NCBI GenBank assembly: GCA_019084245.1
Contig: JAHRFE010000004.1
Coordinates: 248,001 to 312,000, forward strand
DNA length: 64,000 nucleotides
Origin: Hoeflea sp.
GTDB taxonomy: Bacteria > Pseudomonadota > Alphaproteobacteria > Rhizobiales > Rhizobiaceae
Direction of reading: 5' to 3'
Positions 1-64,000 of this stretch are shown one piece after another. The notes under the pieces are model-generated. The model made no database searches. It was not told the DNA's origin and was given only the letters and a program-made list of their open reading frames with translations. Position numbers and translations under genes: made by a program. Within the stretch, counting starts at the first letter, position 1; each line of letters begins with the position of its first letter.

Positions 1-1210
1 CGTTGACCACGCCGATGGCCTGGGCATAGGAACTGGGCCGATTGCCGTGGGCCACATTGCCTTCGACATATTTATCCCAGTCCATGCGCTCGGCCTGGGC
101 CAGCGTGGTCCAGCCGGTGGGTGCATGATAGCGCCCGAGCGCCGCGTCGAGCGCTCTGATCGCGAGCTTCGCGTCGCCCACCACCGGCAGCGAGAGGTGC
201 TTGGCCGCATCGTGGCGCGCGGCGTTGATCGAGACAATCCTGGCGGCCTTGTCAAACGCTGTCCAGGAGCCGGTGGTGAAGTCCTGCAGCCGCGTGCCGA
301 TGGCGATGATGACATCGGCCTTGGCCGCGATCGTGTTGGCGCTGTCCGACCCGGTGACCCCGACGGGGCCGATATTGAGCGGGTGATCATTCAGAAGATT
401 GGCGCGTCCCGCGATGGTCTCGATCACCGGGATCTGGCGCGATTCGGCGAAAGCGGTGAGTTCCTTGACGGCGCGGGAATATTGCACCCCGCCGCCAGCA
501 ATGATCACAGGCGCGCTTGCCGACGCGATCAGCGCCGCGGCGTCGGCAATCTCGCGCGCATCCGGCGCCTGGCGGCGGATGCGGTGGAGCTTCTTGTCGA
601 ACAGCTCCACCGGATAGTCATAGGCCCAGCCCTGCACATCCTGCGGCAGGCCCAGAAACGCCGGGCCGCAATCGGCCGGATCGAGCATGGTGGCGATCGC
701 CGCGGGCAGCGTCTGGATGATCTGCGCCGGGTGGGTGATACGGTCCCAGTAGCGGCTGACCGGCTTGAAGGCGTCATTCAGCCCCATCGCCGGATTGCCG
801 TAATGCTCGAGCTGCTGGAGCACCGGATCGGGCAGCCGTGTGAGGAACACGTCGCCGCACAGCATCAGTATCGGCAGGCGGTTGGCATGCGCCAGCGCCG
901 CCGCCGTCAACAGGTTCGCGGTTCCGGGACCTGCCGACGCGGTGCAGAACATGAAGCGCTGTCTCAGCCACTGCTTGGCGTAGCCTGCGGCGGCAAAGCC
1001 CATGCTCTGCTCGTTCTGGCCGCGGTAGAGCGGCAGCGCGTCGCGATGCTCGTACAGCGCTTCGCCCAGGCAGGTGACATTGCCATGGCCAAAGATGCCG
1101 AAGCCGCCGCCGCACAGGCGCATCTCCTCGCCGTCGATCTCGATGAACTGGTTGGCGAGATAGCGGACAATGGCCTGCGCCACTGTCAGCCGAACGGTCC
1201 CGTCATTCAT
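1..1210 (-). CDS. iolD: 3D-trihydroxycyclohexane-1,2-dione hydrolase (IolD), partial
   Basis: A thiamine-diphosphate enzyme that hydrolytically opens the ring of the diketo intermediate in cytoplasmic myo-inositol breakdown. The reading frame starts at an ATG at 1210 behind a GGGAGG ribosome site, begins MNDGTVRLTVAQAIVRYLANQ, and stays open to the left edge, so the C-terminal third is missing. About 403 residues are visible out of roughly 610 usual for the family. The N-terminal ThDP pyrimidine domain carries the expected Glu in the NEQSMGFAAAGYAK stretch near residue 64, followed by the central domain (IGPVGVTGSDSANTIAAKADV). It is divergent from the oxidoreductase gene at 1349, with an 18-bp palindrome between them. 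The family call rests on my recognition of IolD-type sequence; acetolactate-synthase-like relatives are the alternative but fit less well. Confidence 0.88.
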   Translation of the reverse strand, partial: MNDGTVRLTVAQAIVRYLANQFIEIDGEEMRLCGGGFGIFGHGNVTCLGEALYEHRDALPLYRGQNEQSMGFAAAGYAKQWLRQRFMFCTASAGPGTANLLTAAALAHANRLPILMLCGDVFLTRLPDPVLQQLEHYGNPAMGLNDAFKPVSRYWDRITHPAQIIQTLPAAIATMLDPADCGPAFLGLPQDVQGWAYDYPVELFDKKLHRIRRQAPDAREIADAAALIASASAPVIIAGGGVQYSRAVKELTAFAESRQIPVIETIAGRANLLNDHPLNIGPVGVTGSDSANTIAAKADVIIAIGTRLQDFTTGSWTAFDKAARIVSINAARHDAAKHLSLPVVGDAKLAIRALDAALGRYHAPTGWTTLAQAERMDWDKYVEGNVAHGNRPSSYAQAIGVVN

Positions 1211-1306
1211 GAGCGCTGTATCCTCCCTTGGCCTGCAACAGATGGATCCGGTTATACCTGGGTGCCAAAATGCCGCTTGCGAAACTTCGGCTCCGAGGAT
1301 ACTTAT

Positions 1307-1324
1307 TTTGCAACCGGTTGCAAA
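1307..1324. promoter_or_regulatory. LacI-type operator (perfect 18-bp palindrome)
   Basis: TTTGCAACCGGTTGCAAA reads the same on both strands. It lies in the 138-bp divergent region between iolD (start 1210, leftward) and the oxidoreductase gene (start 1349, rightward), 25 bp before the latter. LacI/GalR-family sites are typically even palindromes with a central CG. A 17/18 identical copy sits at 18100-18117 beside a LacI-family gene, which makes that protein the likely ligand. Confidence 0.8.
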
Positions 1325-1348
1325 CTGAATTTCAAGATGGGCTTGAGC

Positions 1349-2347
1349 ATGACGGACATCGGCATCGGAATCGTGGGAGGCGGCTACATGGGCAAGGCCC
1401 ATGCGGTGGCGATGGCGAGCGTCGGCGCGGTGTTCGACACGGCGCTGCGGCCGCGCCTGGAAATGGTCTCGGCCGCCTCGCCGCAATCCACCCACCGCGC
1501 GATCGCCGAGGCCGCCTTCGCGCGCGGCAAGCCGGTGCTGTGCGAAAAGCCGATGGGCGCCTCGCTCGACGACAGCCGCGCCATGGTGGCGGCGGCCGAG
1601 AAAAGCGGCGTCGCCAACATGGTGGGCTTCAACTATATCCGCACACCCGCCAGCCAGTTTGCCCGGAAACTGATTGCCGAGGGCGCCATCGGCGCGATCA
1701 CCTGGTTTCGCGGCGAGCACACCGAGGATTTCCTGGCCGACCCCGAGACGCCGGCCAACTGGCGCACCGACGGCCGCGCCAACGGCACCATGGGCGACCT
1801 TGCGCCGCACATGGTCAATGCGGCGCTGGCGCTTGTCGGTCCGATCCGCTCGCTGGTTGCCGAGGTGGAGACCGTGCACGCGATGCGGCCCGGCGGCCCG
1901 GTCAGCAATGACGACCAGGGCCAGATGATGTGCCGGTTTGAAAACGGCGCGATGGGACAGATGCATTTCAGCCGCATCGCGACGGGCCGCAAGATGGGCT
2001 ATGCCTACGAGATCACCGGCACGAAAGGCGCGATCCGTTTCGACCAGGAAGACCAGAACGCGCTGTGGCTTTACCTCATGGACGAGCCGGAAGCGGTGCG
2101 GGGTTTCCGCAAGATCCTGACGGGGCCTGCCCATCCGGATTTTCTTCCCTTCTGCCAGGGTCCGGGCCACGGCACCGGCTACCAGGACCAGATCATCATC
2201 GAGGCGCGGGATTTCCTCCGCGCCATCGAAACCGGCGAAGCCATCTGGCCCACCTTCCGCGACGGCCATGCGGTCAACGAAATCGTGGCGGCGGCCTTTG
2301 CCTCCTCCGAGACGAAAACCTGGCAAACCATCGGCGCACCCCAATAG
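1349..2347 (+). CDS. Gfo/Idh/MocA oxidoreductase, probably internally deleted
   Basis: An NAD(P)-dependent sugar or polyol dehydrogenase family protein of 332 residues. It begins MTDIGIGIVGGGYMGKAH, a GGGYMG Rossmann loop, and contains the catalytic-type CEKP motif (VLCEKPMG) and a C-terminal fold with GTKGAIRF. ATG 1349 is preferred; ATG 1337 (MGLS) is in frame but lies closer to the operator. Between LRPRLEMV (about residue 40) and ASPQSTH there are only about two residues, where relatives have roughly 35-40 residues covering the second and third Rossmann strands. The frame is kept, so this looks like a clean in-frame deletion, and the product may not bind NAD normally. It is probably co-transcribed with the genes at 2377 and 3492. 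Confidence 0.8.
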   Translation: MTDIGIGIVGGGYMGKAHAVAMASVGAVFDTALRPRLEMVSAASPQSTHRAIAEAAFARGKPVLCEKPMGASLDDSRAMVAAAEKSGVANMVGFNYIRTPASQFARKLIAEGAIGAITWFRGEHTEDFLADPETPANWRTDGRANGTMGDLAPHMVNAALALVGPIRSLVAEVETVHAMRPGGPVSNDDQGQMMCRFENGAMGQMHFSRIATGRKMGYAYEITGTKGAIRFDQEDQNALWLYLMDEPEAVRGFRKILTGPAHPDFLPFCQGPGHGTGYQDQIIIEARDFLRAIETGEAIWPTFRDGHAVNEIVAAAFASSETKTWQTIGAPQ

Positions 2348-2376
2348 AGCAACTTAGGTAGACAAGGGTAACTTGA

Positions 2377-3267
2377 ATGACGATCCAGATTGGCAACGCG
2401 CCCTGCTCCTGGGGTGTGGAATTCCCCAACGATCCGCGCAACCCGGCCTGGCGCACGGTGCTCAGCCAATGCGCGGAAGCGGGCTACACCGGCATCGAAC
2501 TCGGCCCCGTCGGCTTCATGCCGGAGGACCCGGCGATCCTTGCCGAGGCGCTTGCGGAAAATGGGCTGGAGCTGATCGGCGGCGTGGTGTTCCGCGCCTT
2601 CCACGATCCGACCCAGTGGGACGACGTGATGGATGGCGCGGTCAGGACCTGCAAGGCGCTGGTCGCCCATGGCGCTGAGCATCTGGTGCTGATCGATTCA
2701 ATCTCGCCGCGCCGGGCGCCGACCGCCGGCCGCGCGAGCGAAGCCGAGCAGATGGACCAGGCCGAATGGGCGGCTTTCCGCGACCGCATCGCCACGGTGG
2801 CGAGGCTCGGCGCGGAGGAATATGGGCTCACTGTCGGCATTCATGCCCATGCAGCAGGCTTCATCGATTTCGAGCCGGAACTCGAACGCCTGCTCGACGA
2901 GGTCGACGAAAGCATTCTCAAGATCTGCTTCGACACCGGCCACCATTCCTATGCGGGCTTTGATCCGGTCGCTTTCATGAAGCGGCATATGTATCGCATT
3001 TCCTACATGCATTTCAAGGACATCGACCCGAAGGTGAAAGCTGAGGCGATCGCCAATCGCACCGGCTTCTACGAGGCCTGCGGCCAGGGCATCTTCTGCA
3101 ATCTCGGCCAGGGCGACGTCGATTTTCCCGCCGTGCGGCAGATCCTGCTCGATCACGGCTTCGAGGGCTGGTGCACTGTGGAGCAGGATTGCGACCCGGC
3201 TCTGGATCCCGACACGCTGGGCGACGCCACCGCCAACCGCGCCTATCTGCGATCCATCGGCTTCTGA
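2377..3267 (+). CDS. IolE-like TIM-barrel dehydratase/isomerase
   Basis: A 296-residue xylose-isomerase-like TIM-barrel protein. The N-terminus GNAPCSWGVEF is the typical opening of inosose dehydratases (IolE), which dehydrate 2-keto-myo-inositol to the substrate of the IolD branch. Likely metal ligands are in the IHAHAAG, CFDTGHH and MHFKDID segments, with a late Glu in CTVEQD. It starts 29 bp after the oxidoreductase gene. The neighbourhood (iolD, two Gfo/Idh proteins) supports polyol catabolism. I do not assign the iolE symbol firmly because related sugar epimerases share these motifs. Confidence 0.78.
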   Translation: MTIQIGNAPCSWGVEFPNDPRNPAWRTVLSQCAEAGYTGIELGPVGFMPEDPAILAEALAENGLELIGGVVFRAFHDPTQWDDVMDGAVRTCKALVAHGAEHLVLIDSISPRRAPTAGRASEAEQMDQAEWAAFRDRIATVARLGAEEYGLTVGIHAHAAGFIDFEPELERLLDEVDESILKICFDTGHHSYAGFDPVAFMKRHMYRISYMHFKDIDPKVKAEAIANRTGFYEACGQGIFCNLGQGDVDFPAVRQILLDHGFEGWCTVEQDCDPALDPDTLGDATANRAYLRSIGF

Positions 3268-3290
3268 GTGAGGGTCCGTTGCCCAACGCC

Positions 3291-3399
3291 GTCATGCCGG
3301 ACTTGATTTGGCATCCAGCCAGCCCAGGTCTTTGGGCTGAAAGAGTCTTCCGGCGCGCGGACGCTCGTCGCTGGACCCCGGCTCGGGGGCCGGGGTGAC
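3291..3399. repeat. REP-like imperfect long palindrome
   Basis: About 110 bp between the IolE-like gene and the next oxidoreductase. The left arm GTCATGCCGGACTTGATTTG matches the inverse of the right arm, whose complement begins GTCACCCCGGCCCCCGAGCC, and both arms continue into a CCAG-type segment. This is the usual build of dispersed intergenic palindromes (REP/BIME-like) in Alphaproteobacteria. No other copy was noticed in this window. Confidence 0.6.
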
Positions 3400-3491
3400 G
3401 GAGACGGCGGAGACTGAGACCGGGACTGGCAATGACATCTTATGCTGCGGTTTTCGACCCAGCGCTGTTTCACATCAAGGGAGATCCCGGC

Positions 3492-4661
3492 ATGACAAAG
3501 CTCAAATGGGGCATGATCGGCGGCGGCGAAGGCAGCCAGATCGGCCCGGCGCATCGGCTCGGCGCTGGCCTGGACGGTGAGTTCGAGTTTGCGGCCGGCG
3601 CGCTCGACCACCGGCCTGACGCCGGCCGGGACTATGGGCAGCGGCTGGGGCTCTCCGCCGACCGCGCCTATGGCGACTGGCGCGAGATGCTGGCGGGCGA
3701 ACGCGCCCGCCCTGACCGCGTCGATCTGGTCACCGTGGCCACCCCCAACGCCACCCATTACGAGATCACCAAGGCTTTCCTGGAAGCGGGCTTTCACGTG
3801 CTGTGCGAAAAGCCGATGACCATGACGGTGGCTGAAGGCGAGGACATTGTCCGCACCGCCCGCGCTACGGGAAAAATCTGCGCGGTCAATTACGGCTACA
3901 CCGGCTATTCGCTGGTGCGCCACATGAAGGCGATGGTGGCGCGGGGCGACCTGGGAGCAATCCGGCTGGTCAAGGCCGAATTCGCCCATGGCCACCATGC
4001 CGATGCCGCCGACGCCGACAATCCCCGGGTGCGCTGGCGCTATGACCCGGCCCAGGCCGGCGTCTCGGCGCAATTCGCCGATTGCGGGATTCACGCGCTG
4101 CATATGGCAAGCTTCGTCACCGGCCAGGAGGTGGAAAAACTCTCCGCCGACACCGTCTCGTGCATTCCCAGCCGGGTGCTTGAGGACGACGCGATGGTGA
4201 ATTTCCGGATGGCCAAGGGTGAAGAACCCGGCGCGGTCGGGCGGCTCTGGACCTCGTCGATCGCCATCGGCCGCCAGCACGGGCTGACGCTCCAGGTGTT
4301 CGGCGAAAAGGGCGGGCTCAGGTGGGCGCAGGAACAGCCCAACCAGCTCTATTACATGCCGCTGGGCGGCCGGCTGCAGGTGATCGAGCGCGGTGAGGCA
4401 AATCTCTCGCCCGAGGCCGACCGCACCAGCCGCGTCACGATCGGCCACGCCGAGGGCATGCCGCTGGCCTTTGCCAACATCTACAAGGACCTCGCCGAAG
4501 CCATCCGCGCCGAGAAAGACGGGCGGACGATGGATCCCGCCGCCAATCTCTACCCCCGCGCCGAGGACGGGCTGCGCTCGATGGCCGCCGTTTTTGCCGT
4601 GGCGGAGTCAGGCAAGGCGGATGGCATCTGGGTGGACGCACGGCCGCCGTTGTTTCGCTGA
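3492..4661 (+). CDS. Gfo/Idh/MocA family oxidoreductase
   Basis: A 389-residue, full-length NAD(P)-dependent oxidoreductase. The Rossmann segment starts MTKLKWGMIGGGEGSQIG and continues intact through DRVDLVTVATPNATHYE to HVLCEKPMTM. The substrate-domain part includes the AQFADCGIHALH segment with catalytic-type Asp and His. Start 3492 is chosen over the in-frame ATG at 3432 because AAGGGAG lies just upstream and the fold begins at once; the longer start would run through the end of the repeat region. Its exact substrate is unknown; inositol stereoisomers or related polyols are likely from context. Unlike the gene at 1349 it keeps the whole nucleotide-binding half and could supply the activity the shortened paralogue may have lost. 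Confidence 0.85.
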   Translation: MTKLKWGMIGGGEGSQIGPAHRLGAGLDGEFEFAAGALDHRPDAGRDYGQRLGLSADRAYGDWREMLAGERARPDRVDLVTVATPNATHYEITKAFLEAGFHVLCEKPMTMTVAEGEDIVRTARATGKICAVNYGYTGYSLVRHMKAMVARGDLGAIRLVKAEFAHGHHADAADADNPRVRWRYDPAQAGVSAQFADCGIHALHMASFVTGQEVEKLSADTVSCIPSRVLEDDAMVNFRMAKGEEPGAVGRLWTSSIAIGRQHGLTLQVFGEKGGLRWAQEQPNQLYYMPLGGRLQVIERGEANLSPEADRTSRVTIGHAEGMPLAFANIYKDLAEAIRAEKDGRTMDPAANLYPRAEDGLRSMAAVFAVAESGKADGIWVDARPPLFR

Positions 4662-4720
4662 AGACGCCACGCTGGCCTTCGCCAATTGCATGTGACGCGG
4701 CTTTCGGTCAACAATGCCGC

Positions 4721-5197
4721 ATGGCAAAGGAAATCGAACGCAAATTCATGGTTGTCAGCGACGCCTGGCGCGACACTGCGGAAACGTCGCGGACGCTGGT
4801 GCAGGCCTATCTGGCGATTGACGGCGAGACTTCGGTGCGCGTGCGTATTCTGGACGGCGACGAGGCGTGGCTCACGGTCAAGCTTGGCGTGTCGGAGATG
4901 ACGCGTGACGAATTCGAGTATCCCGTCCCGCTTGACGATGCGCGAGACATGGTAGAGGCGAGCCGCGGCCGGGTGATCGAGAAGACCCGCCATATCATCA
5001 AATCCGACGCCCATGTCTGGGAAGTTGACGTGTTTGAAGGCGCACTCGCAGGCCTGGTGATGGCCGAGGTGGAGATGGGCGCCGAGGATGAGGCCCCGGC
5101 CCTGCCCGCCTGGCTCGGGCGCGAGGTCACCGGCGATCCGGCCTGGACCAATGCAGTTCTGGCGACACAGGGCTGGCCCGAGGGGATCCACCTGTGA
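4721..5197 (+). CDS. CYTH domain protein
   Basis: A 158-residue single CYTH (triphosphate tunnel) domain. The signature ExExK is seen at the N-terminus as EIERKF, with alternating acidic and basic residues along the tunnel strands (VRVRIL, WLTVKLG, EFEYPVPL, IEKTRHII, WEVDVFEG, MAEVEM). Family members hydrolyse inorganic tripolyphosphate or related triphosphates using Mg2+ or Mn2+ in the cytoplasm. It overlaps the CHAD gene by 4 nt, so the two are translated together; in many bacteria these domains are fused. Which triphosphate is used cannot be told from sequence. Confidence 0.9.
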   Translation: MAKEIERKFMVVSDAWRDTAETSRTLVQAYLAIDGETSVRVRILDGDEAWLTVKLGVSEMTRDEFEYPVPLDDARDMVEASRGRVIEKTRHIIKSDAHVWEVDVFEGALAGLVMAEVEMGAEDEAPALPAWLGREVTGDPAWTNAVLATQGWPEGIHL

Positions 5198-6102
5198 GCT
5201 ACCGCATCCGCCCCGGCAAGGATCTGACGACTGAGGTCGTGCGCATCGCCGAAATCCAGTATGACCGCGCCATCGAGACCCTGGGCGATCAGCCCAAGGG
5301 CCGCTACCAGGCGATCCATGACGCGCGCAAGCGCTTCAAGAAGCTGCGCGGCCTGTTCCGGCTGGTGCGCGATGCCGCCCCGGATTTCTATGAAGCCGAA
5401 AACGCCCGGATCCGCGACATGGCCCGCACTCTGTCCACCGTGCGCGACGCCACGGCGCTGGTCGAGACGCTGGATCATCTTATCGAGAGCCAGGCGACGG
5501 CGGAGAACCACGACAGGCTTTTTTCCATCCGCGCCTGGCTGGCCGACCGCCTCGACCGTATCACCCGGGAGGAGACCGACCTCGAGGACAAGATCGAGGC
5601 CGCCGTCTCGACCTGCGGAAAAGGCATTGAGGCGCTCGCCGCGCTGCGGCTGCCCAAGCGCCGGACCAAGGCGATCGCGCTCCTGGCCAGGGGCACTGCC
5701 AAGAATTACGGCCGCGCCGTCATCGCGCTGCAGACGGCCGTCACCAGCAACGAGGCCGCCGACTGGCACGACCTTCGCAAGCGCATCAAGTACCACCGCA
5801 TGCATGTGCAACTCATGAGCCCCGCCTGGCCCGGCGAATTGGGCCTGCGCGCCGACGTCGCCGATATCGCCGGCGAAGCGCTCGGCGACGACCACGACCT
5901 CGCCTGCCTGGAAACCCTGATCGCCACCGATCCCGGCGCCATCGGCAGCGACGAAGACATCGCGGTCTTGCGCACGGTGATGGCGGCACGCTCGGTCGAA
6001 CTGCACGAACAGATCCGCGGGATCGTCAAGAACCTGCTCCGGGATGACAAGCGCGTTGTGCGAAAAAGGCTTGCGGCACTGTGGGTGGATGCGGCGGGGT
6101 GA
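5194..6102 (+). CDS. CHAD domain protein
   Basis: A 302-residue, all-helical CHAD protein starting at a GTG that overlaps the CYTH stop codon. The conserved histidine/basic helices are visible as IHDARKRFKKLR near residue 42 and WHDLRKRIKYHRMH near residue 190, together with LGDDHDL near residue 230. CHAD domains bind inorganic polyphosphate granules. As a split partner of the upstream CYTH protein it probably acts in polyphosphate or tripolyphosphate handling. Gene end and start are clear; the role is inferred from the family. Confidence 0.9.
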   Translation: MSYRIRPGKDLTTEVVRIAEIQYDRAIETLGDQPKGRYQAIHDARKRFKKLRGLFRLVRDAAPDFYEAENARIRDMARTLSTVRDATALVETLDHLIESQATAENHDRLFSIRAWLADRLDRITREETDLEDKIEAAVSTCGKGIEALAALRLPKRRTKAIALLARGTAKNYGRAVIALQTAVTSNEAADWHDLRKRIKYHRMHVQLMSPAWPGELGLRADVADIAGEALGDDHDLACLETLIATDPGAIGSDEDIAVLRTVMAARSVELHEQIRGIVKNLLRDDKRVVRKRLAALWVDAAG

Positions 6103-6277
6103 AGGCGGGTTACTCGCCAAGAAAGTGGCTGTCCACCATCTGAAAGCTGGGGCGGCGCCATGGCGGCGTGCTCTGGTCAACTCCATCGCAGTTCGCCGGG
6201 CGCAGGCCAGTTTCCTCGGAAACACGGCAGCAATCGGCGGAATGACCGGGAACGGCCTTCACGTTGATACGGATCAA

Positions 6278-6304
6278 GGCGCATATGCGCCAAACAGCAT
6301 ATTT
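6278..6304. promoter_or_regulatory. Candidate ArsR operator
   Basis: GGCGCATATGCGCC (6278-6291) is a perfect 14-bp palindrome, followed by a second GCATAT half (6297-6302). The stretch ends 9 bp before the arsR start. ArsR/SmtB sites often contain CATATG-like palindromes. CATATT at 6298-6303 could be the -10 element of a promoter with almost no leader, as no Shine-Dalgarno sequence precedes the ATG at 6313. Confidence 0.5.
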
Positions 6305-6312
6305 GTCTCTGC

Positions 6313-6600
6313 ATGCAGGAGATTCTGACAGCCCTTTCCGATCCGACCCGCCGCGCGGCGCTTGCCCTTTTGTGGGGCGGGAGGGAGCTTTGCGTCTGCG
6401 AACTGATGACGCGACTGGGCGCCAGCCAGAGCCGGATGTCGCGGCACATGAAGGTCTTGCGCGAGGCCGGTCTGGTTCTCGACCGGCGCGACGCCCAATG
6501 GGTGCGCTATCGCCGCAATCCCGATTTCGCGCCGGAATTGGCAACAATCATCGAAGCGGTGCTTGCCGCAGAAACCATATCCCAAAGGAAGGTCGCATGA
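6313..6600 (+). CDS. arsR: ArsR/SmtB-family arsenite-type repressor
   Basis: A 95-residue winged-helix repressor. It opens with LTALSDPTRRAALALL and carries ELCVCEL at residues 25-31, closely matching the ELCVCDL motif whose cysteines bind As(III) or Sb(III) in classical ArsR. Recognition-helix residues follow (LGASQSRMSRHMKVLREAGLV). It should leave DNA when the metalloid binds and so derepress the five genes downstream. Its stop overlaps the permease start by 4 nt. No ribosome site is visible, and the start is almost on the predicted transcription start. Confidence 0.88.
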   Translation: MQEILTALSDPTRRAALALLWGGRELCVCELMTRLGASQSRMSRHMKVLREAGLVLDRRDAQWVRYRRNPDFAPELATIIEAVLAAETISQRKVA

Positions 6601-7655
6601 CCATCGAGACCTACGACCCGGCTCCCCCACGCGGGACGCCGGACTGGCTCTGGTACCTGGGTGTGCCCACGGCGGCGGTGGCGCTCTACCTTGTCTATGG
6701 CCAGTTGATCCCGTTCTCGGAATGGGTCACCTCACTGTTTCCGGTGGCGCGTGACAGCCATACCGGCGAGGCCATTGCCTTTTTCGTCTATGACGTGCCG
6801 AAGGTGCTTTTGCTGCTGACCGGCATCGTCTTTGTCACCGGCGTGCTGCGCAGCTGGTTCAGCCCGGAAAAGACCCGCGCGATCCTGGCCGGCAAGCGGG
6901 AGATCTGGGGCTACCCGCTGGCCTCGCTGCTGGGTGTGCTGACGCCGTTCTGTTCCTGCTCTTCGGTGCCGCTGTTCATCGGCTTCGTCTCGGCTGGCAT
7001 TCCGCTGGGCGTGACCTTCTCCTTCCTCATCGCCGGGCCGATGGTTGGACCGGTGGGTCTCGGTCTGCTTTACGGTCTCGTCGGCTGGCAGATCGCCACC
7101 CTCTACCTCGTCTTCGGCTTCACCATCGCCACCGTTGCAGGCTTCGTGCTGGGCCGGATGGGGCTCGAGCGCCATCTGCAGGACTGGGTGCGCGAGCTGA
7201 ACGCCGGGCCTGTTGGCGACCTGCCGGAAGAACAGCTCACCCTGGTCGACCGCTTGAAAATCGGGGCAGAGCAGGTCCGCGAAATCGTCGGCAAGGTCTG
7301 GATCTGGGTGCTGGTCGGCATCGGCATCGGCGCGGCGATTCACGGCTATGTGCCTGAAGCGATGATGCTCCAGATCATGGGCGGCGAGGCCTGGTGGTCG
7401 GTGCCGGTCGCAGTGGCCGTGGGCGTGCCGATGTACACCAATGCGGCCGGCGTCATCCCCATCGTCGAGGCGCTCCTGGGCAAGGGCGCGGCGCTCGGCA
7501 CGACGCTCGCCTTCATGATGTCGGTGATCGCGCTGTCGCTGCCCGAAATGATCATTCTCAAGCAGGTGCTGAAGCTGCGGCTGATCGCGATCTTCATCGC
7601 GGTCGTCGCGGGCGGCATCCTCGCCACCGGTTTTCTGTTCAACGCAATTCTGTAA
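6597..7655 (+). CDS. ArsP-like permease (DUF318/PF03773 type)
   Basis: A 352-residue polytopic inner-membrane permease with about eight to ten hydrophobic helices. TPFCSCSSVPLF at about residues 116-127 matches the cysteine-rich motif of this permease family, some members of which (ArsP) export trivalent organoarsenicals. A hydrophilic loop lies at about residues 180-225. ATG 6597 is fixed by the 4-nt overlap with arsR. Control by an arsenite-type ArsR makes metalloid efflux the leading idea. Other family members sit next to mini-thioredoxins without any proven arsenic role, so the substrate is not certain. Confidence 0.8.
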   Translation: MTIETYDPAPPRGTPDWLWYLGVPTAAVALYLVYGQLIPFSEWVTSLFPVARDSHTGEAIAFFVYDVPKVLLLLTGIVFVTGVLRSWFSPEKTRAILAGKREIWGYPLASLLGVLTPFCSCSSVPLFIGFVSAGIPLGVTFSFLIAGPMVGPVGLGLLYGLVGWQIATLYLVFGFTIATVAGFVLGRMGLERHLQDWVRELNAGPVGDLPEEQLTLVDRLKIGAEQVREIVGKVWIWVLVGIGIGAAIHGYVPEAMMLQIMGGEAWWSVPVAVAVGVPMYTNAAGVIPIVEALLGKGAALGTTLAFMMSVIALSLPEMIILKQVLKLRLIAIFIAVVAGGILATGFLFNAIL

Positions 7656-7669
7656 CCCGGAGAGACCCC

Positions 7670-8302
7670 ATGAGCACCAACCAGCATTGGGATACCGCCT
7701 ACACGGCACGTGATGCGAAGGCGCTGACATGGTTCGAAGAGACGCCCGAGGCGTCCATTCGGCTCGTGCGCCAGATGATGCCTGCCGGTGGGGCGCTGGT
7801 CGATATCGGCGGTGGGTCGTCCGCACTGGTTGACCATTGCCTTGATGCGGGGATCGGGCCGGTCACTGTTCTGGATTTATCGGCAGAAGCTCTTGCGATC
7901 ACCCAGGCCCGGCTGGGTGATCGTGCTGACGAGGTGTCCCTTGTTGTCGGTGATGTGCGCGATTGGCAACCTGATCGGCTCTACGATCTTTGGCATGATC
8001 GTGCGGCCTTTCATTTCCTGACCGACATCAAGGATCGTCGCAGCTATCTGCGCACGCTTGATGCGGCGCTTCGTCCCGGCGGCGTGGCGATCATTTTGAC
8101 ATTCGCTTCAACCGGTCCCGCCACCTGTTCAGGCTTGCCGGTGCAACGCTACGCTCCGTCTGAACTGAACGAAATGTTTGCCAATCTCGCGCCAGGGCTG
8201 CTGGTTCCGCTCCATTCAGAGTTGCTTGCCCACAGGACTCCAAAAGGAGCGGTGCAGGACTTTCAGATCTCAGTTTTCCAAAAGAAGGAGACGACACCAT
8301 GA
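7670..8302 (+). CDS. Class I SAM-dependent methyltransferase
   Basis: A 210-residue cytoplasmic methyltransferase with N-terminal HWDTAY, the SAM loop LVDIGGGSS near residue 46, and VLDLSAEAL as the acidic second motif. It overlaps the mini-thioredoxin gene by 4 nt and lies 14 bp after the permease gene. It lacks the conserved cysteine set of ArsM arsenite methyltransferases, so direct arsenite methylation is not supported; a thiol, selenium or small-molecule acceptor is possible. The codons are visibly richer in A/T and T-ending forms than in the neighbours, suggesting a different origin. Confidence 0.8.
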   Translation: MSTNQHWDTAYTARDAKALTWFEETPEASIRLVRQMMPAGGALVDIGGGSSALVDHCLDAGIGPVTVLDLSAEALAITQARLGDRADEVSLVVGDVRDWQPDRLYDLWHDRAAFHFLTDIKDRRSYLRTLDAALRPGGVAIILTFASTGPATCSGLPVQRYAPSELNEMFANLAPGLLVPLHSELLAHRTPKGAVQDFQISVFQKKETTP

Positions 8303-8535
8303 AAACCGTCAATATTTATGGCCCCGGCTGCGCCAGATGCGAAACCACCGGGAAAATGGTCAAGGAGGTCGCCGCCAGACTGGGTATCGAGGTCGAGGTT
8401 TTAAAGGTCACCGATGCGAAATCCATGGCCATGGCGGGTGTCATGTCGACACCGGGCATCTCGGTGGACGGCAAGCTGGTCCATGCCGGCGGTCTGCCGG
8501 ATGCGGGAAAGCTGGAAGGCTGGTTGACCACATGA
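8299..8535 (+). CDS. Small CxxC thioredoxin-like protein
   Basis: A 78-residue protein with a thioredoxin-fold start (VNIYGPG) and a CARC redox pair at residues 11-14. The cis-Pro region TPGISVDG is near residue 50. It resembles the very short redox-active disulfide proteins that often accompany PF03773 permeases. It could reduce a cysteine in the permease or relay electrons to a thiol-bound substrate. It overlaps genes on both sides by 4 nt, so all three are probably made in fixed ratio. Confidence 0.85.
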   Translation: MKTVNIYGPGCARCETTGKMVKEVAARLGIEVEVLKVTDAKSMAMAGVMSTPGISVDGKLVHAGGLPDAGKLEGWLTT

Positions 8536-9443
8536 TCCGGATCATCACCGCCGCGATGGCTGTTGCCATTCCCACGCTCGCCCTGGGCCAGCCACTGGAG
8601 ATCCAACCCGTCACCGACGGCGTCTGGGCCATTGTCGGCGAGACCGAGCAGCGCAGCCCGGAAAATCTTGCCAACAACGCAACCTTCGGCCTCGTCGTGA
8701 CCGATGCGGGCGCGGTGCTGATCGATCCGGGCGGATCCTACAAAGGCGCGGACATGCTGCATGACGCGGTCCGCAGCGTCACCGACCAGCCGGTGAGATT
8801 TGTGATCAACACCGGCGGGCAGGATCACCGCTGGCTCGGCAACGGCTATTGGCAGGCGCAGGGCGCCACCGTGATCGCATCCGAGGCGGCAGTGGCCGAC
8901 CAGCAGGCCCGCGGCTCGATGCAGATGAGCGCGCTTGCGCAACTTCTCGGCGACGGGATTGCGGGAACCGAGCCGTCCCATGCCGACATCACTTTCGAGA
9001 GCGACTACAGGCTCGATTTCGGCGGCCTGAGCTTTCAGATCATGCATCGCGGCTCCGCCCACACGCCGGGCGATGCCTTCGTCTGGCTCGAAGACCGTGA
9101 TGTGATGTTCACCGGCGACATCGTCTATGTCGACCGTATTCTCGGCAACGGACCGGCGCGCAACATCAGGAGCTGGATCGAGGTGTTCGACGCCATGGCG
9201 GCGTTCGATCCGGCCCACATAGTACCGGGACACGGCAACGCCACCGATCTGGCGACCGCGCGGCGCGACACCCATGACTATCTCGTCAACCTGCGCACGC
9301 AGATTGGCGCACTGATCGAAGCGAGCGGCGACATCATGGAGGCACCGAGCATCGATCAGTCGGCCTGGGCCTATCTCGAACAGTTCGACAGTCTCGCAGG
9401 CAGCAACGCCCAGGCGACCTATGAAGAGATGGAGTGGGAATGA
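8532..9443 (+). CDS. Secreted metallo-beta-lactamase-fold protein with altered metal motif
   Basis: A 303-residue protein with an N-terminal signal peptide (cleavage likely after LALG or LGQP), so probably periplasmic. The MBL fold is clear: GLVVTDAGAVLIDPGG, then FVINTGGQDHRW at about residues 90-101, AHTPGDAF, MFTGDIVYVD and IVPGHGN. The usual HxHxDH is reduced here to GGQDH; the Asp-His pair and later His and Asp residues remain, but the first two His are absent. The metal site must therefore be incomplete or rebuilt. Family relatives act in thiol and sulfur chemistry (glyoxalase II, SoxH-like). Start ATG 8532 overlaps the preceding stop. Confidence 0.8.
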   Translation: MIRIITAAMAVAIPTLALGQPLEIQPVTDGVWAIVGETEQRSPENLANNATFGLVVTDAGAVLIDPGGSYKGADMLHDAVRSVTDQPVRFVINTGGQDHRWLGNGYWQAQGATVIASEAAVADQQARGSMQMSALAQLLGDGIAGTEPSHADITFESDYRLDFGGLSFQIMHRGSAHTPGDAFVWLEDRDVMFTGDIVYVDRILGNGPARNIRSWIEVFDAMAAFDPAHIVPGHGNATDLATARRDTHDYLVNLRTQIGALIEASGDIMEAPSIDQSAWAYLEQFDSLAGSNAQATYEEMEWE

Positions 9444-9847
9444 TGCTGGAATACAAGGTCACCGCCCGCCGCATCGACAGCCATGGATCGGAAGCCGCAG
9501 CAAAAGAGGCGCGGATCGTGCTCGACACGGACATGGCGGGCCGCGACGACGCGTTCAACCCGGCCGAGATGCTGCTCGCCAGCCTTGCCGCCTGCATGCT
9601 GAAAGGCGCCGAACGGGTGGCGCCAATGCTGGATTTCGATCTGCGCGGCATGGAGGTCAGCCTGCATGGCCAGCGCCAGGACAGACCGCCGAAGATGGTC
9701 CGCATCGATTACGAGATCGTGGTGGAGACCGATGAAACCGATCAGCGGCTCGAGCTTCTGCACCGGAACATCCTCAAATACGGCACCATCTCCAACACGC
9801 TGGTCGAGGCGACGGAACTGGTCGGGCGCATCCGTAGAAAGAGCTGA
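9440..9847 (+). CDS. OsmC-family protein with a single cysteine
   Basis: A 135-residue OsmC-like protein. The central helix LLASLAACMLKGAERV carries the first cysteine (about residue 52). The second position, usually Cys in KYC-type motifs, is Gly here (LKYGTISNTL). Two-Cys members are thiol peroxidases, so a one-Cys form may bind a thiol or act differently. Start is ATG 9440 (an ATGATG pair), overlapping the MBL stop. It is the last gene of the operon. Confidence 0.82.
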   Translation: MMLEYKVTARRIDSHGSEAAAKEARIVLDTDMAGRDDAFNPAEMLLASLAACMLKGAERVAPMLDFDLRGMEVSLHGQRQDRPPKMVRIDYEIVVETDETDQRLELLHRNILKYGTISNTLVEATELVGRIRRKS

Positions 9848-10069
9848 ACCTCAGGCCGTTCCGGACAAGGCCGGGCGGCAACGCCGCATCTTTCGTCCGC
9901 GCAAACATCGCGGAGCTTGATGCATCCAACTTGGCAAGGGATCTGCATTGACGCAACACGGACCCGGCGATCCGAGACACCTCAAAACATGAGTGAAACA
10001 CTCTTGATTAATCCAATTCGGCTCTGTAGGGAAACCTGAGAATTTTAGTCATGTTATGGAGACCGCAAT

Positions 10070-11083
10070 ATGTTGAACAAGAGCCTTCTGGTCATGGGGA
10101 CTGTCGCCGCGACATTCGCCTGCACCGCGCTGAAAGCCGAACCCACCGCCTATCCGCTGACGATCGAGAATTGCGGGCAGTCGGTCACCTTCGACCGGGC
10201 GCCAAAGAATGCCGTCGCACTTGGCCAGAACAGCGCCGAGATCCTTCTGCTTCTGGGCCTTGAGGAGCGCATGGCAGCCACCGCATTCTGGCCCAACAGC
10301 GTGCTGCCCGATCTGGAAGAAGCCAACAGCAAGGTGGAGATCCTGACCGTCGAGTTCCCGACGCTCGAGGCGGTGTTGTCGAAGCAGCCGGATTTCGTCG
10401 CCGCGATGCTGGTCACCCTGCTCGGGCCGGACAGCAAGGTTGCCAAGCGCGAGGATTTCGAAACGCTCGGCGTTCCGACCTACCTGTCACCCAGCGCCTG
10501 CGCGACCACCAAGAACGCCACCGACGCCTATGGCAGCCGCGAAAACCTGTGGAGCATGGACCTGCTCTACCAGGAGATCGACGATCTCGCGCGGATCTTC
10601 GACGTCGCCGACCGCGGCGAGGCGCTGATCGCCGACTTCAAGGCCCGTGAGACGGCCCTTCGCGCCGAGTTCGCCGGCAACGACGACCTCACGTTCCCGT
10701 TCTGGTTCTCCAGCCCCTCGCCGGCCGACGACGCCTATCTCGGCGGCGGCAACGGGCCTTCGGGCTATATCGCCGACGTGCTGGGCGGCTCGAACGCGAT
10801 CCAGACCGAGGCAGACTGGCCGACGCTCGGCTGGGAGGGCATCATGGCCGCAGACCCGAAGGTGATCGTGGTGGCGCAGGTCGATCGCAACCGCTGGGAC
10901 CTCGACAAGGCGGAAAACAAGATCGCGTTTCTGACCTCCGATCCGACGGTCAGCCAGATGGAAGCCGTCAGCGCCGGGCGCATCGTCACCATGAGCGGAG
11001 CCTCGATGAATCCGAGCATCCGCACGCTCTACGGCGCCGAGGAAGTGGCCAGGCAACTCAAGGCTCTCGACCTCACGCGATGA
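10070..11083 (+). CDS. Metal-chelate ABC importer, binding protein
   Basis: A 337-residue periplasmic protein with a signal peptide (MLNKSLLVMGTVAATFACTA, then LKAEP). The FecB/BtuF-type domain starts with YPLTIENCGQSVTFDRAPKNAVALGQNSAEILLLLGL. It overlaps the permease gene by 4 nt and forms a complete importer with the next two genes. Substrates of this class are siderophores, haem, cobalamin or other chelates. The two upstream genes and CATTKNATDAYG segment resemble sequences sometimes labelled putative F420-0 transporters, but that label is weak in an alphaproteobacterium. A short hairpin GAGTG-AAA-CACTC (9991-10003) lies in the leader. I see no riboswitch. Confidence 0.85.
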   Translation: MLNKSLLVMGTVAATFACTALKAEPTAYPLTIENCGQSVTFDRAPKNAVALGQNSAEILLLLGLEERMAATAFWPNSVLPDLEEANSKVEILTVEFPTLEAVLSKQPDFVAAMLVTLLGPDSKVAKREDFETLGVPTYLSPSACATTKNATDAYGSRENLWSMDLLYQEIDDLARIFDVADRGEALIADFKARETALRAEFAGNDDLTFPFWFSSPSPADDAYLGGGNGPSGYIADVLGGSNAIQTEADWPTLGWEGIMAADPKVIVVAQVDRNRWDLDKAENKIAFLTSDPTVSQMEAVSAGRIVTMSGASMNPSIRTLYGAEEVARQLKALDLTR

Positions 11084-12117
11084 CATCGGGGCCTTCTGAG
11101 AGCGGAACGCTCCGGCTCGCGCTGCTGCTGGCGCTGTGCCTCGCCGTGCTGGCCCTGGCGATTGCCTTGGCCACCGCGATCGGCGACTACAGCATTGGAC
11201 TGGGCACGGTGGCGCTCGCGGTCACCAACGGGCTCGGCCTGACTTCGGCCGAAATCTCGCCGATCGAGCAGAGCGTGGTCTGGAACCTGCGCCTCAGCCG
11301 GGCGCTGGTGGCCGCACTTGCGGGCGCGGGACTGTCGATCTGCGGCGCCATCCTGCAGGCCCTGCTGCGCAATGCGCTGGCCGAGCCCTTCGTCCTGGGC
11401 GTGTCGGCCGGCGCCTCCACCGGTGCGGTCTCGGTGATCGTGCTTGGGGTCGGCGCCGGCGGCCTGTCGCTGTCGCTGGGTGCATTCGCCGGCGCGTTCT
11501 CGGCTTTCGCGCTCGTCGCATTGCTCTCCAACGGCGCCACCAGCGGCCCCAACCACACCATCCTTGCCGGCGTCGCCGCCTCGCAGCTGTTCAACGCGCT
11601 CACCTCCTATATCGTCACCACATCCGGCGACGCGCAGCAGGCGCGTGACGTCATGTTCTGGCTTCTGGGCAGCTTCGGCGGCGTGCGCTGGCCGGATTTC
11701 CAGCTTCTCCTGGTGGTGGTCGTGATATCGCTCGCAATCTGCATCTTCATGGCCCGCGCCCTCGACGCCTTCACCTTCGGCGACGAGGACGCCGCCGCAC
11801 TCGGCATTCCGGTGGCGCGGATCCGCCTGATCATGTTCGCCGTGACAGCCATCCTGACGGCCACCATCGTCTCCATGGTGGGCGCCATCGGCTTCGTCGG
11901 CCTGGTGGTGCCGCACGCCGCGCGCTACGTGATCGGGCCGTTGCATCTGCGGTTGATCCCCGCCTGTGCCGTTGTCGGCGCCATCTTCATGGTGTGCGCC
12001 GACATCGTCTCGCGGGTGATCGTGGCGCAGCAGACTGTGCCGATCGGTGTTGTCACCGCCCTTGTCGGGGTGCCGTTCTTCGCCATCATCCTCTACCGTG
12101 CGAGACCCCAGTCATGA
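11080..12117 (+). CDS. FecCD-type ABC importer permease
   Basis: A 345-residue inner-membrane permease with about ten helices, as expected for BtuC/FecCD proteins. Diagnostic segments are NLRLSRALVAALAGAGLSICGAILQ near residue 70, NPLA-like NALAEPFVLGVSAGASTGA, and the coupling region with FGDEDAAALGIPV. FVGLVVPHAAR near residue 270 is the classical FecCD signature. One permease gene is present, so it presumably acts as a homodimer with the ATPase encoded next. Confidence 0.9.
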   Translation: MTSGPSESGTLRLALLLALCLAVLALAIALATAIGDYSIGLGTVALAVTNGLGLTSAEISPIEQSVVWNLRLSRALVAALAGAGLSICGAILQALLRNALAEPFVLGVSAGASTGAVSVIVLGVGAGGLSLSLGAFAGAFSAFALVALLSNGATSGPNHTILAGVAASQLFNALTSYIVTTSGDAQQARDVMFWLLGSFGGVRWPDFQLLLVVVVISLAICIFMARALDAFTFGDEDAAALGIPVARIRLIMFAVTAILTATIVSMVGAIGFVGLVVPHAARYVIGPLHLRLIPACAVVGAIFMVCADIVSRVIVAQQTVPIGVVTALVGVPFFAIILYRARPQS

Positions 12118-12878
12118 TCGTCGTCGCCGAAAACCTCTCCTGGGGCGTCAGGAACAAGACAATCGTTTCCGAGGTGTCTCTGTCGGTCGCGCCGGGCGAG
12201 ACCCTGGGCCTGATCGGGCCCAACGGATCCGGCAAATCTTCGCTCCTGCGTCTGCTGGCGGGTCTCAAGCGCCCCATGTCCGGGCGGGTGAAAATCCAGG
12301 ACCGGGACATTGCGGAGGTTCCGCGCCGCGTCCTGTCGCGGCAGGTCGCCTTCGTGCAGCAGAACGCCGCCACCGACACCAATGTCAGCGTGCTCGATGT
12401 GGTCCGGCTGGGCCGGACGCCGCATCGCTCCGCTTTGTCGGGCTGGTCCGCCGACGACCAGGCGGCGGTGACGACGGCGCTCGAGCGGGTCGACATGACC
12501 GATCGCAAGGCACAGGCCTGGCAGACCCTGTCGGGCGGCGAGCGCCAGCGTGTTCATATCGCCCGCGCCCTGGCGCAGTCGCCGAAGATCCTGTTTCTCG
12601 ACGAGCCGACCAACCATCTCGACATCCATCACCAGATCGAGATCCTGCGGCTGGTCCGCGATCTCGACCTGACCAGCGTGGTGGCGTTGCACGATCTCAA
12701 TCTCGCGGCGATGTTCTGCGACCGGATCGTGGTGCTGCAGGAAGGCCGCGTCTCCGCCTGCGGGTCACCGGAAACGGTGCTCACCGAGCCGCTCTTGCGC
12801 GATGTCTTCCGGGTTGAGGCCGGCGTCAGCGCGTCTCCGTTCCACAGCCGCCCGCACATTCATTTCATGGCCGGTTGA
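12114..12878 (+). CDS. FecE/BtuD-type ABC importer ATPase
   Basis: A 254-residue cytoplasmic ATPase. Walker A GPNGSGKSSL near residue 38, Q-loop VAFVQQNA, signature LSGGERQRVHIARAL near residue 138, Walker B ILFLDEPTNHLDI and the H-loop VALHDLN are all intact. It overlaps the permease gene by 4 nt and ends the importer operon. The C-terminus is His-rich (HSRPHIHFMAG). Confidence 0.92.
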   Translation: MIVVAENLSWGVRNKTIVSEVSLSVAPGETLGLIGPNGSGKSSLLRLLAGLKRPMSGRVKIQDRDIAEVPRRVLSRQVAFVQQNAATDTNVSVLDVVRLGRTPHRSALSGWSADDQAAVTTALERVDMTDRKAQAWQTLSGGERQRVHIARALAQSPKILFLDEPTNHLDIHHQIEILRLVRDLDLTSVVALHDLNLAAMFCDRIVVLQEGRVSACGSPETVLTEPLLRDVFRVEAGVSASPFHSRPHIHFMAG

Positions 12879-12935
12879 GGCTTCTCCAGGATCTTGCACA
12901 ATTTCACCGGGTCCGGCCGGATTGGGGCCGGTTGA

Positions 12936-13650
12936 TCAGACTGATCCTTTATCGGAAAAATTCCGCATCAGATAGTCGACTCCGTCATGATCGCCCATGA
13001 TGACGCCGATGCGCTGATGCAGCCCTTCAGGTTGACATCCATGATGCGCCTTGTGTCAACAGCCGCCTTTCCGCCAGCCTGCTCAATCAGATAGGCCATT
13101 GGATTGGCTTCATACATGAGCCTGAGCTTGCCGGGTTTTGCCGGATCGCGCCCGTCCCAGGGGTAGAGAAACATGCCGCCTCGCTTGAACATGCGGTGGA
13201 TGTCGGCGACCATCGATCCGGTCCAGCGCATGTTGAAATTGGCCGCGCGCAGGCTGCCCGCGCCTGCCATGCAATCGGCGATGTAGCGCCGCACCGGCCC
13301 GGCCCAATGCCGCTCGTTCGACATGTTGATCGCAAACTCACGGTTGCCGGCGGGGATGTGGATCCGCTCATGGGTCATGACCCAGGAGCCCATTTCCCGG
13401 TCGAGCGCGAATTCGTACACACCGGTTCCCACCGACAGCACCAGAAATGCCTGCGGCCCGAACACGGCGTAGCCGGCGGCGACCTGGCGCCTGCCCGATT
13501 GCAGGAAATCCTGTTCCGTGACTTCGCGACCCAAGACATCGGCAGGCGCCACCAGAACCGAGAAGATCGTTCCCACCGTCAGGTTGACGTCGATATTGCT
13601 GGAGCCGTCGATCGGATCGACCAGCAGCAGGTATTCCCCGCAACCCCGCC
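12936..13650 (-). pseudogene. fbp: Broken class 1 fructose-1,6-bisphosphatase
   Basis: On the minus strand the frame reads [18 protein letters not shown] and then TVGTIFSVL, the metal- and substrate-binding core of class 1 FBPase, on through [18 protein letters not shown]. The first roughly 110-130 residues are missing: before GEYLLLVD the frame has no family similarity and no good start codon. Near 13020 one base is lost. The annotated frame ends as [13 protein letters not shown]..., but shifting by one base gives [20 protein letters not shown] and runs to a stop at 12936, the normal C-terminus. A single C missing from GGC-CTG would explain it. Two independent lesions make an active enzyme unlikely. 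Confidence 0.78.
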
Positions 13651-13904
13651 CTTTCCGACGAGCTTTTCCGCAGCATCTCTCAACACCATCTTGCCTTAAT
13701 GTTCTGCAGGATAGGGTCCACCGGAAAGCTCACAGTATCAAGCGGGCGGGATAGGCCAATAGGCGCCATGGTTTTGGCGCGCGGGTCTTGTCTGCCAGCG
13801 GACTGAGATTGAATTTCCTGGCCGAGTTTTCCAACGAGGGCTTGCCTCCCGTTCCGTGTGCTGATCTGTACGCGGATATCCCTTAAAAAGAGAAAGAGAA
13901 ATTT

Positions 13905-15026
13905 ATGCTTTATCTGGACCTGCCCACCCCGACCGAGATGAAGGCCCTTTCTGAGGCCCGCGACCGGGTGAGCGTTTCGATCTATCTGGTCACCACGCCT
14001 GAATCGCAGAACATCGGAGCCTCGGTGACCCGTCTGGGCCACATGCTGAAGGAGGCCGAGACCCAGCTGGCCGATGCAGGCTTCGACAAACGCGACATCT
14101 GGCCGATCAGCGAGCAGGTCCACGACCTGATGGATGACGAGGAATTCTGGCAGAGACAGGCCCATGCGCTGGCGATCTTCGTCACACCCGCGCGGCTGGT
14201 CACCCACCGCTTCGCCGCCCGGATCACAGAAACGGTGCAGGTGTCGGACCGGTTTCACATCAATCCGCTGCTGCGCAGCCTGACGGTGCCGCAATCGGGC
14301 TATGTGCTGGCGCTTGAAGAAAACAGGGTCCGCCTTTTCGACGTCACAGCTGGCGAACACACCGCCGAGATCAAGGTCCCGCACATGCCCAAGGATGCCC
14401 ACAGCGCCGCGGGCACCTCTACCGTTAACTCGCGCTCGGCTTCGGGCCGGGTGCAGGGCGACGAGGGCCAGAAGCTGCGCCTGCGCCAATATGCGCGAAA
14501 GGTGGATGCGGCGTTGCGCCCCTATTTTTCGGGCCGGTCAGAACCCCTGATCCTCGCCGCGTCCGAGCCTCTGCTGTCGATATTCCGCTCGGTCAACAGC
14601 TATCCGCATCTCATCGATGCCGCCATCGAGGCAAGCCCGGCCAAGATGAGCGAGGCCGATATCCAGGACCACGCCCAGCCCTTGATCCGGGCGCTGCACG
14701 AGATCCGCGTGTCCTCGGCGCTGGAAACGCTGGCGGCGCGCGAAAACGAAGGCCGCGCCACCACCGACATCGCCCAGGCGGCGCGGGCCGCAACCTTCGG
14801 CGCGATTGATACGCTGCTCGTCGACATGGACGAGGACCTGGCGGGCACCGTCGACGAAGTCACCGGCGAAGTGACCTTTGCCAAGGGCGAAAGCGCAAGC
14901 AGCTACGGCGTGATCGATGAAATCGCGGGCCGGGTCCTGGCCTCCGGCGGCACGGTTCTGGCCGTGCGCAAGGCGGATCTTCCCGAGAACGCATCGCTGG
15001 CCGCGATCCTGCGCTTCGCCATCTGA
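13905..15026 (+). CDS. baeRF-type (bacterial release-factor-like) protein
   Basis: A 373-residue cytoplasmic protein that I recognise as a bacterial member of the archaeo-eukaryotic release factor (eRF1-like) superfamily, closest to family 11. The N-terminus MLYLDLPTPTEMKALSEARD and the middle segment SGYVLALEENRVRLFDVTAGE are typical; the C-terminal part (ASSYGVIDEIAGRVLASGGTVLAV) resembles the eRF1 domain-3/L7Ae-like end. Such proteins are proposed to act on stalled or hibernating ribosomes. No GGQ is visible. It follows the fbp remnant head-to-head with a 230-bp gap in which I see nothing recognisable. Confidence 0.7.
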   Translation: MLYLDLPTPTEMKALSEARDRVSVSIYLVTTPESQNIGASVTRLGHMLKEAETQLADAGFDKRDIWPISEQVHDLMDDEEFWQRQAHALAIFVTPARLVTHRFAARITETVQVSDRFHINPLLRSLTVPQSGYVLALEENRVRLFDVTAGEHTAEIKVPHMPKDAHSAAGTSTVNSRSASGRVQGDEGQKLRLRQYARKVDAALRPYFSGRSEPLILAASEPLLSIFRSVNSYPHLIDAAIEASPAKMSEADIQDHAQPLIRALHEIRVSSALETLAARENEGRATTDIAQAARAATFGAIDTLLVDMDEDLAGTVDEVTGEVTFAKGESASSYGVIDEIAGRVLASGGTVLAVRKADLPENASLAAILRFAI

Positions 15027-15035
15027 GAAAAGGCA

Positions 15036-15074
15036 GGACATCGGCGTCTGCCCGTCAGGGGCGCTCCGATGTCC
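15036..15074. terminator. Hairpin in convergent gap
   Basis: GGACATCGG (15036-15044) and CCGATGTCC (15066-15074) are perfect 9-bp arms, with a smaller inner CCC-GTCA-GGG stem. The hairpin lies between the baeRF gene and the end of the CDF gene. There is no T-run, so it may act as a transcript-end structure rather than a classical intrinsic terminator. Confidence 0.45.
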
Positions 15075-15089
15075 GGCCGTCCTGCGCCA

Positions 15090-16010
15090 TCAGCCAACAC
15101 GGCCGGACCCGATCACCCCCGCCCCGACGCAGGCATGCCTGGCGCATTCTATCTCCAGCGTCGTGTGGCCGATCCCGAAATCCTGCTTGAGCCTCTCCTT
15201 GACCATCTTCTTGATGGCGTCGGCGTCGCCCCAGCGGCCGGGGTCGACGACCAGATGGGCGTCGAGTGCAGCCTCGTGCTCCTGCATTTGCCACAGATGG
15301 ACGTGATGCACGCTTGTGACGCCGTCGATGGCCTCGATGCTGGTGATCACCTTGTTCGCGTTGAGTTCCGGCGGCGCGCCGAGCATCAGGATGCGGATGA
15401 CGGCGCCGATCTCATTGAATGACATCCACAATATGTAGCCCGCGATCATCAGCGTCACGGCCGGGTCTATCCAGAGCCAATCATAGAGGATGATCAGGGT
15501 GCCGGCGAAGATCACGGCGATCGAGCCCAGTGCATCGGCGACATTGTGCAGGAAGGCGGCGCGGATATTGACGCTTTCTTTCGACAGCCGGTAGGTGAGC
15601 ATGGCGGTGACCACGTCGACCAGCAGGGCAACGCCGGCGATGATCACCACCAGCCAGCCATCGACGCCCGAGGGCGTGAGGAAACGCATCACCGCCTCAT
15701 AGATGAGATAGAGCCCGATCACCACCAGCGTGGTGTAGTTGATCAGTGCGGCGACCACCTCGGCGCGGCCATAGCCGAAGGTCATGGCCTGGTCGGCGGG
15801 GCGGCGGGCTATCTTGCGGGCGAAGAAGGCGATGATCAGCGACAGCGCGTCGGATAGATTGTGAATGGCGTCGGCGATCATCGCCAGGCTGCCCGAGAGC
15901 ACGCCACCGATGATCTGCGCCACGGTCAGGCCGAGATTGACGACAACCGCCCAGGCGACGCGGGAATCACCCGCATCGGGATCGACATGGTGATGATGAT
16001 GGCCTGCCAT
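15090..16010 (-). CDS. Cation diffusion facilitator (CDF) metal exporter
   Basis: A 306-residue inner-membrane antiporter exporting Zn2+, Co2+ or a related divalent metal. It starts with a His-rich MAGHHHHHVDPD and has six predicted helices. The transport-site pairs HNLSD (helix 2) and HNVAD (helix 5) match the family HxxxD motifs. The cytoplasmic C-terminal ferredoxin-like domain (VTSVHHVHLWQMQEHEAALDAHLVV) holds metal-sensing histidines. It is read convergently with the baeRF gene. Metal choice is open; the His-rich tail favours Zn or Co. Confidence 0.9.
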   Translation of the reverse strand: MAGHHHHHVDPDAGDSRVAWAVVVNLGLTVAQIIGGVLSGSLAMIADAIHNLSDALSLIIAFFARKIARRPADQAMTFGYGRAEVVAALINYTTLVVIGLYLIYEAVMRFLTPSGVDGWLVVIIAGVALLVDVVTAMLTYRLSKESVNIRAAFLHNVADALGSIAVIFAGTLIILYDWLWIDPAVTLMIAGYILWMSFNEIGAVIRILMLGAPPELNANKVITSIEAIDGVTSVHHVHLWQMQEHEAALDAHLVVDPGRWGDADAIKKMVKERLKQDFGIGHTTLEIECARHACVGAGVIGSGRVG

Positions 16011-16227
16011 GGGTGCGCCTGTGTTCCGTGTCCGCGAAACCGCCCGCCGACTCTCGTGGGCGATGCCGTGCCGCTCGTTCTAATCCTTCTCCCGGCAAAA
16101 GCCACACGGCAAAACATCACAGCCCACCTTATCGCCGATCAGGCTCTCGGCCGCGCAGAACTTGTTTTGCGGTAGCGCGATGCTCACATAGGAAAAAAAT
16201 CAACATCCTGTTCTGAAGGCAAGAGGC

Positions 16228-16983
16228 GTGAGTACATATCATTATCCCACATTTGCGACCCGGCATGGCTACATGTCGGAAGAGATCCAGCGCAAGTTCA
16301 TCGTCTGGGCGATCGACAGAGGCCTGTTGCCCAGGGATGCGCACCGGATGGCGCCGGTCATCTCGCTCGATGCCCCGAACGATCCGGGCAAGCCGATCCA
16401 GATCTGGCAGCTGTTTTCGGTGCTGGGGCCGGACCGGATCGTCGCCATCGTGCGCGATTTCTACGAGCGCGTGTTTGCCGACGAGGACTGGTTCACCGCG
16501 GTGTTCGCCCGCGTCGGGCCGCTTGAGCACCATGTCATGACCCAGGCGTCCATGTGGGTCGACGTGATGGGCGGCGGGCCGGCCTATCACGGCGGCGATT
16601 TCCGGCTGAACTTCCACCACACCCACAATGCCATGGAGCTGATGACCGACAAAGGCGCCAGGCGCTGGACCGATCTGATGGTGGCGACGCTGGACGCATG
16701 TAGCGAGCACATGACCGACGATCCCCGCGTGCGGCCGGCGCTCAACACGTTTCTCACCTATTTCATGGGCAAATATGCGCAGGAATTCGCGTTTGCGGAC
16801 CGCCATGCGTTCGGCGAGATCAATCCGCCGCTGAGGCGCAAGCTCAATTTCATGACCATGAGCACGGAGGCGATCGAGGCCCTAAGCGAGGAGGAGTTGC
16901 GGCAGGCGCTCACTGAGCGCGGCGTCGACACGTCAGCCTATCCAGCCAAGCAGGATCTGGTGAACAAGGCGCAGATGTTGTGA
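16228..16983 (+). CDS. Truncated-globin-like protein with SAP-like C-terminal tail
   Basis: A 251-residue protein starting at GTG 16228 behind AAGGCAAGAGG. Residues of about 58-190 resemble a group II truncated haemoglobin: VRDFYERVFADEDWF, the GGGP/AY turn at about 115-121 (family: GGPPLY) and a likely proximal His in NFHHTHNAM at about 129-136. Residues of about 1-55 and the end lie outside the globin. The last 35 residues (LSEEELRQALTERGVDTSAY, then PAKQDLV) look like a SAP/HeH helix-extension-helix motif often used for nucleic-acid or protein binding. That pairing is unusual. The molecule likely binds haem and O2 or NO; its target is unknown. Confidence 0.65.
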   Translation: MSTYHYPTFATRHGYMSEEIQRKFIVWAIDRGLLPRDAHRMAPVISLDAPNDPGKPIQIWQLFSVLGPDRIVAIVRDFYERVFADEDWFTAVFARVGPLEHHVMTQASMWVDVMGGGPAYHGGDFRLNFHHTHNAMELMTDKGARRWTDLMVATLDACSEHMTDDPRVRPALNTFLTYFMGKYAQEFAFADRHAFGEINPPLRRKLNFMTMSTEAIEALSEEELRQALTERGVDTSAYPAKQDLVNKAQML

Positions 16984-17013
16984 GGCGCGGGTTGGCGCGA
17001 ACGCCTTGCCCCC

Positions 17014-18015
17014 TCACCCCGCCACCGGCCTCAGCGTGCCTCTTTCGATCACCCGGCAGGGAAACAGCCGGGCTTCGGGGTAGCGGTCGGGCTTTTCCAG
17101 CATCGAGACGATGAGCTCGATCGAGGATTCGATGATCGAACTGATCGGCTGGCGGATGGTGGTCAGGTTGATGTTCTCCCAGCCGGCCATCTCCATGTCG
17201 TTGAGCCCGATCAGGCCGATGTCGCCGGGCACGGTGAGCCCGGAGCCGGTGATGGCGCTGAGCGCGCCGATGGAGAGCACGTCGTCGCCGCAGAAATAGG
17301 CCTCCGCCGGGCGGTCGGCGAGCCGCTTGAGCATCTCCCGGCGGCCGGCGTTGAAGGAATAGGCCTCGGCGAAGGAATGGCGCACGGCGATTTCCGGGTG
17401 ATGCGCCAGTTCCTCGACAAAGCCCCTCAGCCGGTCCTGTGTCGAGGTGGCGAGTTCGGGGCCGCCCAGAAACGCCACGTTGCGGTAGCCGCGGCGGACC
17501 AGCTCGCGCGCGGCCATGCGTCCGCATTCGACATTGTCGATGCCGACCACATGCACCTCGGGCGAACTGGCATAGCGGCCGAAACTGTGCACCACCGGCA
17601 CGCCCGCATCGCGGAACGACTTGGCGAAGCCCGGCGGCAGCGTCGATGACGCCACCACCACGCCGTCGACCGAATATTGCCTGAGCATGCGGATCGAATG
17701 GGCGGGATCGGTTTCATCCGACAGATTGACCAGAAGCGGCCGCAGGCCCCGGTCCTGCAGCCCGCGGGTGAACAGGTCGAACACCTCGAGAAAGATCGGA
17801 TTGTGAAAATTGTTCGACACCAGGCCGATCAGCTTGGTGCGCCCCGTGGTCAGGCTCGAAGCGAGCGCATTGGGGCAGTAACCCAGCTCGGTCGCCGCCT
17901 TTTCGACCTTGCGGCGCATTTTCAGCGACACCGACGCACCATCGGTGAAGGTGCGTGACACCGCGGCGCGCGACACGCCCGCCCTTTCGGCGACATCCTT
18001 CAGCGTTGGCGGCAT
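17014..18015 (-). CDS. LacI-family transcriptional repressor
   Basis: A 333-residue regulator. The N-terminal helix-turn-helix reads LKDVAERAGVSRAAVSRTFTDG, followed by the hinge NALASSLTTGRTKLIGLV and a periplasmic-binding-like sugar-sensing domain (GLVSNNFHNPIFLEVFDLF, VVGIDNVECGRMAARELVRRGYR, DIGLIGLNDMEMAGW). ATG 18015 puts the helix-turn-helix at the very N-terminus as usual. An operator-like palindrome lies 85 bp upstream, between this gene and the remains of a sugar ABC importer. The same palindrome controls the iolD locus, so the effector is probably an inositol-type compound. Confidence 0.9.
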   Translation of the reverse strand: MPPTLKDVAERAGVSRAAVSRTFTDGASVSLKMRRKVEKAATELGYCPNALASSLTTGRTKLIGLVSNNFHNPIFLEVFDLFTRGLQDRGLRPLLVNLSDETDPAHSIRMLRQYSVDGVVVASSTLPPGFAKSFRDAGVPVVHSFGRYASSPEVHVVGIDNVECGRMAARELVRRGYRNVAFLGGPELATSTQDRLRGFVEELAHHPEIAVRHSFAEAYSFNAGRREMLKRLADRPAEAYFCGDDVLSIGALSAITGSGLTVPGDIGLIGLNDMEMAGWENINLTTIRQPISSIIESSIELIVSMLEKPDRYPEARLFPCRVIERGTLRPVAG

Positions 18016-18099
18016 CGTGCGGCATCTCCTGTCGATGCGGTGCGGTATGATGTCATTACTGCCCAGAAAACCGCTGGAAAGCAAGATTATCAAGATCAT

Positions 18100-18117
18100 T
18101 TTGCAACCGGTTGCAGA
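18100..18117. promoter_or_regulatory. LacI-type operator, second copy
   Basis: TTTGCAACCGGTTGCAGA differs at one base from the site at 1307-1324; TGCAACCGGTTGCA (18102-18115) is perfectly palindromic. It lies between the leftward LacI gene and the rightward transporter remnant, as expected for autoregulation plus control of an importer. The agreement over 18 bp with a distant, functionally related locus is the main support. Confidence 0.82.
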
Positions 18118-18132
18118 TGTGTCAATTCGTGT

Positions 18133-18281
18133 TTTGCTCATGATCGCCGGCGAATTCGACCTCTCGGTCGGCTCGATGATCGGCTTTGCCGGCATGATGG
18201 TCGCGATCTTCTCCATCACGCTGGGGTGGCCGGTGTGGCAGGCCATCATCGTCACCTTCGCCCTCTGCATGGCCACCGGTG
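18133..18281 (+). pseudogene. Remnant of a sugar ABC importer permease
   Basis: An in-frame stretch reads RVLLMIAGEFDLSVGSMIGF and then AGMMVAIFSITLGWPVWQA, the central membrane segment of ribose/inositol-type (RbsC-like) permeases. It begins abruptly 15 bp after the operator and breaks off at CMATGA. About 50 of the usual 320-350 residues remain, with no start of their own. Confidence 0.85.
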
Positions 18282-18443
18282 CGCCACGCGCTGGCGGTCG
18301 GCGACCGCTTCACCGTGCTCGACCGCGGCAAGACGCTCGGCACCGCCCAGCGCGGCCAGATCACGCCCGATGAACTGCAGGACCTGATGGCCGGCGGCCA
18401 GGAGATGGTGGCGCTGGAGAGTTCGACCGGCGGCACGGTCTGA
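18282..18443 (+). pseudogene. Remnant of a sugar ABC importer ATPase, C-terminus
   Basis: Directly joined to the permease fragment but in another frame: RHALAVGDRFTVLDRGKTLG, then TAQRGQITPDELQDLMAGGQ and a stop at 18441. This is the last 53 residues of a RbsA-type ATPase, after the H-loop. The order permease then ATPase matches common operon order, so a deletion between them fits. Confidence 0.82.
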
Positions 18444-18607
18444 GGGCCGCAGCGCGGCGTCGCGGATCTGTCCGGGAACGGCGACATGATGCCGCGCTGC
18501 CGATGACGCGCGGTTGCGCTTCAAACACCCGCGGGCTGGCGCTGCCACTCCGCGCGGACCCGATGGCCGGCCGGTCGCCGTCCGGGCCGAACCGCAAATG
18601 ACCGGCT
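18444..18607. other. Intergenic tail without recognisable genes
   Basis: GC-rich sequence between the ATPase remnant and the Pho box. Short open stretches occur on both strands, but I see no ribosome site, repeat or family motif in them. It may be more debris of the deleted importer locus. Confidence 0.4.
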
Positions 18608-18625
18608 TTGTCACACAGCTGTCAT
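18608..18625 (+). promoter_or_regulatory. Pho box (PhoB site) before the phosphonate operon
   Basis: TTGTCAC-ACAG-CTGTCAT: two 7-bp direct repeats, 11-bp period, close to the CTGTCAT consensus half-site. TCTAAG at 18635-18640, 10 bp downstream, could be the -10 hexamer. The position 128 bp before phnD implies a leader of roughly 100 nt. PhoB control under phosphate starvation is expected for phnCDE transporters. Confidence 0.8.
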
Positions 18626-18753
18626 GACCGTCCGTCTAAGGGGTGGGGTAGATCGGCGTTGCGCCTGTGCGACCCGATGCATGCCCGCGGCAGTCTTGGA
18701 CTTGCCAAACCGACTTTTCTGTCTCCATACTCAAATCATCCAGGGAGGATGAC

Positions 18754-19728
18754 ATGATGTTCAAAAACTACTTGCTGGCTGCTGCCAGTGTGCTGGCACT
18801 GTCAGCGTTCACGACCGGTTCCGCTCTCGCAGAGTGCGAACGCGGCGACCTTGATGCGCAATACTGCGATGTTGACGGCGATCTGATCGCCGACATCCCG
18901 ACCGATCCGGCCCAACTTTCCGATCCGGACACTCTGATCTTCGCCTATACGCCGGTTGAAGATCCGGCAGTCTACAAGGAAGCCTGGGCCGATTTCCTGG
19001 TCCACCTTGAAAAGGTCACCGGCAAGAAGAACGAGTTCTTCCCGGTTCAGTCCAATGCCGCCCAGATCGAAGCCATGCGCTCGGGCCGCCTGCACATCGC
19101 CGGCTTCAACACCGGCTCCAACCCGCTGGCCGTCAATTGCGCCGGCTTCCGTCCCTTCACCATGATGGCAGCGGCGGACGGCAGCTTCGGCTACGAGATG
19201 GAAATCATCACCTATCCGGATTCCGGCATCGAAAAGGTCGAGGACATCAAGGGCAAGGTCATGGCCTTCACCTCGGAAACCTCGAACTCCGGCTTCAAGG
19301 CGCCATCCGCGCTGCTCAAGGCCGAATACAACATGATAGCCGGCACCGATTTCGAGCCTGCCTTCTCCGGCAAGCATGACAACTCGATCCTCGGCGTCGC
19401 CAACAAGGATTACCCCGCCGCAGCGGTCGCCAACTCGGTGATGGCCCGCATGATCGAACGCGATGTGGTCAAGGCCGACCAGATCAAGTCGATCTACAAG
19501 TCGCAGACCTTCCCGACCACCGGCTACGGCGTGGCGCACAACCTGACGCCCGAGCTCCAGGACAAGATCAAGGAAGCCTTCTTCACCTTCGAATGGGAAG
19601 GCTCGTCGCTGCAGAGCGAATTCGAGAAGTCCGGCGAAGGCAAGTTCCTCGAAATCGACTACAAGAGCTTCTGGGACGTCGTCCGCAAGATCGATGCGGC
19701 CAACGACGTCAAGTACACCTGCGGGTAA
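18754..19728 (+). CDS. phnD: Phosphonate/phosphate ABC importer binding protein PhnD
   Basis: A 324-residue periplasmic binding protein with a clear signal peptide (MMFKNYLLAAASVLALSAF, then TTGSALAEC) and GGGAGG ribosome site. The mature part begins with a Cys-containing, acidic segment (CERGDLDAQYCDVDGDLIAD) and then the PhnD domain TLIFAYTPVEDPAVYKEAW; SNPLAVNCAGFRPF and FTSETSNSGFKAPSALLKAEY are typical ligand-contacting regions. It heads a rightward operon. The substrate could be phosphonates or another phosphorus compound; this family is broad. Confidence 0.9.
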   Translation: MMFKNYLLAAASVLALSAFTTGSALAECERGDLDAQYCDVDGDLIADIPTDPAQLSDPDTLIFAYTPVEDPAVYKEAWADFLVHLEKVTGKKNEFFPVQSNAAQIEAMRSGRLHIAGFNTGSNPLAVNCAGFRPFTMMAAADGSFGYEMEIITYPDSGIEKVEDIKGKVMAFTSETSNSGFKAPSALLKAEYNMIAGTDFEPAFSGKHDNSILGVANKDYPAAAVANSVMARMIERDVVKADQIKSIYKSQTFPTTGYGVAHNLTPELQDKIKEAFFTFEWEGSSLQSEFEKSGEGKFLEIDYKSFWDVVRKIDAANDVKYTCG

Positions 19729-19741
19729 CCCCGTGCCCTCC

Positions 19742-19770
19742 GGCGCCGCACTTCGGTGCGGCGCCTTTTT
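19742..19770 (+). terminator. Strong intrinsic hairpin between phnD and phnC
   Basis: GGCGCCGCAC, TTCG loop, GTGCGGCGCC, then TTTTT: a perfect 10-bp stem with a UUCG tetraloop and a T-run, 13 bp after the phnD stop and 18 bp before the phnC start. It probably ends most transcripts after the binding-protein gene, with partial read-through into the membrane genes. Confidence 0.9.
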
Positions 19771-19787
19771 CATGCTGACGGGACCCC

Positions 19788-20588
19788 ATGCTCGAACTCA
19801 AGAAACTGACAAAGACCTATCGCACCGGCGACAGGGCCCTGCACGAAGTTGACCTGATTGTCCCCAACGGCCAGGTCATGGCTTTGATCGGTCCATCGGG
19901 TGCAGGCAAGTCGACGCTGATCCGCTGCATCAACCGGCTGGTGGAACCCACCTCGGGCAGCGTCATTCTCGACGGTACCGACATCACCGCACTGGGCTCG
20001 ACCGGCTTGCGCAAGATGCGGCGCAAGATGGGCATGATCTTTCAGGAATATGCGCTGGTCGAGCGGCTGACGGTGATGGAGAACGTGCTGTCGGGACGTC
20101 TCGGCTATGTCGGCTTCTGGCGGTCGTTCCTGCGCAAGTTTCCCCAGTCCGATGTCGACGAGGCGTTCCGGCTGCTTGACCGCGTCGGACTTCTGGCGAT
20201 GGCCGACAAGCGTGCCGACGAACTCTCCGGCGGCCAGCGCCAGCGCGTCGGCATCGCCCGGGCGCTGATTCAGAACCCCCGGCTGCTTCTGGTCGATGAA
20301 CCGACCGCCTCGCTTGATCCCAAGACCTCGCGCCAGATCATGCGGCTGATCTGCGAATTGTGCGCCGAACGCGACCTTGCCGCCGTCATCAACATTCACG
20401 ACGTGGCGCTGGCGCAGATGTTTGTCGAGCGCATCGTCGGCCTGAAGGCAGGCGAACTCGCCTTCGACGGCAAGCCCACCGAGATGGGCGAAGACGTGCT
20501 GACCCGCATCTATGGCGAGGAAGACTGGCAGGCCACCATCCGCAAGGTCGATGAGGAAGAGGTCGAAGCCGAGGTTGCGGCGCAATGA
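19788..20588 (+). CDS. phnC: Phosphonate ABC importer ATPase PhnC
   Basis: A 266-residue ATPase with Walker [19 protein letters not shown]-loop [21 protein letters not shown], signature [16 protein letters not shown], Walker [14 protein letters not shown] and H-loop INIHDVALA, all in the PhnC style. The C-terminal tail is acidic ([14 protein letters not shown]). It overlaps the first phnE gene by 4 nt. Start ATG 19788 follows the terminator hairpin closely. Confidence 0.93.
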
Positions 20589-21400
20589 CCACGGCCACGC
20601 TGGAAGCGCGGCTGGGGAACGGATGGAAGAAACCGCCGTTCATCCCGAACCCGGCACTGCGCTGGAGCCTGTTCATCGGCGGCCTCATCTATCTCGTGCT
20701 TGCCATAAGCTCGATCGACGTCAACTGGACACGTGTCGCCGAGGGCCTGAGCCGCGGCTGGGCCTTCGTGACGGCGTTCTTCAATCCCGATTTCGTCTCC
20801 CGCGGCGGCGACATCTGGGATGGCATTCTCGAAAGCATCATCATCACCATCACCTCGACCGTGGTCGGCATCGCCCTTTCGGTCCCGATCGGGCTGGGTG
20901 CTGCGCGCAACATCGCGCCGCTGCCGGTCTATCTGGTCTGCCGGGCCATCGTCGCGCTTTCACGGGCGCTGAACGAGATCATCGTCGCCATCCTGCTGGT
21001 GGCGATCTTCGGCTTCGGCCCGCTCGCAGGCTTCCTGACCCTGTCGTTCGCCACCATCGGCTTCATGTCGAAGCTGCTCGCCGAAGACATCGAGGAAATG
21101 AGCAAGGCGCAGGCCGAGGCGATCCGCGCCACCGGCTCGTCCTGGCTGCAATGGATCAATTACGGCGTCCAGCCGCAGGTGATGCCGCGGCTGATCGGGC
21201 TGTCGATGTACCGGCTCGACATCAATTTCCGCGAATCCGCTGTCCTCGGCCTGGTCGGCGCCGGCGGCATCGGGGCGACGCTCAACACCGCCTTTGACCG
21301 CTATGAGTTCGACACCGCCGCGGCGATCCTCCTGATCATCATCGTCACCGTGATGGCGCTCGAATATCTCTCCGGCATCATCCGGGCAAAGGTGCAATAA
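20585..21400 (+). CDS. phnE1: Phosphonate ABC importer permease PhnE (first copy)
   Basis: A 271-residue permease with about six helices and the PhnE coupling loop around [41 protein letters not shown] near the C-terminus is characteristic. It overlaps phnC by 4 nt and the second permease by 1 nt. Two different PhnE proteins probably form a heterodimeric channel. Confidence 0.92.
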
Positions 21401-22218
21401 TGCCGGTATCCACCTCCCCAGACGGCGCAAAGATCTGGCAGTTGCGCACCCGCAACCAGACGCTCACCCGCTGGGCCGCCTATCTCGTGGCAGTCGCCAT
21501 CTTCATGTGGTGCTGGCAGCGCATTTCCGAAGCCACCACCTGGTTCTTCGTCTGGGATGCGCCCAGGATTGCCGCCGACATTGGCGGCCGCGCCTGGCCG
21601 CCGCGCTGGTCCTACATGGACAATCTGTGGGGTCCGCTCTGGGACACGCTCAACATGGCAACGCTCGGCACGCTGCTGGCCCTGGTGATGGCCGTGCCGA
21701 TCGCGTTTCTGGCGGCGCGCAACACCACGCCAAGCGCGCTGTTCATCAGGCCGGTGGCGCTGTTCATCATTGTCGCCACCCGCTCGATCAATTCGCTGAT
21801 CTGGGCGCTGCTGCTGGTGGCCATCGTCGGCCCCGGCGTCTTTGCCGGACTGATGGCGATCGCGCTGCGCTCGATCGGGTTCTGCGCCAAGCTGCTCTAT
21901 GAGGCAATCGAGGAGATCGACGAGAAGCAGGTCGAGGCGATCACCGCCACCGGCGCCAGCCGCTGGCAGGTGATGGCCTTCGGCATCGTGCCGCAGGTGA
22001 TGCCCGCCTTTGCCGGCATCAGCGTCTTCCGCTGGGACATCAACATCCGCGAATCCACCGTGCTCGGACTGGTCGGCGCCGGCGGCATCGGCCTGCAACT
22101 GCAATCCTCGCTCAACACGCTGGCCTGGCCGCAGGTAACGCTGATCCTGATCGTCATCCTGGCCGCAGTTCTGGTCGGGGAGTGGGTGTCCGCCAAGGTT
22201 CGGGGCGCCATCATTTGA
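21400..22218 (+). CDS. phnE2: Phosphonate ABC importer permease PhnE (second copy)
   Basis: A 272-residue PhnE paralogue. The N-terminus is longer and hydrophilic ([20 protein letters not shown]), then helices and the coupling loop EAITATGASRWQVMAFGIVPQ and [21 protein letters not shown]. Start and previous stop share one base (TAATG). It resembles the first permease along its length, suggesting an old duplication. Confidence 0.92.
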   Translation: MPVSTSPDGAKIWQLRTRNQTLTRWAAYLVAVAIFMWCWQRISEATTWFFVWDAPRIAADIGGRAWPPRWSYMDNLWGPLWDTLNMATLGTLLALVMAVPIAFLAARNTTPSALFIRPVALFIIVATRSINSLIWALLLVAIVGPGVFAGLMAIALRSIGFCAKLLYEAIEEIDEKQVEAITATGASRWQVMAFGIVPQVMPAFAGISVFRWDINIRESTVLGLVGAGGIGLQLQSSLNTLAWPQVTLILIVILAAVLVGEWVSAKVRGAII

Positions 22219-22235
22219 GCACGGGCGCAGAAGTG

Positions 22236-23138
22236 ATGTCCGGCCAGGATGCGGTTTGGGCCTTCACCGAGTATGAAGCCGTGCGTCACCGCCTGCCCGC
22301 CATGCGTCCGGTTTCGAAATCCGTGCACGCTGACCATCTTGATGCCATCGCCGATCAGTTCGACGTCTTCCTGCTCGATGCCTTCGGCGTGCTCAACATC
22401 GGCGAAACCGCCATTCCGGGCGTGGTCGAGCGCGTCAACGGGCTCAGGGCGCGCGGCAAGCAGGTGCTCGTCGTCACCAATGCGGCGGGCTATCCGTCGT
22501 CCGTACTGCACGCCCGCTATCACCGGCTGGGTTACAGCTTTGCCACGGAAGACGTGGTCTCAAGCCGGATGGCGCTGCTGGCCAATCTGCACGCCTACCC
22601 CAAGCGCAAATGGGGCATGGTGGCAGCCCCCAAATTCGGACGGGAAGAGTTGCCTGACGGCGCGATCTTTCTTGAGGATGATCCGGCCGCCTATGCCGAG
22701 GCCGAAGGATTCCTGATGCTGGGCGCATCGGTCTGGAGCGAGACCCGGCAGAGCCTGCTCGAACAGGCGCTCAGGGATCATCCGCGCCAGTTGCTGGTCG
22801 GCAACCCCGATCTGGTCGCGCCGGTCGAAGCAGGCCTCTCGCGCGAACCGGGCCACTACGCCCACCGGCTGGCCGACGCAGCCGGGATTGCGCCGTCATT
22901 TTACGGCAAGCCGTTCCCGGCGATCTTCGACATCGTGCGCCAGCGCATCAGGCCGGGTGTGCCCGACGACCGGGTGGTGATGGTGGGCGACACGCTGCAC
23001 ACCGATATTCTCGGCGGTGCCGCGGCCGGATTCAGGACCGCGCTGATCAAGGGCTACGGCTTTTTCGACGGCGCCGATCCGTCGGACGCGATCGAAAGAT
23101 CCGGCATCGTGCCGGATTTCATTCTGGCCCGGCCGTAG
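22236..23138 (+). CDS. HAD-superfamily (IIA-type) hydrolase with unusual motif I
   Basis: About 300 residues. The fold follows NagD-like HAD-IIA proteins: motif I FLLDAFGVLN near residue 46, VLVVTNAAGYPSSV as motif II, and VVMVGDTLHTDILGGAAAGF as motif IV. The nucleophile Asp is there, but the usual second Asp two residues later is Phe, so phosphatase action may be changed. Start could be ATG 22236 or an in-frame TTG at 22215 that overlaps the phnE2 stop. As the last gene of the phn operon it may process an imported phosphorus compound; no substrate is proven. Confidence 0.8.
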   Translation: MSGQDAVWAFTEYEAVRHRLPAMRPVSKSVHADHLDAIADQFDVFLLDAFGVLNIGETAIPGVVERVNGLRARGKQVLVVTNAAGYPSSVLHARYHRLGYSFATEDVVSSRMALLANLHAYPKRKWGMVAAPKFGREELPDGAIFLEDDPAAYAEAEGFLMLGASVWSETRQSLLEQALRDHPRQLLVGNPDLVAPVEAGLSREPGHYAHRLADAAGIAPSFYGKPFPAIFDIVRQRIRPGVPDDRVVMVGDTLHTDILGGAAAGFRTALIKGYGFFDGADPSDAIERSGIVPDFILARP

Positions 23139-23201
23139 GCAGTCATTCCGAGATCCTTGCTACAGACAGAATGCCTTTGAACCTTCAATCATAAACGAAA
23201 A

Positions 23202-23227
23202 CCGCCGGACCTTCGCCCGGCGGCCTT
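23202..23227. terminator. Bidirectional-looking terminator
   Basis: CCGCCGG (23202-23208) pairs with CCGGCGG (23217-23223). T-rich sequence follows on both sides (CCTTTCC rightward; GGTTTTCGTTT leftward). It sits between the HAD gene and the convergent chemoreceptor gene and could end both. Confidence 0.75.
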
Positions 23228-23276
23228 TCCTTGACAGGCTGAGGAAGCTTTACGCCTTGGCGCGGGCGGCTCCGCC

Positions 23277-25217
23277 TCAGAAGTCTTCCCAGGCGTCCGG
23301 CTTGGCCGCCGCGTTGCCGCGGATCGCGCCTGCCACCCTGTTGATCAGGCGGTTTGCCGGTGAGGCAACGGCTGCGTGAAGGCCGTTGCGCGCCGGCGCC
23401 GGCGCAGCCGATTGGGAAATCTCGAAGCGGGCGATCAGTTTGAACAAGGCATCGGCTTCCTTGGTCAGCGCATGGCTGGCGGCGGTCGATTCCTCGACCA
23501 TGGCGGCATTCTGCTGCGTGCCCTGGTCCATGGTAGTGACGGCGGCGTTGATCTCCTTGAGGCCAATGGCCTGTTCCTTGGCGCCTTCGACGATCGCCGA
23601 GACATTGGTGCTGACCGACCGGACCTGGCTGACGATATGCTCAAGCGCCTTGCCGGTTTCGGTCACCAGACTGACGCCGTTCTTCACCTGATCACCTGAC
23701 TTGCTGATCAGCGCCTTGATCTCCTTGGCAGCACTCGCAGACCGTTGCGCCAGTTCGCGCACTTCCTGTGCCACGACCGCAAAGCCCCTGCCCGCCTCGC
23801 CCGCACGCGCGGCCTCGACCCCGGCGTTAAGCGCCAGCAGGTTGGTCTGGAACGCGATCTCGTCAATGACGCCGATGATGCTCGATATCTCCTTCGAAGA
23901 GGTTTCGATTTCCTGCATGGCATGGACGGCCCGACTGACGACCTCGCCGGACTGTTCGGCCGACTGGCGCGTCTCGTTCACCAGCCTACCAGCCTCGTCG
24001 GCACGGCGACTTGAATCGCTGACTGTCGTCGTGATCTCCTCAAGCGCGGCCGCGGTCTCTTCCACGGAAGCCGCCTGCTGCTCGGTGCGCTTGGACAGAT
24101 CGTCTGCCGCCGCCCGGATCTGGTTCGAGCCTGCCGCGATCGCCTGGGCGTTCTGGCCGACACGCCGCAGCGCATCCTCCAGCTTGGCGACGGCATCATT
24201 GAAGTCGACACGCAAAGGGTCAAGCCGCTCGGCAAAGTTTTCGCTGATCCGGTGGGTCAGCTTGCCATCCGCGAGTTGACCCAGCGCATGACCGATGCTT
24301 TCGACGGCAAATCGAACTCCGGCGGCTTCCTGCTTCTGCCGCTCTTCGCGCTCCAGCCGTTCCTTTTCTGACAGCGAGCGGTTGGCTTTCGCCTCCTCCT
24401 CAAGACGGTGGCGTTCACGGGCATTGTCGCGAAAGACTTTGACTGTCGAAGCCATCGCACCGATCTCGTCGGTGCGCTCTTCGCAAAGAATGGTGACGTC
24501 GAGATCACCCTCTGCCAGCGCGCACATAGCGCCGGTGATCTTGTTGAGCGGGCGGGTCACGCCAACAACGACAGCCCAGATCGAGCCCACTGCGAGAAGC
24601 AGCGCAAACCCAAGACCAATCATCTGCAGATAGGTGAAGCCGTCAGCCGCTGCAGAGACTTCCGCGCCGACGGTTTGGTTCTGGAGTTCCTGGTAGTCGA
24701 TGAACCGGTTGATCGCCCCCAGCCATTCGACAAAATAGGGGCGCGCCTGATCCATCAGCAAGGCTTCAGCTTCGGCGCTGTTTCCCGCGCGGGCAAGGGA
24801 AATGATCTCGTCCACGACCGGATTGGTCCTGGCCTGGATATCCGCAATGTCCTGAGCAATCGCCCTTTCCTCGGCCGAGGTATCCTCGCGCGAACCAAGC
24901 ATCTGGTTCAACACGACCTCGTTTTCTGCATAGGTGGCTTCGAGTTGGTCAATCAGTGTGACGGCAACCTTCAAATCGGCTGGCGAGGACACCAGCACGA
25001 CATCGCGAATGGCGATTGCGCGATCATGGACACTGCCGCGAAAATTGATGGAATACCGCTGCTTGACGCTGTTGACGTCATTGATCACCTGCAGGTTCCG
25101 GCTGATGCCGTCCACCTGGCTCACCGAGAAAATGGTCAGAGCAGCCATGAGAGCAAGCACAAAGCCGAAAGCCAGTGACAAACGGCCCAGGATGCCGACG
25201 CGACGAAAAGCAGTCAT
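23277..25217 (-). CDS. Methyl-accepting chemotaxis protein
   Basis: A 646-residue inner-membrane chemoreceptor. It has a first membrane helix at about residues 10-31, a periplasmic helical sensor part to about 190, a second helix at about 195-218, a HAMP region, then the long cytoplasmic coiled coil. The signalling hairpin [20 protein letters not shown] and the following [16 protein letters not shown] are perfectly conserved. The last residues DAWEDF resemble the CheR/CheB-binding pentapeptide (NWEEF-like), so it is probably adaptable by methylation. The ligand is unknown, and no che genes are nearby. Confidence 0.93.
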
Positions 25218-25394
25218 TTTCAGATACCTCTGAGGTAATTGGCATGATGTGGGAGTGAGCGAAGACGTGATGCCCCGGGCTCGGCCTGCTGCTCGCCTGT
25301 AGCAACAATGAAGGCATGACGCGAGGAGGCGCTATCCGCACCTCGCACATTAACCCATCCCCCCGGTGCATCGAATTCGCTCGATCACCCCCTT

Positions 25395-25435
25395 TTGACG
25401 CACATCAAGGCGGCCGGGATCGCGCCTCCTATACT
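25395..25435 (+). promoter_or_regulatory. FNR/Dnr-type activated promoter of the PEP synthase gene
   Basis: TTGAC-GCAC-ATCAA (25395-25408) differs by one base from the TTGAT-N4-ATCAA consensus. TATACT (25430-25435), five of six bases of TATAAT, lies so that the box centre would be at about -41 from a start near 25442, the classic class II position for FNR-family activators. The coding start is 25479. Confidence 0.72.
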
Positions 25436-25478
25436 GGCATCTCGTTCGATATTTTTCACAATGCCTCAGGAGCGCCCC

Positions 25479-27869
25479 ATGTCCGCAGCCAACAAGAATG
25501 TCATCTGGTTTGAAGATCTGTCGCGCGGCGATGTCGGGCTGGTGGGCGGCAAGAACTCTTCGCTGGGCGAAATGGTCCAGCAGCTGGGACAAAAGGGTAT
25601 CGATGTGCCGCCGGGCTTCGCCACCACATCCGACGCCTTCCGCGCCTTCATCAAGGCCAACAATCTCAACCAGGTGATCGCCGATGCGATGACCATGCTC
25701 GAAAGCGGCAAGCGCACGCTGGCCGAGACCGGCAAGGCGGTGCGCGAGGCCATCGTCGCGGGCGATTTTCCCGAGGATATCAGCGCGGCGATCGTTGCGG
25801 CCTACCGCGAACTTTCCGAACGCACCGGCCACACCGACCTCTCGGTCGCAGTCCGCTCTTCAGCCACTGCCGAGGACCTGCCGGACGCGAGCTTTGCCGG
25901 CCAGCAGGAGACCTACCTCAATGTGCGCGGCGAGGCGGCGCTGCTGTCGACCTGCCGTCGCTGCTACGCCTCGCTGTTTACCGACCGGGCGATCACTTAC
26001 CGCAAGATCCAGGGCTTCGACCACAACCAGGTGGCGCTGTCGATCGGTGTGCAATTGATGGTCCGCTCGGACATCAGCGGCTCGGGCGTGATGTTCTCGA
26101 TCGACACCGAATCGGGCTTTGACAAGGTGGTGCTGATCAACGCCGCCTGGGGTCTCGGCGAAAACGTGGTCCAGGGCGCGGTGACGCCCGACGAATATCA
26201 GGTGTTCAAGCCGTTGCTTGACAGGCCCGGCCTCAAGCCGATCGTCGAAAAGACCTGCGGCGCCAAGGAGATCAAGATGATCTACGCCGGGGCTGAGGGC
26301 GGCGAGACCAAAAACGTGCCGACCTCGAAGGCCGAACGCCGGGCCTATGTGCTGTCGGACGAGGAAATCCTCAGCCTCGCCCGACAGGCCGCGACCATCG
26401 AAGAGCATTACGGCCAGCCAATGGACATGGAATGGGCCAAGGATGGTGAGACCGGCAAGCTCTACATCGTCCAGGCACGGCCCGAAACCGTGCAGTCGCG
26501 CGCCGATGTGACCGCGCTCAAGACCTACACCATCAAGAAAGCCGGCAAGATCCTGCTCACGGGCCTCAGCGTCGGGTCCGCGGTCAAGGCGGGCCGGGTC
26601 TGCCTGATCGAGAACGCCAAAGACATCGACAAGTTCGTCGATGGCTCGATCCTGGTGACGTCGACCACCGACCCCGACTGGGTGCCGATCATGAAGCGGG
26701 CGGCAGCGATCATCACCGATCATGGCGGGCGCACCTCGCATGCGGCCATCGTCAGCCGTGAACTGGGCCTGCCGGCCATTGTCGGCACCGGCACCGCCAC
26801 CCAGATCCTGCACGATCTGCAGGAAGTAACGGTCTCCTGCGCCGGCGGAGAAGAAGCCGCGGTCTATGAAGGCATCGCCGATTACGAAGTCGAGGATGTG
26901 CGCCTCGACCATGTGCCTGAGACAAAGACCAGGATCATGCTCAACCTCGCCGATCCGTCGGCCGCCTTTCGCTGGTGGCGCCTGCCCGCCGATGGCGTGG
27001 GTCTGGCGCGGATGGAATTCGTGGTCAATTCGGCGGTGAAGGTCCACCCGATGGCGCTCGTCAATTTCGACACGCTCAAGGACGAGGACGCCAAGGCCAA
27101 GATCGCCGAACTCACACGGCGCTACGACAACAAATCCGACTATTTTGTCGAGACGCTGGCGCGCGGCCTGTCGCGCATCGCCGCCGTCGCCTACCCGAAG
27201 CCGGTGATCGTGCGGATGAGCGATTTCAAGACCAACGAATATGCCGAACTGCTGGGCGGCCGCGCCTTCGAGCCCGACGAGGAGAACCCGATGATTGGCT
27301 TCCGCGGCGCCTCGCGCTACTACTCCGACGCCTATCGGGAGGGCTTTGCGCTCGAATGCAAGGCGATCAAGATGCTGCGTGAGGAGATGGGATTCGACAA
27401 TGTCGTGGTCATGATCCCGTTCTGCCGCTCGCCCGACGAGGCGGACAAGGTGCTCGGCGTGATGGCCGAGAACGGCCTCAAACGCGGCGAAAACGGCATG
27501 CAGGTCTATGTGATGGGCGAGATCCCCTCCAATGTCATCCGCGCCGCCGAGTTCGCGACACGCTTCGACGGCTTCTCCATCGGCTCCAACGACCTGACCC
27601 AGCTGACGCTGGGCGTCGACCGCGATTCAGGCGAACTGGCAAACCTGTTCAGCGAGTCCGATCCGGCGGTGATCTGGATGATCGAGACGCTGATCGAGAG
27701 GGCCCACGCGGCCGGCGCCAAGGTCGGGCTCTGCGGCCAGGCGCCCTCCAACGACCCGGCCTTCGCCAGGATACTGGTCCGCGCGGGCATCGACACCATT
27801 TCGGTGACGCCCGACAGTTTTGTCGCGGTCAAGCAAAACGTCGCAGAGGCGGAAAAGGCCGGAAAATAA
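25479..27869 (+). CDS. ppsA: Phosphoenolpyruvate synthase
   Basis: A 796-residue cytoplasmic enzyme converting pyruvate and ATP to PEP, AMP and phosphate. The N-terminal ATP-grasp part (VGGKNSSLGEMVQQL, AVRSSATAEDLPDASFAGQQETYLN), the swivelling phosphohistidine domain (GGRTSHAAIVSRELGLPAIVG) and the C-terminal PEP/pyruvate barrel (MIGFRGASRYYS, VMGEIPSN, GSNDLTQLTLGVDRDS) are complete. Start ATG 25479 has AGGAG 8 bp before it. The FNR-type promoter ties this gluconeogenic step to low oxygen. Length and motifs favour PpsA over pyruvate phosphate dikinase (about 880 residues). Confidence 0.92.
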   Translation: MSAANKNVIWFEDLSRGDVGLVGGKNSSLGEMVQQLGQKGIDVPPGFATTSDAFRAFIKANNLNQVIADAMTMLESGKRTLAETGKAVREAIVAGDFPEDISAAIVAAYRELSERTGHTDLSVAVRSSATAEDLPDASFAGQQETYLNVRGEAALLSTCRRCYASLFTDRAITYRKIQGFDHNQVALSIGVQLMVRSDISGSGVMFSIDTESGFDKVVLINAAWGLGENVVQGAVTPDEYQVFKPLLDRPGLKPIVEKTCGAKEIKMIYAGAEGGETKNVPTSKAERRAYVLSDEEILSLARQAATIEEHYGQPMDMEWAKDGETGKLYIVQARPETVQSRADVTALKTYTIKKAGKILLTGLSVGSAVKAGRVCLIENAKDIDKFVDGSILVTSTTDPDWVPIMKRAAAIITDHGGRTSHAAIVSRELGLPAIVGTGTATQILHDLQEVTVSCAGGEEAAVYEGIADYEVEDVRLDHVPETKTRIMLNLADPSAAFRWWRLPADGVGLARMEFVVNSAVKVHPMALVNFDTLKDEDAKAKIAELTRRYDNKSDYFVETLARGLSRIAAVAYPKPVIVRMSDFKTNEYAELLGGRAFEPDEENPMIGFRGASRYYSDAYREGFALECKAIKMLREEMGFDNVVVMIPFCRSPDEADKVLGVMAENGLKRGENGMQVYVMGEIPSNVIRAAEFATRFDGFSIGSNDLTQLTLGVDRDSGELANLFSESDPAVIWMIETLIERAHAAGAKVGLCGQAPSNDPAFARILVRAGIDTISVTPDSFVAVKQNVAEAEKAGK

Positions 27870-27930
27870 TCCGGTCAATCCGGCTCAAACCGATTGAAAC
27901 CACCCTGCTGCCTGTGTGATGGTCCGGCCC

Positions 27931-28873
27931 ATGTCTGAGATCCTGACCATCACACTCAACCCTGCCCTGGACGTGGCGACCTCGGTCGACGCGGTTGTGG
28001 CTGGCGCCAAATTGCGCTGCGGCGAACCGCGCTACGATCCCGGCGGCGGCGGCGTCAATGTCAGCCGCGCCATCCTGCGGCTTGAGGGGCAGTCGGAGGC
28101 CTTTGTCGCCTTTGGCGGCGAAACCGGCCTTATGGCGCTCGCCATGCTCAAGGCCGAGGGCATCGAGCCGATCCATTTTCCGGTGGCTGGCAACACCCGG
28201 CAATCCATGGCCGTGGTCGAGACCTCGACCGGCAAGCAATACCGGTTTCAGTTGCCCGGACCGGCATGGCCGCCCGAACAGAGCGCCGCCCTGCTCACGG
28301 CGCTGAAGCCGCATCTGACGCAAGGGCGCCTTGTGGTGATGTCGGGCAGTGTGCCTGTCGGCGCGCCAGCCGATATTGGAAGCACCATCAACAAACTGGC
28401 AATCGAGAATGGCGCAAGCATGATCCTCGACACCTCGGGCGATGCGCTGGTGAGCGCCGCCGAGAATACGGGTCCACCGTTTGCACTGCTCAGGATGGAC
28501 GGCGCGGAAGCGACCGAAGTTTCGGGCCGCAGTTTCGCCTCGCCTACTGAGCTCGCCGATTACGGCCTTCAGTTGATTGCACGTGGTGCGGCCGAGAAGC
28601 TGGTCATGTCGATCGGCTCCAAGGGCACAGTTGGCGTCTCGGCCGAAGACCGCTTCTTCTGCCAGCCGCCGAAGATCGAAACGCGGAGCGCGGTCGGCGC
28701 CGGCGACAGCATGGTCGCAGCCATCGCCCTGAAACTGTCAGCAGGCAACAGCTTCCGCGACGCCGTCCGCCACGGCGTCGCCGCCGCCGGATCCGCCGTG
28801 ATGACGCCGGCCACGCAATTGTGCTCGAAAGAGACGGCAGACGAGATCCTGGAGCGGGTGGTGACGGCTGAGA

Positions 28874-28878
<5 letters not shown>
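27931..28878 (+). CDS. pfkB: PfkB-family sugar-phosphate kinase (6-phosphofructokinase II type)
   Basis: A 315-residue ribokinase-fold kinase. It has the PfkB start ILTITLNPALDVATSVDAVV, the glycine motif PGGGGVNVSRAI near residue 40, and the ATP/catalytic motif SAVGAGDSMVAAIAL near residue 250 with the conserved Asp. Start ATG 27931 is preferred to upstream GTG/ATG codons. It follows ppsA by 61 bp in the same direction and may be co-transcribed. 1-Phosphofructokinase or tagatose-phosphate kinase are alternatives; the overall sequence looks most like Pfk-2. Confidence 0.82.
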
Positions 28879-29864
<986 letters not shown>

Positions 29865-29893
29865 CTACCTAGCAAACACCATGCCAACGGAAT

Positions 29894-29907
29894 GTGACAG
29901 AGATCAA
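29894..29907 (-). promoter_or_regulatory. Degenerate FNR/Dnr-like site before ldh
   Basis: On the minus strand it reads TTGAT-CTCT-GTCAC: one perfect half-site and one half-site with two mismatches, 75-88 bp before the ldh start. No convincing -10 hexamer is seen at the expected spacing. Weak, but similar boxes control two neighbouring units. Confidence 0.35.
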
Positions 29908-29926
29908 ACCGGCTGTAAGCAGCGTG

Positions 29927-30439
29927 TCAGGCAGCCTGCTGCCGCAAGGTGTCAAACCAGGCGGCAAGGCCGGCCCCGTCTGTGGCGAGTTCCTCGGCAT
30001 AGTCGCCCGCAAACACCTCGAAGGCCGCCTGGTTGAGCGGGTTGACGCCGAGCAGCACCGGGATGTCGCGAAGGAGCGCCTCGCCGATCAGCGGGCGGAA
30101 GCCCCTGCCCTCGGCTTCGTGCTTGCCGAACTTGTTGATGATCAGGAGATCGGGCGCCGGATCGAGCGCAGCCTCGACCAGCGCCACCGCTTCCTCGAGC
30201 GCAGCCGGATTAAGCCTGCAACCGCGGGATTCTTCGCCCAGGACCTGATTGATCCGTATCACAGGGCCAGCGGGCAATACGCGCACATCCATGTCGCAAT
30301 GATGCGAACCGGGCCGGTCTGAATTGGTCTGCACCACGCCCGCGAGCCTGAAGCCGTCCGCCTGCAGGCGGTCCGCGAACCCCCACAGCAGCCGGTCGGT
30401 CAGTCCGCGTTCGGTGGTTCTGACAAATGCCAATGCCAT
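29927..30439 (-). CDS. DUF2478 protein (P-loop-like, Mo/nitrate-associated)
   Basis: A 170-residue cytoplasmic protein: LAFVRTTERGLTDRLLWGFAD, GVVQTNSDRPGSHHCDMDVR, CRLNPAALEEAVALVEAAL, and DLLIINKFGKHEAEGRGFRP. I recognise this as DUF2478, found beside molybdate transport and nitrate genes; the INKFGK segment resembles the NTPase THEP1-like group though no classical Walker A is seen. ATG 30439 is chosen, since AGGAG is 7 bp before it and only 1 bp before the other ATG at 30445. It is 102 bp after ppiC in the same direction. Function is unknown; molybdenum handling is inferred. Confidence 0.75.
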   Translation of the reverse strand: MALAFVRTTERGLTDRLLWGFADRLQADGFRLAGVVQTNSDRPGSHHCDMDVRVLPAGPVIRINQVLGEESRGCRLNPAALEEAVALVEAALDPAPDLLIINKFGKHEAEGRGFRPLIGEALLRDIPVLLGVNPLNQAAFEVFAGDYAEELATDGAGLAAWFDTLRQQAA

Positions 30440-30541
30440 GATCATGCTCCTGATATCCCAGGGCAGATTACGCCGCCCCGGGCAAAAATCAAAGCCCCGA
30501 TCGCGACCTATTGACGCCGCGACCGGAAAGTGTGGGCGGGC

Positions 30542-31336
30542 TCACGCCGCCTTGAGCGAGATGCCGGTGACCTCGGCCTGGTCTGCCAGGCCATCGACGA
30601 AGGCGCGGCTGGCGCGCACCCAGGCGGCCTTTTCGAGTGCCAGCCGCAACGCGGTCTCTACCGCCTCGAACGGCAGGATCTGGCCCGGCGCCATGGCGTC
30701 GAGCCTTATGATGTGGAAGCCGTAACGGCTCTCCACAGGCTCGGAGGCGATTTCGCCCTGGGCGAGCAGATCGAGCGCCGCCTCGAATTCGGCCACGGTG
30801 TCGCCGGCCGAGATCTGCCCCAGCCTGCCGCCATTGGCGCGTGAGGAACAGGCCGAATGGTCCCGCGCCAGCGCGTCGAAGGCCTTGGGCTCGGCTTTCA
30901 CCTTGGCCAACACGGCGGTGGCCTGGTCCCTGGCCACCTTCCGCGCCACGACGTCATCGGGCCGGGCAGCAAACAGGATATGCGCCGCCTCATAGAGCGA
31001 AGGCGCCCGGTGGCGCTCCGGATTGGCGTCATAGGCCGCCCGCACGGCTTGCGGCGTTGGCGCTTCAGGCGCCACCGCCTCGTCGAGAACCTGGCGGACC
31101 AGCGCGTCGTCCTCGGTTTCCCAGAGCCCCGGCGCCAGTTCCGCCGGCACGGCGTCAAGTCCGCGCCGCGCGGCCTCCTGCAGGATCAGCGCCCGCACGG
31201 CGAGCGCACGCGCTGCCGCCATCCAGGCCATGCCGGGCTTGCCCTTGGGCGCACGGTGGTTCTGCGCTTCCGTGGCGATCAGTTCCGGCGAAATCGGCTC
31301 GCCATTGACGGAGATATCGGTGAATGTCTGTTTCAT
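30542..31336 (-). CDS. PpiC-type peptidyl-prolyl isomerase of the nar operon
   Basis: A 264-residue parvulin-type isomerase without a signal peptide. The catalytic domain spans about residues 110-220: YEAAHILFAA, FDALARDHSACSSRANGGRL, GQISAGDTVAEFEAALDLLA, and the end motif VESRYGFHIIRLD. Its start overlaps narI by 4 nt, so it belongs to the operon. A folding helper for nitrate reductase is the likely role; comparable genes follow narI in Pseudomonas. Confidence 0.88.
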   Translation of the reverse strand: MKQTFTDISVNGEPISPELIATEAQNHRAPKGKPGMAWMAAARALAVRALILQEAARRGLDAVPAELAPGLWETEDDALVRQVLDEAVAPEAPTPQAVRAAYDANPERHRAPSLYEAAHILFAARPDDVVARKVARDQATAVLAKVKAEPKAFDALARDHSACSSRANGGRLGQISAGDTVAEFEAALDLLAQGEIASEPVESRYGFHIIRLDAMAPGQILPFEAVETALRLALEKAAWVRASRAFVDGLADQAEVTGISLKAA

Positions 31337-32034
31337 GGCTTTTGCCCCAATGCTGCCTTGTGCTTGCGGGTGCGGACGATCTGGTAGCCCGGGCGCAGGA
31401 CATAGCGTACCGGAACCGAGAACATGTGCACCAGCCGGGTGAACGGGAACAGGATGAAGATGATGAGCCCGAGCAGGATGTGCGCCTTGTAGATCCAGTG
31501 CACGTCGGCAACGAGTTCCCAGGTGCCGGGCTGCAGGGTGAAGATTCCGCGAGACCAGGTCATGAACTTGAGCATCTCGCTGCCATCCAGATGCTCGATG
31601 GAGGCGTAGATCGTCGCCATGCCGAGCAGAAGCTGGGCCAGCAGCAGCACCAGAATGCCGGTGTCGGCGAAGGACGAATTGGCCCGGATCCGCTCGTCAA
31701 AGAGCCGCCGGTGCAGCAGCATGGTGCCGCCGACAAGCGCCATGGCGCCAGCCACGCCGCCCACCACAATTGCCAGCACCTGCTTGAAGCCGTAGCTCAT
31801 GCCGAGCGCGTGAAACACCTCGACCGGAGTGAGCATGCCGACCAGATGCCCGAAGAACACGATCAGCACGCCGACATGAAACAGGATCGAACCCCACACC
31901 AGCTGCTTGCGGCGCAACAGCTGGCTCGATGAGGATTTCCAGGTGAAGGGATCGCGCTCGTAGCGCGCGATGGAGCCGACCACCAGCACGGTCAGCGCCA
32001 GGTAGGGAAGCACTCCGAAGAGAAAATAGTCCAT
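31333..32034 (-). CDS. narI: Respiratory nitrate reductase gamma subunit (cytochrome b) NarI
   Basis: A 233-residue inner-membrane protein with five helices. It oxidises quinol and passes electrons to NarH. Haem-ligand histidines lie in the FHVGVLIVFFGHLVG and HWIYKAHILLGL segments. The N-terminal MDYFLFGVLPYLALTVLVVG is typical. It follows narJ by 18 bp and overlaps ppiC. Confidence 0.95.
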   Translation of the reverse strand: MDYFLFGVLPYLALTVLVVGSIARYERDPFTWKSSSSQLLRRKQLVWGSILFHVGVLIVFFGHLVGMLTPVEVFHALGMSYGFKQVLAIVVGGVAGAMALVGGTMLLHRRLFDERIRANSSFADTGILVLLLAQLLLGMATIYASIEHLDGSEMLKFMTWSRGIFTLQPGTWELVADVHWIYKAHILLGLIIFILFPFTRLVHMFSVPVRYVLRPGYQIVRTRKHKAALGQKP

Positions 32035-32052
32035 GATGCACGTCCTTTCGTG

Positions 32053-32745
32053 TCAGGCTGTAGCCGGCCGGAGCGGCGCGTCCATGCGGGCAAGAATGTC
32101 GCGGCTGACCGGGCAGCCGGCGTTCGGGTCGGGTCCGAAGGTGACCATGGCCTCCTCGTAGACCGCATCGAGCGCGTCGAGATCCTCGGGGTCGTCGTCC
32201 TTTTCCGAAATCAGCGCCTGCGCCTCGTCGGTCTCGAGCGACGCCTGGGCGAAGTCCGACAGGGCGGTCAGCACCGCGGCATAGGGCGTCTCCCGCCGGG
32301 TCAGGCGTTCGGCCAGGGCGGCGATAATGTGACCGGCGTCGACGAGCATCTCGCGCGCCTCGCCAATCGGCAGCGTCGCAATGAACTCGAGCAGCACCGG
32401 CAGATGATCGGGCAGTTCGGTCGCGACCAGATCGTAGCCCTGGGCGCGGTAGGTCTCGAGCAGGTCGACCATCGCCCCGCCCCGGTCCCTGCCCTCGCCA
32501 TGGATGTGCTCGAACAGGTTGAGCGACAGCGTCCGCGACCGGTCGAACAGGAGCACGTAGCGCTCCTGCACGTCGAAGATGTCGCCGGTTTCGAATTCGC
32601 TCAGCAGCGGCTCCATCGCAACGATGGCCTCGACAGGCAGGATCTTCTCGAAGGTCAGGATTTCGCGGATGTCGGAAATCGCCTCCTGCAGGTCGGTGGA
32701 GGGATAGCTTAGCAGCGCCGAAAGCGCCTTGAAGGTGCGGATCAT
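32053..32745 (-). CDS. narJ: Nitrate reductase assembly chaperone NarJ
   Basis: A 230-residue cytoplasmic chaperone (TorD/DmsD-like helical fold) needed to insert the molybdenum cofactor into NarG. It starts MIRTFKALSALLSYPSTDLQ and has the conserved middle segment DRSRTLSLNLFEHIHGEGRDRG. It overlaps narH by 4 nt. It is usually not part of the final enzyme. Confidence 0.94.
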   Translation of the reverse strand: MIRTFKALSALLSYPSTDLQEAISDIREILTFEKILPVEAIVAMEPLLSEFETGDIFDVQERYVLLFDRSRTLSLNLFEHIHGEGRDRGGAMVDLLETYRAQGYDLVATELPDHLPVLLEFIATLPIGEAREMLVDAGHIIAALAERLTRRETPYAAVLTALSDFAQASLETDEAQALISEKDDDPEDLDALDAVYEEAMVTFGPDPNAGCPVSRDILARMDAPLRPATA

Positions 32746-34265
32746 GACAGGAACTCCGTAGGTGAACGGAAGCTCTTGCCTCCGCCGAACAATTTGCCCT
32801 TGGACACGCCCGACGAGCAGCCATTGCCGTCGGTGAAGCCGCAGCCGGACTTGAGGTCATAGGCGTCCTCGACCAGCTCCCGGTGCGTCGTCGGTATGAC
32901 GAACCGGTCCTCGTAATTGGCGATCGCCATAAGCTGGTACATCTCGTCGATCTGCTGCGGCGTGAGCCCGACGCGGTTGGCGACGCCCAGATTGATCACG
33001 CCGTCGACGGTCTTGGAGCGCATATAGGCGCGCATCGCCATCATCCGTTCGAGTGCTGCGATCACCGGCGGTTCATCGCCGGCGGTCAGCATGTTGGCGA
33101 GATAGCGCACCGGGATCCGGAGCGAGCGGACGTCCGGCATGTTGTCGATGGAGGCGATGGCGCCGGCCTCCGCCGCGTTCTGGATCGGCGAGAGCGGCGG
33201 CACGTACCAGACCATCGGCAGGGTGCGGTATTCTGGATGCAGCGGAAATGCGATCTTCCACTCCATCGCCATCTTCCACACCGGCGATCTCTGCGCGCCC
33301 TTGATCCAGTCCTCGGGAATGCCTTCCGCACGCGCTGCCTTGATCACCTCGGGATCGTTGGGATCGAGGAAGACGCCGAGCTGGGCGTCATAGAGATCCT
33401 TCTCGTTCTCGGTCGCCGCGGCCTGGGAGATCTTGTCGGCGTCATAGAGCATGACGCCCAGATAGCGGATGCGGCCGACGCAGGTTTCCGAACAGACCGT
33501 CGGCTGGCCCGATTCGAGACGCGGATAGCACAGGGTGCATTTCTCCGACTTGCCGCTTTCCCAGTTGTAATAGATCTTCTTGTAGGGGCAGCCCGAGACG
33601 CACATGCGCCAGCCGCGGCATTTTTCCTGGTCGATCAGCACGACGCCGTCGTCCTCGCGCTTGTAGATCGCGCCCGAAGGGCACGAGGCGACGCAGGACG
33701 GATTGAGGCAGTGCTCGCACAGCCGCGGCAGATACATCATGAAGGTATTTTCGTACTCGCCGTAGATCTCCTTCTCGATGCCCTCGAAATTCTGGTCCTG
33801 GCTGCGCTTGGCGAACTCGCCTCCCAGGATTTCCTCCCAGTTCGGACCCCATTCGATCTTCTCCATGCGCTTGCCGGAGATCTTCGAGCGCGGGCGCGCG
33901 GTCGGGAACGCCTCCATTTCCGGCGCCGACTTCAGGTGGTCGTAGTCGAAATCGAACGGCTCGTAGAAATCGTCGATCTCGGGCAGGTCCGGATTGGCGA
34001 AGATGTTGGCGAGAATCCGCCACTTGCCGCCCTGCTTGGGCTGCAGCTTGCCGGAGGCGCTCCGGGTCCAGCCGCCGTTCCAGCGCTTCTGGTTTTCCCA
34101 GTCCTTCGGGTAGCCGATGCCGGGCTTGGTCTCGACATTGTTGAACCAGGCGTATTCGACGCCTTCGCGGCTGGTCCAGACATTCTTGCAGGTAACGGAA
34201 CAGGTGTGGCACCCGATGCATTTGTCGAGATTGAGCACCATGCCGATTTGTGCGCGGATTTTCAT
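32742..34265 (-). CDS. narH: Respiratory nitrate reductase beta subunit NarH
   Basis: A 507-residue iron-sulfur protein carrying three [4Fe-4S] and one [3Fe-4S] cluster. The N-terminus KIRAQIGMVLNLDKCIGCHT (then CSVTCKNVW) shows the first Cys group; others are CEHCLNPSCVASCPSGA, CRGWRMCVSGCPYKK and CTLCYPRL, with Trp in the third group as expected for the [3Fe-4S] site. It overlaps narG and narJ by 4 nt each. Confidence 0.97.
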   Translation of the reverse strand: MKIRAQIGMVLNLDKCIGCHTCSVTCKNVWTSREGVEYAWFNNVETKPGIGYPKDWENQKRWNGGWTRSASGKLQPKQGGKWRILANIFANPDLPEIDDFYEPFDFDYDHLKSAPEMEAFPTARPRSKISGKRMEKIEWGPNWEEILGGEFAKRSQDQNFEGIEKEIYGEYENTFMMYLPRLCEHCLNPSCVASCPSGAIYKREDDGVVLIDQEKCRGWRMCVSGCPYKKIYYNWESGKSEKCTLCYPRLESGQPTVCSETCVGRIRYLGVMLYDADKISQAAATENEKDLYDAQLGVFLDPNDPEVIKAARAEGIPEDWIKGAQRSPVWKMAMEWKIAFPLHPEYRTLPMVWYVPPLSPIQNAAEAGAIASIDNMPDVRSLRIPVRYLANMLTAGDEPPVIAALERMMAMRAYMRSKTVDGVINLGVANRVGLTPQQIDEMYQLMAIANYEDRFVIPTTHRELVEDAYDLKSGCGFTDGNGCSSGVSKGKLFGGGKSFRSPTEFLS

Positions 34266-37200
34266 TCTGCTGCCTCCACTTGGGCGGCCGGGCGATCCAG
34301 CCAGTCGACCTTTGTCATTTTGCGGACGATGACGAACTCATCGCGATTGGAGCCCACGGTTCCGTAGTAGTTGAAGCCGTAGGAGAGCTGGGCGTAGCCG
34401 CCGATCATGTGGGTCGGCTTGAGCGTGGTGCGGGTCACCGAATTGTGGATGCCGCCGCGTTTTCCCGTGATCTGCGATCCCGGCGTGTTCACGATCTTTT
34501 CCTGGGCGTGATACATGAACAGCGTGCCTTCCTTGATCCGCTGGCTCACCACCGCCCGCGCCGTCAAGACGCCGTTCGAGTTGTAGACCTCGACCCAGTC
34601 ATTATCGACGAGACCGGCCTTGCGGGCGTCGACCTCGGAGATCCACACCACCGGACCGCCGCGGTTGAGCGTCAGCATCATCAGATTGTCCGAATAGGTG
34701 GAATGGATGCCCCATTTCTGGTGCGGCGTGATGAAGTTGAGCACCACATGCGGCTCGCTGTCGCGTTCGGAGATGTTGATCTCCGGACCGACCGTCTTCA
34801 AATCCACCGGCGGACGCCAGGTGACGAAGAACTCGCCGAAGGCCTGCATCCACTTGTGGTCCTGATAGAGCTGCTGCCGGCCCGTTACGGTGCGCCAGGG
34901 GATCAGCTCGTGCACATTGGTGTAGCCAGCATTGTAGCAGACCTCCTCGCTCTCGATCCCCGACCAGGTCGGCGACGAGATGATCTTGCGCGGTTGCGCG
35001 GCGATGTCGCGGAAGCGGATCTTCTCGTCCTGCTTGGCTTCGGCCAGGTGCCGGTGATCGATGCCGGTGTGCTTGCCGAGCGCATCCCAGGCCTTGACCG
35101 CGACCTCGCCATTGGTTTCCGGCGCCAGCATCAGGATGACCTCGCAGGCGTCGATGGCGGTGTCGATCTTGGCCAGCCCCTTCGAGGCGCCCTCCTCCGT
35201 CACGACGCCGTTGAGCGCCTTCAAGTGATGGACTTCCAGCTTTGTGTCCCAGGTGATCCCCTTGCCGCCATTGCCGACCTTGTCCATCAGCGGCCCGAGC
35301 GAGGTGAAGCGCTTGTAGACATTGGGATAGTCACGTTCGACCGCGATATAGCCCGGAGCGGTCTTGCCCGGGATCAGGTCGCATTCGCCCAGTTTCCAGT
35401 CGAGCACTTCCGGCTGCGCCAGTTCCGACGGCGTGTCGTGATGCAGCGCCAGTTGCACCACATCGGTCTCGACGCCGAGGATTTCAGGCGAGATCTCGGA
35501 GAACTTCTTGGCGATCGCCTTGAAGATTTCCCAGTCCGTCTTGCTCTCGTAGGCCGGATCCACCGCCGCCTGCAGCGGATGGATGAACGGGTGCATGTCG
35601 GACGTGTTCATGTCGTCCTTCTCGTACCAGCTCGCCGTCGGCAGCACGATGTCGGAATAGACCGCCGTGGTCGACATGCGGAAGTCGATGGTCACCAGCA
35701 GGTCGAGTTTGCCTTCCGGCGCCTCCTCATGCCACTTGGCCTCGATCGGCTTCTGCCGGCCTTCCTGGCCCAGGTCCTTGCCCTGGATGCCGTGATCGGT
35801 GCCGAGCAGGTGCTTGAGGAAATACTCGTGCCCCTTGCCTGACGATCCGAGCAGGTTGGAGCGCCAGATGAACAGGTTGCGCGGCCAGTTTTCCGGCGCA
35901 TCCGGATCCTGGCAGCTCATTTCCAGTTCACCCGACTTCAGCCGCTCGGCGACATAGGCCGCCACCTCCTGGCCCGACGCCTTGGCGGCGCGGCCGACCT
36001 CGAGCGGATTGGTCTTGAGCTGCGGTGCCGACGGCAGCCAGCCCATGCGCTCGGCGCGGATGTTGTAATCGATCAGGCTCAGCGTCTTCCAGTCGCCCTC
36101 AGGCGCTGTCGGCGACAGGATCTCGGCCGCCGTCACGGTTTCATAGCGCCACTGGTTGGAGTGCGCATACCAGGCCGAGGTCGAGTTCATGTGGCGTGGC
36201 GGACGCGCCCAGTCGAGCGCGAAGGCCAGCGGCGCCCAGCCTGTCTGCGGGCGCAGTTTTTCCTGGCCGACATAATGCGCCCAGCCGCCGCCGGACTGGC
36301 CAACGCAACCGCACATCACCAGCATGTTGATGACGGCGCGGTAGTTCATGTCCATGTGGTACCAGTGGTTCATCGCCGCCCCGATGATGATCATCGACTT
36401 GCCATTGGTCTTCTCGGCATTGTCGGCGAATTCGCGCGCCACCTGGATGATCTTGTCGCGGCGCACGCCGGTGATCTTCTCGGCCCAGGCCGGGGTGAAC
36501 GGCACGTCATCATCGTAGGAGTTGGCGACATTGCCGCCGCCCAGGCCCCGGTCGAGGCTGTAATTGGCGCAGAACAGGTCGAACACCGTAGCGACCAGCG
36601 CGGTCTTGCCATTGGCGAGCTTGATCTTCCGCGCCGGAACATTGCGTGTCAGCACGTCGGGATGGCCGCAGACCTCAAAGCCGTTGGTGGCCGCACCCCC
36701 GAAATAGGGAAACTCGACGCCCACGACCGCGTCGTGATCGCTATCGAGGATCTGGCTCATGCGCAGCTTGACCGGTTCGCCCGAGGCTTTCTCCTCAAGG
36801 TTCCAGTTGCCGTTCTCGCCCCAGCGGAAACCGATCGAGCCGTTGGGCACCACGACATTGCCGGTGGCCTCGTCGATGCCGACGGTCTTCCAGTCAGGGT
36901 TATTGTCCTGGCCAAGGTTTTCAGCGAAGTCGGCTGCGCGCAATTGCCGGCCGGGAATGTAGGAGCCGCCGCGCTTGTCGAGCTGCACCAGCATCGGCAT
37001 GTCGGAATATTTGCGGCAGTAATCCTCGAAATACTCGGCCTGCCGGTCGAGATGGAATTCCCTGAGGATGACGTGGCCGAAGGCCATGCCGAGTGCGGCG
37101 TCGGTGCCCTGCTTGGCGTTGAGCCAGATGTCGGAAAATTTCGAGGCTTCCGAATAGTCCGGGCAGATAACGGCGGACTTGGTGCCGCGGTAGCGCGCCT

Positions 37201-38008
37201 CGGTGTAGAAATGGGCGTCGGGCGTGCGCGTCTGCGGCACGTTCGAGCCCCACAGGATGAGGAAGCCGGCATTGTACCAGTCGGCCGATTCCGGCACGTC
37301 GGTCTGCTCGCCCCAGGTCTGCGGCGAGGCCGGCGGAAGGTCGCAATACCAGTCGTAGAACGACATGCAGGTGCCGCCGATCAAGCTCAGATAGCGCGAA
37401 CCGGCCGCATAGGAGACCATCGACATGGCCGGGATCGGCGAGAAGCCGAACACCCGGTCGGGGCCGTATTTCTTCGCGGTATAGGCATTGGCGGCGGCGG
37501 TGATTTCGGTCGCCTCGTCCCAGGAGGCGCGCACGAAGCCGCCCTTGCCGCGCTTGGTGACATAGTCGGCGCGCATCGCCGGATCCGACTGGATCGTCGT
37601 CCATGCCTCGATCGCCGACTGGGTCTCGCGCAGCTTGCGCCAGATCTTCATCAGCCGGGCGCGCACCAGCGGCGTCTTCACCCGGTTGGCGGAATAGAGA
37701 TACCAGCTGTAGCTGGCGCCGCGGGCGCAGCCGCGCGGCTCGTGATTGGGCAGTTCCGGCCGCGTGCGCGGATAGTCTGTCTGCTGGGTTTCCCAGGTGA
37801 CGACGCCGGATTTGACATAGATCTTCCAGGAGCATGACCCGGTGCAGTTCACACCGTGGGTGGAGCGGACGATTTTGTCGTGCCGCCAGCGGTTGCGGTA
37901 GACGTCTTCCCAGTCGCGGCTTTCCATGGTGGTCTCGCCATGGCCGTTGGAGAAGGTATCGACGCGCTTGCTGGCGAAGAAGTTGAGGCGATCAAGAAGA
38001 TGGCTCAT
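34262..38008 (-). CDS. narG: Respiratory nitrate reductase alpha subunit NarG
   Basis: A 1248-residue molybdoenzyme, full length for the family, located on the cytoplasmic side of the membrane. It reduces nitrate to nitrite with a bis-MGD cofactor and the FS0 [4Fe-4S] cluster, whose ligands sit in HGVNCTGSCSW near residue 50 (His and Cys). The Mo-ligand Asp lies in the YCDLPPASPQTWGEQTD region near residue 220. No twin-arginine signal is present beyond the short N-terminus, as in other NarG. It starts a coupled block with narHJI, 78 bp after the second narK gene. Confidence 0.97.
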   Translation of the reverse strand: MSHLLDRLNFFASKRVDTFSNGHGETTMESRDWEDVYRNRWRHDKIVRSTHGVNCTGSCSWKIYVKSGVVTWETQQTDYPRTRPELPNHEPRGCARGASYSWYLYSANRVKTPLVRARLMKIWRKLRETQSAIEAWTTIQSDPAMRADYVTKRGKGGFVRASWDEATEITAAANAYTAKKYGPDRVFGFSPIPAMSMVSYAAGSRYLSLIGGTCMSFYDWYCDLPPASPQTWGEQTDVPESADWYNAGFLILWGSNVPQTRTPDAHFYTEARYRGTKSAVICPDYSEASKFSDIWLNAKQGTDAALGMAFGHVILREFHLDRQAEYFEDYCRKYSDMPMLVQLDKRGGSYIPGRQLRAADFAENLGQDNNPDWKTVGIDEATGNVVVPNGSIGFRWGENGNWNLEEKASGEPVKLRMSQILDSDHDAVVGVEFPYFGGAATNGFEVCGHPDVLTRNVPARKIKLANGKTALVATVFDLFCANYSLDRGLGGGNVANSYDDDVPFTPAWAEKITGVRRDKIIQVAREFADNAEKTNGKSMIIIGAAMNHWYHMDMNYRAVINMLVMCGCVGQSGGGWAHYVGQEKLRPQTGWAPLAFALDWARPPRHMNSTSAWYAHSNQWRYETVTAAEILSPTAPEGDWKTLSLIDYNIRAERMGWLPSAPQLKTNPLEVGRAAKASGQEVAAYVAERLKSGELEMSCQDPDAPENWPRNLFIWRSNLLGSSGKGHEYFLKHLLGTDHGIQGKDLGQEGRQKPIEAKWHEEAPEGKLDLLVTIDFRMSTTAVYSDIVLPTASWYEKDDMNTSDMHPFIHPLQAAVDPAYESKTDWEIFKAIAKKFSEISPEILGVETDVVQLALHHDTPSELAQPEVLDWKLGECDLIPGKTAPGYIAVERDYPNVYKRFTSLGPLMDKVGNGGKGITWDTKLEVHHLKALNGVVTEEGASKGLAKIDTAIDACEVILMLAPETNGEVAVKAWDALGKHTGIDHRHLAEAKQDEKIRFRDIAAQPRKIISSPTWSGIESEEVCYNAGYTNVHELIPWRTVTGRQQLYQDHKWMQAFGEFFVTWRPPVDLKTVGPEINISERDSEPHVVLNFITPHQKWGIHSTYSDNLMMLTLNRGGPVVWISEVDARKAGLVDNDWVEVYNSNGVLTARAVVSQRIKEGTLFMYHAQEKIVNTPGSQITGKRGGIHNSVTRTTLKPTHMIGGYAQLSYGFNYYGTVGSNRDEFVIVRKMTKVDWLDRPAAQVEAAE

Positions 38009-38040
38009 TGGTGAATCCTCGGCTTGTTTTTTAGAGAAGA

Positions 38041-38064
38041 GCGGGCCGGTTGCGTCCGGCCCGC
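38041..38064 (-). other. Intercistronic hairpin between narK and narG
   Basis: GCGGGCCGG-TTGCGT-CCGGCCCGC, a perfect 9-bp stem in the 78-bp gap. In the direction of the operon it is followed by TCTTCTCTAAAAAA, not a T-run, so it more likely stabilises or separates mRNA segments than terminates fully. Confidence 0.6.
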
Positions 38065-38086
38065 GCCGTGTGTCGGGTCGACCGTC

Positions 38087-39469
38087 TCAGCAGGCAGTGG
38101 CGGAGCCACGGCGGGTGTAGAAGAACCATGTCAGCACCACGCAGACCGCGTAGAAAGCCGCGAAAGTCCAAAGGGCCGCAGCCGGCCCGCCGGTCAGCGC
38201 GATCGAGGTGCCGTAGGACTTCGGGATGAAGAAGGCCCCGTAGGCCGCCATCGCCGAGGTGAAGGCGATGATGGCGCCGGCCTCGCGCTCGGCGGTCTTG
38301 AGCTGGGAAGCCTGGTCGAGCTTGGGCATCAGTCGCGGGATTTCCTTGCGCATGATCACCGGGATCATCTGGAAGGTGGACGCATTGCCGACGCCGGTGA
38401 GGAAGAACAGAGCCATGAAGCAGGCGAAGAAGCCCCAGAAATGGCCCTCGGAACCGCCGAGCGGCAGGAATTGCAGCACGCCGATGACCGCGACGATCAT
38501 CGCCAGGAAGGTCCACAGCGTCACCCTGCCGCCGCCGAACTTGTCAGAAATCCAGCCGGTCGCGACCCGCGACAGCGCGCCCACGAGCGGGCCCAGGAAG
38601 GCGTAGGACAGGGCGTTGACTTCCGGAAACTGGGTTTTCATCAAGAGCGGGAAGCCCGCCGAATAGCCGATGAAGCTGCCGAAGGTGCCGACATAGAGCA
38701 GCGACATGATCCAGTTGTGCTTGCGCTTGAGGATCGACAGCTGGTCGGAAAGATTGGCCTTGGCGTCGGCCAGGTCGTTCATGCCGAACCAGGCGGCGAT
38801 GGTGAAGAACACCAGGAACGGCACCCAGATGAAGCCGGCGTTCTGCAGCCAGAGTTCGCCGCCGCCGCTGATGGTCTGCGACTGCCCGCCCATCGCGCCG
38901 AACACGCCCATGGTGATGACGACAGGCACCACGAACTGAACGACCGAGACTCCGAGGTTACCCAGACCGGCATTGATCGCCAGCGCATTGCCCTTCTGCG
39001 CCTTGGGGAAGAAATAGTTGATGTTGGACATCGACGAGGCAAAGTTGCCGCCGCCGAAGCCGCACAGCAGCGCCAGGATGACGAAGGCCGAATAGGGGGT
39101 TTCCGGGTTCTGCACCGCAAAACCGATGCCCAGCGCCGGGATCAGCAGCGAGGCGGTGGAGATCGCCGTCCAGCGGCGGCCGCCGAAGATCGGCACGACG
39201 AAGCTGTAGAAGATGCGCAGCGTCGCCCCCGACAGACCCGGAAGGGCCGCGAGCCAGAACAACTGCCCGGTGGTGAAATCGAACCCGATGGCGGGCAGCC
39301 GCGCCACAACCACCGACCAGACCATCCAGACGGCGAAGGCCAGAAGCAGGCAGGGGACCGAGATCCAGAGATTGCGGCTGGCGATGGCGCGGCCCTTGCT
39401 CTCCCAGAATTGCTGGTCTTCGGGCCGCCAGTCGGTCAGCACAGGCCCCTTTGAAGTCATCGCGTTCAT
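38087..39469 (-). CDS. narK: NarK-family nitrate/nitrite transporter (short form)
   Basis: A 460-residue MFS transporter with twelve helices. The nitrate signature is seen in GFGGGNFASSMSNINYFFP, and the second in GVGNASTFQMIPVI. Start ATG 39469 has GGAG 9 bp before it; the frame is open further up but without support. Together with the longer NarK upstream it probably brings nitrate in and nitrite out. The shorter protein looks like a NarK1-type nitrate/proton importer, but function between the two cannot be separated by sequence alone. Confidence 0.9.
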   Translation of the reverse strand: MNAMTSKGPVLTDWRPEDQQFWESKGRAIASRNLWISVPCLLLAFAVWMVWSVVVARLPAIGFDFTTGQLFWLAALPGLSGATLRIFYSFVVPIFGGRRWTAISTASLLIPALGIGFAVQNPETPYSAFVILALLCGFGGGNFASSMSNINYFFPKAQKGNALAINAGLGNLGVSVVQFVVPVVITMGVFGAMGGQSQTISGGGELWLQNAGFIWVPFLVFFTIAAWFGMNDLADAKANLSDQLSILKRKHNWIMSLLYVGTFGSFIGYSAGFPLLMKTQFPEVNALSYAFLGPLVGALSRVATGWISDKFGGGRVTLWTFLAMIVAVIGVLQFLPLGGSEGHFWGFFACFMALFFLTGVGNASTFQMIPVIMRKEIPRLMPKLDQASQLKTAEREAGAIIAFTSAMAAYGAFFIPKSYGTSIALTGGPAAALWTFAAFYAVCVVLTWFFYTRRGSATAC

Positions 39470-39524
39470 TCCAGATTCTCCTTGTGTCGGACCGTGAAGC
39501 CTGCTTCCGGTCGATGATTTCGGG

Positions 39525-39549
39525 GCTCCGGCAAACAAGAAGCCGGAGC
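39525..39549 (-). other. Intercistronic hairpin between the two narK genes
   Basis: GCTCCGGC-AAACAAGAA-GCCGGAGC: perfect 8-bp arms within the 100-bp gap between the two transporter genes. No T-run follows in the operon direction. It may set the relative amount of the two transporters. Confidence 0.55.
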
Positions 39550-39569
39550 GATAATTCTGATCGGACCGG

Positions 39570-41219
39570 CTACCGGGCCGGCGCCTGGACACCCTTGGAA
39601 CCGAGCCGGTCAAGTGTGGAGCGCAGTTCATCGATGTCCTTGAACCGCGCCGTCAGCGTCAGGCCGGCGCCCCGCTCGGCCAGTTCGACCTTGCCGCTGC
39701 CGGAGAACAGACGGGCGACCTCGGCTTCGGTGTCCCGCTTGACCCTGGCTTCGGCGGCGATGGCGTGATCCACAGAAGACAGGACATATTCCTCGTCGAA
39801 GCCGCCCTCGGGCTCCTTGAGCCACATCCAGCACACTGCCCAGCTCAGGAAGGCGCCGGACGAAATGATGAAGAAGAAGGTCGAGGAGTCGACGAACATG
39901 AAGATGAAGAGGTAGACGACCGCGCCGACATTGCCGTAGGCGCCGGCCATGCCCGCGATCTGCCCGGTCACACGGCGCTTGATCGATGGGATGATGCCGA
40001 AGGTGGCGCCCTCGGCCCCCTGCACGAAGAAGGAGCAGCCGATGGTGATGGCGATGGCGATGATCAGAGGCCAGCTCGAGTTCATCAGGCCCATCAGCGC
40101 GAAGCCGACGCCGATGCCGAACATGTAGGCGAGCATGACGAAGCGCCGGTTGCCCATGCGGTCGGAGACGAGACCGCCCATCGGCCGGGCAAACAGGTTG
40201 ACGAAGGCGAAAGTCGAGGCGATCATGCCCGCCGCCACCGCTGTCAGCCCCCAGGTTTCCTGGAAGAACATCGGCAGCATCGACACAACGGCAAGTTCGG
40301 CGCCGAAGTTGGCGAAATAGGTCATGTTCAGCGCGGCGACCGAGGAGAACGGATAACGGTCGTCCTCGGGGATGCCTTTCTTCAGGATCGGCACATTGAC
40401 CTTGATCGCCAGCCAGACCTGATAGGCCACGATCACCGCAATTGCGCCGTAACAGATCGTAGCCGTCATGCCGTCGACATAGCCCATGAGCTGCAGGCGG
40501 TAGACCACGATCGACAGCACGCCGACCATCGGCACGGTGAAGATGCAGAGCAGCACCAGGTCGCGCCAGCTGGAAACCTCGAGCGCCGTGGCCTTGCGCG
40601 GCTTCTTGTGGCTGTCCTTGTGCGGGCCATCGGTGATGGCGAACCAGTAGAACACGCCGTAGAGCCCCATGACTGCGCCCGAAGTGGCGATAGCCCAGCG
40701 CCAGCCGTCAGGCCCGCCATAGATCAAGAGTGCGATCGTCGGGATGGTCATCGCCGCCGCGGCCGAGCCGAAATTGCCCCAGCCGGCGTAGAATCCTTCG
40801 GCAAAGCCGATGTCGCGCGGCTTGAACCACAGCGCCGTCATGTGGATGCCGACCACGAAGGAGGCGCCGACCGACGACAGCACGAGGCGCGAAACGAAGA
40901 GCTGTTCCCGCGTATCGCCGAAGGCAAAGACGAAGGTGGGAATGGCCATCGACACCATCAGCACCGAGAACACCCGACGCGGACCCCACTTGTCGAGCGC
41001 CATGCCCACAAGGATGCGCGCGGGAATGGTGAGCGCGACATTGGCGATGGCAAAGAGGCGCAGGTCGTCGCGGGTCAGCCAGTCGGCCGAGGCCAGCATC
41101 GACGAGGCCAGCGGCGCCATGTTGAACCAGACGTAGAAGCAGATGAAGAAGGCGATCCAGGTCAGGTGCAGCGCCTGGATTTCCTTGTTGCGAACCCGGA
41201 AGAGACTAGAGACTTGCAT
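39570..41219 (-). CDS. narK: NarK-family nitrate/nitrite transporter (long form)
   Basis: A 549-residue MFS transporter. It begins with a short basic N-terminus (MQVSSLFRVRNKEIQALHLTW) and has a signature-like GFAEGFYAGWGNFGSAAAAMTIP. The last about 90 residues after the twelfth helix form a hydrophilic tail (VDHAIAAEARVKRDTEAEVA) not found in the shorter paralogue. Start ATG 41219 is 15 bp after the uspA-like stop. It probably works as a nitrate/nitrite antiporter (NarK2 type), by analogy with paired narK genes of denitrifiers. Confidence 0.9.
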   Translation of the reverse strand: MQVSSLFRVRNKEIQALHLTWIAFFICFYVWFNMAPLASSMLASADWLTRDDLRLFAIANVALTIPARILVGMALDKWGPRRVFSVLMVSMAIPTFVFAFGDTREQLFVSRLVLSSVGASFVVGIHMTALWFKPRDIGFAEGFYAGWGNFGSAAAAMTIPTIALLIYGGPDGWRWAIATSGAVMGLYGVFYWFAITDGPHKDSHKKPRKATALEVSSWRDLVLLCIFTVPMVGVLSIVVYRLQLMGYVDGMTATICYGAIAVIVAYQVWLAIKVNVPILKKGIPEDDRYPFSSVAALNMTYFANFGAELAVVSMLPMFFQETWGLTAVAAGMIASTFAFVNLFARPMGGLVSDRMGNRRFVMLAYMFGIGVGFALMGLMNSSWPLIIAIAITIGCSFFVQGAEGATFGIIPSIKRRVTGQIAGMAGAYGNVGAVVYLFIFMFVDSSTFFFIISSGAFLSWAVCWMWLKEPEGGFDEEYVLSSVDHAIAAEARVKRDTEAEVARLFSGSGKVELAERGAGLTLTARFKDIDELRSTLDRLGSKGVQAPAR

Positions 41220-41234
41220 GGTTGCGTCCTTGAA

Positions 41235-41723
41235 TCACTTGTCAGCCTGGGGCTGCGCATGGGTGGGAATGATCAAAAGCGGACATTTCACCCGCCGCGC
41301 CAGGAAGGCCGATACCGAGCCGAAGGTCATGTGGTCGAACTCCTCGACCAGCGCATCGAGCCGCTTGGTGAAAAAGCCCAGCGGACCGGTGTCGGGCTGG
41401 TGGCTGTGGCGGGCCATGACCAGAAGGTCCGGTTTCTTCTCCTCGGTTGCGCGCAGGATCATCTTGCGCGCGTCGCCATCGGCGAGCATGACCTTCGCTG
41501 AAAATCCGTGGGCGTTGAGCTCGGCCGCCGCAGCTTCCGTCCCGGCCTTCTGCGACGCGAACTGCTCGTTGAACATGTCATCCGCCCCGGCCGTGGCGCT
41601 GGCGACATCTTCGATCACCGAGATCAGCGTGACGGTGGGCTTGAGAGCGCCGAACATCTCAATCACCGCGTCGAGCGCGATCCGGGAATTCCGTGAATGA
41701 TCATAGGCAAGCATGAGATGCAT
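41235..41723 (-). CDS. Universal stress protein (UspA family)
   Basis: A 162-residue cytoplasmic protein. The start MHLMLAYDHSRNSRIALDAV and the end GSVSAFLARRVKCPLLIIPT follow the UspA fold. The ATP-loop Gly motif is altered: GPLGFFTKRLDALVEEFDH instead of G-x2-G-x9-G(S/T). ATG 41723 with a GGGGAA upstream is the family start; the frame stays open upstream across the FNR box, so the longer start is rejected. It is the first gene of the nar transcription unit, which points to anaerobic use. Confidence 0.87.
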   Translation of the reverse strand: MHLMLAYDHSRNSRIALDAVIEMFGALKPTVTLISVIEDVASATAGADDMFNEQFASQKAGTEAAAAELNAHGFSAKVMLADGDARKMILRATEEKKPDLLVMARHSHQPDTGPLGFFTKRLDALVEEFDHMTFGSVSAFLARRVKCPLLIIPTHAQPQADK

Positions 41724-41799
41724 GGTTGTTTCCCCGTCGAACGGCCTGCGCTTGCAGGCCTGTTGGAGGGAGAAAATCCATGCCGGACGCGCTGTCTCG

Positions 41800-41813
41800 T
41801 TGATGCAGATCAA
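41800..41813. promoter_or_regulatory. Perfect FNR/Dnr/NarR-type box
   Basis: TTGAT-GCAG-ATCAA, matching the consensus at all ten half-site bases. It lies in the 252-bp divergent region, about 77 bp before the uspA-nar operon start and 163 bp before the CRP/FNR-family regulator gene. It is likely the activator site of the nitrate reductase operon. Confidence 0.85.
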
Positions 41814-41853
41814 ACCTTCCGGCTTCGCACTGCACAAACGAACCGGATTTGGC

Positions 41854-41868
41854 TTTGATCGGATCAAA
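41854..41868. promoter_or_regulatory. Variant palindrome TTTGATC-G-GATCAAA
   Basis: A 15-bp perfect palindrome with the same TTGAT/ATCAA half-sites as the box 54 bp away, but a 3-bp instead of 4-bp spacer. It is on the regulator's side of the divergent region. It could be an alternative site for a related CRP-family protein or have no function. Confidence 0.4.
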
Positions 41869-41975
41869 CGGACAAAAGCATCAATCCACCGGGTGACAAT
41901 TATCAATTCATGTGCGAGCAATTGAAAGGATCTGTATTGAGATCCGGCAAGTCGGGATCGAGGGGAGAACACGAC

Positions 41976-42710
41976 ATGCGGGAAGAAGACAAACCCGAGA
42001 TTCGCAAATTGCTTCTGTTCCGGGACATGAGCACGGAGAATTTCGATAGGCTCATGCAGGCAGCCTATGCGCAGACCTTTCCGGCGCAGCTCGAATTGAT
42101 CCGCCAGGGCGAGCCGGCGGATTTCCTGCACATCATGATGGAAGGCACGGTGGAGCTTTTTTCCGGATGGCGCGACCGCGAAACCACCATGGCGGTGGTG
42201 AGGCCCGTATCAACCTTCATTCTTGCCGCCTGCATCAAGGACGCCCCCTATCTGATGTCGGCGCGCACGGTGGAGAAGTCGCGCATCATCATGATCCCGG
42301 CCAAGGATCTCAGAGCGACTTTCAGGCTCGATCCCGAGTTCGCCGTCTCGACCATCACCGAACTGGCGAGTTGCTACCGCTCCGTGGTGCGCCACGCCAA
42401 GAGCCTGAAACTTCGCAATTCGAGGGAGAGGGTTGCAGCCTATATCTATCGTCAGTCGAGCCTGGCCGGAAACGCCGCGAGCTTCGTCCTGCCCGTGGAG
42501 AAACGGCTGCTGGCTTCGCTGCTCGGCATGACGCCCGAGAATTTTTCGCGCGCCATCAAGTCGCTCCAGTCCGATGGCGTCGCCATGGACGGCATGCGCA
42601 TCATCATCACCAACATGAAATCGCTTGAAGCGGTCGCAGGCCCCGACACCCTTATCGATGGGTCCGACCCCCTCTCAGGTTTCCCCGCGGCTACAGCGCC
42701 GTCCATTTAA
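41976..42710 (+). CDS. CRP/FNR-family regulator, NarR/Dnr-like
   Basis: A 244-residue regulator with an N-terminal cyclic-nucleotide-binding-like barrel (FPAQLELIRQGEPADFLHIM, EGTVELFSG) and C-terminal winged helix (VEKRLLASLLGMTPENFSRAIKSLQSDG, recognition Glu-x2-SR as in FNR). It lacks the N-terminal Cys cluster of FNR, so it should not sense oxygen through Fe-S. NarR (nitrate/nitrite) or Dnr/NnrR (NO via haem) are the closest functional types. Divergent from the nar operon with a perfect box between, it is the likely activator. RBS AGGGGAGAA precedes ATG 41976. Confidence 0.87.
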   Translation: MREEDKPEIRKLLLFRDMSTENFDRLMQAAYAQTFPAQLELIRQGEPADFLHIMMEGTVELFSGWRDRETTMAVVRPVSTFILAACIKDAPYLMSARTVEKSRIIMIPAKDLRATFRLDPEFAVSTITELASCYRSVVRHAKSLKLRNSRERVAAYIYRQSSLAGNAASFVLPVEKRLLASLLGMTPENFSRAIKSLQSDGVAMDGMRIIITNMKSLEAVAGPDTLIDGSDPLSGFPAATAPSI

Positions 42711-42782
42711 TCAAACGCACAAAGGCCATTGCAGCACTAAAAACTGCTGCAGAAGCCCCTATCAGGGAACGTCCTTTGAAAA

Positions 42783-44663
42783 TCAGGACGTCCGTGCTTT
42801 CTCCGTGGCGTCAATCGCGCGGCGCAGATAGTCGTCGCGGCTGTAGATGTCGGCGAAATACTCGACTTTGCCCGTCTCATCCGGCCACGCGGTGAAGTAG
42901 GCCACGTGAACCGGGATCGTCTGGTCCAAATTCACCTGCTTGTTCCGGCCGCCCGCAATGTGAGCGCCGATGTCGCCGACCGAAGTGCCCAGCACCTTGG
43001 CGGCCATGGCGCGCGGATCTTCCAGCCGGATGCAGCCGTGGCTGTAGGCCCTTGTGTCGCGCTCGAACAGGTTTTTGGACGGCGTGTCGTGCATGTAGAT
43101 GGCGTGGCTGTTGGGGAACAGGATCTTGAGTTCGCCCAGGGCATTGCCGTCGCTCGGTGGCTGGCGCACGCCGATGCCGCTGCCCTTGCCGACAGCGTTC
43201 CAATTGACCGCGCTTGAGGACACCGCGCGGCCGTTCGCGGTCACCTCGTATCCGAGCCGGTCGAGATAGGACGGGTCCGCCCTCAGCTTCGGCAGCATCT
43301 CGTTGATGATGATCGACTGCGGCACGCCCCAATAGGGATTGAACTCGACGAGTTCGATCTCATCGTCGAAGAAATAGGTCTGGTTGGCCTTGGTGCCGAC
43401 CACCACCCGCATCGAGAGCTCCTGGCGGCCACCCTCGTAATAGGAGGCCGTGTAGGCCGGCTGATTGATGAACACGCGCCGCGCTGCCAGCACGCCCGGC
43501 AGCCATCTCGCCCGCTCCATGGCGAGCCGGACCTTCTCGATCTTGTCCGCATTGGTGATGCCGACGAGCGCCCGTCGCGTCGCCGGACCGACGACGCCGT
43601 CGGGCTTCAGGCCGGCTTCCTTCTGGAAGCCCTTCACCAGCGCGACGATCTCATCGTCATATTCCGGCTTGCCGGCATAGCTGGCGAGCAGCAGGGCATT
43701 GTCCACCTTCAGCGCATCGCTGCCCTTGAGCGCGATCGCCGCCATCACATTGGCGAGTTCGGGGTTTGATTGTCCCGGCTTGATCAGCACGTTCTCGGCG
43801 ATCTCGACGCGCTCGCCCTCGTCAAGATCCTGCAAACGCACGAGTTCCGCCTTTAGCGCCTCGAAATGCGCGCCTTGCGGATTTTGCGCGAGCAGCGCTT
43901 CGGCCGGATCGGAGGCCTTCGAGAGCGCCTCCAGCCGATCCGCCAGATCAGGGCTCTTGCGCTTGAAATCGTGATATCCGGAAATCCGGTTGGGATCGAC
44001 GCGGCCGCGGGTGGCGTCGAGGATATAATTGGCGACCGCCACCGACAGCTTCATCTCGAAAGCCATCAACTGCTTCTGACGCTCGGTGCCTTGGGTGATG
44101 TCAAAGCCATCGTCGGGGACATCGACCTTGTAGTCAGCCGCCGACAATCCCACCGCATCGGCATCGTCAAGAACCGCCACGACCGCGAGCGCCCGCTCCG
44201 TGACCGAAGTGCCGGCGACCCAGAGATATTCGGGCTGAGCCGAGTAATGGTCAATCACCGCCTCGGCGGCTTCCGGCAGGGCGCGGAGCGACAGATCAGC
44301 CAGGACGGCGCGGCCTTCGGTGAACGGATCAATGCCCAGGGGAGCAAGCCCCATCTCGCCGATGGCGCCGGTGGTGATCGGATCGGACAGCTTTGAGAAA
44401 TCAACCCTGACCAGCGTGTCGGGCTTATAGGTGCGATAGGTCGGGCCGCTGATCTTCGCCACCGGCTTTGGCGGCTGGGCGGCGGTTACGGTCTCCTGCC
44501 TCGCCTGTTGCCGGGCCATTCTTTCGCGTTCGCGCTGAGCCGGGCTCTTGAACAGGGCGTCAAGCAGGCCCTGCGCCTGGACCGGAGGCGGAGCCGCCAC
44601 CACGCCGGTGAAAGTTACCGCTATGGCGATCATCGCCACGCCTGCCCGCATCTTGATATTCAT
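42783..44663 (-). CDS. L,D-transpeptidase (YcbB/LdtD type)
   Basis: A 626-residue exported peptidoglycan cross-linking enzyme with an N-terminal signal/anchor (MRAGVAMIAIAVTFTGVVAA). A peptidoglycan-binding module lies around VALVKGFQKEAGLKPDGVVG (about residues 345-375), and the YkuD catalytic motif YSHGCIRLEDP near residue 540 gives the active Cys and His. It makes 3-3 meso-diaminopimelate links in the periplasm. Start ATG 44663 (MNIKM) is chosen over an upstream one because it directly precedes the signal. Confidence 0.9.
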   Translation of the reverse strand: MNIKMRAGVAMIAIAVTFTGVVAAPPPVQAQGLLDALFKSPAQRERERMARQQARQETVTAAQPPKPVAKISGPTYRTYKPDTLVRVDFSKLSDPITTGAIGEMGLAPLGIDPFTEGRAVLADLSLRALPEAAEAVIDHYSAQPEYLWVAGTSVTERALAVVAVLDDADAVGLSAADYKVDVPDDGFDITQGTERQKQLMAFEMKLSVAVANYILDATRGRVDPNRISGYHDFKRKSPDLADRLEALSKASDPAEALLAQNPQGAHFEALKAELVRLQDLDEGERVEIAENVLIKPGQSNPELANVMAAIALKGSDALKVDNALLLASYAGKPEYDDEIVALVKGFQKEAGLKPDGVVGPATRRALVGITNADKIEKVRLAMERARWLPGVLAARRVFINQPAYTASYYEGGRQELSMRVVVGTKANQTYFFDDEIELVEFNPYWGVPQSIIINEMLPKLRADPSYLDRLGYEVTANGRAVSSSAVNWNAVGKGSGIGVRQPPSDGNALGELKILFPNSHAIYMHDTPSKNLFERDTRAYSHGCIRLEDPRAMAAKVLGTSVGDIGAHIAGGRNKQVNLDQTIPVHVAYFTAWPDETGKVEYFADIYSRDDYLRRAIDATEKARTS

Positions 44664-44866
44664 GCCCAACCCAGATTGTTGTGCAAAGCCCAAAGGCCTG
44701 CGCGTTCAATTCAAATCACCTTTAAGGAGCGAACCCTAACAAATTGAGGGTTCAATGGAAAGAACGGCGCGCGACATCAATCCGGAGGATTGTCACCCCT
44801 TTCCGTCAACCGGAGAAAGGCCGATGCGGCAGCTGTCTCGATGATCTGCAAGGGATGATGGCGGAG

Positions 44867-45928
44867 TCAATCTGCGGTCTTTGAAGCAGTCCGGCGGCCA
44901 AGCGCCGGCGAGGTGTCGTACCAGCCCTTGGAGCGGTTGACGACCCAGACCAGCGACAGCATCACCGGCACTTCGATCAGCACCCCGACAACGGTGGCGA
45001 GTGCGGCTCCCGAATTGAAGCCAAACAGGCTGATCGCCACGGCCACGGCGAGCTCGAAGAAGTTGCTGGCCCCGATCAGGGCGGAGGGGCCGGCGATGAC
45101 ATGGGTCTCGCCCGCCACGCGGTTGGCAAAGTAGCCGATGCCGAAGATCACATAGGTCTGGATGATGATCGGCACCGACAACAGTACGATGATGATCGGC
45201 TGGGCCAGGATCGCCTGGCCCTGGAAGGCAAACAGCACCACAAGCGTTGCCAGGAGCGCCAGGATCGACAGCGGCTGCAGCTTCGAAAGAAGGCCCTGAA
45301 GCGCGGCCTCCCCTCCTCTTGCCAGAAGCCGGTTCCGCAGGATCTGGGCGATGATCACCGGCACCACGATGTAAAGCGCCACCGACAGCATCAGGGTTTC
45401 CCAGGGAACCGTGATTGCCGAAATGCCCAGAAGCAGCGCCACAATCGGGGCAAAGGCGAACACCATCACAAGATCATTGACGGTCACCTGGCTGAGCGTG
45501 AACAGCGGATCCCCCCTGGTCAGGTTGCTCCAGACGAAAACCATGGCCGTGCAGGGCGCGGCCCCCAGCAGGATCAGGCCGGCGATGTAACTGTTGATCT
45601 GGTCACCCGGCAGATAGGGCACGAACAGCCAGCCGATGAAGAACCAGGCCAGCACCGCCATGGTGAACGGCTTGATCGCCCAGTTGACAACGAGGGTGAT
45701 CGAGATGCCGCGCCAGTGCCGGCTCACCTGTCCGAGCGAGCCGAAGTCGATCTTGACCAGCATCGGAATGATCATCAGCCAGATCAGAACCGCGACCGGC
45801 AGATTGACATTGGCGATCTCGGCGGACCCGATCAGTTGGAAGAATGCCGGGAAGACATAGCCAAGGGCGATGCCTGCAACAATGCACAGCGCCACCCAGA
45901 CTGTCAGGTATCGTTCAAATGTCGACAT
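44867..45928 (-). CDS. arsB: ACR3-family arsenite efflux transporter
   Basis: A 353-residue inner-membrane carrier with ten helices, exporting As(OH)3. GAAPCTAMVFVWSNLTRGDP near residue 120-140 contains the conserved Cys needed for transport; PVIIAQILRNRL is also typical. In some systems this gene is called acr3. No arsR or arsC is beside it; the only ArsR in the window is at 6.3 kb. The upstream region has repeats that may be operators. Confidence 0.9.
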   Translation of the reverse strand: MSTFERYLTVWVALCIVAGIALGYVFPAFFQLIGSAEIANVNLPVAVLIWLMIIPMLVKIDFGSLGQVSRHWRGISITLVVNWAIKPFTMAVLAWFFIGWLFVPYLPGDQINSYIAGLILLGAAPCTAMVFVWSNLTRGDPLFTLSQVTVNDLVMVFAFAPIVALLLGISAITVPWETLMLSVALYIVVPVIIAQILRNRLLARGGEAALQGLLSKLQPLSILALLATLVVLFAFQGQAILAQPIIIVLLSVPIIIQTYVIFGIGYFANRVAGETHVIAGPSALIGASNFFELAVAVAISLFGFNSGAALATVVGVLIEVPVMLSLVWVVNRSKGWYDTSPALGRRTASKTAD

Positions 45929-45963
45929 GTCCTACTCCTGTTCATCAAGTCCCGCAGGGTGGC

Positions 45964-46029
45964 GCCACGACCGCTATCGTGGCACAAAAACCTGCGCACC
46001 CGAGCCAGCGAATTCAGCTGGCGAATTCA
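45964..46029. promoter_or_regulatory. Hairpin and direct repeat upstream of the arsenite exporter
   Basis: GCCACGA-CCGCTA-TCGTGGC (45964-45983) has perfect 7-bp arms in the presumed leader, and GCGAATTCA occurs twice (46008-46016 and 46021-46029) at a 13-bp period. All lie in the 243-bp gap between the divergent exporter and fumarase genes. A regulatory role is guessed from position only. Confidence 0.4.
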
Positions 46030-46171
46030 TTTCGATAAATCATGATATCTCGACTTATTCAAGGACAGTTCCCCTGCCCTGTCACATATACCGCAATTGC
46101 AATTGGACGGCCTTCATCCTAAGAACCCGTTGAAACAAACCAGCGGCATCAGTCGACCGGAAAGGCATCCC

Positions 46172-47779
46172 GTGGCAAACGATCTCTTCCCTCTTGGACC
46201 TGACACTACCCCGTGGAGAAAGCTCACCGACAAGCATGTCGGCGTCGAAAGCTTTCGCGGCCAGGACATTCTGACCGTCGAGACTGAGGGATTGCGGCTG
46301 CTGGCCGAGGCTGCGTTCGGCGACATCAACCATTTGCTCAGGCCCGGTCACTTGAAGCAGCTGGCGGCGATCCTGGAGGATCCGGAGGCGACAGAGAACG
46401 ACCGTTTTGTCGCGCTCGACCTGCTCAAGAACGCCAATATTTCCGCTGGCGGCGTGCTGCCGATGTGCCAGGATACCGGCACCGCCATCATCATGGCCAA
46501 GAAAGGCCGCAGGGTGTGGACCGAAGGCGGCGACTACGAGGCCTTAGCGGGCGGCGTGCTCGACGCCTATGAACGCCGCAACCTGCGCTATTCGCAATTG
46601 GCGCCCTTGTCGATGTTCGAGGAAAAGAACACGAAGACCAACCTCCCAGCCCAGATCGATATCTATGAGGAAGGCACGGACAGCTATGACTTCCTGTTTG
46701 TCGCCAAGGGCGGCGGCTCGGCCAACAAGACCTTTCTCTTCCAGGGCACGCCGTCGCTGCTCACCCATGACCGGATGATCGAGTTCCTCAGCGAAAAGAT
46801 CCTGACGCTCGGCACCGCCGCCTGCCCGCCCTACCATCTGGCCATCGTCATCGGCGGGACCTCGGCGGAGATGACGCTGAAGACCGTCAAGCTGGCTTCC
46901 ACCAAATATCTCGACGAACTGCCCACCAGCGGGTCCGCTTCCGGCCATGCGTTCCGCGACCTCGAGATGGAAGCCGAAGTCCACAAGCTGACGCAGCAGA
47001 TGGGCGTCGGCGCGCAGTTCGGCGGCAAGTATTTCTGCCACGACGTCCGCGTCGTCCGGCTGCCGCGCCATGGCGCGTCGCTGCCGATCGGTCTCGGCGT
47101 ATCCTGCTCGGCCGACCGCCAGGCCAAGGGCAGGATCACGAAGGATGGCATTTTCCTGGAGCAGCTTGAGACCGAGCCTTCAAAATACCTGCCGGATATC
47201 GATGAGGAAAAGCTTTCGGAACATGTTGTCCGGATCGATCTCAACCGCCCGATGAGCGAAATCCTCACAGAACTGTCCAAACACCCAATCAGGACCCAGG
47301 TGTCGTTGACCGGTTCGATCATCGTCGCGCGCGACCTGGCTCACGCCAAGATCCGTGCACGGTTGGAAGCAGGCGAACCGATGCCGGAATACTTCAAGAA
47401 CCACCCGGTCTATTATGCGGGCCCCGCCAAGACCCCGGAAGGCTTTGCATCAGGCTCCTTCGGCCCGACCACCGCGGGGCGGATGGATTCCTATGTCGAT
47501 CAGTTCCAGTCCTTTGGCGGCTCCATGGTGATGCTGGCCAAGGGCAACCGGTCACGTGCGGTGCGCGAGGCTTGCGCGCGCCATGGCGGGTTCTATCTTG
47601 GCTCCATCGGCGGTCCGGCTGCACGGCTGGCGCAGGATTGCATCAAGAAGGTCGAAATCGAGGAATATCCCGAGCTGGGCATGGAAGCGATCTGGCGAAT
47701 CGAGGTGGAAAACTTCCCCGCCTTCATCGTCATTGATGACAAGGGCAATGATTTCTTCAAGGAACTGAACCTCGGGTAG
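46172..47779 (+). CDS. fumA: Fumarate hydratase, class I ([4Fe-4S])
   Basis: A 535-residue iron-sulfur fumarase interconverting fumarate and malate. It has [26 protein letters not shown] and GVSCSADRQ, giving the three Cys ligands of the labile [4Fe-4S] cluster, and [14 protein letters not shown] with [13 protein letters not shown] in the C-terminal domain. GTG 46172 with GGAAAGG 6 bp upstream is preferred, because the family begins with a segment like [20 protein letters not shown] 46097 would add 25 unsupported residues. The gene is oxygen-sensitive by nature and thus suits low-oxygen growth. Confidence 0.92.
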
Positions 47780-47926
47780 GCGTTTCAACCTGAGAAACGG
47801 GAGGTTGCGGCATATCTGCAACCACGCATAAACGTATGCAACTCTGCGGCGGTTAACATTTCCCAAACAATTGTCCCGTAATATGCCCCGGAGAAAATGA
47901 TAGATTTCTTGGTTTGGGGACGGAAG

Positions 47927-48997
47927 ATGTCAGCTGCTGCTGCGAACAAGGTCCAGACACTGGACACGGCTACCATGGTTCTTGCGACCATGCGCCGGCG
48001 TGGGATTTCAGGCCTCCCGCGCAATTATGAGCTGGTCTATGAAGCCCTCAACGCCTCCAATGCCCGCCTGACCAAGGACTTCGACAATCTCGGCCGCAAT
48101 CCCACGCAGGAAGATCTCGACGAACTAGGCAAGTTGCATTTTCCGCATCATCACCGCCGCGGCGTCGTCGAAGGCGCTCATGACCGGATCTCCGGCGAAC
48201 TTGAAGGCATGCTCCGCCTGCTCAGGCAAGAGCAATCCTCGCTCGAAAGCTACTCGAAGCTGCTGGGCGAAACCTACCATCGAATATCCAGCAAAAGCGC
48301 CTCGAGCGCCGATATCCTTTCCAGCGTCATCGGCGTGTTGAGCAACGCCACCGGCGACACCATGGAAAAGGGCAAGATCGTTGTTGAGCACATGGTCGAA
48401 CGCGCCCGCGAGATGGAACAGGTCAAGCTCGAGCTTGACGAATACAAGCGGATCGCCAACACCGATCCGCTGACGCGCCTCTCCAACCGTCGCGCGTTCG
48501 ACGAGATGCTCTCCAACATGTACAACAATCCGCGCGAGGCGATGTATTATTCGCTGATCGTAGCCGACATCGACCATTTCAAGAAATTCAACGACACCTA
48601 CGGCCACCCCGTCGGTGATCGGGTTCTCGGCGTTGTCGCAGCCGTGATGAAAAGCGCGCTACGCAGGGACGTGTTCGTCGCCCGCACGGGCGGCGAGGAG
48701 TTCGCCGTGGTTCTCAAGGACACAAACCTCGATGTCACCACGGAGATCGCCGAGCGCATCCGCCGGGCCATCGAGGCGACGCCATTGAAGAACCAGAAGA
48801 CCGGAGTGGATTACGGCCCGATCACCCTGTCGCTGGGCGTGTGCATGGCCAGCGACGCGGCCAGCGCCGAAGAGCTCTACAACAAGGCAGATGTGGCGCT
48901 CTACACTGCCAAGAACGCCGGACGTAACCGGATTCATGTCTATAATCCGGACCTCAACCAGGACTTCGAAAAGAACTGGGCGATTTACAGGGCTTGA
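47927..48997 (+). CDS. Diguanylate cyclase (GGDEF protein)
   Basis: A 356-residue protein. The N-terminal half is helical (about residues 1-190), with no membrane segment and no clear sensory fold. The C-terminal GGDEF domain starts DPLTRLSNRRAFDEML, and the active-site loop reads GGEEF near residue 265, so it is probably active in making c-di-GMP. An RxxD inhibitory site is not evident. ATG 47927 follows an upstream in-frame ATG at 47897; the shorter start has GACGGAAG before it. Regulatory target unknown. Confidence 0.9.
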   Translation: MSAAAANKVQTLDTATMVLATMRRRGISGLPRNYELVYEALNASNARLTKDFDNLGRNPTQEDLDELGKLHFPHHHRRGVVEGAHDRISGELEGMLRLLRQEQSSLESYSKLLGETYHRISSKSASSADILSSVIGVLSNATGDTMEKGKIVVEHMVERAREMEQVKLELDEYKRIANTDPLTRLSNRRAFDEMLSNMYNNPREAMYYSLIVADIDHFKKFNDTYGHPVGDRVLGVVAAVMKSALRRDVFVARTGGEEFAVVLKDTNLDVTTEIAERIRRAIEATPLKNQKTGVDYGPITLSLGVCMASDAASAEELYNKADVALYTAKNAGRNRIHVYNPDLNQDFEKNWAIYRA

Positions 48998-49189
48998 TCG
49001 GTGCAATTTCGGACAAAACGAGCTGGCCAATCCCGCAAAAGAACGGCGCAGTAACGTGCCCGATCTTCGCCACAATCCGGCCATGAAGCTGGACACATCG
49101 CCACGAAGCAGCTACCGATTAAGGCCAGACGGTCGAACGTGGACCAGCGTCAGGCCCGAAATTCATCAACCATAGCCCGGGAACTCGAC

Positions 49190-49810
49190 ATGAAACGCCT
49201 GATTTCCTCCGCATTCCTCGCCCTGTGCCTGATGGCGCCGGCGGCCGTCCAAGCCCAGCCGGCAGGACAGACATCATCGGAGTCAAAATCTCTGATGCAG
49301 ATCCTGTTTCCGCCTTCGGACACCTTCAGCAAGCACAGCCGCTCGGATAAGTCGCCGATCAAGCGCAAGGTGATCTCGTTTACGGAAAACCACCCTGTCG
49401 GAACCATTATCATCGATACGTCCGACCGGCGGCTCTATCACGTGATCGCGCCGGGCAAGGCGACCGCCTATGGCATCGGCGTCGGCCGCGAGGGCTTCAC
49501 CTGGCAGGGCAAGAACAAGATCACCCGCAAGGCCGAATGGCCGGGCTGGACACCGCCGCAGGTGATGCGCGACCGGGTCAAGCGCCAGGAAGGCCGCATC
49601 CTCCCCGCCCACATGAAGGGTGGCCCCGATAATCCGCTCGGCGCGCGCGCGCTCTATATCGGCTCGACGATCTACCGGATCCACGGCACCAACCAGCCCT
49701 GGACCATCGGTCAGGCGATGTCATCGGGATGTATCCGGATGGCCAATGAGGATGTGATCGACCTCTACAACAAGACCAAGGTCGGCGCCCAGGTGATCGT
49801 GCGCAAGTAA
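49190..49810 (+). CDS. L,D-transpeptidase (YkuD/ErfK type)
   Basis: A 206-residue exported protein with signal peptide MKRLISSAFLALCLMAPAAV and then QAQP. The YkuD domain covers about residues 65-205, with HGTNQPWTIGQAMSSGCIRM carrying the catalytic His, Ser and Cys. It probably cross-links peptidoglycan or attaches envelope proteins. It is a separate paralogue of the large transpeptidase at 42.8 kb and followed by a strong terminator. Confidence 0.93.
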   Translation: MKRLISSAFLALCLMAPAAVQAQPAGQTSSESKSLMQILFPPSDTFSKHSRSDKSPIKRKVISFTENHPVGTIIIDTSDRRLYHVIAPGKATAYGIGVGREGFTWQGKNKITRKAEWPGWTPPQVMRDRVKRQEGRILPAHMKGGPDNPLGARALYIGSTIYRIHGTNQPWTIGQAMSSGCIRMANEDVIDLYNKTKVGAQVIVRK

Positions 49811-49837
49811 CGGCCGTAAATCATCGAATCATTGAAG

Positions 49838-49863
49838 AACCGGCCGGACTGGCCGGTTTTTTT
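49838..49863 (+). terminator. Intrinsic terminator after the L,D-transpeptidase
   Basis: AACCGGCC-GGACT-GGCCGGTT followed by TTTTT: a perfect 8-bp stem and T-run 28 bp after the stop codon. Confidence 0.92.
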
Positions 49864-49898
49864 GTCTAACATACTGTTTTCAATCGAACTGATGATGC

Positions 49899-50885
49899 TC
49901 ATGCCAGCCTGCGGGGTCTCCCGCGTTCACTGGACGGCAATTTGTGGGACTCATCCAAATCGGGACGCGGCAAATCGACGATCCTGCGGCAGTCGGTCTC
50001 CCCGCCGGCAAATTCCGCCACCGCCGCAGTCACCTCGGGCGCAGAGACTATGCGCCGGTGGCCGGAGCCGTTGGCGCGCATCAGCCTGACATGCGAGCCA
50101 AGCCCGGCCAGCGCCTCGGCATTGGAGAACGCGACTTCCTTGTCGTCCTCAGCGTGAATGACCAGCATCGGCAGCCTGACGCCATGAAACATCCGGTCGG
50201 CCCTGAATTCCGAAAGGGGGCGCCCGGTAACCCGGAGCACCTGCCTCTCGAAGGCGCTCTGCGCCGCCGGTCCAAGTCCCAGAAGGTTGCCGAGCCAGTG
50301 AAACACGTCGGCAATATCGGAAGGGGCGGCGATGGTGACGATGCGGTCCGGCATGCGCCGCCGAACATGCAGGATTGCTCCCGCCGCCGCAGCCATCACC
50401 GAAGGCCCGCCAAAGGAATGGCCGACAAAGGTGCCGAAAGGCCCGTGCTGGCGCCAGGCCGCGTCGATTGCCTCCACCGCCTTGCCCAGATGCAGCACGC
50501 GACCGGTCGACGCGCCGTGGCCTGGAAGATCAAGACACACTGCCGTGTGGCCGCGCGCAACCAGGGCATCGGCCATGGCCAGCATATGGTCGCTGCGCGA
50601 GCGGTATCCATGAACCAGCAGGACCCGCTCGCCACTGTCGTTTTCGGGGGCGGGACGGAACACGTGGGTGGCGACGACGCTGCCGGGAATCACAAGGCGC
50701 ACGGTTTCGCTCGCGGCCATGCGGGCGCTGGCCTTTTCGAGCGCCAGGCGCTCCTTCTCGCTCTGCGGCTTGACGGAGCGGGTGCGGCAGAACAGCCAGA
50801 ATGCAAGTTCCCCTGCTTTTTCAGGCGATTGAGCAGCAATCACCCGGAACGCCGCGCGGGTGACCTTTTCTACAAGAGATGCCAT
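49899..50885 (-). CDS. Alpha/beta hydrolase
   Basis: A 328-residue serine-hydrolase-fold protein. It has LLVHGYRSRSDHMLAMAD as oxyanion region, DLPGHGAS, the nucleophile elbow GHSFGG near residue 160, an acid candidate in IHAEDDKEVAF, and the catalytic His in GSGHRRIV. No signal is seen. ATG 50885 is chosen; the frame is open upstream through the operator region. Divergent from a marR gene with two palindromes between them, so this hydrolase is the likely target. Substrate unknown; a lipophilic ester or toxic compound is typical for MarR-linked hydrolases. Confidence 0.87.
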   Translation of the reverse strand: MASLVEKVTRAAFRVIAAQSPEKAGELAFWLFCRTRSVKPQSEKERLALEKASARMAASETVRLVIPGSVVATHVFRPAPENDSGERVLLVHGYRSRSDHMLAMADALVARGHTAVCLDLPGHGASTGRVLHLGKAVEAIDAAWRQHGPFGTFVGHSFGGPSVMAAAAGAILHVRRRMPDRIVTIAAPSDIADVFHWLGNLLGLGPAAQSAFERQVLRVTGRPLSEFRADRMFHGVRLPMLVIHAEDDKEVAFSNAEALAGLGSHVRLMRANGSGHRRIVSAPEVTAAVAEFAGGETDCRRIVDLPRPDLDESHKLPSSERGRPRRLA

Positions 50886-50902
50886 AGTGGATTTCCTGAT
50901 CG

Positions 50903-50936
50903 GTTCAACGATGAACAGAATTGTACAACCATGAAC
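50903..50936. promoter_or_regulatory. Tandem MarR-type operators
   Basis: GTTCA-ACGA-TGAAC (50903-50916) is a perfect palindrome; GTACA-ACCA-TGAAC (50923-50936) is the same with one mismatch. Each is 14 bp, set 20 bp apart (about two helix turns). The second overlaps the marR start codon, the first is 18 bp from the hydrolase start. Confidence 0.72.
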
Positions 50937-51431
50937 AAAAATCAAGCCCTCCCCTGGGAGAACCCGCGTTTTCGCAACTGGATTGCAGTCGGCCGAGCCT
51001 GTCAGGTGATGGGGCTGACGCTTGCGCGGGCGCTGCAGCCGCTCGACATCAAGCCGCCGCATCTCGACATTCTGGTCAATCTGTTCCGCACGCCGGGCAT
51101 ATCCCAGCAGGATCTGGCCGACAAGCTGCTGGTTGGCCGCTCCAACCTGTCGATGCTGCTACCGCAACTGGAAAAGCGCGGGCTGATCGTCCGCAGCGGC
51201 GACGCGAAAGACCGGCGCATCCTGCGGCTGGAACTCACCCCCGAAGGCATCAGCCTGACAGAGGAGGCGATCATCATCCAGTCCGCCCTGATTGACCGCA
51301 CCATGAAGACAGCGAGCGCCGAGGAGTGCGATCTCGTCGGCGAGGTGATGCTGCGCATCATTAGGGAACTGACCGGCGCCAGTGATGACGAGCCTGCCGA
51401 AGCTGCGGAGAACGAGCGGAAGCGCGGCTGA
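50931..51431 (+). CDS. MarR-family regulator
   Basis: A 166-residue winged-helix regulator: LDILVNLFRTPGISQQDLAD, recognition helix around VGRSNLSMLLPQLEKRGLIV, and the wing SGDAKDRRILRLELTPEG (Asp-x-Arg-Arg pattern of MarR). It should repress itself and the divergent hydrolase through the tandem palindromes. ATG 50931 lies inside operator 2, which would couple binding to blocking of translation-start region transcription. Confidence 0.9.
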   Translation: MNKNQALPWENPRFRNWIAVGRACQVMGLTLARALQPLDIKPPHLDILVNLFRTPGISQQDLADKLLVGRSNLSMLLPQLEKRGLIVRSGDAKDRRILRLELTPEGISLTEEAIIIQSALIDRTMKTASAEECDLVGEVMLRIIRELTGASDDEPAEAAENERKRG

Positions 51432-51456
51432 TCTGTCCGACCGCAACGCCGCTGGC

Positions 51457-51822
51457 TCAGGTCCGGCTCATGCCCTTGTCCGCCAGTTCGGCAATATACT
51501 CCGCCCAGCGCGCGTCCTTTTCAGCGCCAAGCTCCGACAGGAAGGCCCAGGTGAAGATCCCGGTGTCATGACCGTCGTCGAATGACAGCCGCACCGCATA
51601 ATTGCCGACCGGCAGAACCTTGGAGATGGTGACGTCCGACTTGCCGCCCACCGTCACACGTTGCGCCTTCGAATGGCCCTGCACTTCCGCCGATGGCGAG
51701 CGGACGCGGAGCAGTTCGGCCTCGATGGCGTAGCTGCGCCCGTCGGTGAAGCTGACGGTCAGCGTCTTGCGATCGGGAGAGACCCGCAGTTCCTTCGGCC
51801 ATGCCGTTTTGTGATCAGCCAT
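51457..51822 (-). CDS. DUF971 protein (GBBH-like N-terminal domain)
   Basis: A 121-residue protein. WPKELRVSPDRKTLTVSFTD, YAIEAELLRVRSPSAEVQGH and VRLSFDDGHDTGIFTW match the short DUF971 domain related to the N-terminus of gamma-butyrobetaine hydroxylase. In many bacteria this domain stands alone and is linked to Mo or Fe-S enzymes (for example near mrp or moa genes). Here it is next to moaA, which it is divergent from. Confidence 0.85.
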   Translation of the reverse strand: MADHKTAWPKELRVSPDRKTLTVSFTDGRSYAIEAELLRVRSPSAEVQGHSKAQRVTVGGKSDVTISKVLPVGNYAVRLSFDDGHDTGIFTWAFLSELGAEKDARWAEYIAELADKGMSRT

Positions 51823-51985
51823 CTCTCTGCTCTCCCGGTTGTGCCGCAATTGCGGCTGATCTAGTCATGAACCGGCCGTTCCACAAGCCGCGCGCGCGAA
51901 TACATGCAGCTGCGGCGCGTCTATCCCTTGACGCGGAGGCGACGAATGATGACATTGGAGCTCAGGAAATGAAGGACAATTCGCA

Positions 51986-52999
51986 ATGCAAGACACCCTC
52001 ACCCCGGCCATGATGGACCCGTTCGGCCGGGCGGTGACCTATCTCAGGGTCTCGGTGACGGACCGCTGCGATTTCCGCTGCACCTATTGCATGGCGGAAA
52101 ACATGACGTTTCTACCGAAGAAGGACCTGCTGACGCTGGAAGAGCTGGAACGGCTCTGCAGCGTGTTTGTCGAGAAAGGCGTGCGCAAGATCCGGCTGAC
52201 CGGCGGCGAACCGCTGGTGCGCAAGAACATCATGCATCTGGTCCGACAGCTCGGGCGCCACATCGACGCCGGCCGCATGGACGAGCTGACGCTGACCACC
52301 AATGGTTCCCAGCTGGCGCGGTTTGCGCCGGAGCTTTACGATTGCGGCGTGCGCCGCATCAATGTCTCGATCGATACGCTCGATCCTGACAAGTTCCGCA
52401 AGATCACCCGCTGGGGCGAGCTCGACAAGGTGCTTGAAGGCGTCCGCGCCGCCCAGGCCGCAGGGCTGAAGATCAAGATCAACGCCGTGGCGCTCAAGGA
52501 TTTCAACGACACGGAAATCCCCGAAATGCTCAGATGGGCCCATGGCCAGGGCATGGACATGACCGTCATCGAGACCATGCCGATGGGCGAGATCGACGAA
52601 GACCGCACCGACCAGTACCTGCCGCTGTCCGAACTCCGGAGCAGTCTCGAGCGCCAGTTCACGCTCGAGGACATTCCGTTCAACTCGGGCGGCCCGGCGC
52701 GCTATGTGACGGTCAGGGAGACCGGCGGCAAGTTCGGCTTCATCACCCCGATGACGCATAATTTCTGCGAGAGCTGCAATCGCGTCCGCCTGACCTGCAC
52801 CGGAACGCTCTACATGTGCCTGGGTCAGGACGATGCGGCGGATCTGCGCGGCCCGCTACGCGCCTCAGAAGGCAACGAGTTGCTGTCCAGGGCCATCGAC
52901 GAGGCCATCACCCGCAAGCCCAAGGGGCATGACTTCATCATTGACCGCACCACGCGGCAGCCCGCCGTCGCCCGCCACATGAGCGTCACCGGCGGCTGA
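51986..52999 (+). CDS. moaA: GTP 3',8-cyclase MoaA
   Basis: A 337-residue radical-SAM enzyme that starts molybdenum-cofactor synthesis from GTP. The first [4Fe-4S] site is [10 protein letters not shown] near residue 27; [10 protein letters not shown] follows; the second cluster is built by [18 protein letters not shown] near residue 260; the conserved C-terminal GlyGly (SVTGG) is present. It supports NarG. The second Mo-cofactor gene in the window, mobA, lies 3.8 kb on. Confidence 0.96.
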
Positions 53000-53024
53000 C
53001 TCCCAAAGAATCCGGAGCATTTTC

Positions 53025-54122
53025 ATGCGTGTTGCAGTCATCGGCGGCGGGATCGCCGGCCTGTCCACGGCCTGGGCACTGACCAGGGCCGGCGTTGAGA
53101 CGACGCTGTTCGAACGCGGGCCGATCCCCAATCCGCTGGGCGCTTCGGGCGACCATCACCGCATCATCCGCCGCGCCTATGGCAGCCAGGGCGGCTACCA
53201 GCGCCGCATCACCGAAGCCTATGAAGCCTGGGCCGAGATGTGGGACGACATCGGGAAGAACCATCTTGTCGCCAGCGGCTTCCTGCTGATTTCGCTGCAT
53301 CCCGGCGACATGGGCGAACAGATGCGGCAGGGCCTCGCCGACCAGGGTGACCCGCATGAGGTCATTCCAGCCGACGAGGCGGTTCGCCGCTATCCCTATC
53401 TCGATGCCGGCAATGTCCGGGAAGTCACCTTCAGCCCCGAGGGCGGCGCGCTGATGTGCCGCCATATTGCCACCGATCTGGCCCTATGGCTCAGTGCCAA
53501 CGGCTGCACGGTGCGCGAAAACACCGAAATCGCCGCGATCGACCACGACAGCGGCGAAGTCCGCACGGCCGCCGGCGAGATCTCCGGTTTCGATCGCATC
53601 GTGATTGCCGCCGGCGCCTGGGCGACCAGCCTGGTTCCCGATCTGCAATCCGTCCTGACCCCCTGGCGCACTGCAGTGGCCTATCTCGAACCACCCGCAG
53701 ATCTGGCGGACGCGTGGGCGGCATCGCCGGTGATCCTGGAAACCGGCGGCACGTCAGACGGCTATGTCCTGCCGCCGGTGCGCGGCGTAGGCCTGAAATT
53801 CGGCACCGGAATGCACAAATACAAGAGCGCGCCCGACGAGAATCGCGATGTGCTGCCCGAGGAAGGCACCGCCATTATCGGCCATATTCGCCCCGCCTTC
53901 GCGCGCATGGACGAGTACCGCATCACCAACGTCGTCTCCTGCGCCTACATCTTCACACGCGACGAGCACTTTCTGACCCGCCGGGCAGGCCGGTCCACCA
54001 TCGTCTCGGCCTGCTCCGGCCATGGCTACAAATTCGGCGCCGCCGTTGGCCGCAGGGTGGCCGCAAGCCTGATTGATGGCGACGATGCCGCGCTGACACG
54101 CTGGATCGAAGCCCGCGACTGA
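53025..54122 (+). CDS. FAD-dependent amino acid/amine oxidoreductase (DAO family)
   Basis: A 365-residue flavoprotein with the dinucleotide fold MRVAVIGGGIAGLSTAWALT, FERGPIPNPLGAS, and the late FAD segment TIVSACSGHGYKFGAAVG. It resembles sarcosine/N-methyltryptophan oxidase-type proteins (monomeric, covalent FAD linked to a Cys in SCSGHGYK-type sequences; here ACSGHGYK keeps that Cys). The substrate is probably an N-methyl amino acid or amine. It lies 25 bp after moaA and may be co-transcribed. Confidence 0.85.
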   Translation: MRVAVIGGGIAGLSTAWALTRAGVETTLFERGPIPNPLGASGDHHRIIRRAYGSQGGYQRRITEAYEAWAEMWDDIGKNHLVASGFLLISLHPGDMGEQMRQGLADQGDPHEVIPADEAVRRYPYLDAGNVREVTFSPEGGALMCRHIATDLALWLSANGCTVRENTEIAAIDHDSGEVRTAAGEISGFDRIVIAAGAWATSLVPDLQSVLTPWRTAVAYLEPPADLADAWAASPVILETGGTSDGYVLPPVRGVGLKFGTGMHKYKSAPDENRDVLPEEGTAIIGHIRPAFARMDEYRITNVVSCAYIFTRDEHFLTRRAGRSTIVSACSGHGYKFGAAVGRRVAASLIDGDDAALTRWIEARD

Positions 54123-54230
54123 TCGATATTGCTGATGAATGGGCAGTTCTGAACGGCTGTGTCGCCATCCGCAACAATGCTAGGTTTTGGCTGAGCCAGC
54201 GATTCCCTGCCGGCAAAGACCGGATTGCAG

Positions 54231-55139
54231 ATGGCCCTTACTCCCAATATGCGCGGCGCGTTGTTCATGTCCCTGTCGATGGCGGGATTCACGATCAATG
54301 ATTCGATCTTCAAGCTTCTGACCGACGACCTGAGCATCGCGCAGTTGATGTTCCTGCGGGGCGTTGTTGCCTCCACACTGATCTATCTGCTGGCGCGGCA
54401 TCGCCGGGCTCTGCGGCCACTGCGCTTCCTGCGCGATCGATGGGTGGTGCTGCGGGTGGTGGGCGAGCTTGGCGGCACGCTGACATTCCTGGCTGGCCTC
54501 GCCCAGATCCCCATCGCCAATGCGTCGGCGATCCTGCAGGCCCTGCCGCTCGCTGTCACCATGGGAGCTGCGATGTTCCTATCCGAACCGGTCGGCTGGC
54601 GGCGGTGGGCGGCGATCCTGACCGGCTTTGCCGGGATCCTGATCATCGTCAGGCCCGGCTTCGAAGGCTTCTCGCCCTATGCGCTGATGATTGTCGGAAC
54701 GGTCATCTTCGCCACCGTGCGCGATATCGCCACGCGCAAGGTCGACGTGGCCGTTCCGTCCCTGTTCCTGTCGACCGTCACCGCAATCGCCGTGACGCTT
54801 GCCGGCTTCGTTCTGATCTGGCCGATGGGTGGCTGGAAGCCGGTCAGTGGATCGCAATTCGCCCTGATCAGCCTCGCCGCATGCCTGCTGCTGATCGGCT
54901 ACCAGTTCATCATCATGTCGATGCGCGAGGGCGAGATCTCGTTTGTCGCGCCCTTCCGTTACACAAGCCTGCTCTGGGCGTTGCTGATGGGAGTGCTGTT
55001 GTTCGGCGAATACCCTGATATCTACATGATTGTCGGCAGCGCCATCGTCATCGCGTCCGGGCTATACACACTCTATCGCGAACGCATCAAAAGCAGCGAC
55101 AAGCCGGCAAGCCGCGCGGCACCGCGCCATTCGCCCTGA
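54231..55139 (+). CDS. DMT-superfamily (EamA) transporter
   Basis: A 302-residue permease with ten helices in two EamA halves (MSMAGFTINDSIFKLLTDDL to about residue 140; GTVIFATVRDIATRKVDVAV onward). GSAIVIASGLYTLYRE is a typical end. ATG 54231 is chosen over an in-frame TTG at 54225. It could export amino acids or other metabolites; direction and substrate are unknown. Confidence 0.87.
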   Translation: MALTPNMRGALFMSLSMAGFTINDSIFKLLTDDLSIAQLMFLRGVVASTLIYLLARHRRALRPLRFLRDRWVVLRVVGELGGTLTFLAGLAQIPIANASAILQALPLAVTMGAAMFLSEPVGWRRWAAILTGFAGILIIVRPGFEGFSPYALMIVGTVIFATVRDIATRKVDVAVPSLFLSTVTAIAVTLAGFVLIWPMGGWKPVSGSQFALISLAACLLLIGYQFIIMSMREGEISFVAPFRYTSLLWALLMGVLLFGEYPDIYMIVGSAIVIASGLYTLYRERIKSSDKPASRAAPRHSP

Positions 55140-55151
55140 ACACAGGCGCCA

Positions 55152-55373
55152 TCAGGTACGGCCGCCCTGGGAACTGGCGGACCGGTCGTCCTGAGACGGA
55201 CCCTTGTTGCGCGACTGCGGCTCCTGATCAGAAGCCGCAGTACTTCCGAGCTCTTCCTGCGCCTCTCTTACCAGCGCGTCCTTCTCCCATTCCAGAAGCA
55301 TTTTGACATGCAGGCACTCTCCCCAGAGTGCATTGCAGAATGGGCATTGGTCGATTTCGTCACCACCTGACAT
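55152..55373 (-). CDS. Small zinc-knuckle-like hypothetical protein
   Basis: A 73-residue, acidic protein. The N-terminal CPFCNALWGECLHVKMLLEW has three Cys and one His spaced as in a small zinc-binding site (CPxC-x6-C-x2-H); the rest is polar and low complexity (PQSRNKGPSQDDRSASSQGG). A GGGGGG stretch precedes the ATG. It is convergent with the EamA gene. The family is unknown to me; reality is suggested by the ordered Cys/His pattern. Confidence 0.6.
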   Translation of the reverse strand: MSGGDEIDQCPFCNALWGECLHVKMLLEWEKDALVREAQEELGSTAASDQEPQSRNKGPSQDDRSASSQGGRT

Positions 55374-55614
55374 GTACCCCCCATCATTTCTATGGTCCGG
55401 GACTTGCGCCCTAGCTTGTTCTTCTCAGTACTGCATAACAAAAAATCCCCCAAGGTTTAAGGGGTCGCTAAAATAAATCCCGAGACAGCAAAGTATAACT
55501 GACCGGCAATTACCAACGCCACGCCCAGTGCGCCGTCATTCAACGGGACGACCCGGCGGCGGGCACATCCGATTTCATTTGCATCGGCGCGCGCGACGTC
55601 ACAAAAGACGAGCG

Positions 55615-56844
55615 ATGAACAAGACGATCTTCCTCGACCGCACGACGCCGCCGCATATCTTCACGCTGGTAATGATGGCCGGCCTCAGCGCGCTGACCAT
55701 GAACCTGTTTCTTCCGTCGATGCCGAGCATCGCCAGCTATTACCAGGCCGACTATGCGCTGGTGCAATTGGCGATCTCCGGCTACCTCGCCTTCACAGGC
55801 CTGCTTCAGCTGATCATCGGCCCGCTGTCGGATCGCTACGGGCGGCGGCCCGTGATGATCGTCAGCCTGGTGATCTTTCTGGTGGCGACGGCTTTGGCGC
55901 CCTTTGCGCCGACCATCGAGACATTCCTGGCAATCCGGATGGTGCAGGCAGGCGTGGTCTCCGGCATGGTGCTGTCGCGCGCCATCGTGCGCGACATGGT
56001 GAGCACCGACAAGGCGGCCTCGATGATCGGCTATGTCACCATGGGCATGACGCTCGCGCCGATGATCGGACCGGCGCTCGGCGGTGTCATGGACGAGATG
56101 TTCGGCTGGCAATCGACTTTCGGGCTGCTTTTCGCTTTCGGACTGGCCGCTCTGGCGCTGACCGTGTGGGATCTGGGCGAGACCAATCTCAACCGCTCCA
56201 CAAGCATGCTCCGGCAGTTCGGCGCCTATCCCGAACTGATCCGCTCACGGCGGTTCTGGGGCTACACGCTGACGGCCACATTCGCCTCAGGCGCGTTCTT
56301 CTCGTTTCTTGGCGGCGGACCCTTCGTGGCCAGCGAGATCCTCGGCATGAGACCCTCGGAACTCGGCTTCTATTTCGTCATCACTGCGCTTGGCTACATG
56401 GGCGGCAACTTCCTCTCCGGCCGTTTCTCCGAGCGGATCGGCATCAACCGCATGATGGCGACGGGCTGCCTGGTCGCGGCATTCGGCATGACCCTGTCGC
56501 TGATGCTCTTCCTTGCCGGATTCCATCACCCGCTCTCCTTCTTCGGCCCGATCTTCTTTCTGGGCCTGGGCAACGGCATCACGCTGCCCAGCGCCAATGC
56601 CGGCATTGTCAGCGTCCGCCCGCATCTCGCGGGTTCCGCCTCGGGCCTGGGCGGCGCCATCACCATCGGCGGCGGCGCGGGTCTCGCCTCCATCGCCGCG
56701 GCCGCCCTTTCGATCGAGACAGGTCCCTACCCGCTGATCCTGATCATGCTGGGCTCCTGCATCCTGGGCGTGCTGTCGACACTCTACGTGATCCGCGTCG
56801 AGCGCAGCCTGGACGAAGCCGACAAGATCGAGCAGGTCACATGA
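55615..56844 (+). CDS. Bcr/CflA-type MFS drug transporter
   Basis: A 409-residue MFS exporter with twelve helices. LFLPSMPSIASYYQADYALV, GPLSDRYGRRPVMIVSLVIF (motif A) and SRAIVRDMVSTDKAASMIGY follow the Bcr/CflA group, which exports antibiotics such as bicyclomycin or small metabolites. Its stop overlaps mobA by 4 nt, an unusual but clear pairing. ATG 55615 begins MNKTIFLDRTTPPHIFTL. Confidence 0.9.
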   Translation: MNKTIFLDRTTPPHIFTLVMMAGLSALTMNLFLPSMPSIASYYQADYALVQLAISGYLAFTGLLQLIIGPLSDRYGRRPVMIVSLVIFLVATALAPFAPTIETFLAIRMVQAGVVSGMVLSRAIVRDMVSTDKAASMIGYVTMGMTLAPMIGPALGGVMDEMFGWQSTFGLLFAFGLAALALTVWDLGETNLNRSTSMLRQFGAYPELIRSRRFWGYTLTATFASGAFFSFLGGGPFVASEILGMRPSELGFYFVITALGYMGGNFLSGRFSERIGINRMMATGCLVAAFGMTLSLMLFLAGFHHPLSFFGPIFFLGLGNGITLPSANAGIVSVRPHLAGSASGLGGAITIGGGAGLASIAAAALSIETGPYPLILIMLGSCILGVLSTLYVIRVERSLDEADKIEQVT

Positions 56845-57455
56845 AGACCGTCGGCGGGATTCTGGCCGGCGGCCGCGGCCGTCGCATGGAAGGCATTGAC
56901 AAGCCCTTTGCCGAGCTGGCGGGACGGCCCCTGATCGCCCATGTGATCGAACGCCTGGCGCGGCAGACGGACGGGGTCATTCTCAACGCCAACAGCGCGC
57001 CCGAGCGTTTTGATGCGTTCGGTCTTGATGTGGTCGCCGACAGCATCGAAGGTTTTTGCGGCCCGCTGGCTGGTGTTCATGCACTGATGCAGGCAGCCCG
57101 GAACCACGGCGCCAGCCACGTGCTCGTGGTCCCCGCCGATACGCCGTTCCTGCCCCGTGATCTTCTGCCGAGACTGGTCGCGGCTGACCGGGACGAAACC
57201 ATCGTGCGGATCGCCTGCTCCAACAAGAGACAGCATCCGGTGGTGGCGCTGTGGCCGGTCACACTCGCCGATCACCTGGGCGCTTATCTTGCTGCAACGG
57301 CTGATCTGAGCATGGCGGCGTATCTGAGGCAGATAGGAATTGCCGAGGCGGACTTCTCCGATCCGGATGCGCCCGATCCCTTCTTCAACATCAACGATCC
57401 TGCCGATCTGGCCCGCGCCGAACAGATCATCAGCAGCTCTGGCGGCGAGCGCTGA
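56841..57455 (+). CDS. mobA: Molybdenum cofactor guanylyltransferase MobA
   Basis: A 204-residue enzyme that attaches GMP to molybdopterin to make the MGD cofactor used by NarG. The nucleotide-binding start VGGILAGGRGRRMEGIDKPF, then GPLAGVHALMQAA and VVPADTPFLPRDLL, are diagnostic; the C-terminus holds FFNINDPADLARAE. ATG 56841 overlaps the MFS stop, so the two are translationally coupled. Confidence 0.93.
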   Translation: MKTVGGILAGGRGRRMEGIDKPFAELAGRPLIAHVIERLARQTDGVILNANSAPERFDAFGLDVVADSIEGFCGPLAGVHALMQAARNHGASHVLVVPADTPFLPRDLLPRLVAADRDETIVRIACSNKRQHPVVALWPVTLADHLGAYLAATADLSMAAYLRQIGIAEADFSDPDAPDPFFNINDPADLARAEQIISSSGGER

Positions 57456-57619
57456 TGGTTTTTTGCAGGTGACCTGCTTTAGCGCCGGGTAAGCCGGCTT
57501 TTCCTGTTGCAATCTCCGCGGAAACAATGGGAATATCTTTTTCAGCGCGGGCACAAACCCCGCGAGCCAATGGAATGCGGCGGCAACAAGCTGCAATCCA
57601 GCCAACAGAGAGGACACCT

Positions 57620-58420
57620 ATGCGTATTTCCAAGCGTATCACCCTGGCCGTGACGGCCGCAGCCCTGGCCCTGACCTTGGGCGCTTCCGCCCAGGCCGCA
57701 AGTCATGGCGGCATCAAGAAGATCGTCATCGGCACAGAAGGCGCCTACCCACCCTTCAACAATCTTGAATCCGACGGCAGCCTGGTCGGCTTCGACATCG
57801 ACATCGCCAAGGCGCTCTGCGAGGAAATGAAGGTCGAGTGCGAATTCGTGACGCAAGACTGGGACGGCATCATTCCCGCGCTTCTGGCCGGCAAGTTCGA
57901 CGCCATCATCGCCTCGATGTCGATCACCGAGGAGCGCAAGGAGAAGGTCGACTTCACCAACAAGTACTACAACACCGGTCCGGCAATCGCCGTGCCGAAC
58001 GACAGCGCGATCACCGAGGCGACCGATGCGGGCCTCGCTGGCAAGACCATCGGCGCGCAGTCGTCGACCACCCACTCCAACTACGCGGAAGCCAAGTTCC
58101 CCGCAGCCGAGCTCAAGCTCTACCCGACGCCCGACGAGTACAAGCTCGACATCGCCTCGGGCCGCGTTGACGCCGTCATCGACGACGTGATCGTGCTGTC
58201 GGACTGGCTCAAGTCCGACGACGGCAAGGCCTGCTGCAAGATGCTCGCGGCCCTGACCCCTGATCTGGTCATCAACGGCGAAGGCGCCGGCATCGCCATC
58301 CGCAAGGGCGAAACCGAACTGCGCGACATGTTCAACACCGCCATCGCCGCCATCCGCGAGAACGGCACCTACAAGACCATCAACGACAAGTATTTCGACG
58401 TTGACGTCTACGGCGACTGA
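57620..58420 (+). CDS. Polar amino acid ABC importer, binding protein
   Basis: A 266-residue periplasmic protein with signal peptide (MRISKRITLAVTAAALALTL, cleavage likely after AQA). The family-3 motif GFDIDIAKALCEEMKVECEF and WDGIIPALLAGKFDAIIASM are intact; basic-amino-acid relatives (ArgT/HisJ, octopine) are closest. An unusual adjacent Cys pair is seen near residue 212 (DDGKACCKML). It heads a three-gene importer, but no ATPase gene is in the block. Confidence 0.92.
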   Translation: MRISKRITLAVTAAALALTLGASAQAASHGGIKKIVIGTEGAYPPFNNLESDGSLVGFDIDIAKALCEEMKVECEFVTQDWDGIIPALLAGKFDAIIASMSITEERKEKVDFTNKYYNTGPAIAVPNDSAITEATDAGLAGKTIGAQSSTTHSNYAEAKFPAAELKLYPTPDEYKLDIASGRVDAVIDDVIVLSDWLKSDDGKACCKMLAALTPDLVINGEGAGIAIRKGETELRDMFNTAIAAIRENGTYKTINDKYFDVDVYGD

Positions 58421-58523
58421 GCCGCGCCTGCGAGGCTGACACGAACGGCACGACGGCGGGCGAGGTTTCGTCCGCCGTTTGCACACCGAGACCGTAAAAA
58501 TACGGCAGGGTACAGGGGACGGC

Positions 58524-59324
58524 ATGGAACCGACAGCATCGCTGGGAGTGCAGCTCTATTCGCTCATGTCCCTGTTTGACCCGTTCTGCGGGCCGGTGGG
58601 CTTTCTCAACCTGCTCCCGGACGGCTCGCTCATGTCCTGCGGCGACACCGGCTGGGGCGACGAGGTGGCGCGCGGCTTCTTCGTCACCGTGACGCTCGCG
58701 CTGTGCACGCTGCCGATCGGGCTCACCATCGGCCTGTTCCTGTCGCTGGCGCAGCAGACCGAGGTGCGCTCGCTGCGGATGGCGGCCAATATCTACACCA
58801 CCATCTTCCGCGGCCTGCCCGAACTGCTGACCATCTTCATGATCTATTTCGGCCTGCAGATCGCCGTGCGCGAGGCCGCGCTGGCGCTCGGTTACGCGAG
58901 CGGCTTCGACATCAATTCCTTTGTTGCCGGCGTCATCGCGCTGTCGCTGGTGTTTTCGGCCTATGCCTCGGAAGTGCTCTCCTCCGCCTTCAAGGCGATC
59001 CCCAAGGGCCAGTACGAGGCGGGCTACGCGCTGGGGCTGAGGCCGGGCAAGACCATGCGGCTGATCATCCTGCCGCAACTGGTCCGCATCGCCCTGCCGG
59101 GGCTCGGCAATCTCTGGATGATCCTGATCAAGGACACCGCGCTGATCTCGGTGATCGGGCTCGGCGACACGCTGCGCCAGACCGGCATCGCCGCGAAGGT
59201 GACCAAGGAGGCCTTCTTTTTCTATGGCATCGCCTGCCTCTTGTTCCTGGGCATCGCCATGGCCTCTTCCATCGTGTTCTCGAAGATCGAGACCAGCGTG
59301 CGCCGCTCGGGTGTCAACCGATGA
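58524..59324 (+). CDS. Polar amino acid ABC importer permease (HisQ type)
   Basis: A 266-residue permease of five or six helices. GFFVTVTLALCTLPIGLTIG, FRGLPELLTIFMIYFG and the EAA loop YEAGYALGLRPGKTMRLIILPQ identify the HisQ/HisM group. An extra periplasmic segment at about residues 15-50 contains two Cys. It overlaps the next permease by 4 nt. Confidence 0.93.
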   Translation: MEPTASLGVQLYSLMSLFDPFCGPVGFLNLLPDGSLMSCGDTGWGDEVARGFFVTVTLALCTLPIGLTIGLFLSLAQQTEVRSLRMAANIYTTIFRGLPELLTIFMIYFGLQIAVREAALALGYASGFDINSFVAGVIALSLVFSAYASEVLSSAFKAIPKGQYEAGYALGLRPGKTMRLIILPQLVRIALPGLGNLWMILIKDTALISVIGLGDTLRQTGIAAKVTKEAFFFYGIACLLFLGIAMASSIVFSKIETSVRRSGVNR

Positions 59325-60151
59325 GCGCGGTGAGCGAACTGATCGCCCCGCAGCCGGCCCCGCCGGCAAAGGCCACGATGTGGTCCCCCACGCGGATCGC
59401 CGGCGCCGTCCTGCTCGGGGCCTGGATCCTGGCGGGGATCGCGCTGGTGGCCTGGCTGATGGGCGCCTGGGACATCGCCAAGGTACAGACCTACGGTCCG
59501 AAATATCTCACCGGCCTTGCCACGACGCTGACGCTGGTTGGCATCTCGATCGTGCTCGGCGCGGTGCTGTCGGTGCCGCTCGCGCTTGGCCGCATGTCCT
59601 CCAACCGCGTGATTTCGGCGCTCGCCTATGGCTATGTCTATTTCTTCCGCGGCACGCCGCTGATCGCGCAATTGTTCTTGGTCTATTACGGCTTCGGAAC
59701 CTACCGCAACGAACTCGAGGCGCTCGGCCTGTGGGTGTTCTTCCGCGACGCCTGGAACTGCGCGCTGCTGGCGTTCACGCTCAACACCGCCGCCTACCAG
59801 GCCGAGATCCTGCGCGGCGCCATCGAGAGCGTCTCGCACGGCCAGCACGAGGGCGCCAAGGCGCTGGGCCTGACCCCGTTCCAGACCTTCCACCGCATCA
59901 TCCTGCCGCAGGCGATGATCGTGGCGCTCCGCCCCTACGGCAACGAGATCATCCTGATGATCAAGGGCTCGGCGATCGTCGCCATCGTCACCGTGTTCGA
60001 CCTGATGGGCGAGACCAGAAGGGCCTATTCGCGCACCTTCGATTTCCAGACCTATATCTGGGCGGCGGTGTTCTATCTCGTCATCGTCGAGACGCTGCGC
60101 AACATCTGGGCAAAGCTCGAACAGCGCCTGACCCGCCACCTCAAGCGATAA
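59321..60151 (+). CDS. Polar amino acid ABC importer permease (HisM type)
   Basis: A 276-residue permease. YFFRGTPLIAQLFLVYYGFG and the EAA loop HEGAKALGLTPFQTFHRIILPQ are typical of HisM; the N-terminal about 40 residues are hydrophilic. It pairs with the upstream HisQ-like protein. The ATPase must be encoded elsewhere, because the next gene is a methyltransferase. Confidence 0.93.
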   Translation: MSAVSELIAPQPAPPAKATMWSPTRIAGAVLLGAWILAGIALVAWLMGAWDIAKVQTYGPKYLTGLATTLTLVGISIVLGAVLSVPLALGRMSSNRVISALAYGYVYFFRGTPLIAQLFLVYYGFGTYRNELEALGLWVFFRDAWNCALLAFTLNTAAYQAEILRGAIESVSHGQHEGAKALGLTPFQTFHRIILPQAMIVALRPYGNEIILMIKGSAIVAIVTVFDLMGETRRAYSRTFDFQTYIWAAVFYLVIVETLRNIWAKLEQRLTRHLKR

Positions 60152-60231
60152 TTCCGAACTGCCCGCGCCTCCGGCTTTGTAATCTCCGCGCGCGTGGTTT
60201 AAAGAGCGCCAAACCCCTGTTTGGAGCCCCG

Positions 60232-61044
60232 ATGGCCAAGACCGATGACGACGCGCTTGCCGAAGCCTACAACCGCGCCCTGGCGCTGGAAAAATCCGGC
60301 GATTTCGATGCAGCGGCACGCGCCTACACGGAAGTGCTGGCGCTTGACCCCGAGGACCATGGCGGCGCCGCGGTCCGGCTCGCCTCAATGAAGCGCGGCG
60401 AGGTTCCGGTGCGGGCGTCGGAAGCCTATGTGACCACCCTGTTCGACCAGCATGCCGAGGTGTTCGAGAAGGTTCTGGTCGAGGATCTCGGCTACCACGT
60501 GCCGATGCTCTTGCGCCAAAGGCTGATCGAGCTTGGCGAGATGAGCTTCGAGCGGATGCTGGATCTCGGCTGCGGCACCGGTCTCACCGGCGGCGCGCTC
60601 GAGGACATGGCCGACGACGCCACCGGCGTGGATCTGGCCGAGAACATGGTCGAGATCGCCCATGAGAAGGGCCTCTACGACACGCTCTACGTGGCCGACG
60701 CGGTCGACTATCTCGACGACAATGACGACGAGCCTTTCGACCTGATCGCCGCCACCGACGTGCTGCCGTACCTCGGCGCGCTCGAACCGCTGTTCGAGGC
60801 CGCCGCGAAGAACATGCTGCCCGGCGCGCTGCTCTGCTTCTCCAGCGAAACCCTGCCCGAAGCAGACTTCGAGGGCCGCCCCTACACCGTCGGCCGCTTT
60901 CAGCGCTTTGCGCACACGCAAGCCTATGTGCGCGAGGCGCTCCAGGCGGCGGGCTTTGCCGTGATCGAGGTCACCGACATCACCGTGCGCCATGAACAGG
61001 GGCTTCCGATCGCGGGGCATTTGTATGTGGCGCGACGGGTGTGA
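60232..61044 (+). CDS. TPR-methyltransferase fusion
   Basis: A 270-residue protein. The first about 45 residues form one tetratricopeptide repeat (AYNRALALEKSGDFDAAARA, then YTEVLALDPEDHGGA), followed by a class I SAM methyltransferase with MLDLGCGTGLTGGAL near residue 109, VDLAENMVEIA and ATDVLPYLGALEPLF. Acceptor unknown. Such fusions are found in Rhizobiales; the TPR may recruit a protein target. Confidence 0.85.
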   Translation: MAKTDDDALAEAYNRALALEKSGDFDAAARAYTEVLALDPEDHGGAAVRLASMKRGEVPVRASEAYVTTLFDQHAEVFEKVLVEDLGYHVPMLLRQRLIELGEMSFERMLDLGCGTGLTGGALEDMADDATGVDLAENMVEIAHEKGLYDTLYVADAVDYLDDNDDEPFDLIAATDVLPYLGALEPLFEAAAKNMLPGALLCFSSETLPEADFEGRPYTVGRFQRFAHTQAYVREALQAAGFAVIEVTDITVRHEQGLPIAGHLYVARRV

Positions 61045-61099
61045 TGGGCGCCCATCCCACGGATCGACACTGAACTTGATCGCGATCGAGTACCTATCC

Positions 61100-62320
61100 T
61101 TATGACCGGGCCGCCAGGATCTTCGGCACCTTGTTGGGCCGAAGGCGGTGGGCGTCCGGCATGCCCTTGCCCAGCAGCGGGCGAAGATACATCCGGAACT
61201 CGTCGGTCACATCGTGACCGGAATCCGAGATGAACGCGTCGGGCATGGTGCGGGTCTTCCCGGCAACCAGTTCCAGCGGGACCAGTTCGTAGTCGACCGA
61301 GTAGTGGCCTGTGCGTTTGATCGTCACCGATCCGTCGCGATCGCCGAACATCCCGTACTGGACGGCCTTTTCGCCGACCTCACGCGCTTCATTCTGGTCC
61401 ACATCCGAAACACACCCGACAAAACTGCGCTGGATATAGCCGAGCGTATCCCCCCGCACCCGCGTGATCTGCAGTTCCTCCTTGATTTTCCGGGTCAACA
61501 AATCGGCCAGCGCACCGCTTCCCGACAATTGCACATTGCCATGGGCGTCCCGTTCGACCTCCTTGGCCAGCTTGGCGATGATCGGTTGGCCCGAGCCATC
61601 ATGGATGCCTTCGCTGACGGCGACGATGCAGCGGCCAAGCCGGTCATAGACCTGCTTGACGTCCCTCAAGAACCCATCGATCTCGAAGGTTCGCTCGGGC
61701 ATGTAGATGAGATGCGGACCGTCATCGGCGAATTTCTTGCCCAAGGCCGAGGCGGCCGTGAGAAAGCCTGCATGGCGCCCCATGACAACCCCGATATAGA
61801 TGCCAGGCAGCGCCGCATTGTCGAGATTGATGCCCATGAACGCCTGAGCCACATACCGCGCGGCTGACGGGAAACCTGGCGTATGGTCATTCTCGACCAG
61901 GTCATTGTCGATGGTTTTCGGAATGTGGATGCAGCGCAGATTGTAATCCGCCTTGCGCGCTTCATCGTTGACGATGCGAACGGTATCCGAGGAATCATTG
62001 CCGCCGGTGTAGAAGAAATAGCCAATCTGATGCGCCCGCAGGACCTTGAAGATTTCCTGGCAGTATTTCAGATCCGGCTTGTCGCGCGTCGAGCCCAGCG
62101 CCGAAGACGGTGTATTGGCCACCATCTCCAGATTGTGGGTGGTCTCCTGGGTCAGATCGTAAAAATCCTCGTTCAGGATTCCACGCACACCGTGTACCGC
62201 GCCGTAGATCAACTCAACGGAGCGGAACTTGCGTGATTCCAGCACCGCCCCAACCATGGACTGGTTGATGACCGCCGTCGGACCGCCCCCCTGGGCGACC
62301 AGTACCTTGCCATGAAACAC
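61100..62320 (-). CDS. pfp: Pyrophosphate-type 6-phosphofructokinase
   Basis: A 406-residue PFK of the long PPi clade. GGGPTAVINQSMVGAV is the N-terminal phosphate loop. YTGGNDSSDT at about residues 105-113 has Asp where ATP enzymes have Gly (GGDGS), and PKTIDND near residue 134 has Lys where ATP enzymes have Gly; both are hallmarks of PPi dependence. It interconverts fructose 6-phosphate and fructose 1,6-bisphosphate reversibly. GTG 62320 is chosen because AGGAGG lies 8 bp upstream; a GTG at 62338 would use that sequence as coding. Confidence 0.88.
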   Translation of the reverse strand: MFHGKVLVAQGGGPTAVINQSMVGAVLESRKFRSVELIYGAVHGVRGILNEDFYDLTQETTHNLEMVANTPSSALGSTRDKPDLKYCQEIFKVLRAHQIGYFFYTGGNDSSDTVRIVNDEARKADYNLRCIHIPKTIDNDLVENDHTPGFPSAARYVAQAFMGINLDNAALPGIYIGVVMGRHAGFLTAASALGKKFADDGPHLIYMPERTFEIDGFLRDVKQVYDRLGRCIVAVSEGIHDGSGQPIIAKLAKEVERDAHGNVQLSGSGALADLLTRKIKEELQITRVRGDTLGYIQRSFVGCVSDVDQNEAREVGEKAVQYGMFGDRDGSVTIKRTGHYSVDYELVPLELVAGKTRTMPDAFISDSGHDVTDEFRMYLRPLLGKGMPDAHRLRPNKVPKILAARS

Positions 62321-62562
62321 AAAGATGTCCTCCTGCACTTGGATACACAGACTGGCACCAATGGTGGCCTACGAACAAGCGTTTAATTGGGAGGCCAGCG
62401 CGATTGGACCAGACTCGTCGAGCGCCGTGGCATTGGATCAGCTTGCTTTTGGAGCGCGTGAACGCGCCTGTTGTTGCAGTCTCGTTTGATCGATCCGGCC
62501 GCCTCGTCCGTAGAGGGGCCTTCGTTCGCGCAGGCCCGAATACTCGAACGTTGCCACCGCCC

Positions 62563-64000
62563 TCACCCGCCTGGACTGAGCTTCCACACCCCTTCCGGAT
62601 CCACCGCCCCCGTCGACGGGATCTGGATCGAGTTAACGTCCGCCCAGATCGGCGCGAGATCGTTGTAGTGGCCTGAGAAGACGTTGCCGGACTGGCCGGT
62701 GGTTTGGATATAGGTGGCCTGGTCGAGGTCGGCGAGGTCGAAGATGCCGCGATAGCTCGAGGCATTGGTGTTGGCGTAGGGGTCGGCGTCGTTTTGCAGC
62801 TGGGTGTAGCCGCGGTCGAGCGTGAACGGCCCGCCGCCGCTTTCCACCTCGACATTGAAGAAGCGCCTGAGCGCGCCCACTTCGCCGAACGGGCGGTGTG
62901 CGCCCTTGGCGACATGCGCCGCCCCCCAGCGCCATTTGCTGGAATCCGCGCCGTAGCGCGCGGTGAGATCGTCGATCGCCGCGTCGAAGGCCTGGGCCAC
63001 GATCTCGTCGCAGCTCTCCTCGGTCTCCGTCCCCTTGACGTCGCACCAGTTGCGCGCGGTCTCGCCGTCAAACAGCCGTTCGAGCACCCTGCCGCGGGCC
63101 TTGAACCAGTCCTTGAACAGGAATCCCAGATCATCCTCGAAGGTCATGATCATGGTGTGGCGGACCCAGGCGATCATCAACAGCGGTTCCATCCGGTCGC
63201 GCGCCATCTGGCCATCCCAGGCCGCAAGCGCGTCGGCAAGGCCGCGATGCGCGTCGGAAAGCAGCTTGCCTTCAAGGCCCGCGAGCATGCGCGGCTTGAG
63301 GCTCACAAACGCCGGCGAGACGATGTCGGCCTGCATCTGGCGCGACATCTGCGGCGTGTGCTTGTCGTCAGAGCCGTTGATCAGCGTCTCGATCCGGTCC
63401 TGCCGGTAGGGCTCCTCCCAGTCAAACGTCAGGTGCAGCGGATAGTCCGGTCCAACTATCTTGGTGTTGGCGGTGGCAATGAGGCCGCTCTCGGGGTTGG
63501 TCTCGCGCGGCAGATCCTTGTAGGGCGCATAGCCGCGCCAGTCATAGATCGCGTTCCAGCCTGGCGCTGGCGCCCGGCCCATGAGCTGGTTGGCGGGATC
63601 GCGCCTGGGCACCCGTCCCGCCGCGACAAAGCCGATATTGCCCGATGTGTCGGCCACCACCATCGACTGCATCGGCGTCAGGAACGCCTCGAAGCCTGCC
63701 TGGAAATCCTCGACCGTGCGCATGCCGTAAAGCCGCGTGCCGGCGATCGCCGTGGTGTCGTCATGGGCCAGCGCCACCCATTGCAGCGCGGCTACGGTGT
63801 TCTCGGGCAGTAGCCTGTCAAAATGTTTGTAGCCCGCGGGGAGGACCGGCCCATGTCGGGTCCAGCGGCGGGTGAAACTCTGCTCAGCGCCGCCCTTGAC
63901 CTTGATGATTTCCTGGCTCTGCCCAAACGGCGCCCAGCCGGTGGGCGTCAGGTACTGGTCCGGATTGTCGGGATTGACCCGCTCGACAAACACGTCCTGC
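62563..64000 (-). CDS. Penicillin acylase family protein, partial
   Basis: The C-terminal 479 residues of an Ntn-hydrolase of the penicillin/acyl-homoserine-lactone acylase group; the start lies beyond the right edge. Visible segments are QSMVVADTSGNIGFVAAGRV, PGWNAIYDWRGYAPYKDLPR, IATANTKIVG, and the C-terminal SGNVFSGHYNDLAPIWA, all in the beta subunit. The family precursor is about 750-850 residues and is cut autocatalytically at a Ser that would be off-window. It is likely exported. Substrates could be beta-lactams, N-acyl compounds or quorum signals. Confidence 0.9.
   Translation of the reverse strand, partial: QDVFVERVNPDNPDQYLTPTGWAPFGQSQEIIKVKGGAEQSFTRRWTRHGPVLPAGYKHFDRLLPENTVAALQWVALAHDDTTAIAGTRLYGMRTVEDFQAGFEAFLTPMQSMVVADTSGNIGFVAAGRVPRRDPANQLMGRAPAPGWNAIYDWRGYAPYKDLPRETNPESGLIATANTKIVGPDYPLHLTFDWEEPYRQDRIETLINGSDDKHTPQMSRQMQADIVSPAFVSLKPRMLAGLEGKLLSDAHRGLADALAAWDGQMARDRMEPLLMIAWVRHTMIMTFEDDLGFLFKDWFKARGRVLERLFDGETARNWCDVKGTETEESCDEIVAQAFDAAIDDLTARYGADSSKWRWGAAHVAKGAHRPFGEVGALRRFFNVEVESGGGPFTLDRGYTQLQNDADPYANTNASSYRGIFDLADLDQATYIQTTGQSGNVFSGHYNDLAPIWADVNSIQIPSTGAVDPEGVWKLSPGG

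Follow-up and report, generated by a model that had tools for sequence, protein, structure and literature searches.

Arsenic operons are usually described as being switched by arsenic alone. The Pfam family ArsP_1 (PF03773), to which the permease of the cassette reported here belongs, presumably also includes Campylobacter jejuni ArsP, and the two are likened here by family and description. A review places ArsP in an ars operon and describes it as an exporter of methylarsenite and trivalent roxarsone, not of inorganic arsenite, adding that the two groups of arsP genes are likely to have different functions (PMC6205960). Unlike C. jejuni ArsP, the cassette permease is accompanied by an ArsE-type thioredoxin, optional SoxH-like and OsmC genes, and an FNR-type box.

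A second related system is ArsEFG, reportedly described by Chen, Zhang and Rosen in 2019 for the detoxification of roxarsone and nitarsone. The NCBIfam name "MTH895/ArsE" covers the cassette thioredoxin, and ArsF and ArsG are likened by description only. A further source states that resistance to organoarsenicals is conferred by ArsE and ArsF and that ArsG acts as an efflux transporter (PMC9144182).

The same core order, with a related permease and thioredoxin, was observed in arsenic islands of NT-25, Rhodobacter capsulatus, Comamonas and Citrobacter plasmids. The NT-25 and Comamonas clusters also carry OsmC, whereas all four have a rhodanese where the cassette has a SoxH-like metallo-beta-lactamase (MBL)-fold protein, and those of NT-25, Comamonas and Citrobacter lack an arsR directly upstream of the permease. 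The MBL-fold protein itself is 37-38% identical to that of the Paracoccus sox locus, which we take to be SoxH from its position (database records say MBL fold). HxHxDH is missing from both proteins, and a Q and an H are kept at matching positions, with TGGQDH in the cassette and ENGQGH in SoxH; the neighbourhood is arsenic-type for the former and sox for the latter.

Gene order and families of the cassette

The window, a stretch of 64,000 nucleotides from Hoeflea sp., contains six plus-strand open reading frames at 6313-9847, whose families were assigned by Pfam and NCBIfam. The genes and the sites preceding them are as follows.

6264..6277, +, FNR/FnrL-type box TTGATACGGATCAA (TTGAT-N4-ATCAA), exact consensus match
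6280..6301, +, predicted ArsR operator CGCATATGCG-N6-AGCATA, a palindrome overlapping the predicted -10 CATATT (6298-6303)
6313..6600, +, arsR, ArsR/SmtB repressor with ELCVCEL (Cys27, Cys29); Pfam HTH_5, NCBIfam NF033788
6597..7655, +, PF03773 (ArsP_1) permease with TPFCSCSSVPLF motif; Pfam 245 bits
7670..8302, +, class I SAM methyltransferase, a rare addition; Pfam Methyltransf_25, TPMT weak
8299..8535, +, ArsE/MtH895-type mini-thioredoxin with C11-A-R-C14; TIGR00412, Thioredoxin_3
8532..9443, +, SoxH-like MBL-fold protein, TGGQDH replacing HxHxDH; Pfam Lactamase_B 61.5 bits
9440..9847, +, OsmC-family protein with a single Cys (C52); Pfam OsmC

The initial annotation had described these six genes, opening with a metalloid-type sensor and including an MBL-fold protein with an altered metal motif and a one-Cys OsmC protein, and coordinates and families agreed with that description. 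At four of the five junctions the genes overlap by 4 nt (ATGA), the exception being a 14-nt gap between the permease and methyltransferase genes, and arsenate reductase is absent from the operon, both as described.

Conservation of the core and its arsenic-gene neighbourhood

The permease matched the ArsP_1 model over residues 57-349 at a score far above the gathering score of 32.3, and P117, C119, S120 and C121 did not vary among 30 aligned sequences. None of the NCBIfam models named for ArsP matched the permease, which counts against an arsenical substrate, and the SaoE model was matched at 126.6 bits, far under its cut-off of 325. A PDB sequence search with the permease gave no match, nor did its AlphaFold2 model, which was of modest quality (pLDDT 75.4; five models in all, two of them near 75 and three at 49-57), give a PDB match below E 0.001. 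The thioredoxin matched TIGR00412 (MTH895/ArsE) at 73.1 bits against a cut-off of 62, with C11-x-x-C14 as its CxxC, and its profile matched PDB 1ilo (E 3.4e-12).

A related permease gene was found at 74 database loci; 65 of them have arsR ahead of it and 71 have an ArsE-type thioredoxin gene behind it (70 by script, and that of the Marivita lacus locus L055 added by hand). A SoxH-like MBL gene was present in 41 loci, full length in 35, and OsmC in 26, both being fragmentary in several loci. These counts and the marker counts below are lower bounds, as 30 loci end early at contig ends and 44 have the full 15 kb. Linkage beyond this strain had been set beforehand as a point on which the original proposal could fall, and related loci elsewhere keep the arrangement; because it is conserved in other genomes (the methyltransferase in just one other operon), the arrangement is not due to chance. 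Permease and thioredoxin are already known as a pair, and the other genes are optional to this core. The earlier view that the composition has no described precedent fails for the core, for which NCBIfam names the thioredoxin family after ArsE; the permease-thioredoxin-MBL-OsmC set was found in none of the full-text literature matches listed, which does not establish its absence from print.

The cassette occurs in many marine bacteria, frequently near arsenic-resistance genes. An arsenic marker lay within the flanks of 28 of the 74 loci, or 19 when a second permease operon was not counted; the flanks examined of the other 46 had none, which counts against an arsenic function. Whole-genome tests covered 50 loci, many of the remaining 24 being on short contigs. 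Six of 13 copies of arsenite oxidase (AioA) were within 10 kb of the cassette against 0.06 expected, and 6 of 40 ACR3 copies against 0.19 expected (L074 and L093 left out), the expectations being Poisson values for uniform placement in 4.3-Mb genomes among related, non-independent sequences. None of six mercury reductase (MerA) copies lay within this distance, the MerA-like control comprising 36 rows that are part of the below-cut-off list. Cassettes or relatives on plasmids adjoin arsenite oxidase, ArsH, ACR3, ArsC, ArsJ/GAPDH and ArsDA, which, with the enrichment of AioA and ACR3, bears out the arsenic context assumed originally. In the Hoeflea sp. genome itself, the only ACR3 over the cut-off is 35 kb away, which counts against an arsenic function, and no other arsenic marker of the reference set was found in the window, so that no arsenic island is evident around the cassette.

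Cation exporter genes follow the cassette in some loci, and this also counts against an arsenic function: a CDF gene in 9 of the 74, and a P-type ATPase gene in Hoeflea IMCC20628. Together with a match of the permease to the NCBIfam SO_0444 Cu/Zn efflux model (100.7 bits), these neighbours are what would be expected if the cassette exported Cu/Zn or other divalent cations and lay by chance in mixed resistance islands. We regard this as quite improbable, since the SO_0444 match is far under the 300-bit cut-off, ArsR carries an arsenic-type site, and the CDF gene is confined to so few loci.

Variable genes

The methyltransferase was shared with only one of the 74 related loci, that of Marivita lacus (L055, 83% identity). 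No ArsM family was found among its Pfam and NCBIfam matches, and comparison with a Sulfuricella protein annotated as arsenite methyltransferase revealed no similarity (best E 0.41), in agreement with the initial annotation that no classical ArsM is included. When the loci of 15 extended relatives were scanned with our own reference set, one lay beside ars genes, two beside P-type ATPases and two beside distant SulP matches; with one of 15, the case for an arsenic-linked methyltransferase family was weak and was set aside. A kinship with MddH, an H2S methyltransferase according to the portion of the source considered (PMC12904073), is a candidate lead.

These data also bear on the original proposal that the six genes form a single new pathway, each member indispensable, by which a thiol-reactive compound is methylated, captured and exported. 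The tight 4-nt overlaps in the window are consistent with such a pathway, as is the same gene order in M. lacus, although the OsmC of that locus looks cut. The proposal was rejected because of the single shared methyltransferase, and we consider it very improbable: in the tree the window permease pairs with that of Hoeflea BRH_c9, whose operon has no methyltransferase, and not with that of L055, and the presence of the MBL gene, itself broken in several loci, requires at least eight changes on the tree. MBL and OsmC genes are each missing from many loci, and the idea of all six genes as one conserved system is not supported.

The N-terminus of the MBL-fold protein resembles a Sec signal peptide, as judged by eye, and the protein is probably exported. 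It scored 161.7 bits against TIGR04559 (quinoprotein relay zinc metallohydrolase 2), under the cut-off of 280, and lacks HxHxDH, which the relay-type loci L012-L032 keep in 21 of 21 cases; its TGGQDH at this place is conserved and partly common to SoxH-type proteins, and would predict a metal site of non-standard kind. The AlphaFold2 model had a pLDDT of 80.8 (other four models 68-71), with 8d2z as the best PDB match. Relatives at 53-57% identity (L006-L008 and L035) had no cassette in the stretches examined, which counts against an arsenic function. The OsmC protein exceeded its Pfam threshold (54.5 bits against 27.5), and its only Cys, C52, was kept in all 10 sequences aligned. We take OsmC/Ohr peroxidases to have two catalytic Cys, the second presumably at the place of the GTISN stretch, and the protein is thus not a two-Cys peroxidase of this type.

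Four of the families, namely SoxH-like MBL, rhodanese, OsmC and thioredoxin, are of the sulfur type, and in Paracoccus and Ruegeria SoxH-type MBL proteins at 32-38% identity adjoin sox and YeeE genes. The cassette could on these grounds export or handle reactive sulfur (sulfide, persulfide or thiols), with ArsR sensing thiol stress, and FNR control would suit sulfidic, oxygen-poor places. This seems unlikely to us, because ArsR carries the arsenic-type CVC site, AioA and ACR3 are enriched next to the cassette, and the arsenic-type core is constant whereas the sulfur-type genes, except the thioredoxin, vary.

ArsR sensor, composite promoter and proposed function

ArsR matched HTH_5 (52 bits) and NF033788 (86.6 bits, cut-off 55) and is a metalloregulator, the start of its gene being possibly leaderless, with the 5' end of the mRNA predicted at the ATG or beside it. 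Counting duplicates, 73 of 75 ArsR sequences kept Cys27 and Cys29. We assume that R773/E. coli-type ArsR senses As(III) through Cys-Val-Cys close to its DNA-binding region, in a motif with a third Cys; the pair is present here and the third Cys is absent. ArsR thus keeps the Cys-x-Cys site of the arsenic type and is predicted to bind As(III).

Directly upstream of arsR, a perfect FNR-type box stands 2 bp ahead of the ArsR-type operator (6264-6289), TTGAT-N4-ATCAA being what we take as the FNR box consensus. This composite promoter is what is new here. FNR control of an ars operon was found in none of the full-text literature matches listed, which does not establish its absence from print. After 75 upstream sequences were reduced to 71 by removing duplicates, the exact TTGAYN4RTCAA was found in 51 of them, against 0.025 expected from mononucleotide shuffles, and in 36 of the 38 sequences having both elements the operator palindrome begins 2 nt past the box. 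The box was not found upstream of eight other gene types at the same loci (0/14, 0/5, 0/8, 0/9, 0/5, 0/11, 0/2 and 0/2). In 26 of 49 genomes the composite site occurred once per genome, always 307-319 bp upstream of the cassette permease.

FnrN-like proteins carrying CxxC-x7-C near the N-terminus number at least two in the Hoeflea sp. genome (proteins read at three of eight Crp/Fnr loci), so that a box near a promoter and an FNR-like protein are both present. This genome has 15 other perfect boxes, the genes beside 12 of which were covered by the family scan (three boxes left out). Genes with an FNR-type box upstream there include ccoG, one for a cytochrome bd subunit and one that is FnrL-like; several perfect boxes precede genes not recognised as FNR targets, which counts against FNR control. 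A sigma-70 scan of 5900-13500 gave no promoter, and such a scan would miss one that has a poor -35 and depends on an activator.

We read the composite site as an AND gate, in which activation at low oxygen would be combined with metalloid relief of the predicted ArsR repression. Two results count against this: 16 of the 71 upstream sequences had no box even with one mismatch allowed, and the strict composite site was absent in 23 of the 49 genomes. Overall, the cassette is probably an accessory arsenic-detoxification operon that responds to two inputs, low oxygen and a trivalent metalloid, and exports a trivalent arsenical. At low oxygen, an FNR-family activator (FnrN/FnrL) would bind the box at 6264-6277, and ArsR on the adjacent operator would block the promoter for as long as Cys27/Cys29 carried no trivalent metalloid. 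The permease would then export a methylated or other organic As(III), an As(III)-thiol complex or a thioarsenical. The thioredoxin may deliver this cargo, or maintain it or the cysteines of the permease in reduced form. Two optional add-ons may handle thiols or sulfur, namely the SoxH-like protein, whose probable location is the periplasm, and the cytoplasmic one-Cys OsmC protein; rhodanese occupies the SoxH-like slot in some relatives.

The presence of both a sensor site and a low-oxygen-regulator-type site in the switch suggests that the cassette deals with arsenic poisons encountered where oxygen is scarce. We know of no dedicated resistance operon for the thiolated or methylated trivalent arsenicals of sulfidic, oxygen-poor water. 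A more speculative and rather doubtful possibility is that the cassette is a dedicated anoxic module for export of such arsenicals, formed mainly in that water, in which the FNR AND ArsR gate would control the permease-thioredoxin pair, and the SoxH-like protein or rhodanese, OsmC and sometimes the methyltransferase would strip, transfer or methylate sulfur in detoxifying them. The putative two-input promoter, repeated across many alphaproteobacteria and found only before the cassette in the 49 genomes, would show when the cargo matters, so that the question of the substrate becomes testable among the arsenicals that appear under low oxygen. It would also link arsenic to OsmC proteins of the one-Cys kind and to an orphan MBL family that is SoxH-like and whose metal site is remodelled.

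A search of the window at Rfam gathering scores gave no RNA elements. The initial annotation had overlooked what most sets the cassette apart, its composite FNR-type/ArsR promoter.

Composition and conservation of the operon

The six open reading frames described in the initial annotation were all present at the positions named there, on the plus strand, and were assigned with Pfam and NCBIfam models as follows.

6313-6600, +, arsR: HTH_5
6597-7655, +, permease: ArsP_1 (PF03773)
7670-8302, +, methyltransferase: class I methyltransferase
8299-8535, +, thioredoxin: Thioredoxin_3 and the "MTH895/ArsE" model
8532-9443, +, MBL-fold protein: Lactamase_B
9440-9847, +, OsmC protein: OsmC

The reported 4-nt overlaps were found at four of the five junctions, the permease and methyltransferase genes being separated by a 14-nt gap. 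The MBL protein begins with a stretch that, judged by eye, resembles a signal peptide, and the single cysteine of the OsmC protein (C52) was conserved in all 10 sequences aligned. Genes with CYTH and CHAD domains (4721-6102, +) lie directly upstream of this cassette.

Scanning a permease alignment against the genome collection yielded 74 loci (numbered with L), which were alphaproteobacterial almost throughout and mostly from Rhodobacterales; the exceptions include at least L090, L095, L108, and L110. Neighboring genes were called by a fixed script, and the counts are lower bounds because the full 15 kb was available for 44 of the 74 loci. arsR was located 5' of the permease gene in at least 65 loci and the thioredoxin gene 3' of it in at least 70, or 71 with L055, where the methyltransferase gene intervenes. 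MBL was found in at least 41 loci, OsmC in at least 26, a cation diffusion facilitator (CDF) in at least nine, and rhodanese and methyltransferase in at least one each. Thus, of the conserved linkage of six families that had been raised initially, the ArsR-permease-thioredoxin part stood, whereas methyltransferase, MBL, and OsmC proved variable. Because of this patchy occurrence, ArsR-permease-thioredoxin is the conserved core and the remaining genes are optional additions.

A full-length MBL gene without a stop was found in 35 loci; it was fragmented or truncated in several others (e.g., L041, L049, L051, L062, and L088) and contained an in-frame stop in L104, in the frame chosen. The OsmC gene of L055 also appears cut. 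With contig-cut loci scored as lacking MBL, its presence changed at least eight times on the permease tree. In this tree, the window paired with Hoeflea BRH_c9 (support 100/99), the closest relative of the operon, which has no methyltransferase gene; this gene was detected in the window operon and that of Marivita lacus (L055), at 83% identity. Other methyltransferase relatives (L122, L190, L191, and L196) have P-type ATPase genes or an arsC-ACR3 pair as neighbors, so that some members of this family may have a metal(loid)-related role. Of 385 genomes sampled class-wide, 12, with the own genome counted, contained a permease match with an E-value of 1e-60 or lower; accordingly, the close family is not shared by the class as a whole.

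Neither the permease nor the thioredoxin family is new, and annotation already names both after arsenic genes. Among the matches listed, no description of the operon bearing SoxH-like MBL and OsmC, or of its double promoter, was found in the open-access literature.

Promoter architecture

Upstream of arsR, most sequences share the consensus TTGAYN4RTCAA, 2 nt, CGCATATGCG, 6 nt, CGCATA, that is, an FNR-type box followed by a palindrome predicted to be the ArsR operator. The exact box was present in 51 of 71 distinct upstream sequences and with one mismatch in four more, against expectations of 0.025 boxed sequences from mononucleotide shuffles and about 0.5 from the average density of boxes across the loci, those of the cassette included. 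It was absent from 16 of the 71, among them Pseudosulfitobacter plasmid L034. Among the 51 exact-box sequences, 42 had the arsR ATG 33-36 nt past the box. In the same loci, the box occurred upstream of other genes (two other arsR types, ACR3, CDF, AioB, second permease, SulP, and PstS) in 0 of 14, 5, 8, 9, 5, 11, 2, and 2 sequences, of which the first two, those for arsR, give a fair comparison, as some of the remaining genes are internal to operons. The 14 sequences are those before the arsR of a second ArsR-permease-ArsK-like operon.

Thirty-eight sequences were selected for box and palindrome, so the letters of both are fixed by selection. Among these, the spacing between the two was 2 nt in 36, the inner four bases were mostly ATGG, and the four bases 5' of the box varied freely. 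The second half-site, CGCATA, is independent of the selection and was conserved in 32-37 of the 38 at each position. A second arrangement, in which the box is placed farther 5', occurs in other relatives. The composite pattern TTGAYN4RTCAANGCGCATATGC occurred in 26 of 49 genomes, once in each and always 307-319 bp 5' of the cassette permease gene, and was missing in its exact form from 23; the single copy in the window is at 6264-6289.

The own genome contains 16 perfect TTGATN4ATCAA sites, including that of the cassette, and for 12 of the remaining 15 the neighboring genes were searched against family models. Three boxes adjoin genes expected in an FNR/FixK regulon: an FnrL-like gene and the gene for cytochrome bd oxidase subunit I, both under cut-off (226 against 300 and 712 against 968 bits), and ccoG, which exceeded its cut-off. 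Others precede genes for an FtrB activator, a TehA-like protein, acetate-CoA ligase, YchF, and a MacA-like protein, none of them known as an FNR target; three of the 12 gave no family match for the adjoining genes. This genome encodes at least two FnrN-like proteins, each with an N-terminal CxxC-x7-C motif, and other members of the Crp/Fnr family might read the same box. A second perfect box of the window (41800-41813) lies just 5' of the gene matching FtrB, a Crp/Fnr-type activator (41910-42710, +). In class II FNR promoters, the box is centered near -41.5. If this applies here, the predicted transcription start would coincide with the arsR ATG or adjoin it, giving a leaderless message.

ArsR and MBL proteins

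Cys27 and Cys29 of ArsR (C-V-C or C-I-C) were kept in 73 of 75 sequences, duplicates counted, and in one further sequence the pair was shifted one residue on. The third cysteine of the classical ELCVCDLC motif is absent. Judging from these residues, the protein would fit a sensor of trivalent arsenic or antimony.

The MBL fold was supported by a profile and a structure model (best PDB match 8d2z, 24% identity). Ligand positions 116, 118, and 120 read Gly, Gln, and His in the profile alignment, and H177, D196, and H234, presumably the later metal ligands, were invariant in 30 of 30 orthologs. The altered metal motif noticed initially was borne out: T94, G95, G96, D98, and H99 were invariant in the same orthologs and Q97 nearly so. 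Relatives of the quinoprotein relay type retained HxHxDH (21/21), whereas SoxH-type relatives read ENGQGH (7/7); the cassette protein is therefore placed near SoxH, with a putatively remodeled metal site, and may act as an enzyme or as a binding protein. Relatives at 53-57% identity had no cassette in the stretches fetched (L006-L008 and L035), indicating that the protein is not bound to the cassette.

Arsenic-gene neighborhood and proposed function

In annotated records, the cassette or a relative adjoins arsenite oxidase (Pseudosulfitobacter plasmid), ArsH, ACR3, and ArsC (NT-25), ArsJ/GAPDH and ACR3 (Rhodobacter capsulatus), ArsD, ArsA, ACR3, and ArsC (Comamonas), or ArsJ, ArsH, and ACR3 (Neotabrizicola), the last four on plasmids. 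Other plasmid copies, such as those of Hoeflea IMCC20628 and Paracoccus seriniphilus, had no arsenic-gene neighbor in the stretch fetched. The L034 protein labeled "arsenate reductase (azurin)" large subunit (12916-15909) matched the arsenite_ox_L model of arsenite oxidase at 1083 bits; the label can mislead. At least one arsenic marker was present in the fetched flanks of 28 of the 74 loci (19 without counting the second ArsR-permease operon), and none in those of 46.

Whole-genome proximity was calculated for 50 of the 74 loci, representing 49 genomes (48 for ACR3, L074 and L093 left out). Within 10 kb of the cassette were 6 of 13 arsenite oxidase genes versus 0.06 expected and 6 of 40 over-cut-off ACR3 genes versus 0.19 expected, assuming uniform placement in 4.3 Mb; for mercury reductase, a small control, the count was 0 of 6. 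In the window, the nearest arsenic gene found was ACR3 (44867-45928, -; 384.8 bits, over cut-off), 35 kb from the cassette, and a reference-set search of the window gave no arsC, arsH, or arsJ homologs around it.

The FNR-type box would point to a low-oxygen setting; trivalent, methylated, and thiolated arsenicals persist longest at low oxygen. The constant parts, sensor, permease, and ArsE-type thioredoxin, would together export a trivalent thiol-reactive metalloid. ArsP exports methylarsenite and trivalent roxarsone, not inorganic arsenite, according to a review (PMC6205960). In the relatives from NT-25, R. capsulatus, Comamonas, and Citrobacter, a rhodanese occupies the slot of the MBL protein. 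Because of this replacement, the variable, sulfur-type proteins suggest that sulfur handling around the exported compound may be interchangeable.

Several further genes accompany the cassette. The second ArsR-PF03773 permease-ArsK-like MFS operon often lies 3' of it (L043, L044, L046, L047, L074, L102, and others); its permease is about 24% identical to that of the cassette, and ArsK was the best model for its MFS protein, under cut-off. A CDF gene lies immediately or almost immediately 3' of osmC in L034, L043, L045-L047, L053, L056, L084, L093, L094, L120, and L123. PhnD, PhnC, and one PhnE of the window (18850-22215, +) are 70-76% identical, and a second PhnE 39%, to the set on Martelella plasmid L116, where it adjoins arsC and the cassette. 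A siderophore-type ABC importer is encoded at 10070-12878 (+), its binding protein scoring 498 bits against EitA, under the cut-off of 640.
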